DNA from: Chloroflexota bacterium
Lineage (GTDB): Bacteria; Chloroflexota; Anaerolineae; JACRMK01
Length of the DNA stretch: 32,175 nucleotides
Assembly: GCA_016200765.1 (NCBI GenBank)
Contig: JACQEC010000097.1
Coordinates: 1 to 32,175, forward strand
Direction: 5' to 3'
Shown one piece after another: positions 1 to 32,175 of the stretch. How positions within the stretch are numbered: the first letter of the stretch is position 1; each line of letters opens with the position of its first letter. Under the pieces are notes generated by a model. That model worked only from the letters and a program-made list of their open reading frames with translations, was not told the DNA's origin and did no database searches. Made by a program: the position numbers and the translations under genes.

Positions 1-105
1 CAACCGCGCACACCGGCCATGGCGGCTAACCTCACCGACCACATCTGGTCCATGGATGAACTACTCAGCTTCCGCATCCCGCCAAAGCATTTATGGGCCG
101 TTTAG
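1..105 (+). CDS. Transposase, C-terminal fragment
   Basis: The reading frame starts at base 1 and ends at TAG (103-105), giving 34 residues. It contains [19 protein letters not shown], a tail I recognise from DDE transposases of the group whose members end with RPH..LR..TPAMAAGLTDHIW. The exact IS family (IS1-like, IS6-like or other) cannot be told from this fragment. The gene is truncated by the window edge, not necessarily broken in nature. It is one of only two genes on the plus strand, and the other is also a transposase. Confidence 0.65.
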
Positions 106-133
106 AGCCGTGCCTCATTAAAGGGACACTACC
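1..133 (+). mobile_element. Right end of an insertion sequence (rest outside window)
   Basis: The first 105 bases encode a transposase C-terminus on the plus strand. They are followed by a 28-bp non-coding tail that ends in GGGACACTACC, which reads GGTAGTGTCC on the other strand and looks like an IS terminus. The tail abuts the truncated McrB-like gene directly, so the McrB stop codon seems to be formed at the junction. The exact last base of the element (about 133) and the target duplication cannot be fixed, because the other end is outside the window. Confidence 0.65.
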
Positions 134-2253
134 TAATCTTCGTAACAGTACTCTTCAAGTAGCGGCACGATATCGTCTTGCACGACGCGCGCCAATGTCA
201 CGAAATCGCCGATGGGCCTGCCTTGCTTAAACAGATAGGCGTGGCCGACTTGCAGGTTGCGCGCGTCACGCCCGATATGCTGGCGGATTCGGTTGTTCAG
301 TGCCTCCAGCCACGCACCGAGCGGAATGCCCTGAACCACAGCATCGCGCAGCAGGCCGCTGTCCGGCATCAATTCCACAAATCCAAACCGCCGGCGCAAC
401 GCCGTATCCAGCAGCGCTATCGAGCGGTCAGCAGTGTTCATCGTGCCGATGACATATACATTCTCCGGCACTTTGAACGGTCTCCCCGACAGCGGCAGGA
501 GGATCGACTGCCCGCGTTTGTCCTTTTCCAGGACGGTCAACAGTTCGCCAAAAATACGCGGGATGTCGCCCCGGTTGATCTCGTCGATGATCAGGTAGTA
601 ACGATGTTTAGGGTCATGGCTCGCATCAGCGCACAGCCGCAAGAAGATGCCATCGTGTTTTTCAAACGCCAGCCGTTGGTCGGTCGAGATGGGCTTATAC
701 CCCTCAAGAAAATCTTCATAACCATACGCGGGATGGAATGAGCACATGCGTACCAACCCGCTCGCCCCATCCGTTCCGCCGGTCACTACGCCACTTTGTT
801 CAGCCGTCAATTGATCGAACGCTGTCCCAAAGCGGTGGTACGCCGCCAGGTCGCGCGCTGTCCGCAATGCCCAGTACGTCTTTCCAGTCCCGGGCGGCCC
901 ATAGACGATCATCTGTCCTTTGCGCTCTAGAATCGCCTGAATGCGACCGCGGGTCCCGTCTAACCGTGGAATGATGGGCTCCGATGGCGAGACTGGTTCA
1001 GCCGGCGATGCAGGTGGCAATGCCGGTGCGTTGACTTTGGTTGGCCCTGCCCTCGCGATCCGTCGTTCGATTGCAATCAGGTTATCGACTGGCTCCCTGA
1101 CTTGAAACACTGTCGTTCGCAACCCTACCTTTGCATCCGGCATTTGCCATGTATCCAGATTGAGCCATTGAACGGCGCGGCGGTGCGGGATATCAGAGCC
1201 CGACGCATAGGTATAGCTTGCAACAACCCTCCCGATTCCCAGCAACGTCATGCCGTTCGCGGTCAATACCAAATCACCATCAGAAATCCGCGCCGTGAAA
1301 TTGAGGACTTCGCGCACTTTTCTACCAAGTATTTGAGCGTTGTACTCATAGTTCTTTGCCAAAAGGTCGCGCAGTCTTTCACGAGACGCGTCGTCATAAG
1401 TAACCCAAGAAAGGTCGCCAAGCTTATCCCAGCCAATCGCTACAAAATCCCCGTCGCGCATCGCACCCCAACGACTATACGCTTCGTCCTCGCCAAGGGT
1501 CGTCCCGATGCGCCAATACGCATGCGGATTGCCATCACGCCGGTTCAGCACCGTCGTCATATGGTTGAGTGTCATATTCAGTTCACGCGCAAGGGCGACG
1601 AAGCGGCCCGCCACCGCATAGCGTCCATCTATATCTGGCGGCAATTCCAGCAATTTGATCAAGTGGTAACGCTGGTACTCTGCATTGTGATAGTCATCCA
1701 GCTTCTCTGGGTACAACAGGCTGAAATACTTGTGCCCCCAGGCCGAATCACTCACATCTGGTGCGACCGTATTCATCTGCTTCTGCAGCTGCGCGTACTC
1801 CACATCGGGCGCATTCGCCGGTAAGGTGTCCAGCACCTCACACCCTTTCAGTAATTGGTCTCGGTGCTTGCGCGCAATCTCAACTGCTTCCGCCACCGTG
1901 AGCTCCACTTGCTTGGATGGGCTGCCCGTCATCCACGTTCCGGTCTCTCGGCGGCGATAAATGCCGAACTTCAGCGCGCTGCCGCCTGCGATGCTGCCAA
2001 AGATCGCTGGCAGCTCGTCATCATTCTTGAATTCAAGCCAATAGACCAGACTGTCACGATTGGCAGGGTCGTGCGCGTGCAGGGTGTTCAGTAGAGCCTC
2101 GCCGTCTAGGTTGCGCAGCGCCGCCGGGCCGAACCGCTTACGAAAGGTATCATAATACCCGCGAAGTTGGTCTCGCGATGACAGCGCACCTTCAGCCGTC
2201 ATCTTGTCGTGCAGCTGATTCAACTCATCGGCAATTCGCGTGTCCAGTGTCAT
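133..2253 (-). CDS. McrB-like AAA+ GTPase, C-terminus cut by IS
   Basis: This is the motor subunit type of a McrBC modification-dependent restriction system. The 706-aa product has an unrecognised N-terminal helical region (about 1-235), then a stretch around 245-400 (AYWRIGT... and FVAIGWDKLGDLS) typical of the EVE-like reader domain seen in many McrB relatives. A McrB-type AAA+ domain follows, with Walker A GPPGTGKT (about 452-459), Walker B LIIDEINRGDIPRIFGEL (about 554-571) and the McrB signature TMNTADRSIALLDTALRRRF (from about 604). The start ATG is preceded by AAGGA at good spacing. The protein ends abruptly in PLLEEYCYED, where relatives usually continue for tens of residues; the stop TAG lies where IS sequence begins. 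No McrC is in the window. It follows the glycosylase-like gene by 39 bp, so it may be cotranscribed. Family call is firm; loss of function through truncation is inferred. Confidence 0.88.
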   Translation of the reverse strand: MTLDTRIADELNQLHDKMTAEGALSSRDQLRGYYDTFRKRFGPAALRNLDGEALLNTLHAHDPANRDSLVYWLEFKNDDELPAIFGSIAGGSALKFGIYRRRETGTWMTGSPSKQVELTVAEAVEIARKHRDQLLKGCEVLDTLPANAPDVEYAQLQKQMNTVAPDVSDSAWGHKYFSLLYPEKLDDYHNAEYQRYHLIKLLELPPDIDGRYAVAGRFVALARELNMTLNHMTTVLNRRDGNPHAYWRIGTTLGEDEAYSRWGAMRDGDFVAIGWDKLGDLSWVTYDDASRERLRDLLAKNYEYNAQILGRKVREVLNFTARISDGDLVLTANGMTLLGIGRVVASYTYASGSDIPHRRAVQWLNLDTWQMPDAKVGLRTTVFQVREPVDNLIAIERRIARAGPTKVNAPALPPASPAEPVSPSEPIIPRLDGTRGRIQAILERKGQMIVYGPPGTGKTYWALRTARDLAAYHRFGTAFDQLTAEQSGVVTGGTDGASGLVRMCSFHPAYGYEDFLEGYKPISTDQRLAFEKHDGIFLRLCADASHDPKHRYYLIIDEINRGDIPRIFGELLTVLEKDKRGQSILLPLSGRPFKVPENVYVIGTMNTADRSIALLDTALRRRFGFVELMPDSGLLRDAVVQGIPLGAWLEALNNRIRQHIGRDARNLQVGHAYLFKQGRPIGDFVTLARVVQDDIVPLLEEYCYED

Positions 2254-2292
2254 GTTAGTTCCTTCTGCATTCCGTTTTGCGTTTCGCTGCGG

Positions 2293-2976
2293 TCATCGCC
2301 ACAGACGCTTCCTGCTTATCTCATCGCGAACGTAATCGAGGTAATGATCAATCGTCGCCGAATAAAATGGCTGCCGCATGCTGGGCTGATGCGGAAACGG
2401 AAATATATCCCGGCCCAAACGATTCTGGCTCGCTGTCAAGTGCGAGAAATGCCCCGGGCGGCCCGCCTCCTCATGCGCACGGTAATCCCAATACGCTTTC
2501 ACAAAAGGCGACGAGCCTGCGTTGATGATCAACGCCAGCACCGGTTCACCTAACGTGATGACCGGGACGCTTTCGTACGGAGCCAACTCAGTCGCCAAAA
2601 CGGGAAGCCATGCTTCAGCAAATCTTCGGAGAACCGATTTGTCGGCAATCTTTGTCGGCTGTACGACGAAAAAATTCTTGAGCAGGTTGGTCGCGTACAC
2701 GTTTTCTTCGAGCTGAATTCCCAAGCCGCTACACAACTTTGCAAGATAGGTCTTCAGGCTGCCGCCGCGATCGAGATTGAGGACGGTTCTGATCTTACGC
2801 CTACCCTTCTCACTCAGTACGGTTGGGTCCTGGCCGAGGATGATCAGCCGAACCTCTCCAGTGCCGCAATAGACCTTGGGAATTTGCAGGTTGACATCGA
2901 CGAACGTCCGAAGCTGGAGATCGGCCAGCAGTCTCTGTCGAGTTGCTTCAACGTGTGGTTCAATCACGATCAGCAC
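2293..2976 (-). CDS. Uracil-DNA-glycosylase superfamily-like protein
   Basis: The 227-aa product carries the two hallmark motifs of the UDG fold. The first is LIILGQDPTV (about 44-53), matching the GQDPYH-type water-activating loop. The second is FPHQPSM (about 194-200), at the place of the HPSP-type minor-groove loop. NVYATNLLKNFF (about 92-103) resembles the conserved VYITNLVK segment of family 4/5 enzymes. Only two cysteines are present, so the [4Fe-4S] cluster of family 4 is unlikely. The start is GTG at 2976; a TGA lies five codons upstream in frame, and a second GTG at 2967 is an alternative. A 105-bp gap separates it from brxL. It may excise uracil or, more interestingly, a modified phage base, but the substrate cannot be seen here. 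Base composition looks somewhat more AT-rich than the BREX core. Confidence 0.75.
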   Translation of the reverse strand: MLIVIEPHVEATRQRLLADLQLRTFVDVNLQIPKVYCGTGEVRLIILGQDPTVLSEKGRRKIRTVLNLDRGGSLKTYLAKLCSGLGIQLEENVYATNLLKNFFVVQPTKIADKSVLRRFAEAWLPVLATELAPYESVPVITLGEPVLALIINAGSSPFVKAYWDYRAHEEAGRPGHFSHLTASQNRLGRDIFPFPHQPSMRQPFYSATIDHYLDYVRDEISRKRLWR

Positions 2977-3081
2977 GAGTTTCGCTTTTCAAGTAGCGGC
3001 TACTCTCCCTTGTCACCGGCTAGAGCCATCGTCCCATACGTCGACGTCGTGTTAACAAACCATACGCTGGTCGGCCCCACC

Positions 3082-5103
3082 TTATGCCATCCCCAGCGCC
3101 TTCAGCGCCGCCCCCAGCGGCTCCGAATAGAAGATCGGGTCCACTTTTTCCAGCAGGTCTCCCGGCACGTCCAGGAACTGCCGCTTGTTGCTCACGGGGA
3201 TGAGCACCTTTTTCGCTCCGTTATCAACCATCACTTGCAGCGGCTCGATTAGAGAGCGCAGTGGCACAATATTGCCCTGGATCGTCATGTCGCCAAGTAC
3301 GACCAGTCCGGCCAGCGTCGTCCGGTCGCGCAGTAGCGAATAGAGCGCCACGAAGAAGGCGACGCTCGCCTGCGAACCTTCTTTGGCCTGTGCGAGATCG
3401 ACGATCTGGACGTGAAAGTCTGCGCTGTCGAGCTGCCGCTCGATACCCAGCATCGCTTTATTCGCGCGTACGTAATCAAACGCCGTCATGAGCGAATCGC
3501 GCATTAACCGGTCTGGGCTGCCGCTGATGCGCAGCTTGCCGGAGCCCATCATCATGGTGACTTCGATCCGGTGCAGCGCCACCACCTGCTCATTCGTCAA
3601 TGCCGCGCCATACACGCTCCCTGCCGGCAGCGGGTCCGACGCAATCAGATCGGCGCGTCCCTGTTCCGGCACGCCAACATAGCGTTCCTGCATCGTCTCG
3701 TTGTCAATGTACGAAAAAGACGTCTGGTAATACTCGAATGCCCCCATTTTCTTGAGCTGCTCTTTGACGCGCCGCCGCCCTTCCAGCGCAATTTCCACAT
3801 ACTCGCGCAACTCTTCTTTTGGAGGATTTCCTGATGGGTGCAATAGCTTAATCAGTCCAGAGACTGTCCGGCGGACGGCCTTCGCATCCCGCGTATTCAG
3901 ATCAGTACCTAGCGCGAAGTATTGATCGAGTTGGTTAGCGTAGTTGTGACGACGCAGCTCTCGGAATGCTTCAGCCAAATAGTCCACCACGAAGCCATAG
4001 TGCTCTGTCAAGAACTCGTTGCGCATCTTGGGTATTTCCCAGCCGGGGATATAAAAATGTAGGCGGTCAATCAGCGCCATATCTTGCATGTCTTCTGGCA
4101 GAGGTTGAAACAAGTGACTGGTACGCACCAACATATCCACCGGCTGATTGATGTTGCCAGCAAAGACTACCGAGGCTTCAGCGACCAACTCCTCGCGCCC
4201 ACGACTGAAGCTGCCGCTCTCCATGTAATCCTTCAATATCTGGATGGCCGTCTTGTCGTCGAATTTGATGCCGGCCACCTCGTCAAACGCGACCACATCC
4301 CAGCGCCCGACGAGGCCGACTTGGCGCGTGCTCATGTTGTAGAACAGGTTGGCAACGGTCGTCTTGCCGCCGGATATCAGGATGGCATACGGCGAGAGGT
4401 CGCGGTAGACGTACGACTTCCCGGTGCCGCGCGGCCCGAGCTCAATCAGGTTGTAGTTACGTTGGGTCATCGGGATCAAGCGCACCAGCATCAGCAATTT
4501 GATGCGCCGGCTGAACTGTGATGGCTCTAGCCCGATGCTACGGATGAGCAGATCAATCCATTCATCGGTCGTGAAAGATGTCCGGCGCGCACAATAGTCG
4601 TCCAGACTAAACGTCGCTAGCTGAATCGGTTTGAGCGCGGTGATATAGAAGGGGCGCGCCTTGTCGTTCTCGTCGCCCTCGCCGCGGAACTCGATTTCCA
4701 CCTGGGACCAGACACCACCCTCCAGCAGCCGCTCGTATTGGCGCACGAACTGATCGGGGATGTGAACAAAGCGGTGGCTGAAATTGACCAACTCGGCCCA
4801 ATACTTGGTGCCATCGAGGCGCACCAGCACCTTGTCGATGAACGTCTGCTTACCCCGCTCCTTCGTGCGCGACTGGCCCTTCATCGCCTCGTCAGGCCGG
4901 ATGATGCTGGAGGCCAATGTGCTGTTGACAAGCCGCAGCCCAGCCTCGATCGCGATGGGATCATCTGTCGCGCAATACTTGCCCAGCAGATACTCGAGCA
5001 CATAGCCCGGCACGTTGGCGCCGACCTTGACCTCGCGCACGAGGTCTTTGCGCACCACCCGCCCTGCAAAGATGTCAACGACTTTGCGATCCAACTCTGG
5101 CAT
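3082..5103 (-). CDS. brxL: BREX Lon-like AAA+ protein BrxL
   Basis: BrxL is the type 1 BREX effector-like protein, an AAA+ ATPase fused to a Lon-like C-terminal domain that forms ring assemblies on DNA. The 673-aa product has Walker A GPRGTGKS (about 223-230), Walker B VVAFDEVAG (about 270-278), and a Lon-type domain from about 560. In that domain NGAKKVLIP (about 629) carries the usual lysine region. The Lon serine position (GPSAG in Lon) aligns by eye with GSQAS here, so a serine protease dyad is doubtful. Start ATG 5103 is supported by GGAG in TAGGAGTTCTCATG, which overlaps the pglZ stop region; the gap to pglZ is 8 nt. Length matches the family. It is the last gene of the tight BREX transcription unit. 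Confidence 0.93.
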   Translation of the reverse strand: MPELDRKVVDIFAGRVVRKDLVREVKVGANVPGYVLEYLLGKYCATDDPIAIEAGLRLVNSTLASSIIRPDEAMKGQSRTKERGKQTFIDKVLVRLDGTKYWAELVNFSHRFVHIPDQFVRQYERLLEGGVWSQVEIEFRGEGDENDKARPFYITALKPIQLATFSLDDYCARRTSFTTDEWIDLLIRSIGLEPSQFSRRIKLLMLVRLIPMTQRNYNLIELGPRGTGKSYVYRDLSPYAILISGGKTTVANLFYNMSTRQVGLVGRWDVVAFDEVAGIKFDDKTAIQILKDYMESGSFSRGREELVAEASVVFAGNINQPVDMLVRTSHLFQPLPEDMQDMALIDRLHFYIPGWEIPKMRNEFLTEHYGFVVDYLAEAFRELRRHNYANQLDQYFALGTDLNTRDAKAVRRTVSGLIKLLHPSGNPPKEELREYVEIALEGRRRVKEQLKKMGAFEYYQTSFSYIDNETMQERYVGVPEQGRADLIASDPLPAGSVYGAALTNEQVVALHRIEVTMMMGSGKLRISGSPDRLMRDSLMTAFDYVRANKAMLGIERQLDSADFHVQIVDLAQAKEGSQASVAFFVALYSLLRDRTTLAGLVVLGDMTIQGNIVPLRSLIEPLQVMVDNGAKKVLIPVSNKRQFLDVPGDLLEKVDPIFYSEPLGAALKALGMA

Positions 5104-5111
5104 GAGAACTC

Positions 5112-7706
5112 CTACAAGGCAATTTCAATCGGCAGGTCGGCCCTACTGGCCAATTTTGTGCCTGTGTCCGAGTCGAGCAGGTAGAGTGCAACTTGGGCTA
5201 CTTGGGGAACCTCTGTCACCTGCAAAGTAACCGAATTGGGCATGATCCGCTGCGGGTCGGCGGGATCCGTGGCCAGGGCCACATCGCCGGTCGCTGCCTG
5301 GAAGCCGTATGCCGCCGCCACTGGCACCGAAATGACCTGGTCGCCGGCGCGCAACTCCAGGCGCACGCGCGGCGCGGACGCGAGCATTACCTGCGCTTCT
5401 GCCTGGATCGTGACCGAGAAAAAGCGCGTTGTAATTTTGGCCGCGCCGGGCACGAGTGTCCAGCTGAAGGCAGGCGCACCCGTCACGGGCGCCAGCTCGC
5501 CCGCCGCGACCGTCAGCACCGGGATGACGATTTCCTGCAGCGACAGCCCGCCGTGCGAATAGACCATCGAGCCGCCCTGCACCTTGAACCAGGCGAGACC
5601 AAACGGTGTGACCAGCTCGAGATCGCCGCTCAAGCCAAACGCGGCGACCGGCGTTCGCAGGCATCCGGGTATGGCCGAGCCACCGTTGCCCACCCACACG
5701 CGTCGATGCAGGTCGGCCGTATCGCCGCCAGGCGCGTCAATGGTCTCCGCCTCGATCAGCTTTGGCCCGAACAGGTAGCCGTGGTCAGCCGTGATGATAG
5801 CCTTTCGCACACCAACGCCAAAGAGCGAGCGCAGCCCGCGCCGCAACTGGTTGAACACATCGTCTTGCATCTGGCGCGCCAGGTTCGGGTTGTTCTCCCA
5901 GAGGCCGTCGATCTCGTCGCTGGCCGTGACGACGATCAGTCGGGCGCCAGCCAGCTTGCTCCGCAGTTGCCTGCTATTGAGTGGCGCCAGCTGGCTTAAC
6001 TCAACGACGGCCACCGTCTCCCCGACCTGCTTCTGCAGATGCTTCAGCCGCTCCTGGCTATTCTTGACGATCGTGCCGCCAATCTCGATGCCCAATTTGC
6101 CACCGCCGAGCGCAACGAGTCCGAGCCCGCGTTCGGCGCCCGGCATCAGCGCCGCCATGCCGACCGGGGTAATCGTTGGCGGGGTGGCAAGCGCCGGCGA
6201 CAGGTCAGCTTTGAAATCCACCGCCAGCAGCTCTGCGAACTCGCGCGCCATCTCGAAGCGCAGGGCATCGACCAGGATGTAGGCCATCTTGTCCTCGGCC
6301 AGCGCGGTCGCAACGAACGAACGGAAGATGTCTGTCTGGTGCGTCCCGCCGGGCAGGTCGAAGTGGACGGCCTCGTAACCGTGAATGAAGCGGTTGGCCA
6401 GCTCATCGATCACCTCGCGATAACGCTGCTGCGCCCGGGTCACGAGTTGCACCAGCCTATCGTGGATGCCGTCTTCCGGGTCAAAGCGATGGTAGTCCCG
6501 CTCCAGATGGCGATAGGCGCGATCCAACTCGCACCACGGGGCGTCTCCGCTGGTATAACGCACGTACAGTGCGTCAGCCGATAGCGTCTGCGCTTTCAGC
6601 TCGCGCGCGATCCGGTTCGCCGTTTCCAGCACAAGCCCGGCTTGAGCGATGACTTGCCAGCGCAGCTTGCTTTCAGGTTTCTGCGTGCTCCAGAAACCAT
6701 CCGCGCGCCCGCGTGCCAATTCCATCAGCAGGCCATTTCCCTTACTGCCCACTTCCGCTTCAACCAGCGCTTGCAGCGCCGTCTCTGTGCGGTAGAACGT
6801 CTCGCTCTCCTTGAGCACGTGCGGCTCCCAGGCCAAGTCGCCCAGGCCCAGCTCGGCTTCCACCCGTTGGGCCGCCTGCGCGTAACTTGCGCCCAGATCG
6901 CGGCGCTGCCGCCAGGCACGCACGACTTGAACTGCCGTCTCGCGCGCCGCCTTGCCATGGGCGTGCGCGACCGTGCTTAGCCGCTCGGGCGCAGGACCGT
7001 TCAGCAATGCGAGGAACTCTGTCGTCAGCAGGTAGCGCGCCAGCAACGTCCGGATGGCGGAGAGGACGGACTGGATCGGAATCGCAATTTCGAATGCGTT
7101 CGCGAACAGCTCCCTCAACGGCTTGATCGCGCTGCGCCCTCGGATCGTCTCGTCCAACTCCGGCTCGCTCAAGAATCGGAGCGAGATCTCCTGGACGTTG
7201 CCGGAGTTGAAGATAATGGCCAGCACACCGGCATCGCCCGCGTTCTGCTCGGCGCGTGTATCCAGGTCCGCCAGGCTCAAACTGCCGGCCTCGACCTCTG
7301 CGACAATCTTGGCGACGACCGCGGCAGGCAGCAGCGGTTCCAATGCCACGCGCGCTACAGCCGCCAGCCGCGTATTGCACTCCGGCGGCTGCTGGCCGGG
7401 CTGCATCACGACGCCGACCAAGGCGAACTCAACCAGCGCGTGGTGCGTGTCAGCCTGCGCTAGCGGCACGTAGATCACCATGCGGGGCGACTCTCCGGAT
7501 TGCGCGTTCCAGAGGGTCTCCATATCGCGCCGGAGCGCCACGAACCCGCGCTCTTTCCGGTAGACGAAGAGCGGCGCACCGCTCAACGATGCCATGCTTG
7601 AGACCGCAGCGAGGTAGGCTCCTTCCGGGTCGAACCAGACGACGGTGCGATGGGCTTCGACCTGGGTGCGGATCAGTTCAAAGAGTTTGTCGGTGACCAA
7701 CCCCAT
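5112..7706 (-). CDS. pglZ: BREX phosphatase-domain protein PglZ
   Basis: PglZ is the alkaline-phosphatase-superfamily core protein of BREX, required for both defence and host methylation. The 864-aa product has the PglZ domain with YILVDALRFEMAREF (metal-binding Asp about residue 480), TITPVGMAALMPG (about 511-523, nucleophile Thr region), TASDEIDGLW (about 594-603) and ITADHGYLFG (Asp-His about 641-642). A C-terminal beta-rich region begins near 740. The ORF track starts at 7766, but I choose ATG 7706 (MGLVTDKLFELI). It lies 8 nt after the stop of the preceding gene and has AGGGG upstream; the longer form would run far into that gene. This is the type-A-like PglZ expected with BrxL. Confidence 0.93.
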   Translation of the reverse strand: MGLVTDKLFELIRTQVEAHRTVVWFDPEGAYLAAVSSMASLSGAPLFVYRKERGFVALRRDMETLWNAQSGESPRMVIYVPLAQADTHHALVEFALVGVVMQPGQQPPECNTRLAAVARVALEPLLPAAVVAKIVAEVEAGSLSLADLDTRAEQNAGDAGVLAIIFNSGNVQEISLRFLSEPELDETIRGRSAIKPLRELFANAFEIAIPIQSVLSAIRTLLARYLLTTEFLALLNGPAPERLSTVAHAHGKAARETAVQVVRAWRQRRDLGASYAQAAQRVEAELGLGDLAWEPHVLKESETFYRTETALQALVEAEVGSKGNGLLMELARGRADGFWSTQKPESKLRWQVIAQAGLVLETANRIARELKAQTLSADALYVRYTSGDAPWCELDRAYRHLERDYHRFDPEDGIHDRLVQLVTRAQQRYREVIDELANRFIHGYEAVHFDLPGGTHQTDIFRSFVATALAEDKMAYILVDALRFEMAREFAELLAVDFKADLSPALATPPTITPVGMAALMPGAERGLGLVALGGGKLGIEIGGTIVKNSQERLKHLQKQVGETVAVVELSQLAPLNSRQLRSKLAGARLIVVTASDEIDGLWENNPNLARQMQDDVFNQLRRGLRSLFGVGVRKAIITADHGYLFGPKLIEAETIDAPGGDTADLHRRVWVGNGGSAIPGCLRTPVAAFGLSGDLELVTPFGLAWFKVQGGSMVYSHGGLSLQEIVIPVLTVAAGELAPVTGAPAFSWTLVPGAAKITTRFFSVTIQAEAQVMLASAPRVRLELRAGDQVISVPVAAAYGFQAATGDVALATDPADPQRIMPNSVTLQVTEVPQVAQVALYLLDSDTGTKLASRADLPIEIAL

Positions 7707-7714
7707 AGGCGCCC

Positions 7715-9757
7715 CTATCCTTTGACCAGCCCTTTGGCGCGCAGTTGCTGGCTGATTGAGCTCCACGCATACTTGCCATCCAGCAGGTCGGCCCAGGCCT
7801 TCTGCGCTTCCTTCCAGGGGACCAGCTCATACAACGGCGCAATGTTTAGCAGTACGCCATCGTTCAGGTCCGGGTGGAGGTCCAGCCGCGCAATGCGGTC
7901 AATTGTTTTCTGGAATGTCTTGATTTCATCAACCAGATCAGCCTGCGCGGCCAGCGCGCGCTCCTGTGCCCTGCGCGGCGCGCCTTTCAGGTCTGCTGCC
8001 ACAGACTGCAGGTCGGAAAGCCGCTGGGCTTCAAGATTGAGCTTGGCATCCACATAATCGCGGCCCACGCGGTAGAGTGTGTCTGGGCCCAAGCGATGAT
8101 AGTAGAGCCAGATGCCATAGTTGCGGTTGCGGGATTGCAGCAGCCAGTAGATCGGCGCTTTGCGCCGGCTCTTTGAGTAGCGCTTGATGTGGAAGTCGAA
8201 GAAGTGACGGGGCTGGCGGAAGTATTCGCGCAGGGAGCCGACGCCCAGAATCTCGCAGGCTTCCTGTTCGATTGCGTCCGCCCGCTCGCGCCACAAAAGG
8301 CCGAGGACGGCCCGCACTTGCTTGACGATGTCGTCGGGGTGACGCTCATCGTCGGGCAGGATGCCGTCCCAAGCTATTTTGAGCGGATAGGCCGCATCCG
8401 GAATCGTGGCGGGCGAGTCGTCGAGCGCGGCCGCATCCGGCAGGGTGATCACATTCGGGCGCGCTTGCAACCACGCCTCACTGACGATCGTTCCCGGCTG
8501 GGCTGGCAAGCCATCTGGCCCGACGAGCATGCCTGGCGAGCAACAAGGGAGCGGCTCGAACGGACCCTGCAATTCCGGTAACAGCGACTGGTCAAGCGCG
8601 AAGCGCACGTCCCAGCGACCAAAGGCACAGCCGAGGCACCACATGAGGAAACCTTCTATCGTCGCCTGTGGGTCGTCTGAAAGTAATTCGTCGGGTTCCG
8701 TTTCGGTGTCCACCTCTTGCGCATCTTCTTCGATGCCTGTGTTTTCGACCAACCCGTTGACGTCGCTAGACTCGACGAAATCCTCTGGCGCTAGGCCATA
8801 CAATTGGGCGACTCGTTGATCTATTCGGTTCTGCACTTCCATCAGTTGTGATTGGGTTATTTCATATGCCTCTGCGCTTAGTCTGGCGCCGGATATTGGC
8901 GACTCCCGCCCCAATCGGGCGAGAACAGTCAGCGAAAACGCGTGAGTTGTCTCGTCACTTTTATCCAAGCTGCGAGTCAATTCGTAAGCGCGAAACGACT
9001 GGGTTGACAAGTCTGTAGGGTCGCCCAATGGGGGGATAGGAGTTCGTTGCAGTACACCAACTTCATATGAACCAAATGCCATCTGCAATGTAAGCAGGTG
9101 ATGCCAAATAGCTGAATTCATCAATCCAAGTAGCGCAAGCAGATCTTCGTTGTTGTCATCACTTGTAAAGACTGAAGGCCCTTTGTGACTAAAAATGGAT
9201 TTCCCAGGTAGAGCTCTTGCGCTGAATCCCTTTTGTGTCCTAAGCGGATATGTCAAGCCTTGTCGAAAATAGTACTCACTGTTTGCAATACGCCTAGACC
9301 AATGAGTAGTTCCAGGATCAAACGGATTCTGGGTCACCCATTCTTTCAATTCTTTGCCATTATTGTGCCAGTTGATAACCAACTGGATATCACTGTAGAA
9401 TTTCGAATACTCGCCTCCCTTACTGAGCGGGATCCACGAGCTTCCTAAATCGGTAGTTTTAGCTTCCCACCACAATCTGACGAATCGAAAATCATCACTC
9501 GTGGATAGACCGATTTTTACCACACGATCTTTACTTTCAAAGCGAGGATATCGCCCAAATATTGAAAGCACCCTTTTGCTAGCCCAATATGCGATTGGTG
9601 AGCCCGGGATTTGCCTGAAAGCGTCCGCTTCTATGGCAAACCTGTTAGCAACCGACCGATTAGCATTCAGCGCCTGCACCTGCGCGGCTAAGCGCTCGCC
9701 CTTGTCCTCAATCTCGGTTTTCAACAGGCGGAAGAATACGGTCGGTTCAGCGCTCAT
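7715..9757 (-). CDS. Second PglX, C-terminal half (target recognition and tail)
   Basis: The 680-aa product matches the C-terminal half of the fused PglX in this window: IPGSPIAYWAS against IPGSPWVYWVS, DDFRFVRLWWE against DNFRFLRFWWE, NDGVLLNIAPLYELVPW against DDGVIVRLAPLQTVIPLW. It holds the target-recognition region (about 1-330), an acidic linker (EEDAQEVDTETEPDELL) and a conserved helical C-terminal part. It has no methylase motifs of its own. The start is ATG 9757, directly after a TTG that the ORF track uses; a TAA stands immediately upstream in frame, so this is an independent start 40 bp after the stop of the methylase half. It should pair with that half as a specificity subunit. Compared with PglX1 it lacks the last 25 or so residues. 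The recognition segment is clearly more AT-rich than its flanks. Confidence 0.85.
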   Translation of the reverse strand: MSAEPTVFFRLLKTEIEDKGERLAAQVQALNANRSVANRFAIEADAFRQIPGSPIAYWASKRVLSIFGRYPRFESKDRVVKIGLSTSDDFRFVRLWWEAKTTDLGSSWIPLSKGGEYSKFYSDIQLVINWHNNGKELKEWVTQNPFDPGTTHWSRRIANSEYYFRQGLTYPLRTQKGFSARALPGKSIFSHKGPSVFTSDDNNEDLLALLGLMNSAIWHHLLTLQMAFGSYEVGVLQRTPIPPLGDPTDLSTQSFRAYELTRSLDKSDETTHAFSLTVLARLGRESPISGARLSAEAYEITQSQLMEVQNRIDQRVAQLYGLAPEDFVESSDVNGLVENTGIEEDAQEVDTETEPDELLSDDPQATIEGFLMWCLGCAFGRWDVRFALDQSLLPELQGPFEPLPCCSPGMLVGPDGLPAQPGTIVSEAWLQARPNVITLPDAAALDDSPATIPDAAYPLKIAWDGILPDDERHPDDIVKQVRAVLGLLWRERADAIEQEACEILGVGSLREYFRQPRHFFDFHIKRYSKSRRKAPIYWLLQSRNRNYGIWLYYHRLGPDTLYRVGRDYVDAKLNLEAQRLSDLQSVAADLKGAPRRAQERALAAQADLVDEIKTFQKTIDRIARLDLHPDLNDGVLLNIAPLYELVPWKEAQKAWADLLDGKYAWSSISQQLRAKGLVKG

Positions 9758-9797
9758 CAATTATCCATTTCAACAGGCGGTCAAGCACGTCGCACCA

Positions 9798-11777
9798 TTA
9801 CTCGTAAGCATCCTCGCGCTTCCACTGATAAGGCTCTCCCTTCGCGGCCGCCCCACCAACCTCGCGCTTTTCCAGCACGTAGGCGGCCGTCTCCACCATG
9901 GCCGTATCCAGCACGCCGTAGCCCAGGTCGGCGACGACGTGGATGTGCGTGCGCGGGATCAATAACTCCTCGCGCCAGGCGCGAAACGAGGTCAGGAAAA
10001 ATCCGGTGCGGCTGGTGATGGCGCCGAGGAGGCCGCGCTCGCGCAGCAACTCAAGCCCGCGCTCGACGAAAGCCGCATACAGATCGTTCTTGGTGCGCGG
10101 GTAGTTGGCGTCAATATACGCCTTCGACCCCTTGCTCGCCGCGCCAAAGGGTGGGTTCATCCACACGATGTCGAACGGCTCGAGCAGCAGCTCCAAGAAA
10201 GCGAAGCCGCCCTCCGCATCATTCGCAAACAGCCGCCGGCGCACCGGGTGATCCTGTTCCGCGTGCGCGGCCAGGCGCCGCAGCGCTTCGAGCGCGCCCG
10301 GTTTGAAGCGTTCCTGCCAGAACTCGTAGTCCGTGACGAACGCCAGATCCAAATCCAGCTGTTTCGCCGGCGGGACAGCCGGTTCAAAGAGCTGGGCTTG
10401 CTCGTACTGGGACAAGTTCTGCCAGGCGCGCTCGACCTGCTTCGCCTCCTGTTCAAACGTCTGCTCGATCTTCAGGAGCGAGCCGATCTCGTCGGCTTGA
10501 TGCATCGCCTGCCACATCGCGCGCACGAGGTCGCCGGTGGCGGGGTTGGCGAGCGAAGCGATAAACTCGTCCAACAAGTCGTCCTCGGCCGGCATCGGCT
10601 CGGCCACAACCAGGTTCACCCGCCGGATGATAGGCCGCTGGGCAACCTTCAGGCCCGCCTGCTGGTACGCGCGCTGAGCGCGCAACCAGAGCGCCAGCGC
10701 CCCAATCTGCGCGGCGCGGCGGTCAATCTCGATGCCATGCAGATTGTGCTCCAGAATCAGCGCGGGGATAGCGCGCCGATACTCGGCCAGCGTCGGAAAT
10801 TCTTGCTGGAGCGCCGGCCCCAGGTCGGCGTCCGCGTAGGCTTCCTCGTAGATAACCTCAAATAGGTCATAGCCGTAGAGCAGAAAATGACCACTGCCCG
10901 AGGCCGGGTCGAGTGCGCGCAGCGTGCGTGGATCGCGTTTCGGGCGCGGCGGAATCGGCTGGCCCGGCATACGCACCAGATAGCGGCAGCGCTCCGTCAA
11001 CGCGGTATCGCCTTGACGCATCTCCCACCAGAGTCGCCCGAGCGTGTTATCCACGAGGAATTCGACGACGTAGCGCGGTGTGTAGAACTGGTTGCGGAAG
11101 GCCAGCTCGTAGCTGTTGCGCGGCGCCGCGCTCTCTTTGCGCGCCTGGTCGCGTAGTTCCTTGGGCGTGAAGAACTGGTAAATCCAGCCGATGGTTTCGT
11201 CCTGGCGCCAGGTCTCGGCGAGCGCGTCTTGGTTCAACTGATCGAGCGCCTGCTGTAAGGTGGCCGTGCCCGGGAAAAGAAGCGACTGCGGCAACGAGCG
11301 ATCGAACAGCACGCCGAGCAACCGCGAGAGGTCATCGTACAACAGCTCAAGGTACATTCGGTAGCCGCCATCGGGTTGAGCGCGTATCAACTCGGGGGAG
11401 ACGAGCGCGAATTGGGTGAAGCCCTTGGAGTGCGCACCCTCGCCGATCGAGGGTTGAATCAACTGGCGCTCGGGCTGCTCCATCAGCTTGAGCGCCGCCA
11501 GCCGATTGAGCGCGGTGAACGCGCTCTCACGCACGAAACGCGCAATGGCTTCAGCCGGTTTCGCTCCCTGTGCCTGATAGTGCTTGAGGGCGTCCTCGAT
11601 GGAGCGGCGCTCGGCCCGACCGGCCGCATCGAGATGGGCCAGCCGGTCCAAAGGCTCGATCTGGCCGTCAAGGTGAACGCCATAGGTAGCCTCGAGCTGG
11701 CGCCCGAGATCTTCCTCCAGCCATCGGCGGCAGGCCGCCATAGCCAGACGCAAAGCGTTCCGCAAGGGACTATCCAT
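9798..11777 (-). CDS. Second PglX, N-terminal half (adenine methyltransferase domain)
   Basis: The 659-aa product is the methylase part of a PglX/type IIG-like N6-adenine methyltransferase. It has the helical N-terminal region, SAM-binding motif DPASGSGHF (about 290-298) and catalytic motif IV NPPF (about 541-544). It ends with ETAAYVLEKREVGG and KREDAYE, where the fused PglX1 runs on into its recognition domain. The ORF track starts at 11891; I choose ATG 11777 (MDSPLRNAL), because it gives a normal PglX start and overlaps the preceding HEPN-like gene by only 8 nt. Paralogy to PglX1 is plain in NRLAALKLMEQ against NRLVAFKMMEA and DETIGWIYQFF against DETIGWVYQFF. It probably needs the downstream half for DNA recognition and together they would give 1339 residues, close to PglX1's 1325. 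Confidence 0.87.
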   Translation of the reverse strand: MDSPLRNALRLAMAACRRWLEEDLGRQLEATYGVHLDGQIEPLDRLAHLDAAGRAERRSIEDALKHYQAQGAKPAEAIARFVRESAFTALNRLAALKLMEQPERQLIQPSIGEGAHSKGFTQFALVSPELIRAQPDGGYRMYLELLYDDLSRLLGVLFDRSLPQSLLFPGTATLQQALDQLNQDALAETWRQDETIGWIYQFFTPKELRDQARKESAAPRNSYELAFRNQFYTPRYVVEFLVDNTLGRLWWEMRQGDTALTERCRYLVRMPGQPIPPRPKRDPRTLRALDPASGSGHFLLYGYDLFEVIYEEAYADADLGPALQQEFPTLAEYRRAIPALILEHNLHGIEIDRRAAQIGALALWLRAQRAYQQAGLKVAQRPIIRRVNLVVAEPMPAEDDLLDEFIASLANPATGDLVRAMWQAMHQADEIGSLLKIEQTFEQEAKQVERAWQNLSQYEQAQLFEPAVPPAKQLDLDLAFVTDYEFWQERFKPGALEALRRLAAHAEQDHPVRRRLFANDAEGGFAFLELLLEPFDIVWMNPPFGAASKGSKAYIDANYPRTKNDLYAAFVERGLELLRERGLLGAITSRTGFFLTSFRAWREELLIPRTHIHVVADLGYGVLDTAMVETAAYVLEKREVGGAAAKGEPYQWKREDAYE

Positions 11778-12597
11778 GGGCCGCGTTCGCCTCGACTTGT
11801 GCGGCGTATGCTTTGATGCGTTCGACAACCAATTCGTCGAGCGCCAGGCAAATATGGCGTATCGTGTCAACCGACTGCTTGGCCGCCGCAAACGTAATCG
11901 CTTGCGGCTCGCCGTCCGGGTTGTCCTGCGGCCGGTCGGCTCGGTGCACGATGTCGTTGCGGCGTGTCACCGTCCGATCGAGCGTGTCCATGATCTCTCT
12001 TCTCTCGGCGTTCATCCCCAGGTGGGTAACGATTTGCTCCCACGGCTTCTCGAGCCCATGCAGCCGCCCCACTACCGCTACGCCTTTGCGCGTGCTTAGA
12101 TACTTGAAATTCGTCAGGCTCAAGATCCGGGTCGAAATATAGTCGGCGGCGCTGGCGTCTTTGATCAGCCGCAGCGTCTCATCCAGTGTGAAGGTCAGAT
12201 CCTTGAAATAGTCAACCACCGTGGGGTCGTTGGTCGGTATGAAATCGCGTCCGACCGCGCGGATGATGATCGGCAGGTTCGCCCGCAGCAGGGCCGGCAG
12301 GAACGTGTCCAGCGCCGTACACGCCATCACGATCGACTGCCGCAGCAAGTGCGCCAGCGTGGCGCGCCGCAGCGTCGAGCGCGCCATCTGCGCGCGCTCG
12401 CGCACCAGTCCCAGAAACAGCTCGTTGGTCACGACCATCAGGTCTTCTTCGCGCGTGGCGTGCACCAGCAGACGCAGGGCGCCGACCATCTCGCCTTCGG
12501 TCAAAATCTGATCGTCCGCGTCCAGCAAGCGGTAAATCTGCAAGAGCAGTTCGGCAGGCCGAATATTGTCTTCGAAGATTTGGCGCGGGTTAGACAT
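11770..12597 (-). CDS. HEPN-like protein inside the BREX operon
   Basis: The 275-aa, mostly helical product is not a standard BREX protein. Near its C-terminus it has TRRNDIVHRADR, which contains RNDIVH (about 213-218), an R-x4-H motif typical of catalytic HEPN ribonuclease domains; a polar residue after the Arg and a hydrophobic pair before the His are as expected. The first half resembles helical HEPN-associated regions, but I cannot name a family. It starts 4 nt after the brxC stop (ATG 12597) and its end overlaps the next gene by 8 nt, so it is translationally embedded in the operon. An RNA-cutting or abortive role is inference; a structural or regulatory partner for the split PglX is another option. 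Confidence 0.7.
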   Translation of the reverse strand: MSNPRQIFEDNIRPAELLLQIYRLLDADDQILTEGEMVGALRLLVHATREEDLMVVTNELFLGLVRERAQMARSTLRRATLAHLLRQSIVMACTALDTFLPALLRANLPIIIRAVGRDFIPTNDPTVVDYFKDLTFTLDETLRLIKDASAADYISTRILSLTNFKYLSTRKGVAVVGRLHGLEKPWEQIVTHLGMNAERREIMDTLDRTVTRRNDIVHRADRPQDNPDGEPQAITFAAAKQSVDTIRHICLALDELVVERIKAYAAQVEANAAHG

Positions 12598-12601
12598 AGG
12601 G

Positions 12602-15600
12602 CTACTCCAGGACGATCTTGGCGCCTGATTCCAACAACTTGAGCAGGTGATCGCGCAAGCGGTTTAGCAGCTCCTCAACCTCCTGCGGCGTGCTAAGCGC
12701 CTGGTATGAACTCACGACTTCGGCCATGCGCACGCGCTTGATTTTCTGCTCCGGCTGCAAGAGCTCTTGCATGGCGTGGATAACCCGTTCCCGTAGTGCT
12801 GGCATAGCGTCGAGATCCGACTCCATCTCGGGCAGGGTCGCGCGGCAGTGACCGCAGGCCAGCGCGCCAGCCGGTAGCTCTAGTTGATCACAGGCGCGTG
12901 CTTGCAAGGGCGCGAGCAGAGGGTCTTGCATCGTCTCTGGAACCGACGCCCAGTCGGGCAGGCCTTTGACGAACTCGATGGCCCGAGTGTACGCTTCGGC
13001 GCGTGTCTGGTGACCAGCGCGATAGAGCGCTGTGTACGCGGCTTCGACGTCGCCTGCGATCGCATCGATCTGCGCCGCTTCGCGGTAGAGCGCTAGCGAC
13101 TGCAAGGTCTCGTCAAGGCTCTTCATCTGCGCTTGCAGCGTAGCATCTGCGGCCCGCTCGGCCAACACGGGCCAAAGCTGGTTGAGCGCGGTGCGCGCGC
13201 GCTGCAAGCGCCGCAGCCCGGCCGGATCGGTCGCCTTGCGAATTTCCTGCGTCTGTTGGCGCAACTGCTTAAAGGTTTCGCCCTCGCCAGCCAGAATGTT
13301 GACGACGTCATCTGATGGGCTTTGGATAATCGTGTTGAGCTGCGAGCGATACTCGGCCAGAAGATCAGCGCCCGGCAGGTCATTCGCCGCCGCTTTGGCG
13401 ATAACCTCCAGCAGGGCTTCGCGCTCGGCGGAGGCCAGCTTCTGGAACCCCTGCGCGATCGCGTTCTCGTCAACATCCACCTCTTCGCCGGTCAGCGCTT
13501 CGTAGCGCTTGGCCGCGCCGACGAGCGTCTGCAGGTCGGGGGCCTTGCGCGGAGCAAAGGATGCCGCGCGAAAGGCATTGGCGCCGGTGAAGACCGGCCG
13601 AACTTGAGGGTCCAGATGATGACGGAAGCGCCGGCCCTGGTAGGTGACTTCGATCGTGCCTTTGCGCAGTAGGCTGGCGAGCACGATCCAGACCGTCTCT
13701 GGCTCCCAGCCGTACGGTATGGCGCGGAAGTGGTCTTCGAGCATGCGCCCGGTCACCTTGTTGCCGTACGAGTGCTCGCGTTGCACATAGGCGACGATCT
13801 CTTTTGCGATCGGCGCGTTATCGTTGATGATGAATTTGCCGCGGTCCTGAATGACCAAACCCAGGCCCTCGTCGCCAGCATAGAAGACTTTGGCGAGGCC
13901 GTTCAGGTTGGCCGCCTTGAGAATCTCTTCGGCCTCATCGCCCTTGATTGGACGCGCGCCCAATTCAAGTTGTGGGTAGAGCTGGGGCATGGCAAAATCA
14001 AACAGGGCATGGAAAATCTCCGACACCATCTTGCCAAGTTGAGCGCCCTCTCGGGGCGCACCGCCCAAAAAGCCGGTGCCCCGCGCGAGCTGATCTAACA
14101 GCAGGTTTTTCAGCCGCTCTTCGTGCCGGAGCACGGCCTGCTTCTCCGCCGCCAGACTGGCGGCCTCCTCGTCCGAGTGCAGCTTGCCCTGCGCGCGCAT
14201 CTGGTCGTATTTGGCCGCCATCTGTTTGGAGCGATAAACTTCTGCTAGCAGTTCGTCAATATCGTCTGTCAGGGCAAAGACCCAAAATAGGCGCGCCGGC
14301 GCTTGCCGGCTCTCATTCTGTGTCGCTTGGCACTCGGCGGCAAAGCCAGCGGGGCTATCGCTTAGCTTCAGCTCGAGCGGAATCTGCGCTTTGTTCGAGG
14401 TAATGTTGCGGCCTTGCCAAATGACGTTCAGAGCAAACGTGCGTCGCTTGTAGAGGTGACGGCTCAACGCAGGCTCTTGGAAGATACCCGCCAGCGCCCC
14501 TTCCATGAGATCGTTGCGCTCTCTTAACGAGGGGCTAAGGCTATTGCGCTCGGTCGTCCAGGTCTTCTCCTGCGCCGTCAGCAGTTTCCAGCCGTCCTCC
14601 GTCTGCCGGATGAACTGCCGCTTTTCGAGTTGTTGGATGGCTTGCTCAACCTCGGCCAGGGGTGATTTGGCATCCACGGCGTCGTAGAGCAGGACCGCAA
14701 TGTTGCGCTCGCTGCGCGGCAGGCCGCGCGTGTACTCCATCAGGCTGATGGCTTTGGCCGTGCGCACGACCCACGGTTCGCCCGAGAATATCTCCTGGAT
14801 CTCGTTCAGGTCGCGCTGGCGCTCGGAGGGTAGATTGGTATAGAGCAGGTCGTAAATGCGATCGAGGGTGACGAGCGTCCCGATGGGCGCTTCGGCAAGC
14901 CTGGTTTGTTTACTGACCAGCATTTCGTAGGCCTGCTTGATGATGGTGCGACTGCTGCCGCCGAAATGGCGGGGCGCGCCCGGCTGGAGGCGCAAGCCCG
15001 AGACAATATCAATCGAGAGTTCGATGAAGTGCGGCAGATAGGGATAGAACTGGACGAATTCGTCCGCGTTGAGATCGAAGCGAACCTTGTCCGAGCGTTC
15101 GGCCTGGATGTGGGTGCGGAGCTGGGCCCCCGACGTTCGGTAGAGTTCACGCAGCAGCGCTTCGGCCTCGGGCTTCTTGGGGAGCACGCGCTTGGTCGCG
15201 ACCTCACGAATATCACTGGGCACCATGTCAATATGGTGACGGAAACGGTCTTGCAGTCGCGCGAGCTCTACGCGCTTATCGCGGATGGCGGCGACGACCT
15301 CGTCGAGTTTTTCCTGGGACGTGACGACAATCCAGACCGGCGCCACCGCCCGGCGCGCTTCGACGCGGTTCTTGCCCTCCTTGCCGAACTGCTCGACGAT
15401 GGCGCGCAGATTTTCGATTTTTTCGGCGCTGCGCGCGACATATTGGCCGACCTCGTCAATCACGAACATCATGGTGCGGCCGGGATAGCGGCGCGCCGCC
15501 AGCTCAAACGTCCGCTGTACCAGATAGCGGACGTTGATATCGGCGGGGTTGGTAATCGTCTGCGCCCACGACTCGGGCCGCGGGTACGTCTTGGGGTCAA

Positions 15601-16333
15601 TCTCATGCAAGGTGGCGCTGGCGCGCTGGATCTTCTGCGCGCCTTTGCGGACGCGCTGCCAGGTGCGATACGCATCGGGCGGCACTTCCTTCAGCGTGAC
15701 AGGCACCCCGGCGTCGCTTTCGCCGTCGCCCGAGACCTGGCCGCCGAAGAGCCTGGCGCACGCCTGCACGAAGGCGCCCAGCCGTCCCTCGGATTCCAAC
15801 TCGATCTCGAGCGCAGCTACGTCGTAGTCCTGTGCGTAGTCCAACTCGCGCAGGAGCACGCTGTACATGATCTCGGCCAGCGATTCGTTGGCGCGGCGCA
15901 CGGCCCGGTCAACCTGCACGTCGAACATGATGACCTGCGCGGGAATGAGTTTGTTGATGAAATCCAGATGGTTGGCGATGCCCTCGACCAGCGGGTCATG
16001 CGGCGACTGCCGGCGAAGTTGCTCGATGAACAGCGCGGCCGCCGGTTTGGCGCGCAGTGTCGGGTTGGCGACGATATATCCGAAGTTCTTGGCAAACGAC
16101 GACTTGCCGGAGCCGAAGAAGCCCGAGACCCAGACGCCCACCGCCTCGGTCGGCTCCCCTTGGCTGTCGGCGATTGCCGTGAGGAGTTCGAGGTACTGCT
16201 CTTTGATATTCTTCGTCGCGACGTACTCGACGATTTCGCCGTAGACCGTCTGCTCGTCCCGCTGGTCGAGCTTGATGACTTCCTCGATCGGTTGCGAGAG
16301 GTCACGGGCTATCAGGTCGCCAATCGTTTTCAT
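12602..16333 (-). CDS. brxC: BREX P-loop ATPase BrxC
   Basis: BrxC is the large ATPase (DUF499/PglY-related) of BREX. The 1243-aa product has Walker A GFFGSGKS (about 71-78) in the family context VGVWVSGFFGSGKSSFAKNF, and Walker B MMFVIDEVGQYV near residue 290. The N-terminus MKTIGDLIARDLSQPIEEVI and the segment LDQRDEQTVYGEIVEYV match the usual BrxC start. The ORF track begins at 16516, inside pglX. ATG 16333 has GGAG six bases upstream and gives the family-typical start; ATG 16348 or 16351, overlapping the pglX stop as TGATGATG, are alternatives adding five or six residues. Length is normal. In type 1 operons brxC usually precedes pglX; here it follows it. Confidence 0.93.
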   Translation of the reverse strand: MKTIGDLIARDLSQPIEEVIKLDQRDEQTVYGEIVEYVATKNIKEQYLELLTAIADSQGEPTEAVGVWVSGFFGSGKSSFAKNFGYIVANPTLRAKPAAALFIEQLRRQSPHDPLVEGIANHLDFINKLIPAQVIMFDVQVDRAVRRANESLAEIMYSVLLRELDYAQDYDVAALEIELESEGRLGAFVQACARLFGGQVSGDGESDAGVPVTLKEVPPDAYRTWQRVRKGAQKIQRASATLHEIDPKTYPRPESWAQTITNPADINVRYLVQRTFELAARRYPGRTMMFVIDEVGQYVARSAEKIENLRAIVEQFGKEGKNRVEARRAVAPVWIVVTSQEKLDEVVAAIRDKRVELARLQDRFRHHIDMVPSDIREVATKRVLPKKPEAEALLRELYRTSGAQLRTHIQAERSDKVRFDLNADEFVQFYPYLPHFIELSIDIVSGLRLQPGAPRHFGGSSRTIIKQAYEMLVSKQTRLAEAPIGTLVTLDRIYDLLYTNLPSERQRDLNEIQEIFSGEPWVVRTAKAISLMEYTRGLPRSERNIAVLLYDAVDAKSPLAEVEQAIQQLEKRQFIRQTEDGWKLLTAQEKTWTTERNSLSPSLRERNDLMEGALAGIFQEPALSRHLYKRRTFALNVIWQGRNITSNKAQIPLELKLSDSPAGFAAECQATQNESRQAPARLFWVFALTDDIDELLAEVYRSKQMAAKYDQMRAQGKLHSDEEAASLAAEKQAVLRHEERLKNLLLDQLARGTGFLGGAPREGAQLGKMVSEIFHALFDFAMPQLYPQLELGARPIKGDEAEEILKAANLNGLAKVFYAGDEGLGLVIQDRGKFIINDNAPIAKEIVAYVQREHSYGNKVTGRMLEDHFRAIPYGWEPETVWIVLASLLRKGTIEVTYQGRRFRHHLDPQVRPVFTGANAFRAASFAPRKAPDLQTLVGAAKRYEALTGEEVDVDENAIAQGFQKLASAEREALLEVIAKAAANDLPGADLLAEYRSQLNTIIQSPSDDVVNILAGEGETFKQLRQQTQEIRKATDPAGLRRLQRARTALNQLWPVLAERAADATLQAQMKSLDETLQSLALYREAAQIDAIAGDVEAAYTALYRAGHQTRAEAYTRAIEFVKGLPDWASVPETMQDPLLAPLQARACDQLELPAGALACGHCRATLPEMESDLDAMPALRERVIHAMQELLQPEQKIKRVRMAEVVSSYQALSTPQEVEELLNRLRDHLLKLLESGAKIVLE

Positions 16334-16350
16334 AGGGGCTCCGGGCATCA

Positions 16351-19300
16351 TCAGTCTCCCTGATAAACGTCTTCGAGGCCGTGTGCGATGGCAAAGGATT
16401 TGTTCGTCCGACACGCCTTGCGCACCCGGTCGGGCCAATAGTGCATGGCGATGTGACTCCAGTCCAACTCGCCGTTCTTCAGCTTCTCCCAGCACTTCTT
16501 CGGCTCGCTCCCCCACAGCGGGATGACCGTCTGCAGGGGCGCCAGGCGCACGATCACGCCGTCGTCAATCCAGTTTGGCGCGGGCTCGTAGCCGCCGCTG
16601 GTGATGGCTTCGAGCGCCTTGGCGAACTCGGCCAGTTCGGCGGCCAACTCCCGTAAAGCGCCCATCTGCCGTTCGATGTCCCGGCGTTGTTTGCCCGCTG
16701 CGGCGCGCGCGACCTCGGCATCGGCCAGGGCCAATTCGACCGCGCGGCGCTTGGTGTCGAGGTACGGCTCGCGTTGCAGGGCGTAGAACGTGTCTTTGGT
16801 GATGCGTTCGTGGAAGAGGACGAAGCCATAGCGGCGACCGTTGCTCTGGATGGGCCAATAGACCGGGCGCTTGCGGTACCACGGGATATGCCAGCGCGTG
16901 AAGAAGTCTCGTGCAAGAAAATGGCGCAGGTCGCCGTTTGCGCCCAGGCGGATGACTTCCTGTGCCGCATCCGCGCCGAGCATCAGATCGAGCGCCTTGC
17001 CCGCCAGCGTCGTCAGGTCGCGCGGGTGGTGCTCATCAAGCACGGTGATGCCATCCGGCACCGCCAGTTGCTGCAGGGCCTTTTCCACGTTTGCCGCGAA
17101 CAGGTGCCGGCCGTCCTGTGCGTCTACATAGGCGAACTGATCTTTCGACCCGACCAATTCATCGAACTCGCCCTCCGCAGGCATGGGCAGCGAGCCGATG
17201 GCAAAGTCTTCGCGGCGGTAGATGGCCGAGCCGAGATCGCCCGCCACCCCCGGCCGGAAGCGCCCGAGCACCACGCCGACGGCGTACGAGATCCAGCGCA
17301 CGGCAAGGTCTTCGCGGGTCAACGACTCCGCTATATCATCGTCATTGCCGCCGGCTTCATCCATATCTGCCAAAGTCTCGTCCGCGGTCGCGTTTGCGGC
17401 ACCATTTAATTCCGCTTCAATCGCTATGCGCTCTTGATTAGCAATCTTGTAAAGCTGATAAACATCCTCGTCGATCTGCGCCTCGATATCCTTGGATTGC
17501 AGTCGCATGGCCTGTACTCTCTCAAGACCGGTTTGCCAGCTTAGCGGGACAACGAAGTCATAAGTCAATTCCGATGTCGTAGACGTTACCTTTGCCAAGG
17601 AGGTTGCCAGGCCGACCAATCCACTCAATCGTCTGTCGGAGACGGCAGGTATGGGAACCCTAGCGATATCACCAACCTGAAAGTTTACGGTCGGGTTTAT
17701 CAACTTGAGAGCGTACGCAGCGAATGAGGAATTCATAACTCCCAACACCAACGCCAAGTCCCGTGGAAACAGAGTTGAACCCGCAACATCAAAAATGAAG
17801 CCACCCGGCGAAATGCGGGAAGTAGAAGTCCCGGACGTAAGGTAGGAATATGTCACACCTTCACGGAAGTAAAAGTCGACCGATTTGATGATTCGTGACC
17901 AACCAGAGTTACCGTAGAGAGGGGCGGCCCATGCCTTGAGTTCACGTCCGTCCCGCCGATAATTGATCACATAATCTTGGTTCCCAAACCATCTCTTAAA
18001 CGCTCCACCTTTCATATACGGGAACCAGCGCATGCCGCGGTTACTAGCCTCGCTGGTTGTCTTACATCCAAACGCAATCATCTTGCGGCCAACTTCCCAC
18101 CAAAAACGGAGAAACCTGAAATTGTCAGCGGTCGCCAATCCTTGGCGAGGCGGAGCAACGGTCGCCAGTCCCGGCAGCTCCTTGAAGAGCGCGCGAATGG
18201 AATCGCTCACCCAATACACCCATGGACTACCCGGAATGGCATCAAAGGCCGACTGCGCGACACGGTATATGAGGCGATGAGTTGCGCCTGCCTGCAGCGC
18301 CGCCACGGCCTGCTCGAACACAGTACGCTTGGCGTCCGAATCGGGCTCGTGCACGAGACGAAAGTAGGTGCCGATGCTGGCTTGGCGGCGCGACGTGTCA
18401 GGCTCGCGGCGCATGGCGAAGATCGTCGTGTTGACCTTCTCGCCGGATATCTCTGCAAACGCGCGCGGACCCACATGAGCCATAGACTCAATGGCGAACT
18501 CTTGCAACAGCCCCTTGCGCAAGCCTTCATACGACGAGATAAACATGAACGACTGTTGCGTGATCATCCCGACCCGCCCACGCTCGCCGGCAAACTCACC
18601 GCAGCGTTGGATGAACGCCGCATACAAGTCACCCTTTGCTTCGGGGTAGGCATCCGCCACGAAGTCCGCCAGCGTCTCGTTCATGTTCCGGCGGCTCATG
18701 TAGGGTGGATTGGCTACCACGCAGTCGTAGCGGCGCAGCATCAGGTTCAGCACACGCAACCCTTTCGCGGCCTCGCGCACAAAATAGCGCTCGTCGCTCC
18801 CCTGCACAGCGTGCGACCGCGCGAATGCGTCCAGCGCCTGCACAAGCTGTGCCGCCAGCAGGTCCCAGTACCCCGCCTGCGCCGCCTCGCGCTCAAATAG
18901 CGCCGCGGCTCTGCCAAACAGATCCAGCTGCCGCCCTTCCTGCTCGAAGCGCTTCTCCTCGTCGGCAATCAACGCGCCAATCTCCGATTCGAGCCGCAGT
19001 AGCGACCCCAGTTGCGCGCTATCCTCCAGCCGCGCCCATAGCGCCCGCAGCAGTCGTTCGTAGATCGGCCGGCTGAACTTCATCTCGCGAATGAACGCAT
19101 TGAGCCGTGTCCCGTTGAGCGTCAACACGTCTGCGCAAGCCAAGTTGTGATCGCTGATCTCGGCAGCCTTATTGAGGCTTTTCGCCTTCAGGTAGAGCGT
19201 AAGCGCCGATAGTTGAACCGCGCGCAGGTCAATGTCGATCCCGAACAGGTTGTGTTTGATGATTGCCGCGGGGATCTCCGCTTCAGAAAGAACCGAGGGT

Positions 19301-20328
19301 GCCGCCGGCCAGCCAATGTCGCCCGCATGCGCGAGCTCCTCGCGATACATCTCGGCGAACAGGTCGAACGCCACCAGTCCGAAGTGCATCGTCCCGCACG
19401 CGGGGTCCAACAGGGTGATTTCCTTTACAGCACGTAGCGGCTCACGGGGCATCTCACCGCCGGCTGGCACGAGGTACCGCAAGGCTGCGCCCAGGTGCGA
19501 GTCCGGGTGCATCTGCACCCACAGCCGTCCGAGCGTGTTCTCGACAATGAACCGCACGATCCAGCGTGGCGTAAACAATTGCGTCGCCGCCGGTATGTCC
19601 TCGCGTCGTATTTTCTTCTTCTGCCTGAAGAGCCGTTCGAAAACCTCTCGCTTTTCCTCTTCGCTAAAGAACTGGTACACCCACCCGATCGTCTCGTCCG
19701 CAGGCCACGCTGGAGCCAACCCGGCGGCATTTAGCAGTTCGAGCACGCCGCGCAGAGCAACCGGCCGCGGGAAGAGCCGCGAGGGCAAATCGTCGGGGTC
19801 GAACAGCACGTTCAGCTGTTGCGAAATCTGCCCGGCCTGCCAGAGCAGAAAGTGACGGTAGGCTGTGTCGGTCTGGCCGGCCTGCGCCAGCGCGTAGTCG
19901 GCGGCGTGCTCGGCGAGGTAGAACTTGAAGCCGTTGGAGTCGGCGCCGCGCCCGACTGCTTCGCGGACGAGATGGCGCGCCTCCATCATCTTGAAGGCGA
20001 CCAGCCGGTTCAAGTGCGTGAAAGCAATCTCCTTGACCAGCTTATCAACCGCCTCTCGCTTGTCAAGCCCGGCGATGACCTCGTCCGTCAGGAACTGCTT
20101 CAGGCGGTCGTAGGTCGCGCGTGTTTCCGGGTCCGCCAGCGCGGGCAGGTTGTTGGGCGGCTCGAGCGCGCCGTCCGGGTGCAGGCCGTACACGCCGACC
20201 AGCAGGTCGCGCGCCTCACACGCCAGCCGCTCGCGCGCGGCCAACGCAAAGTTGTGGATCGCGCCGCGCACCTCGTCGCCAAGGTATTGGTCCTGAAACA
20301 TGTGGGGGGCGATGGTCTGGTTCGTCAT
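16351..20328 (-). CDS. pglX: BREX adenine-specific DNA methyltransferase PglX
   Basis: PglX methylates an adenine in a non-palindromic site to mark host DNA. The 1325-aa product has the N-terminal helical region (1-250), SAM motif LLDPACGTMHFGL (about 307-319), catalytic motif NPPY (540-543), a recognition region (about 700-1000), an acidic linker (DEAGGNDDDIAES), and a C-terminal part with a coiled-coil-like stretch (GKQRRDIERQMGALREL) and ELDWSHIAMHYWPDRVRKAC. Length is in the normal PglX range. ATG 20328 lies 12 nt after the brxB stop, with only a weak ribosome binding site. The recognition region (about 17,400-18,150) is visibly more AT-rich than the rest. It is a paralogue of the split methylase further along the operon; unlike standard type 1 it precedes brxC. 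Confidence 0.94.
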   Translation of the reverse strand: MTNQTIAPHMFQDQYLGDEVRGAIHNFALAARERLACEARDLLVGVYGLHPDGALEPPNNLPALADPETRATYDRLKQFLTDEVIAGLDKREAVDKLVKEIAFTHLNRLVAFKMMEARHLVREAVGRGADSNGFKFYLAEHAADYALAQAGQTDTAYRHFLLWQAGQISQQLNVLFDPDDLPSRLFPRPVALRGVLELLNAAGLAPAWPADETIGWVYQFFSEEEKREVFERLFRQKKKIRREDIPAATQLFTPRWIVRFIVENTLGRLWVQMHPDSHLGAALRYLVPAGGEMPREPLRAVKEITLLDPACGTMHFGLVAFDLFAEMYREELAHAGDIGWPAAPSVLSEAEIPAAIIKHNLFGIDIDLRAVQLSALTLYLKAKSLNKAAEISDHNLACADVLTLNGTRLNAFIREMKFSRPIYERLLRALWARLEDSAQLGSLLRLESEIGALIADEEKRFEQEGRQLDLFGRAAALFEREAAQAGYWDLLAAQLVQALDAFARSHAVQGSDERYFVREAAKGLRVLNLMLRRYDCVVANPPYMSRRNMNETLADFVADAYPEAKGDLYAAFIQRCGEFAGERGRVGMITQQSFMFISSYEGLRKGLLQEFAIESMAHVGPRAFAEISGEKVNTTIFAMRREPDTSRRQASIGTYFRLVHEPDSDAKRTVFEQAVAALQAGATHRLIYRVAQSAFDAIPGSPWVYWVSDSIRALFKELPGLATVAPPRQGLATADNFRFLRFWWEVGRKMIAFGCKTTSEASNRGMRWFPYMKGGAFKRWFGNQDYVINYRRDGRELKAWAAPLYGNSGWSRIIKSVDFYFREGVTYSYLTSGTSTSRISPGGFIFDVAGSTLFPRDLALVLGVMNSSFAAYALKLINPTVNFQVGDIARVPIPAVSDRRLSGLVGLATSLAKVTSTTSELTYDFVVPLSWQTGLERVQAMRLQSKDIEAQIDEDVYQLYKIANQERIAIEAELNGAANATADETLADMDEAGGNDDDIAESLTREDLAVRWISYAVGVVLGRFRPGVAGDLGSAIYRREDFAIGSLPMPAEGEFDELVGSKDQFAYVDAQDGRHLFAANVEKALQQLAVPDGITVLDEHHPRDLTTLAGKALDLMLGADAAQEVIRLGANGDLRHFLARDFFTRWHIPWYRKRPVYWPIQSNGRRYGFVLFHERITKDTFYALQREPYLDTKRRAVELALADAEVARAAAGKQRRDIERQMGALRELAAELAEFAKALEAITSGGYEPAPNWIDDGVIVRLAPLQTVIPLWGSEPKKCWEKLKNGELDWSHIAMHYWPDRVRKACRTNKSFAIAHGLEDVYQGD

Positions 20329-20340
20329 CGGCTGGGCGGT

Positions 20341-20931
20341 TCAATCTACGTAGACTTTGGTGTGATAGCTGCCGCGCCCTTCGTTCTCGGCGATGCCCAT
20401 GAAGCGCAGGCTGGCGCCTTCGGTCGTGGCGGGCAGGAACAGCACACAGGGCACATGCGTGCGGCCTTTCATCTCGTCGAGCAGTTTCGAGACGCGGTAG
20501 ATATTCGGCGCCAGCGCGCCCGCGCGCCAGATAAACGCGAGGTCTTTATGCGGGTTCAGACTGCGCAACTGCTCCGCCAACAGCCCGGGCAGAGGGCGGA
20601 AATCGGGGTCCGACAGGTAGTCGTTGATCTGCTGTTGCGCCGCGTCGAAGCCTGCCTGCGCCTCCAGGCTGATGACGGCATCCAGCCCCTCGGATTCGTC
20701 GATCGCGCGCCACAACAGATCGGCCAGCGAGACGTAGACAATGCACCGGATGTGGTCGTTCTCCAGCCGCGTTTTGAGCAGGGCCACCTCGCCGCGCATC
20801 GCCCACTCTTCCGCCGGGGTGTAGCAGAAGGTGGCGAAGGGCAGGTCGTGGTACATGTAGTGCCCCAGCGGGTCGCGGCGCAAGTCGGCCTCAAGCCGCT
20901 TGATGCGTTCTTTTAACGAGGACATCGGCAT
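20341..20931 (-). CDS. brxB: BREX protein BrxB (DUF1788)
   Basis: BrxB is a small core protein of unknown biochemistry needed for defence. The 196-aa product begins MPMSSLKERIKRLEADLRRD and contains LPFATFCYTPAEEWAMR, both typical of the DUF1788 family, and it ends with RGSYHTKVYVD, a conserved C-terminal type. Length fits the family (about 190-200 aa). ATG 20931 overlaps the end of brxA by 41 nt; ATG 20925 is a possible shorter start. Overlap with brxA and a 9-12 nt gap to pglX place it in one transcript with them. Confidence 0.92.
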   Translation of the reverse strand: MPMSSLKERIKRLEADLRRDPLGHYMYHDLPFATFCYTPAEEWAMRGEVALLKTRLENDHIRCIVYVSLADLLWRAIDESEGLDAVISLEAQAGFDAAQQQINDYLSDPDFRPLPGLLAEQLRSLNPHKDLAFIWRAGALAPNIYRVSKLLDEMKGRTHVPCVLFLPATTEGASLRFMGIAENEGRGSYHTKVYVD

Positions 20932-21694
20932 ACTCCGCTAGGCTTGCGGCCGGAAACTCGAGCCGGATAACCGTACCGGCGGCCTGATACGACAGCAAAT
21001 CTGACTGATGCGCTTCGAGAAAAAACCGCTCGACCGCTTCGACGGGCAGAAAGAAGAGCTTCCATTCGTCGCTGTGCAGCACGCGCTCGCCTGACGACAG
21101 CTGGCGCCGTATGGCGAAGGCGATAAACGCAAAACTCTGGGTGGGCAAGTAGATCGGCGTGATTGATTTGTGCACGGCGCCCTGCAGGATGCCAAAATCG
21201 CGCAGGGTTGCCATAGCCCCTTGTGCAACGCGCCGCGCCGTTTCCTCGCTCCACGGCTCCGTTGTCTTACCTTCGGCGCTCCACTCATGAATGGCGCGCA
21301 CGACCTGCTCGACGCGCATCTCGGTGAAACCGGCCATACAGCGCGGGTAGAGCAAATCCGTGACGATCGCGCGCAGCAGGAGATCATTCTGCACAGAGTA
21401 GAAGTAGAGCAGAGGGTCCAGCCACGGTGGCGGCGCGTGCCCTTGCGACAGCGCAACCAGGGCCTGGCCGACATCCGGATCGTCGAAATAGCGTTGGCGG
21501 AAAATCCGCAGGATATCCCGCACGCGCGAGCGCGAAGTCTTGCCGAAGATATTGGACTGCTCCACGCGCTGTAGGTTGTCCGCAACGCTGGTAGACAGGT
21601 CCCATGCGGCCAGCAGCGTCTTCGTGTCGGCCAAGAGAGCGCTCGCCTTGATCAGCCGGCTGGTAAAACGAGGCTCGTCAGTTATAGATACCAT
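20891..21694 (-). CDS. brxA: BREX protein BrxA (DUF1819)
   Basis: BrxA is a small helical DNA-binding core protein of BREX. The 267-aa product begins MVSITDEPRFTSRLIKASAL, with the family's usual F(T/S)-x-xLxKAxAL start, followed by RSRVRDILRIFRQRYFDDPD, another recognisable DUF1819 block, and LLFYFYSVQND-like LDPLLYFYSVQNDLLLRAIV near residue 90. Length agrees with the family. I use ATG 21694; the track's GTG at 21697 is an equivalent option three bases upstream. The start lies just 4 nt beyond the brxE stop (TGATGTGATGG context), which suggests translational coupling. Confidence 0.92.
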   Translation of the reverse strand: MVSITDEPRFTSRLIKASALLADTKTLLAAWDLSTSVADNLQRVEQSNIFGKTSRSRVRDILRIFRQRYFDDPDVGQALVALSQGHAPPPWLDPLLYFYSVQNDLLLRAIVTDLLYPRCMAGFTEMRVEQVVRAIHEWSAEGKTTEPWSEETARRVAQGAMATLRDFGILQGAVHKSITPIYLPTQSFAFIAFAIRRQLSSGERVLHSDEWKLFFLPVEAVERFFLEAHQSDLLSYQAAGTVIRLEFPAASLAEYADVLVKRTHQAA

Positions 21695-21698
21695 CACA

Positions 21699-22232
21699 TC
21701 AGGATCGAATAAAAGGGAATACGGGCTCGACGGGCTTACCCGAGAGATAGGCCCACGCCAGCGCTTTTGCGATGTCTACGGCAGAGACGGGAAGACCTTG
21801 CGATGGCCATCGGATCGCCACCCTGCGGTTCGAGAGTTGTTCGATGGATGGCCGCCTGGCCGGTCTGTCACCCAGTAGCGATGACAAATGCAGTTGCAAC
21901 ACAGCCATAGACTCGATAGGCTGTGTCGGGATGGGGCAGTCCATTAAAGGCAGACGACTCAATTCGAGATTGGTCTCGCCGTCGGTATCGAGCCTGAACA
22001 GGTGTAAGGCCTCCGGATGGTCGGCAAAAGCCGCCTGATGCCTGGCTGCTGCTGTGGCCAGCCCCAGCTTGCGCGCGATCTCCTCCGGCGCCGATGGGAA
22101 GAGGCGCTCAAGGATGAAGGCTCCAGCGGCTGTCAGCGATTCGTCATCCCACCAGCCCAGACTATCCTTTTGAGCTGCGCGCGCGATCAGTAGCTGAAGT
22201 TGCAATATCAGTACAGCAGATGACCGGATCAT
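21699..22232 (-). CDS. brxE: BrxE family protein
   Basis: The 177-aa product starts MIRSSAVLILQLQLLIARAA and has LGWWDDESL (about 25-33), a patch of helices, then LHLFRLDTD (about 76-84). This pattern (a leucine-rich first helix, a WW pair, and a xHLFRL segment) matches what I recall of BrxE, a protein described for type 6 BREX. Its position directly before brxA, with the stop just 4 nt upstream of the brxA start, supports the call. AAGGTG precedes ATG 22232. A weak -10-like CATAAT lies 11 nt upstream, but the main promoter is probably further up. The biochemical role is unknown. If not BrxE, it is an unnamed first gene of the operon. Confidence 0.65.
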   Translation of the reverse strand: MIRSSAVLILQLQLLIARAAQKDSLGWWDDESLTAAGAFILERLFPSAPEEIARKLGLATAAARHQAAFADHPEALHLFRLDTDGETNLELSRLPLMDCPIPTQPIESMAVLQLHLSSLLGDRPARRPSIEQLSNRRVAIRWPSQGLPVSAVDIAKALAWAYLSGKPVEPVFPFIRS

Positions 22233-22257
22233 TCACCTTCTCTATTATGACTGGGAC

Positions 22258-22356
22258 TTAAACCCGCTGGAGGGAGGAGCTCGACCTGGAGTTTGGCGGC
22301 CGTTCATAACGGTTCATCAGTTCAATGTTGAGATCATCGGAGTCCCATATGCCCAT
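22258..22356 (-). CDS. Possible small ORF coupled to the 19-aa ORF (32 aa)
   Basis: ATG 22356 overlaps the stop of the 19-aa ORF (TAATG), which would allow reinitiation. The 32 residues begin MGIWDSDDLNIELMNRYERP and end in a serine-rich tail; the stop falls inside the left arm of the inverted repeat. Amino-acid composition looks protein-like, but nothing is recognised. Joining it to the upstream ORF by one frame change would give a single protein of about 52 aa, so decay of one gene is an alternative. Confidence 0.25.
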   Translation of the reverse strand: MGIWDSDDLNIELMNRYERPPNSRSSSSLQRV

Positions 22357-22415
22357 TATGAAAAACGACGACGGGATTCATCAAAGGTCGCCCGGTCGAA
22401 GTCTCCCCGACGCAT
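22356..22415 (-). CDS. Possible leader peptide ORF (19 aa)
   Basis: In the BREX leader the sequence AGGAGCCGCTCATG gives a strong Shine-Dalgarno at ideal spacing in front of ATG 22415. The ORF encodes MRRGDFDRATFDESRRRFS and stops at TAA (22358-22356). The stop overlaps the next ATG as TAATG. It could be a translated leader peptide, or the first part of a small gene broken by a frameshift. I recognise no family, and it is too short for the ORF track. The ribosome binding site is the only positive evidence. Confidence 0.3.
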   Translation of the reverse strand: MRRGDFDRATFDESRRRFS

Positions 22416-22540
22416 GAGCGGCTCCTAATGAGCGCTAAATTCTCCTTTGCCCCTTGCAGGCTGCGCAAGACCGTGGCATCAACTGGCAATCACCCTGGCC
22501 GCCACCCCGCAAGAGTTGCTGCCAGTGGGACCTTTGCAAT

Positions 22541-22576
22541 TGCCGAAATTATACCGTGACTGAAGAATGGGCGCAA
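22541..22576 (-). promoter_or_regulatory. Likely BREX operon promoter
   Basis: On the minus strand TTGCGC (22576-22571) is followed after exactly 17 nt by a perfect TATAAT (22553-22548). Transcription would start near 22541 and run into brxE, leaving a leader of about 310 nt. It is the best sigma70-type promoter seen in this intergenic region. No activity is proven. Confidence 0.55.
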
Positions 22577-22696
22577 GGCGCTAGGAGTTTAAGTCCGGAG
22601 TATATCTCAACAAACGAATTGACGCGGTGACAGAAAAAGGGCGGTGTGTCCTGCCAAAAGCCAACACGATGTTTGTGGCATAGTGAGCGGATACAA

Positions 22697-22753
22697 GAAC
22701 TCCAAACCTCGGTCTTTCAGACTCACGAATCGCTCCCGGCTGATGCAGATATC
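22697..22753 (-). pseudogene. Possible radC C-terminal relic
   Basis: On the minus strand the frame reads DICISRERFVSLKDRGLEF. This resembles the end of the RadC-like protein 1.1 kb away (FVSLKERRLGF, 8 of 11 identical from FVSLK), and the two DNA stretches also look alike by eye. No JAB motif precedes it. It sits directly after the 242-frame ORF's stop and may be the scar of a duplication or of element integration. Confidence 0.35.
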
Positions 22754-22757
22754 TCGA

Positions 22758-23399
22758 TCATTCTTCGGACCGATCACGGGCAGGAAGCGCTTTACACCAC
22801 CAGCGAGCATTACCCCCAATCTCCACATAACCTCGTTCACTCAAGAACTCGGTATAGCCCTGCTCAATGGTCGGCTCATAGGACGGCGTGTAGAGGGTTC
22901 GCCCCCGGAGATCGCCCTCCACGGCGCGCCAGAGCGCCGCCAGTCGTTCGCGCCAGCGCCCCTCGCGACCCTGTGCCTGCAAATAACACTCCCACAGCAC
23001 CGCGGCGTGCGGCCCCACCCAGGCTTGCGCCTGACCGAGCGGCTGCAGCTGCACCTGCAGGTCGTTCACGCCCAGCATGAGCCTCTGCGGGTTGTGGTGA
23101 TTCCAGACCATCAGTAGGCGCGGACTCGGCCAGGGCCGGAAGAACTTGTACAAGCGGTACTCGCCTAAGGACAGATTGACTTCGGGCGAGAGGCCCGCGA
23201 AGTGGTCGAAGCGGGGGCGCTCGCGCGCCGGTGGGAAGCGCGCCACATAGGTACGCTGGCGCTCATCGTCGAGCGTCTGCACCCACTGCCACTGGTCGGA
23301 GAAGCTCAATAGCACCTCGCCCGCCTGCGGGTAATCCTGGGCCACCACGTCGGCTAGCTTGGGTCTGTTTACAGTGGGTTCTCGCTCGTTTGCTCGCAT
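22758..23399 (-). CDS. Hypothetical protein of the mobile module
   Basis: The 213-aa product is not recognised. It is soluble, rich in Trp, Arg and Gln, without signal peptide or membrane segment; visible stretches include LADVVAQDYPQAGEVLLSF near the N-terminus and LLMVWNHHNPQRLMLGVNDL in the middle. The ORF track starts at 23486, but ATG 23399 lies only 2 nt after the stop of the upstream 115-aa gene and avoids an 87-nt overlap, so I use it. It is very likely cotranslated with that gene. The 3' end abuts a possible radC relic, so the last residues may be altered by a past rearrangement. Confidence 0.6.
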   Translation of the reverse strand: MRANEREPTVNRPKLADVVAQDYPQAGEVLLSFSDQWQWVQTLDDERQRTYVARFPPARERPRFDHFAGLSPEVNLSLGEYRLYKFFRPWPSPRLLMVWNHHNPQRLMLGVNDLQVQLQPLGQAQAWVGPHAAVLWECYLQAQGREGRWRERLAALWRAVEGDLRGRTLYTPSYEPTIEQGYTEFLSERGYVEIGGNARWWCKALPARDRSEE

Positions 23400-23401
23400 A
23401 C

Positions 23402-23749
23402 TCAGGTTGGGCGCTGGCCCGGCAGCCCGATGCGATACGTGCTGAAGTGACCTTCGTCCTTGAACAACACCGTCACAAACTCCCAATGCGGGTCGTAGGC
23501 GCTCACCATGCGCCGCGCATCCGGCACCGGCAGCCGCTCCAGCTCCGTCTGCGGCAGGTAGGCCATCGGGTGCCCCGCTCCATCAAAGGTGGCCGTGGTG
23601 TCGACCGTGAGCGCCCCGCGCCCGCACTGGGCATAACCGCGCTGGGCGATTGGCCAAAAGAGGAACAGGTTCTGGCCGATCCAGGCCAGGTCACCAGCGC
23701 GCTCGCGGCGCGCCCATTCGGGGATGACGGCTTGTTCGGGGCTGTGCAT
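23402..23749 (-). CDS. Hypothetical protein, 115 aa
   Basis: This short soluble protein is unrecognised. It contains WIGQNLFLFWPIAQRGYAQC near residue 23 and WEFVTVLFKDEGHFSTYRIG near the end. Start ATG 23749 is well supported: a TTCCCT-17-TATACT promoter with TGC extension lies so close (8 nt) that the message would be nearly leaderless. It forms a two-gene unit with the next gene (2-nt gap). The neighbours RadC and VirD4-like ATPase suggest a mobile-element housekeeping role, but no function can be claimed. Confidence 0.62.
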   Translation of the reverse strand: MHSPEQAVIPEWARRERAGDLAWIGQNLFLFWPIAQRGYAQCGRGALTVDTTATFDGAGHPMAYLPQTELERLPVPDARRMVSAYDPHWEFVTVLFKDEGHFSTYRIGLPGQRPT

Positions 23750-23757
23750 ATCCCGTC

Positions 23758-23786
23758 AGTATAGCAAGCGGACGATCGTGAGGGAA
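23758..23786 (-). promoter_or_regulatory. Extended -10 promoter for the 115-aa gene
   Basis: The minus strand shows TTCCCT (23786-23781), 17 nt, then TATACT (23763-23758) preceded by TGC. The block CGCTTGCTATACT is identical to the one before the radC-like gene. ATG follows 8 nt after the -10. Confidence 0.6.
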
Positions 23787-23804
23787 GCCCCCAAAAGCAT
23801 GAGG

Positions 23805-24353
23805 TCAGGGACTGAAGCCTAGTCGGCGTTCCTTCAGGCTGACGAACTGGCCCTTGCCGATCACCAGATGGTCGAGCACGTCAATATCCAGCAGCTTCCC
23901 GGCGGCGATGAGCTGCTCGGTCATGTGCACGTCTTCTGGTGATGGGTTCGGGTCGCCCGAGGGGTGGTTGTGCACCACGATCAGGCTGGCCGCGTTGTCC
24001 ATGACCGCGGGCCGGAAGACCTCGACCATACGCATCGTGATCGTGTTCAGCGAGCCCTGGTAGATCATCGTCGTGGAGAGCACCCGCCCGCGCGTGTTCA
24101 AACTGATCGCGCGTAGCTGCTCGTGCGGGAGATCCTCCATCTCCAAGCGCAAGAAGTTATAGGCGTCGAGCGGGTGGCGGATCAGCGTCGCCTCGGCGAG
24201 CGATTGGCCGGTGCGCGTCTCGTAAATGCGTGAGGCTTCGGCCAGGAAGCGGCGCAACAGGTGCAACATGGCCGCGTCGTCGGGCTTCAAGAAAGTGAGC
24301 TGTTGTTCGGGCACGCGTCGTCCGCCGGTAGGACGCAGTCGTTCGGGTGGCAT
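23805..24353 (-). CDS. RadC-like JAB domain protein
   Basis: The 182-aa product is a JAB/MPN metalloprotease-fold protein of the RadC (DUF2466) type often carried by plasmids and integrative elements. The metal-binding signature VVHNHPSGDPNPSPED (about 126-141) is complete, preceded by ISLNTRGRVLSTTMIYQGSL and followed by LDHLVIGKGQFVSLKERRL, all standard. It lacks the N-terminal helix-hairpin-helix part of chromosomal RadC, as mobile versions do. Start ATG 24353 sits 9 nt after an extended -10 box. Despite its name, a role in DNA repair is not established for this family. Confidence 0.87.
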   Translation of the reverse strand: MPPERLRPTGGRRVPEQQLTFLKPDDAAMLHLLRRFLAEASRIYETRTGQSLAEATLIRHPLDAYNFLRLEMEDLPHEQLRAISLNTRGRVLSTTMIYQGSLNTITMRMVEVFRPAVMDNAASLIVVHNHPSGDPNPSPEDVHMTEQLIAAGKLLDIDVLDHLVIGKGQFVSLKERRLGFSP

Positions 24354-24362
24354 CGTCCCCCG

Positions 24363-24391
24363 AGTATAGCAAGCGCCCCACTCAAAGGGAA
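24363..24391 (-). promoter_or_regulatory. Extended -10 promoter for the radC-like gene
   Basis: Minus strand: TTCCCT (24391-24386), 17-nt spacer, TATACT (24368-24363) with TGC directly before it. This is the same architecture and partly the same sequence as the promoter of the 115-aa gene. ATG lies 9 nt downstream, so the transcript would be leaderless or nearly so. Confidence 0.6.
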
Positions 24392-24423
24392 TAGGGCAAC
24401 CCCGGCCCGGGCCGCGCGAGGGC

Positions 24424-25911
24424 TCAAGCCTGGAAGATCACACCGCCCTGCCGAGCCATCGCGCCGCCCGGCAGCGGCTCGTAATACGTCGTCGGCGCGG
24501 GCGGCGCCGGGGCGGGCGGCTGCGGGCGCGCCCCGCGTCCTGTGACAGACCATCCAGACGGGCGGCTCAGCGCCGTGCACAACGCCTCCAACGCTTCGTC
24601 GGAGAGGTGGCGCGGCGGCAGCGGGATCGTCTGGAGCCGGATCGCGTGCCGACGACGCGGTGTTTTGACCCAGCCGCTGCGCGGCGGCAGGTTCTGCAAC
24701 CTCTGGATCGCCCGCTCCCACTCCTCCGGCAGCGAGTAGTACACCGGATGCGAGAGGGGTTGATGGGTCTCGCTCTGCACCTCGTGCTTGATTCGCTCAC
24801 CGCCCACACTGAACAGCTGCTTGGCCAAGCGCTCGGCGTCGGGCCGGTCCACCGCGAACACCAGCTGCGTGCCGATGTTGCCCAGCGCGGCGCGCAGGGG
24901 CTCGCTGGCCAATTGCCCCAGCGTCTGATGCGCCAGCGTCAGGTGCAGCCCGAACTTGCGACTCTCGGAGAGGATGCGCGCCAGCGAGGTGGTCGAACCC
25001 TCGTTGGCGCAGAAGTCCTGAAACTCATCCAGATAGAAATAGAACGGGCGGCGGGCCTGGGCCGGGGTGTCCGCGCGCGACAGAGCCGCCTGCTCCAGAA
25101 AGGTAACCATCAGGCTGCCCAACAGGCGGCGCGTCTCGCTGTCACAGCGGCCCAGGTTGATGAGCAAGATGCGGCCGTCATCCATGATGCGCCGGAAATC
25201 CAGCTGGTTCTCGCGCTGACCCAAACTCCGCCGCAGGCTGGGGTTAAGCGCCAGTGCGCTGACCTTGTTGAGCAGGCTTTCGAGGATCAGCGGTTCTTCG
25301 CGCCCCCAGCGATCCAAGCGGTCGTGGAAGACCGAGACCAGTTCGGGGTCGTCCACCTGCGCCAAGAGCGCCTCGCGGAACGGCTTATCCGTCAAGAGGC
25401 GCGGCAGTTCGACCAGCGTCTGGCGATTGGCGATCAGCACCAGGAGCGAGGCCAAGAGGATGTTCGTGAAGCGCGGCGCCTCGCGCAAACTCTCGGGCCA
25501 GGTGCGGCGGAAGGCCTCGATCACGTTGATCGCCGTCGTGTAGGGGGCTTCGCTGCTTGCCAAGACGTTAAAGGGGATCAGGCCGTCGCGGCGTGCGGGG
25601 TCGAGGTAGATCACGCGCCGGCGCTGGGCGGGATCGTTGAAGAATCCCGCCTGCGCCAGTTGGGCCATGAGGTCATGCACCAGATCCGTGTGCGGGTCGA
25701 GCACCCCGCAGCCGCGCCCGGCGGTGATGTCCTGAAAGAGGCCGTGCTGTAAGAACTTCGACTTGCCCTGTCCGGTCAGGCCGATCACGTACAGGTGGGT
25801 GGTGCGCTCAGCAGCGCTCAGGCGCACACGGGCAGAGAAAGGGAAGCGCCCTGAGCGGCCCAAGCACAACTCAGGGGGACGACGGAAGCGGCGGGGCAGC
25901 GATAGGTGCAT
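24424..25911 (-). CDS. VirD4/TraD-like conjugative ATPase (copy 1)
   Basis: The 495-aa product is a P-loop ATPase of the VirD4/TraD/HerA group, which delivers DNA to a transfer channel. Motifs are Walker A GLTGQGKS near residue 43, then GVLDPHTDLVHDLM, and Walker B FYFYLDEFQDFCANE near 300, followed by LARILSESRKFGLHLTLAHQ, the TraD C-terminal signature. There is no N-terminal membrane anchor. ATG 25911 (MHLSLPRRF) is chosen over the track's TTG 25929. The start overlaps the 88-aa gene by 41 nt. It is paralogous to the ATPase at 29.6-31.0 kb. The proline-rich C-terminus (near 460-480) is variable. Confidence 0.85.
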   Translation of the reverse strand: MHLSLPRRFRRPPELCLGRSGRFPFSARVRLSAAERTTHLYVIGLTGQGKSKFLQHGLFQDITAGRGCGVLDPHTDLVHDLMAQLAQAGFFNDPAQRRRVIYLDPARRDGLIPFNVLASSEAPYTTAINVIEAFRRTWPESLREAPRFTNILLASLLVLIANRQTLVELPRLLTDKPFREALLAQVDDPELVSVFHDRLDRWGREEPLILESLLNKVSALALNPSLRRSLGQRENQLDFRRIMDDGRILLINLGRCDSETRRLLGSLMVTFLEQAALSRADTPAQARRPFYFYLDEFQDFCANEGSTTSLARILSESRKFGLHLTLAHQTLGQLASEPLRAALGNIGTQLVFAVDRPDAERLAKQLFSVGGERIKHEVQSETHQPLSHPVYYSLPEEWERAIQRLQNLPPRSGWVKTPRRRHAIRLQTIPLPPRHLSDEALEALCTALSRPSGWSVTGRGARPQPPAPAPPAPTTYYEPLPGGAMARQGGVIFQA

Positions 25912-26137
25912 GCTTCGATTGTAACGCAAGCCGCGCCCGCCGCAGTTTGCCGCGCGCGCGCCAGATCAAGAGCGCTGCCAGCGCCTCCTGCTCGCTCTGC
26001 GTCAGCGCGCGAAAGACGCGATAACTACGCCGCAGCTGGGGATCGTTGACCAGCGCGTCGCGTAGCAAGCGCCGCGCTAACCGGATGGCGGTCTCGACGC
26101 TGTTGATGGGCATGGCAGTTGGTGGGCCTGTGATCAT
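25871..26137 (-). CDS. Small hypothetical protein upstream of VirD4-like ATPase
   Basis: The 88-aa, Arg/Ala/Leu-rich product begins MITGPPTAMPINSVETAIRL and is predicted helical. No family is recognised. A good promoter (CTGACA-17-TATAAC) ends 7 nt before ATG 26137, which argues that the start is real. Its 3' end overlaps the ATPase start, implying coupling. The IS insertion begins 39 bp upstream. Confidence 0.55.
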   Translation of the reverse strand: MITGPPTAMPINSVETAIRLARRLLRDALVNDPQLRRSYRVFRALTQSEQEALAALLIWRARGKLRRARLALQSKHAPIAAPPLPSSP

Positions 26138-26144
26138 AGTCTCT

Positions 26145-26173
26145 GTTATACCGCAGTGCGAGTCGAATGTCAG
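26145..26173 (-). promoter_or_regulatory. Promoter of the 88-aa gene / ATPase unit
   Basis: Minus strand: CTGACA (26173-26168), 17-nt spacer, TATAAC (26150-26145), then 7 nt to ATG. The -35 hexamer overlaps the left target duplication of the ISKra4 element, so the insertion sits exactly at the promoter's upstream edge and has left it intact. Confidence 0.6.
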
Positions 26174-26176
26174 CCC
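26169..26176. repeat. Left target site duplication GTCAGCCC
   Basis: GTCAGCCC directly precedes the left inverted repeat and is repeated exactly after the right one (27616-27623). Confidence 0.9.
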
Positions 26177-26198
26177 GGGTGCATTTCAGATTGGGGGC
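26177..26198. repeat. Left terminal inverted repeat of the ISKra4 element
   Basis: It is a 22-bp sequence beginning GGGTGCATTTCAGATT, and is identical to the reverse complement of 27594-27615. Confidence 0.92.
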
Positions 26199-26243
26199 AG
26201 AGCTCGGGCATAATAGGGAGCATCCTACAGACAGGAGTGGCCC

Positions 26244-27606
26244 GTGAAACGTCAACGCGCAGAACGCAAAGCCGAGTTGCTGCAGAGCGCCGAACGACTG
26301 ATTGATGAATTGTTGGATTGGGACGAGCAAACGCCGGCACCGAACTTGACGCAGATCGAAGACGTCGTGTTGCGCTTGCGCAAACGGCTGGGGGAGCAGT
26401 GGGCGCTGGCCGTGCTTGAGCAGCAAGAGGCGCAGCGACCGGCGGCGAGACCGCGCTGTGCGCAGTGCCAGGGCGAGATGCATTACAAGGATAGGAAGGC
26501 CAATACGGTCGAGAGCCGGGTGGGGGCGTTGCGGATGGAACGAGGCTATTACTACTGCCCGACCTGTCGCACAGGTCTTTTCCCCCCTCGACCAACAACT
26601 GCAGCTGTGGGACAAGCCTTGGAGTGAACAGATTGCCAAGCAAGCGCTCTGGTTGAGCGGGCTGGTGGAGTTTGCGCAGGCGGAGCAGATTCTCAACCAG
26701 GTCGGACAAGTCGCGATATCCGACAGCAGCATTTGGCGCTGCACCGACAAGTGGGGCACCCGTTGCCAAGCGCTGGAAGCCGCCCAACGGGCCACGGCGA
26801 CCGCCTTGCCGCCGCGCAGCGAAATTGTGCCCGGCGAAGTCCGCCAGTCCACCGATCGGGGTGTGGCAATGGACGGGGCGATGGTGCATGTGCGGGCAGA
26901 GGGCTGGAAAGAACTGAAAACCGGCTGTGTCTTTGAGATTGAACGGCGCCCAGCGCCCGACCCCGCCAGCGCCGCAACGGTGGAGTTGGCGCATGCGGTG
27001 CAGAACAGTTATGTCGCGCATCTGGGCGGCCCGGAGCTGTTCGCTCAACAACTCTGGGCGGAGGCGCAGCGGCGCGAGTGGACGCGCGCGCACGCCACGA
27101 TTGCGCTCGGCGCTGGGGCCGCCTGGGTCTGGCATGCGGTCGCTGAACACTTCTACGATAGTCGCCAAGCGGTGGATTGGTATCATGCCCTGCAACACTT
27201 GGCAAGCGCGGCCAGTCTCGTCAAAGGCGAAGGCCAAGCCGCAGCGCAAGACTGGCTCAAGCAGCAAGAAAGCGCCTTGTTTCAAGGGCAGGCGGCTGTG
27301 ATCGCGCAGCAGTTGCCAGCGGCGGCGCAGGAACAGCCGTCGCGGGCCGATGAGTTGCAGCGCGAAGCTGGCTACTTTGGCGAGCACCAGCAACGCATGC
27401 AATCCCAGCAGCTACGGGCCGACGGCTTCCCGATTGGCAGCGGCATGGTGGAGAGCGCCTGCAAACAGTTCCGCAAACGCTTCACCGGCTCGGGCATGCG
27501 TTGGAGCCGTGCGGGCCTCGAACGCTTACTGCCGGTGCGCGCGGCCATCATGAGTCACCGCTTCGATGCCCTCTGGAAAGCCGCCTATCGCTCGCCCCCA
27601 ATCTGA
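26244..27606 (+). CDS. ISKra4 family transposase, in two frames
   Basis: The N-terminal part (frame from ATG 26244, [14 protein letters not shown]) runs to a zinc-finger-like C..C...[11 protein letters not shown] and would stop at 26627. The rest lies in the +1 frame (track ORF 26416-27606): [18 protein letters not shown], then [21 protein letters not shown] (first DDE Asp) and [18 protein letters not shown] (Glu), and [18 protein letters not shown], all standard for ISKra4. The frames meet at TTTTCCCCCC (26578-26587). Removing one C would give the family-like GLFPLDQQL in a single frame of about 450 aa. Either slippage on the C run restores the full protein, or a one-base insertion has inactivated it. 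CAGGAG upstream of ATG 26244 provides a ribosome binding site. Confidence 0.85.
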
Positions 27607-27615
27607 AATGCACCC
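27594..27615. repeat. Right terminal inverted repeat of the ISKra4 element
   Basis: This is the reverse complement of the left 22-bp repeat. It overlaps the last codons and stop of the transposase gene (stop at 27604-27606). Confidence 0.92.
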
Positions 27616-27623
27616 GTCAGCCC
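27616..27623. repeat. Right target site duplication GTCAGCCC
   Basis: This is the exact second copy of the 8-bp sequence before the element (26169-26176). It lies between the IS and the 3' end of the ArdC-like gene, so no gene was cut. Confidence 0.9.
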
Positions 27624-27648
27624 CAAGTCATCCGTAGGGCGCGGTAGC

Positions 27649-28569
27649 TCACTCGGCAGGTTGGCCGCGCACAGGGTGCAGCGCGTCTGCGCGCGCTGGC
27701 GCGACAAAGACGGATTGCCCATCCCAACCGGCGTCCGTCTCGGCGGGTTGCTCAACGCGACGGATGATGGACGCCGCGGTGCGGCGCACCGTCTCCAGTT
27801 CGGCCACCAACGCTTTGGGCGTCGTACCCCAGTGGTGTAGGTAGGCCGCACTGTAGGGGTTCGCGACCCCGAAGTGGTACGCCACCACGAAGGCCACCGC
27901 CTCGGCGTGACACTCGCGCACCGGATGGCTGATCTCATTCCGCGCAGCGCCCCAGTGCAGCAGCTCGTGGGTGTACTCGTGCAGCAGCGTCAAGAGCGCG
28001 TTGCGGCTGTCTAGGCCCTCGCGCAGCGCGATCCGCCCGCCCGCGCTGGTGCCCTGCGCCCGCGCCAGCCGCTCATCGCTGACCGTGATCCCCTCGGCGC
28101 GCACCACCGCCAGCAATCGCTGGTAGAGCGCGGGCTGGTCATCGGCCAGCGGCGTGAAGAAGCGCGGCAACGGTTTCTCGGCGAGGTTGGCGAGCTGTGA
28201 GGCATCGAAGACCGAGGCGAGCTTGAACGCGATCGCCTCCTCTTCTGCGCCCGTCTCTGCATTCGCGCGTTTGTACGGTTGCGGCGCGAGGATGCGGATA
28301 CCCTTCTCGCCCCGGCGCACCGGGTAGCCCAGCTTCTGCCAGGTGCGATAGCCCGCCACCTGCGTGGCCTCTGGGCACTGCTCGAGGATGAGCAGTTGGT
28401 TGTAGGCTGAATAGAGGTGGAAGCGTGAGACGAAGGTCAGATACTGCTCAAGCCGTTCAAACTGCCCGGCCTGCAGCTCGGTCAACAGTCGCGCGATGCC
28501 CTGGTCGAGCAGCCGGTGCGGGTCGAGCGGCTGAACATCGCTGGGTGTGGGTGCTTCGCGTTCCTGCAT
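27649..28569 (-). CDS. ArdC-like ssDNA-binding / zincin metallopeptidase protein
   Basis: The 306-aa product joins an ArdC-type N-terminal domain (about 30-110: YSAYNQLLILEQCPEATQVA, GYRTWQKLGYPVRRGEKGI) to a zinc-metallopeptidase-like C-terminal part. That part has HEYTHELLH (an HExxH motif) near residue 195 and ECHAEAVAFVVAYHFG supplying the third ligand. Proteins of this build are carried on conjugative plasmids, where ArdC-type proteins protect incoming single-stranded DNA from restriction. Start ATG 28569 lies 21 nt after an extended -10 box, without a clear Shine-Dalgarno. Acting as antirestriction during transfer is inference from the family. Confidence 0.82.
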   Translation of the reverse strand: MQEREAPTPSDVQPLDPHRLLDQGIARLLTELQAGQFERLEQYLTFVSRFHLYSAYNQLLILEQCPEATQVAGYRTWQKLGYPVRRGEKGIRILAPQPYKRANAETGAEEEAIAFKLASVFDASQLANLAEKPLPRFFTPLADDQPALYQRLLAVVRAEGITVSDERLARAQGTSAGGRIALREGLDSRNALLTLLHEYTHELLHWGAARNEISHPVRECHAEAVAFVVAYHFGVANPYSAAYLHHWGTTPKALVAELETVRRTAASIIRRVEQPAETDAGWDGQSVFVAPARADALHPVRGQPAE

Positions 28570-28590
28570 ACGAGCAAGTGATCTGGTCGC

Positions 28591-28599
28591 AGTATAGCA
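28591..28599 (-). promoter_or_regulatory. Extended -10 promoter of the ArdC-like gene
   Basis: TGCTATACT on the minus strand is identical to the nine bases before the radC-like and 115-aa genes. No good -35 is seen at 17 nt. The start codon follows after 21 nt. Confidence 0.5.
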
Positions 28600-28724
28600 G
28601 GCGCGTCTACCGCTTGGCTAGGGGGCAGGTTATGTGTGCTCCATGTGATCTCGATGCCCACTCTAACGGCGACCCGCCGTTTGATGCGTACTACACGGGC
28701 TCACAGAGGGATTCTGGCAAGCGG

Positions 28725-28762
28725 TTAGGAAATCAAAACATTCCGAGACCTGTCGGTCTCGG
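28725..28762 (-). terminator. Terminator-like hairpin at the end of the replication-relaxation gene
   Basis: On the minus strand CCGAGACC-GACA-GGTCTCGG (28762-28743) forms a perfect 8-bp stem with a 4-nt loop, followed by AATGTTTTGATTTCC. The hairpin lies within the last codons of the gene and the T-rich stretch runs to its stop. The U tract is interrupted, so termination may be partial. Confidence 0.45.
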
Positions 28763-29684
28763 CGCTGGCTAAACGCCAAATCGGGGAAGAGAGAACGCTT
28801 TGAGCCGTGAGTTCCTCTTGGGTGGTGAACCAGAACAGGTCATCCCCTCCGGCTTTGCGGGTCGTCTCTTGCAGGTTCGCCAGTCGCTGAACCGTGGTCG
28901 TCACCGTCAGGATGCGCAGGCTGTGCGTCTGGTAGCGCGCCTGGTACTGGCCTGAGCGCACGTAGGCCAAATACGCCTGCACCCGCAACTTCCAACGCTT
29001 GTGGTTCATCGTCGCCCGGTCCAATTCCAAGAGAAAGTGCGCCCGCCGATCGCCGAGATGGAGCGCGAAATACGCGTCGGGTATGACGGGTACGCGGTGG
29101 CTGCGGCCCTGGCTGTTGGTGACCAGCACGCTGTCGCGCCTCTCTTGCCGCTTGAGGGTTGTGTCGTCCAGCCACGTCTCCAGCCGGTAGCCGTGGGCCA
29201 GCGCCGCTTCGGTGATCGCGATGCGCACGTCGTTGAGCGCCAGCACGTGCTGCAGAAACAACCAACTGACCGCGGAAGGCCGATGGTCGTGATCGTCCGT
29301 GCGGCCCCAGTACGCCAGGTGCCGGGGTGTCAGCCCCAATTCTGCCGCGACCAGCGCCGCGCCCTTCGCGCTCAGGCGATAGACTGGTCGCCAGGCCCAC
29401 GCCCCGCTGGCCACCGGCGTGGGGATGCGCTCAAGGTAGCCGTGTTGGTAGAGCAGCTTGAGCCGCAGGCTGGCCTTGCTGGTCTTGGTTGGGTGCGTCT
29501 GGCCGTGCGCGGGCGCGAACAACAGCCGCTCGATCTGCTCGCGCGTCAGCAGCCGGAAGCGGTGCACCTGCCGCACGATCTCCCGGTCGCGCTCGGTCAT
29601 GACCATTGGCGGTGGCTCGGCTACCCGCCGGTAGCGTGGCAGCCTAGGCTTTTTCGTAGTGGCGGGTGGCTTGGGGTTGATCAT
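28725..29684 (-). CDS. Replication-relaxation family protein
   Basis: The 319-aa product matches the replication-relaxation family found on plasmids and integrative elements. The winged-helix part is visible as MTERDREIVRQVHRFRLLTR then EQIERLLF, followed by LKLLYQHGYLERI and PVYRLSAKGAALVA. It continues with HHLAYW-like RHLAYWGRTDD, FLQHVLALNDVRIA, and the nuclease-like IPDAYFALHLGDRRAHFLLE. Family members are thought to act in plasmid replication or transfer initiation. ATG 29684 overlaps the upstream ATPase gene by 41 nt; a shorter start at 29606 (MVMTERDRE) would remove the overlap. A hairpin ends the gene. Confidence 0.83.
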   Translation of the reverse strand: MINPKPPATTKKPRLPRYRRVAEPPPMVMTERDREIVRQVHRFRLLTREQIERLLFAPAHGQTHPTKTSKASLRLKLLYQHGYLERIPTPVASGAWAWRPVYRLSAKGAALVAAELGLTPRHLAYWGRTDDHDHRPSAVSWLFLQHVLALNDVRIAITEAALAHGYRLETWLDDTTLKRQERRDSVLVTNSQGRSHRVPVIPDAYFALHLGDRRAHFLLELDRATMNHKRWKLRVQAYLAYVRSGQYQARYQTHSLRILTVTTTVQRLANLQETTRKAGGDDLFWFTTQEELTAQSVLSSPIWRLASAETDRSRNVLIS

Positions 29685-31044
29685 GGATTCGCTGCTTCGC
29701 CTGTTTACGGGCCTCTGTTTTCAGCATACCATAGCGCGTCCCCGCCGTCGCCCGCAGTTGTTGGCGCGCTTGCGCGAGGACGTGGCTGGGCGACGGCACG
29801 GGCATTTCGAGCGTGCGTTGCTTGACGGGCCGGTGCGGGCCGCGCCGCTTAGCCCAGAACTGGCGCTCCTTCAAATTCGTGAGCAACGCGGCCAACGCCT
29901 CGGCGGTGCCGGAGCGCCCGTCCTCCCCGATCAATGGCGACAGGAAGCGTCCCCAGCCGCGCAGGCGCGGGTCGGCGCGCGCGTTTGACAAGAAATCTAG
30001 TGGAAAGATCTCCTTGGCGAGCACGCTGGCATCGGCATGTCCGACTCGAAAACAGGCCAGTGTGCCGGTGGTGTTGAGCACCGCGCCGCGCAGGTCGTCT
30101 GGCAACTGGTCGAGATACTGGTGGGCCAGCACGAGCGAGAGGCTGTACTTGCGCGACTCCGAGAGCACATCTTTGATATGGTCGGTTGTGTAGTTCTGGA
30201 ACTCGTCGAGGTAGAGATAGAAGGGGCGGCGTAGTCCGCTATCGGCCCGCGACAGCGCCGCCTGTTGCAACTGCGCCATCAGAAACGCGCCTAACAACGC
30301 GCTGTTGCCCTCGGATAACAGGCCCTTGGACAGGTTGACCAACAAGATGCGCTCGTGGTCTAGAATTTGCCGGAAGTGGATGGTCGAGCGCGCCCCCAGC
30401 ATCAGCCGCACGTCGGGGTCGAAGATCAGCGGCCCGACCTTGTTGAGCACCGGCGTCGTCCACTGCTGGATGGCGCTCTCGCTGCGCGGGAACTCGTGCT
30501 GGAAGTAGCTGGCGAGCGCGGGGTCGCGCGTGCGTTGCAGTAGCTGCCCGCGCCAGACGCTGTCGCAGAGGAAGGGCGGCAGGTCTACCAGGCTCAAGTG
30601 GTGCTCCGACAGCGCCAGAAACGTGTGGCTCAAGAGCCGCAGCATGCGCGGCGATTCGCTCGGATCAATCTGCCAGATCTTGACGATCGCGTCCGTCAGA
30701 AACCACGCCTGCCGCGCGCGCGAGACGCCGGGGATCGGTTCGAGCGGATTGAAGCCCACCGTCCAGGTCGGGTCGCTGGGATCGATGATGACCACCCGCT
30801 CGGCCAATGAGGGGTCGGTCTGCGCCAAGAGCGCCAGGCGACTGACCAGGTTGCGAAACAGGTCACCGTGCACGTCGATCACGCCGACACCTCGCCCCGC
30901 GCGGATGTCCTGCATCGCCCACGACTCCAAGGCAAACGACTTGCCCATCCCCGGCTGGCCGATGACGTACGTGTGGCTGACGCGCTGCGCGGGCGCGAGT
31001 GTGAGACCGTCGCCGCGCAGCCAGCGTTGAATCGGTTCGTTCAT
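29644..31044 (-). CDS. VirD4/TraD-like conjugative ATPase (copy 2)
   Basis: The 466-aa product has the same build as the copy at 24.4-25.9 kb: Walker A GQPGMGKS near residue 29, GVIDVHGDLFRNLV, Walker B FYLYLDEFQNYTT near 270, and IKDVLSESRKYSLSLVLAHQ. It has no membrane anchor of its own, but the gene before it encodes a small membrane protein and overlaps it by ATGA, which may supply one. A coupling-protein role in DNA transfer is the family expectation. Two divergent paralogues in one module suggest different substrates or partners. Confidence 0.85.
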   Translation of the reverse strand: MNEPIQRWLRGDGLTLAPAQRVSHTYVIGQPGMGKSFALESWAMQDIRAGRGVGVIDVHGDLFRNLVSRLALLAQTDPSLAERVVIIDPSDPTWTVGFNPLEPIPGVSRARQAWFLTDAIVKIWQIDPSESPRMLRLLSHTFLALSEHHLSLVDLPPFLCDSVWRGQLLQRTRDPALASYFQHEFPRSESAIQQWTTPVLNKVGPLIFDPDVRLMLGARSTIHFRQILDHERILLVNLSKGLLSEGNSALLGAFLMAQLQQAALSRADSGLRRPFYLYLDEFQNYTTDHIKDVLSESRKYSLSLVLAHQYLDQLPDDLRGAVLNTTGTLACFRVGHADASVLAKEIFPLDFLSNARADPRLRGWGRFLSPLIGEDGRSGTAEALAALLTNLKERQFWAKRRGPHRPVKQRTLEMPVPSPSHVLAQARQQLRATAGTRYGMLKTEARKQAKQRIHDQPQATRHYEKA

Positions 31045-31433
31045 AGATGCAGCCCCAGTTGCAACCCGTCTCTGCTGACGACCTCATCCCAGACCAGCCC
31101 GACGATCATGCCGTGCAGCGTGAACAACACCACTGTCCAGCCGCTCACCTCCCAGCCGGCCAACAGCAAGAGCAGGCTGCCCAGCAGTTGTGAGACGAGG
31201 ATGCAGGCCGCCAACCGCCACAGGCCCTCGACGATGTTCACGCGGAAGCGTTGCGCGATAACGGGCGCGAGGTGGCCGAGGATCAGGTAATAGAAGCGCA
31301 CCGAGAGGACCAGCACCCCACGCAATAGTCCGTTGAGCGAGGTGGCGGTCGTCGGCAGCAGGCGCAGTGCGATGGTCAAGACCACGAACAGCATAGTCGC
31401 GGCCAGCAGGCAACTGACGAGAATCATTTGCAT
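31041..31433 (-). CDS. Small integral membrane protein
   Basis: The 130-aa product has hydrophobic segments at about 4-27 (ILVSCLLAATMLFVVLTIAL), 38-55, 73-92 (LAACILVSQLLGSLLLLLAG) and 97-117, so four membrane spans are likely. No family is recognised. AAAGGAG (31448-31442) stands 8 nt before ATG 31433, so I prefer this start to the track's GTG 31442, which lies inside that ribosome binding site. The end overlaps the ATPase start by ATGA, the mark of translational coupling; it may anchor the soluble ATPase to the membrane, which is inference. Confidence 0.65.
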   Translation of the reverse strand: MQMILVSCLLAATMLFVVLTIALRLLPTTATSLNGLLRGVLVLSVRFYYLILGHLAPVIAQRFRVNIVEGLWRLAACILVSQLLGSLLLLLAGWEVSGWTVVLFTLHGMIVGLVWDEVVSRDGLQLGLHL

Positions 31434-31568
31434 GGTCATCACTCCTTTGTTTCAGGTTGACACTGTATGGACGGGTGGGTGAAGTACACCCCCTTGCGCA
31501 TCTGGCGCGTGGGCTTCACTCATCATCGACGAGCCGTGAAGTTCAGTTGGTCTGCACCCCACCGCACG

Positions 31569-32051
31569 CTAGGCCATCCACGCATCAATCACAATCCAAA
31601 CATCATCCTCGGTGACGACGATCAGGCACGGGTCCACCAACGCTGCCGCGCCCGCCAGCCCCAACAAGACCAGCAGGCCCAGGCCCGCCCCAGCCGCCAC
31701 CAGCACGGCGCTCAGCGTGGTCACCACCACGCCCGCCACCTGCAGCAGGGTCTCCGAGTGCCCGGCCAGCTGGCTGGCCCAGAACTCCAGCTTGGCCTGG
31801 CGCGGGGTTCCGGCCGGTGCGGGCAATTGCGGCGTCGCCTCGTGCGCCACCAGAAACGCTTTCGGGCGGATGCCGGCTTGATAGATCGCTTGCACCCGTT
31901 CTAGCGCCCGGGCCGGCAGTGGGCTGCGGTCATCGGCCAACGGCACCAACCACCAGCCGTTGTGAAACAGCGGTCGATCTGGCACCGCCGCCACACCCAA
32001 CACCTGAAAGGGCCAGCGGTGGCGAGCCGCGACGGTTAACCGTACTGTCAC
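31569..32051 (-). CDS. Hypothetical protein with C-terminal membrane hairpin
   Basis: The 160-aa product is unrecognised. The N-terminal 100 residues look soluble (HNGWWLVPLADDRSPLPARA); then comes a long hydrophobic stretch, VVVTTLSAVLVAAGAGLGLL and LVLLGLAGAAALV, enough for one or two membrane spans, and a short tail ending in IVIDAWMA. The start is GTG 32051, next to two dyad repeats that probably control it. It is the first gene of the mobile-module run seen here, 118 nt or more upstream of the membrane protein gene. Confidence 0.55.
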   Translation of the reverse strand: MTVRLTVAARHRWPFQVLGVAAVPDRPLFHNGWWLVPLADDRSPLPARALERVQAIYQAGIRPKAFLVAHEATPQLPAPAGTPRQAKLEFWASQLAGHSETLLQVAGVVVTTLSAVLVAAGAGLGLLVLLGLAGAAALVDPCLIVVTEDDVWIVIDAWMA

Positions 32052-32088
32052 CTAAAGATTGTGAATATTTGTCACACAAAGATTGTGA
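32047..32088. promoter_or_regulatory. Tandem dyad repeats, probable operator
   Basis: Two 18-bp copies spaced by 24 bp read GTCACCTAAAGATTGTGA (32047-32064) and GTCACACAAAGATTGTGA (32071-32088), 16 of 18 identical. Each contains a dyad; the second has TCACA-N7-TGTGA. The first copy overlaps the GTG start of the 160-aa gene. They fit an operator for autoregulation; an iteron role is possible but two copies are few. Confidence 0.5.
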
Positions 32089-32175
32089 GAATCACCAGAG
32101 ATAAGGGATGCGCACGGATCGGTCGCAGCGACGATTGCGGTTGCGCCAATGGTGACTGATCCGCCGTTGGGTGGC

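Follow-up and report, generated by a model that had tools for sequence, protein, structure and literature searches.

The locus described here raises the question of whether a pglX gene occurring as two adjacent ORFs is a damaged gene or a genuine two-gene form of the enzyme. The window, that is, the whole stretch of 32,175 nt analyzed, comes from a Chloroflexota draft genome of 389 contigs and carries on its minus strand a BREX type 1 operon in the order brxE-brxA-brxB-pglX1-brxC-HEPN-pglX2N-pglX2C-pglZ-brxL (all coordinates below refer to genes on this strand). The operon was assigned to BREX type 1 by the clustered brxA (20891..21697), brxB (20341..20931), brxC (12602..16516, given as the longest ORF, with the true start probably further in), pglX, pglZ (5112..7766) and brxL (3082..5103). 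A brxE-family gene was also present (21699..22232; NF033447, 51.5 bits against a cut-off of 40). The first pglX gene, pglX1 (16351..20328, 1325 aa), is fused and belongs to a subfamily other than that of pglX2; its TRD differs from that of pglX2, and it probably marks a second site. The second, pglX2, is divided into pglX2-N (9798..11777, 659 aa; ATG at 11777, TAA at 9800-9798) and pglX2-C (7715..9757, 680 aa; ATG at 9757), with a 40-nt spacer between them (9758..9797) and stops in all frames around it. Between brxC and pglX2-N lies a gene for a HEPN-family protein of 275 aa (11770..12597), whose R(x4)H motif, RNDIVH, was invariant across five loci.

An earlier note had claimed that the two ORFs together equal the fused PglX1 and that the break lies just after the methylase domain, and both claims were confirmed. 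The halves add up to 1339 aa, compared with 1325 aa for PglX1; pglX2-N matched PglX1 residues 20-608 with 34% identity, and pglX2-C matched residues 654-1296 with 29% identity. pglX2-N consists of the N-terminal helical region and an N6-adenine methyltransferase of the Eco57I family, in which methyltransferase motifs I and IV were found and the sequences LDPASGSGHF and NPPF were intact. pglX2-C consists of the TRD, a helical spacer and the C-terminal domain of PglX, and its TRD and C-terminal domain were homologous to those of BrxX. In the alignments with the PDB structures, pglX2-N ended at BrxX residue 611, while pglX2-C started from residue 638 of 8c45 and residue 643 of 9ewz; against the NCBIfam model NF033452, pglX2-C covered positions 636-1208. 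In E. coli BrxX numbering, the cut is therefore placed between 611 and ~640, in the connector of the methyltransferase domain and the TRD. Furthermore, pglX2-N matched the PADLOC profile PDLC02526 at positions 1-637 of 640, and pglX2-C matched PDLC02532 (682 positions) from position 2 and PDLC02527 from position 666. The existence of two half-length PADLOC PglX profiles, of 640 and 682 positions, hints that such halves had been clustered earlier.

The reading frames of the two halves differ by +1, as the note had also stated. At the junction, a TAA closes the N frame, and a TGA and a TAA lie in the C frame just before the ATG of pglX2-C. All three frames are closed, so no single indel, and hence no single sequencing error, can join the halves. 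A possible weak Shine-Dalgarno sequence, GGA, was seen before the ATG of pglX2-C. Separated by 40 nt and with an N tail of 23 aa, the window pair is looser than the tight overlaps found in other split pairs.

In the cryo-EM study of BrxX, NTD+MTD form one rigid jaw and TRD+CTD the other, with a flexible hinge at residues 638-675 between them (PMC11842806). The cut in pglX2 maps near this hinge, and each jaw has its own gene. Compared with the fused enzymes (E. coli HS BrxX, PDB 9ewz; Salmonella PglX, PDB 8c45), the pglX2 pair has the same domains, domain order and operon context, and both halves match significantly in sequence; the difference is that one polypeptide is found there and two genes here. 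On these grounds pglX2 is likely to be a genuine two-gene BREX type 1 PglX (BrxX) whose halves reassemble into a BrxX-like enzyme, a reading based on complete ORFs, a conserved cut and operon context, purifying selection in close split relatives, and TRD exchange. The upstream gene would supply the upper jaw (the N-terminal domain and methyltransferase), and the downstream gene the lower jaw (the TRD, spacer and C-terminal domain). The two would be translated separately, by ordinary or coupled translation, and bind non-covalently into one BrxX-like complex. This complex would recognize and methylate one BREX site, working like HsdM plus HsdS; the mark expected of a PglX/BrxX enzyme is m6A in a non-palindromic 6-bp sequence. 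Together with BrxB, BrxC, PglZ and BrxL, the complex would license restriction in the manner of fused BrxX. When the halves were modeled singly, AlphaFold gave pLDDT values of 53 and 63, too low a confidence for judging an interface.

Other split loci were sought in genomes, plasmids and IMG/VR contigs. The earlier note had held that finding all homologues fused, with no transcript or methylation from the split pair, would point to a decaying gene; instead, 21 further loci with the split were found, on a Thioflavicoccus mobilis plasmid, on IMG/VR contigs and in genomes from the same phylum as the window, giving 22 in total with the window. In 19 of the 22, the cut immediately follows the strand (V)E(T/A)AAYVLEK (site A). 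In genomes, these are the window, G032 (L035), G148 (L036), G277 (L037), G454 (L078), G696 (L080), the pglX2 of G519 (L081), G661 (L082) and G638 (L084), together with G308 (L038), for which the N side only was found, and G678 (L077), whose N side is at site A and whose C half is on a separate contig. The others are the Thioflavicoccus mobilis plasmid (L046) and the viral-collection contigs L107, L109, L110, L111, L114, L119 and L120. In the remaining three loci the cut (site B) falls about 40 aa beyond site A, past the FxRL strand and the next helix. One of them is G485 (L089); the other two are PglX1-type genes, from G541 (L086) and from G519 (L087/L081, where the gene lies on two contigs). 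The G541 break, which falls in a repeat-like stretch, is the most doubtful of the splits. Because the same cut recurs in many other genomes, chance is excluded. A scan of genome contigs turned up a distant fused relative alone, and class searches centered on G148 and G277 gave no additional splits. Four candidates were rejected: G153, a pglX prefix fused to unrelated sequence, and G131, G047 and G294, which were fused.

The N halves stop 1-23 aa past (V)E(T/A)AAYVLEK, and the C halves start 2-18 aa ahead of F-x-R-L. At site A, fused relatives carry no more than a short linker, which indicates that the split removes nothing. The catalytic motifs were invariant, and the gene order brxC, [HEPN], N, C, pglZ, brxL was conserved among split loci. 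The 4-nt stop/start overlap ATGA was found in L037, L081, L107, L109, L110 and L111, the halves of L078 overlap by 8 nt, and the Thioflavicoccus C half is preceded by a strong Shine-Dalgarno sequence, AGGAGG. These junctions look like designed gene boundaries.

The earlier note had suggested that a detached recognition subunit, resembling the M and S subunits of type I enzymes, could allow exchange of specificity within BREX. Accordingly, the split might be an adaptation in which a free S-like subunit acquires or shares recognition halves, as hsdS does. The TRD segment of pglX2-C (9004..9649; residues 38-252 of the 7715-9760 translation) had a GC3 of only 0.42, whereas the N half had 0.79-0.82 and the tail 0.75 (flanks 0.73-0.82), and this dip points to exchanged, imported DNA. 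In addition, the DNA identity between the split loci L109 and L110, ~90%, fell to ~40% across the TRD only. However, TRD replacement was equally strong in fused PglX: the fused genes of Hymenobacter, G294 and G047 showed the same GC3 dip in the TRD, the N domains of the fused pair G652_F1/F2 were 93% identical and their TRDs 28%, and replacement was also seen between split L109 and fused L116. Moreover, the exchanged unit is an internal cassette rather than the whole C gene, and the C-tail tracks N. The distances of N and C-tail were correlated with r=0.93 in both the split and the fused sets (Mantel p 0.0005), while those of N and TRD gave r=0.42 in the split set and 0.18 in the fused set, which suggests that the partner halves, N and C-tail, are co-inherited. 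Clear surplus C halves were found in none of the 396 genomes, although short-contig fragments (e.g., G678) leave doubt. Because of the TRD swaps in fused PglX, the correlation of N with the C-tail and the lack of clear surplus halves, exchange was not accepted as the reason for the split and is an unlikely explanation of it. A selected M-like/S-like separation thus stands from the suggestion, exchange as its role is doubtful at best, and the split does not appear to be what allows exchange.

The N-part trees require 5-6 changes between split and fused. The window's N part falls in a supported group of ten, nine of which are split (support 96/93), and in the same kind of tree split L109, L110 and L111 adjoin fused L116, L115 and L112. 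The N parts of L115 and L116 are 83-88% identical to those of L109/L110. The DNA of L109 and L116 was 84-91% identical up to a replaced block of ~1.6 kb at ~40% identity, after which it returned to 84-89%; the block covers the methylase end, the junction, the TRD and the spacer. From L109/L116/L115 and from L107/L108, two groups of related loci, we infer that the split or fused state can switch along with the TRD cassette, and replacement of the block may be the mechanism.

It might also be that the halves have separate jobs, N pairing with another specificity partner (for instance BrxC, or the recognition part of PglX1) and C serving as a DNA-binding sensor or phage-mimic decoy. The TRD and CTD of BrxX alone do form a surface for non-specific DNA binding, to which the phage mimic Ocr also binds (PMC11842806). 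However, wherever both sides were sequenced, the halves were always a cognate pair in the operon, N and the C-tail co-evolve strongly, and the Thioflavicoccus BREX cluster lists no other pglX. Separate jobs are therefore very unlikely, and reassembly into one enzyme is the preferred reading.

Decay or mis-assembly, in which a frameshift or stop mutation would leave a pglX with no functional product, was considered because the window is a draft genome and because truly broken pglX genes exist, in Vibrio (NZ_CP034301), Hymenobacter (NZ_CP053905 and NZ_CP095057, two plasmid records) and Rhodovulum (NZ_CP015042). These four were rejected as splits and used as controls. They are broken at other, scattered positions, whereas the split set is always cut at the connector. 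Both halves are under purifying selection where this was measurable: in the close split pair L109/L110, dN/dS was 0.062 (N half) and 0.068 (C-terminal tail), and values of 0.09-0.27 were obtained in other pairs (the N-half value for G454/G638 is not valid, the G638 fragment being in the wrong frame). Neither relaxed selection nor scattered breaks, as expected of pseudogenes, were found in the split set. Furthermore, a genome on a single contig (G148) and a complete plasmid belong to this set, and several of its loci hold whole genes between the halves. Decay or mis-assembly is thus largely refuted, and little chance is left to it for the pglX2 pair. Programmed frameshifting or stop read-through at the junction, yielding a fused protein, can practically be dismissed: the frames overlap by tens of bases in L037 and L109-L111, but neither process could work in the window, whose C frame has stops ahead of its ATG, or in L035, L046, L119, L120 and L084, where genes are inserted.

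Cargo genes were found between the halves in 9 of the 22 split loci. G032 carries an OLD/Gabija/AriA-like ATPase-TOPRIM gene with ATGA overlaps on both sides, G696 carries AriA-like and AriB-like (PARIS) genes, and the Thioflavicoccus plasmid carries a PADLOC Helicase + DUF2290 pair. G638 holds HicA-HicB (HicA slightly below the Pfam cut-off), L119 and L120 a Fic protein with its motif present in both, and G308 a NACHT protein whose start lies within the end of the N gene. A 140-aa ORF was found in G148, and a Schlafen AlbA_2 gene in the PglX1-type locus of G519. The intervals brxC/N (HEPN in five loci) and C/pglZ also receive cargo, and fused loci likewise carry cargo next to pglX. The junction is one of three cargo slots and, on present numbers, is not special. 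HEPN, OLD, PARIS and Schlafen genes within BREX operons are described as auxiliary or backup effectors in a recent study (Rakesh and Krishnan 2026, PMC12839542), and the parts of its main text covered by the search mention neither a PglX split nor an insertion between halves. Since phage DNA mimics such as Ocr bind the TRD and C-terminal domain, disturbance of a two-subunit complex could trigger an effector. The fuller idea, that split PglX is a true M+S enzyme whose junction is a slot for latent effectors, released or triggered when the complex is disturbed, is improbable; such release would be similar to that of EcoprrI with PrrC. The EcoprrI operon embeds the accessory effector prrC (PMC3874165), as the split loci embed their cargo.

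Separate methylase and specificity genes, with signs of coupling, are common to split PglX and the type I HsdM/HsdS of EcoKI. The tiny overlaps of hsdM and hsdS suggest translational coupling, and EcoKI HsdM and HsdS fused by engineering retained their function (PMC3510504), which is engineering in the direction opposite to the PglX split. In contrast to HsdM/HsdS, split PglX has one TRD per recognition subunit and is accompanied by BREX partners rather than HsdR; pglX2-C matched no Pfam family, Methylase_S included, and no hsdR was found among the scanned operon proteins, pglZ and brxL being present instead. The type IIB enzymes BcgI and BsaXI offer a further likeness. They cleave DNA, and their S carries two TRDs; unlike in these enzymes, no nuclease domain was detected in split PglX. 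They are type IIG/IIL-like enzymes in which a subunit of its own carries the specificity part (PMC9159934, PMC11997821), and BsaXI was reconstituted from RM and S (PMC9159934).

The split form was overlooked because each half falls below the NCBI PglX cut-off. NF033452 requires 500 bits over the whole protein in one polypeptide, and the pglX2 halves scored 398 and 328 bits; the halves of Thioflavicoccus mobilis 8321, WP_015282552 for N and WP_015282549 for C, are annotated as 'DNA methyltransferase' and 'hypothetical protein'. No published description of a split PglX was found in one open-access library, which is not proof of absence. Since the NCBI model passes over both halves, methylome and defense surveys may log a methylase and an unnamed protein. 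In one of the most widespread anti-phage systems, PglX is the enzyme that marks self DNA and chooses the site, and descriptions present it as one chain with the TRD built in. Its recurring two-gene form presents the two jaws as separable modules and ties BREX closer to the type I and IIB enzymes, and the junction is among the places where other defense genes lodge inside BREX. Each jaw is thereby an experimental handle that can be purified, mixed and swapped.

The BREX locus of the window carried two PglX enzymes (16351-20328 and 7715-11777), which belonged to different subfamilies and had different target-recognition domains (TRDs). Similar loci with two PglX enzymes were found in the compared genomes G148, G454, G519, G541, and G661. 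The operon also contained a HEPN-family protein (11770-12597; Pfam RiboL-PSP-HEPN), whose R(x4)H motif was invariant in five genomes, and the position of its gene between brxC and pglX2-N, the methylase half of the split PglX, was kept across the five. This protein is probably a backup RNase effector.

An McrB-like AAA protein (133-2253), whose N-terminal region matched PADLOC PDC-S02, adjoined the operon. In addition, the 227-aa ORF at 2293-2976 carried the motif ILGQDP, which recalls uracil-DNA glycosylases, and had no matches in Pfam, PADLOC, or NCBIfam.

Other interruptions of PglX were observed. In the PglX of locus L117 (5961-10423), the break was located between the TRD and the C-terminal tail, which was different from the split at the hinge. 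In L040 (9835-11100), the first 240 aa of a PglX were followed by an unrelated DprA-like sequence, a junction that reflects either a deletion or a chimeric contig. The split pglX of L080, in genome G696, harbored a PARIS-like pair that included an AriA-like ATPase (1645-3048). Within this ATPase, a LuxR-type HTH (GerE) domain was inserted.

Among the split loci L109 and L110, from viral-collection contigs, and their fused relatives L115 and L116, the flanks were 84-91% identical and the methylase-end/TRD cassettes were wholly replaced. These four loci thus constitute a natural series for the study of BREX specificity switching.

What the first reader, a model, noticed from the sequence alone, without database searches (positions are those of the whole stretch)
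11770..12597. HEPN-like putative RNase embedded between brxC and the split pglX2
The RNDIVH motif and a helical fold suggest an active HEPN protein. It is coupled on both sides (4-nt gap, 8-nt overlap), so its dosage follows the BREX proteins. An RNase tied to a methylation-based system could be a fail-safe that is released when BREX is inhibited, like the toxins guarding some restriction systems.
Basis: partly seen in the sequence, partly recalled or inferred. Interest (0 to 1): 0.6.

Follow-up and report, generated by a model that had tools for sequence, protein, structure and literature searches.

The report
HEPN RNase gene inside BREX operon
A predicted RNA-cutting (HEPN) protein sits in the middle of a BREX phage-defence operon, and its close relatives were found only in such operons, almost always in the same slot, in bacteria of many phyla; it is probably a built-in second line of defence, a kind of arrangement already described in general terms.

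Summary
The ORF at 11770-12597 (minus strand, 275 aa) is a RiboL-PSP-type HEPN protein (Pfam PF18735, above the curated cut-off; 17 of 17 family members match). It has R213-N-D-I-V-H218 at the end of a predicted helix, lies 4 nt after brxC and overlaps the split pglX2 by 8 nt.

Seventeen homologue loci from a scan of 84,980 species genomes, plus one found by profile, are all in type-1-like BREX operons. Counting the window, 17 of 19 sit exactly between brxC and pglX. In a BrxC tree all carriers fall in one clade that also holds two HEPN-less members; HEPN and BrxC distances correlate (r = 0.75). More distant PF18735 relatives keep R-N-x-I-x-H, so active-site conservation does not depend on the motif-seeded scan.

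In other BREX loci the brxC/pglX slot holds other defence cargo (a DUF262 BrxU-like gene; an ATPase pair; a type I methylase with an OLD-like ATPase). Best reading: an accessory toxic RNase effector restrained by, and triggered through, BREX. The identity is well supported; the 'fail-safe' trigger is inferred. HEPN backup effectors in BREX are already reported in general terms (PMC12839542).

The parts
11770..12597 (-). HEPN (RiboL-PSP type) protein, 275 aa, predicted endoRNase
   Evidence: Pfam PF18735 31.5 bits > cut-off 28.4; 17/17 family members match; alignment A2; AlphaFold2 pLDDT 83.4
11944..11961 (-). Catalytic motif R213-N-D-I-V-H218 (Rx4H)
   Evidence: translation; invariant in alignment A2 (partly biased by the seed pattern); R-N-x-I-x-H kept in more distant relatives found by profile
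12602..16351 (-). brxC (BREX P-loop ATPase), likely start near 16351; stop 4 nt before the HEPN start
   Evidence: NCBIfam NF033441 643 bits, cut-off 400; PADLOC BrxC
9798..11777 (-). pglX2, N-terminal (methyltransferase) half; start overlaps HEPN end by 8 nt
   Evidence: PADLOC PglX positions 3-659/1332; NCBIfam NF033452 6-615/1210
7715..9760 (-). pglX2, C-terminal half
   Evidence: PADLOC PglX positions 666-1265/1332; NF033452 636-1208/1210; the same split in L010, L012, L020, L051
5112..7766 (-). pglZ
   Evidence: Pfam PF08665; PADLOC
3082..5103 (-). brxL
   Evidence: Pfam BrxL_ATPase/BrxL_N/Lon_C; TIGR02653 979 bits
16351..20328 (-). pglX1, second and full-length PglX, between brxB and brxC
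   Evidence: NF033452 813 bits, cut-off 500
20341..20931 (-). brxB
   Evidence: PADLOC BrxB 77 bits
20891..21697 (-). brxA
   Evidence: PADLOC BrxA 136 bits

Best explanation
The gene encodes an active HEPN endoribonuclease that is a dedicated accessory effector of one clade of type 1 BREX systems. It is made together with BrxC and PglX by translational coupling and is held silent either by contact with BREX proteins (BrxC being the first candidate) or by its own conformation. When BREX detects infection that it cannot stop, or is itself blocked by a phage inhibitor, the HEPN dimer becomes active and cleaves RNA, stalling the cell so that the phage cannot multiply. Shown here: HEPN family membership, conserved active-site motif, fixed position and coupling in the operon, restriction of the close family to BREX loci, co-inheritance with BrxC, and no separate antitoxin gene beside it. 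Inferred: RNase activity, toxicity, who restrains it, what triggers it, and which RNA is cut.
For: PF18735 HEPN match above cut-off, 17/17 members. All 17 homologue loci of the genome scan lie in BREX operons, as does one more found by profile in the phylum of L015; none was found in viral contigs or plasmids. brxC-HEPN-pglX order in 17 of 19 including the window; brxC-to-HEPN gap 1-5 nt in 13 of 17 measurable loci. BrxC tree: all carriers in one clade (support 0.97) with only two HEPN-less members nested, fitting one gain and one loss. HEPN/BrxC distance correlation r = 0.75, p = 0.0002, equal median identity of 52%. More distant non-BREX relatives keep R-N-x-I-x-H. The same slot carries other defence cargo in other BREX loci. 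PrrC precedent, and RiboL-PSP HEPN listed as active and distantly related to AbiF/AbiD (PMC3710099). BREX HEPN backup effectors proposed in general (PMC12839542).
Against: No activity, toxicity or interaction data. No significant fold match. BREX clade members without HEPN exist (L048, L049), so BREX does not need it. HEPN fits BrxC less tightly than the core proteins fit each other (r = 0.75 against 0.98 for BrxC/PglZ), so it may exchange between loci now and then. Motif invariance among the close relatives is partly circular because RRNDIVHR was a scan seed.
Confidence: 0.55

Rival explanations
1. The HEPN protein is a primary effector rather than a fail-safe: BREX recognition of unmodified phage DNA directly switches on the RNase through the BrxC/PglX/PglZ complex, so RNA cleavage is part of the normal response.
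For: Fixed place and tight coupling in the operon; co-inheritance with BrxC; restriction to BREX loci; no known inhibitor or sensor domain in the HEPN protein itself.
Against: Related BREX loci lack it or carry other cargo in its place, so the core system does not depend on it; PglZ, the nuclease of type 1 BREX (PMC12839542), is present.
Confidence: 0.22
2. It is an autonomous abortive-infection gene that merely uses the brxC/pglX slot as a safe, well-expressed insertion site and senses phages on its own, like BxaP or PARIS.
For: The slot carries unrelated defence cargo in other BREX systems; BxaP, a HEPN-like protein in type 3 BREX, works without BREX (PMC10799925); the wider PF18735 family occurs without any BREX gene in the adjacent 1.5 kb.
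Against: The close family was never found outside BREX (17/17 plus one), and its tree largely follows BrxC, unlike a freely moving cassette.
Confidence: 0.2
3. It is a non-catalytic helical subunit that helps assemble the BREX complex, with the HEPN motif kept for structure.
For: No nuclease data; a conserved N-terminal segment outside the HEPN core suggests a binding surface.
Against: R, N and H of the catalytic motif are kept even in more distant relatives, as expected for an enzyme; related BREX loci do without it.
Confidence: 0.03

Closest known systems
RiboL-PSP HEPN family (Pfam PF18735; Anantharaman et al. 2013, PMC3710099)
   Same: Profile match over the HEPN core and the Rx4H motif; the family is predicted active and distantly related to AbiF/AbiD.
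   Different: This subfamily has a conserved N-terminal part outside the Pfam match (residues 1-82) and was found only inside BREX operons.
HEPN 'backup suicidal effectors' of BREX and BREX-related systems (Rakesh & Krishnan 2026, PMC12839542)
   Same: Standalone HEPN modules in or beside BREX core loci are described there and given the same proposed role.
   Different: The main text does not mention the RiboL-PSP family or a brxC/pglX position (terms searched); whether their supplement lists this subfamily could not be read.
PrrC with the PrrI type I restriction system
   Same: HEPN RNase gene embedded in a methylation-based defence operon; PrrC is held silent by that system and released when it is inhibited (PMC3710099).
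   Different: PrrC carries its own ABC ATPase domain; this protein has none. Restraint by BREX has not been tested.
PARIS (AriA/AriB) and BrxU embedded in type 1 BREX
   Same: Accessory effector embedded in a BREX locus. In plasmid BREX loci the slot between brxC and pglX holds a DUF262 gene or an ATPase plus unknown gene.
   Different: Unrelated proteins; PARIS has an ATPase sensor and a TOPRIM nuclease and works without BREX (PMC9122126).
BxaP (PMC10799925)
   Same: HEPN-like (DUF4145) protein inserted in a BREX locus, likely abortive infection.
   Different: Type 3 BREX, different HEPN family, also found in type I R-M loci of phages and shown to act without BREX.

Membership tests
HEPN superfamily, RiboL-PSP family (PF18735) | Profile match above the curated cut-off | tested here: met
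   31.5 bits vs 28.4; 17/17 family members match at E<=0.01
HEPN superfamily, RiboL-PSP family (PF18735) | Rx4-6H motif at the end of the third core helix | tested here: met
   R213-NDIV-H218 at the end of helix 199-219 in the model; kept in more distant relatives. Which helix is 'third core helix' is my reading of the secondary structure
HEPN superfamily, RiboL-PSP family (PF18735) | Four-helix HEPN fold by structure comparison | tested here: inconclusive
   All-helical confident model, but best Foldseek E-values are 0.51 (PDB) and 0.09 (viral); HepT chains and a phage HEPN protein appear only among weak matches
HEPN superfamily, RiboL-PSP family (PF18735) | Dimer with a composite active site and RNase activity | not testable with these tools
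   No dimer modelling or assay available
Type 1 BREX (host operon) | brxA, brxB, brxC, pglX, pglZ, brxL together | tested here: met
   All six found on one strand, with an extra pglX
HEPN-MNT toxin-antitoxin | Adjacent MNT nucleotidyltransferase antitoxin gene | tested here: not met
   Neighbours are brxC and pglX2 with no gap for another gene; no MNT found in the flanking genes scanned
PrrC-like guard RNase | ABC ATPase fused to HEPN | tested here: not met
   Only PF18735 found in the 275-aa protein
PrrC-like guard RNase | Held inactive by the partner defence system and released on its inhibition | not testable with these tools
   Needs co-expression and infection tests

The most novel reading that the evidence does not exclude
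A clade of type 1 BREX is a combined DNA- and RNA-targeting system: the HEPN protein is a standing subunit of the BrxC/PglX/PglZ machinery, and recognition of unmodified phage DNA directly switches on RNA cleavage.
Probability: 0.2. Interest if true: 0.65.

Novelty: new member of a known kind. Interest (0 to 1): 0.42.

Why it matters
How BREX stops phages, and what happens when a phage blocks BREX, is still open. A HEPN RNase whose close relatives were found only inside one BREX clade, in one slot, across many phyla, is a clean test case: deleting it or mutating H218 in a complete operon would show whether BREX has an RNA-targeting arm and what sets it off. It also marks the brxC/pglX junction as a place to look for unknown accessory effectors.

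Tried and rejected
Viral contigs and plasmids gave no relatives of the HEPN protein, so a phage or plasmid cassette origin has no support here. PDB sequence searches with the protein and its profile found nothing. Foldseek against PDB and viral models gave no significant match. A toxin-antitoxin pair was rejected because no second gene fits between brxC and pglX2 and no MNT lies among the scanned neighbours. A pseudogene or chance ORF was rejected on family, synteny and conservation. The idea that the split pglX2 is merely a broken gene is unlikely, because the same split recurs (L010, L012, L020, L051). One call failed on a stop-containing range and two on handle format.

Full report
OBSERVATION. 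The ORF lies on the minus strand, 11770-12597, ATG start, 275 aa. R213 and H218 are numbered correctly. The brxC stop and the HEPN ATG are 4 nt apart, with GGAG just before the brxC stop codon as a possible ribosome site; the HEPN stop overlaps the pglX2 ATG by 8 nt (read directly). The operon runs brxA-brxB-pglX1-brxC-HEPN-pglX2(N)-pglX2(C)-pglZ-brxL. PglX1, BrxC and BrxL pass NCBI cut-offs; PglZ is divergent and passes none there, though it passes Pfam's.

IDENTITY. Pfam PF18735 (RiboL-PSP HEPN) matches above its cut-off (31.5 vs 28.4 bits), and all 17 aligned homologues match it. A phage family of unknown function also matches (phrog_13503, E 4.5e-10). The AlphaFold2 model is all-helical (pLDDT 83.4, pTM 0.80), with residues 51-73 poorly modelled; the motif is at the end of helix 199-219, followed by helix 236-274. 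Foldseek gave nothing significant: HepT-type chains appear among PDB matches at E 4.3-4.7, and a phage MAE_28990/MAE_18760-like HEPN at E 0.99. The HEPN assignment therefore rests on profile evidence plus motif placement.

IS THE ACTIVE SITE CONSERVED? RRNDIVHRAD is invariant in the 17-row alignment, but RRNDIVHR was one of the two seeds of the scan that found most rows, so that is partly circular. Independent support: profile searches, which do not require the motif, found more distant relatives in the phyla of L019 (Gimesia) and L021 (Leptolyngbyaceae), and all eleven that were examined (L061, L062, L064-L072) carry R-N-x-I-x-H in the matching region. The 3.3-3.6 kb fetched around those relatives held no recognisable BREX gene, so the wider family is not BREX-bound.

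CONTEXT. One scan of 84,980 species genomes gave 17 homologue loci, labelled Chloroflexota, KSB1, Rhodothermia, Gammaproteobacteria, Nitrosospira, Acidobacteria, Planctomycetota, Cyanobacteria and an unclassified bacterium. All are in BREX loci. One more came from the phylum of L015 by profile (L052). With the window, 17 of 19 are between brxC and pglX. L011 has brxC before and a Schlafen/AlbA_2 gene after, then the contig ends; L022 begins at a contig edge and is followed by pglZ. The gap from brxC is 1-5 nt in 13 of 17 measurable loci, using alignment-supported starts. L021 is split into two ORFs in a low-coverage contig and may be a sequencing error or a decayed copy.

CO-INHERITANCE. In a BrxC tree with 17 HEPN-bearing and 14 HEPN-less loci, all carriers fall in one clade (support 0.97) that also holds two HEPN-less Chloroflexota-phylum loci, sisters to each other. 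This fits one gain and one loss, with the caveat that carriers were sampled by HEPN presence and non-carriers mostly from one phylum. HEPN and BrxC distances correlate (r = 0.75, p = 0.0002), and their median identity is equal (52%); core pairs fit more tightly (BrxC/PglZ r = 0.98). In 400 genomes of the window's phylum, 18 had a BrxC match and 2 a HEPN match.

THE SLOT. In L048 (same BrxC clade) the slot holds, on the other strand, a type I methylase-specificity fusion, an OLD-like ATPase and an unknown gene. In plasmid BREX loci it holds a DUF262 gene (CP110543) or an ATPase plus an unknown gene (NZ_CP093256). So HEPN occupies a site used for accessory defence cargo.

MECHANISM. Shown: family, motif, position, coupling, BREX restriction, co-inheritance, no adjacent antitoxin. 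Inferred: RNase activity, restraint by a BREX protein, trigger and target. The PrrC precedent (PMC3710099) and the general proposal for BREX backup effectors (PMC12839542) make a BREX-restrained suicide RNase the leading model. Work on other type 1 systems shows BrxC, BrxB and PglZ forming a complex (PMC13326643), which would be a natural docking site, but no HEPN protein was in those complexes. Direct activation during normal restriction and an autonomous Abi gene are the rivals.

NOVELTY. HEPN effectors in BREX are known as a class, so this is a new member of a known kind. What is added here is a defined subfamily with a fixed slot, one host clade and co-inheritance.

Noticed in passing
window 7715-11777 (-); L008, L010, L012, L020, L051: pglX2 is split into N and C halves in several unrelated loci, so the split looks like a natural arrangement; in L008 a 1222-aa WD40-repeat ORF and a 186-aa ORF lie between the halves.
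   Followed up: partly
L009 3381-5318 and 10829-12766: Two pglX N-halves on either side of brxC and HEPN share 91% DNA identity over 937 bp, which could allow recombination between specificities; the window itself shows no such DNA repeat.
   Followed up: partly
window 16351-20328 (-): A second, full-length pglX between brxB and brxC, also in L008, L009, L010, L020 and L049.
   Followed up: partly
window 23805-31044 (-): RadC, two TraD/TrwB-like coupling proteins, an ArdC-like protein and a replication-relaxation protein: the BREX operon appears to lie on a conjugative or mobilisable element.
   Followed up: no
window 133-2976 (-): An AAA (dynein-type, McrB-like) protein of 706 aa and a 227-aa protein without Pfam match downstream of brxL, possibly a type IV restriction pair.
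   Followed up: no
L011 8197-9363 (+): A Schlafen AlbA_2 plus HATPase gene directly after the HEPN gene: two predicted RNase effectors in one BREX slot.
   Followed up: no
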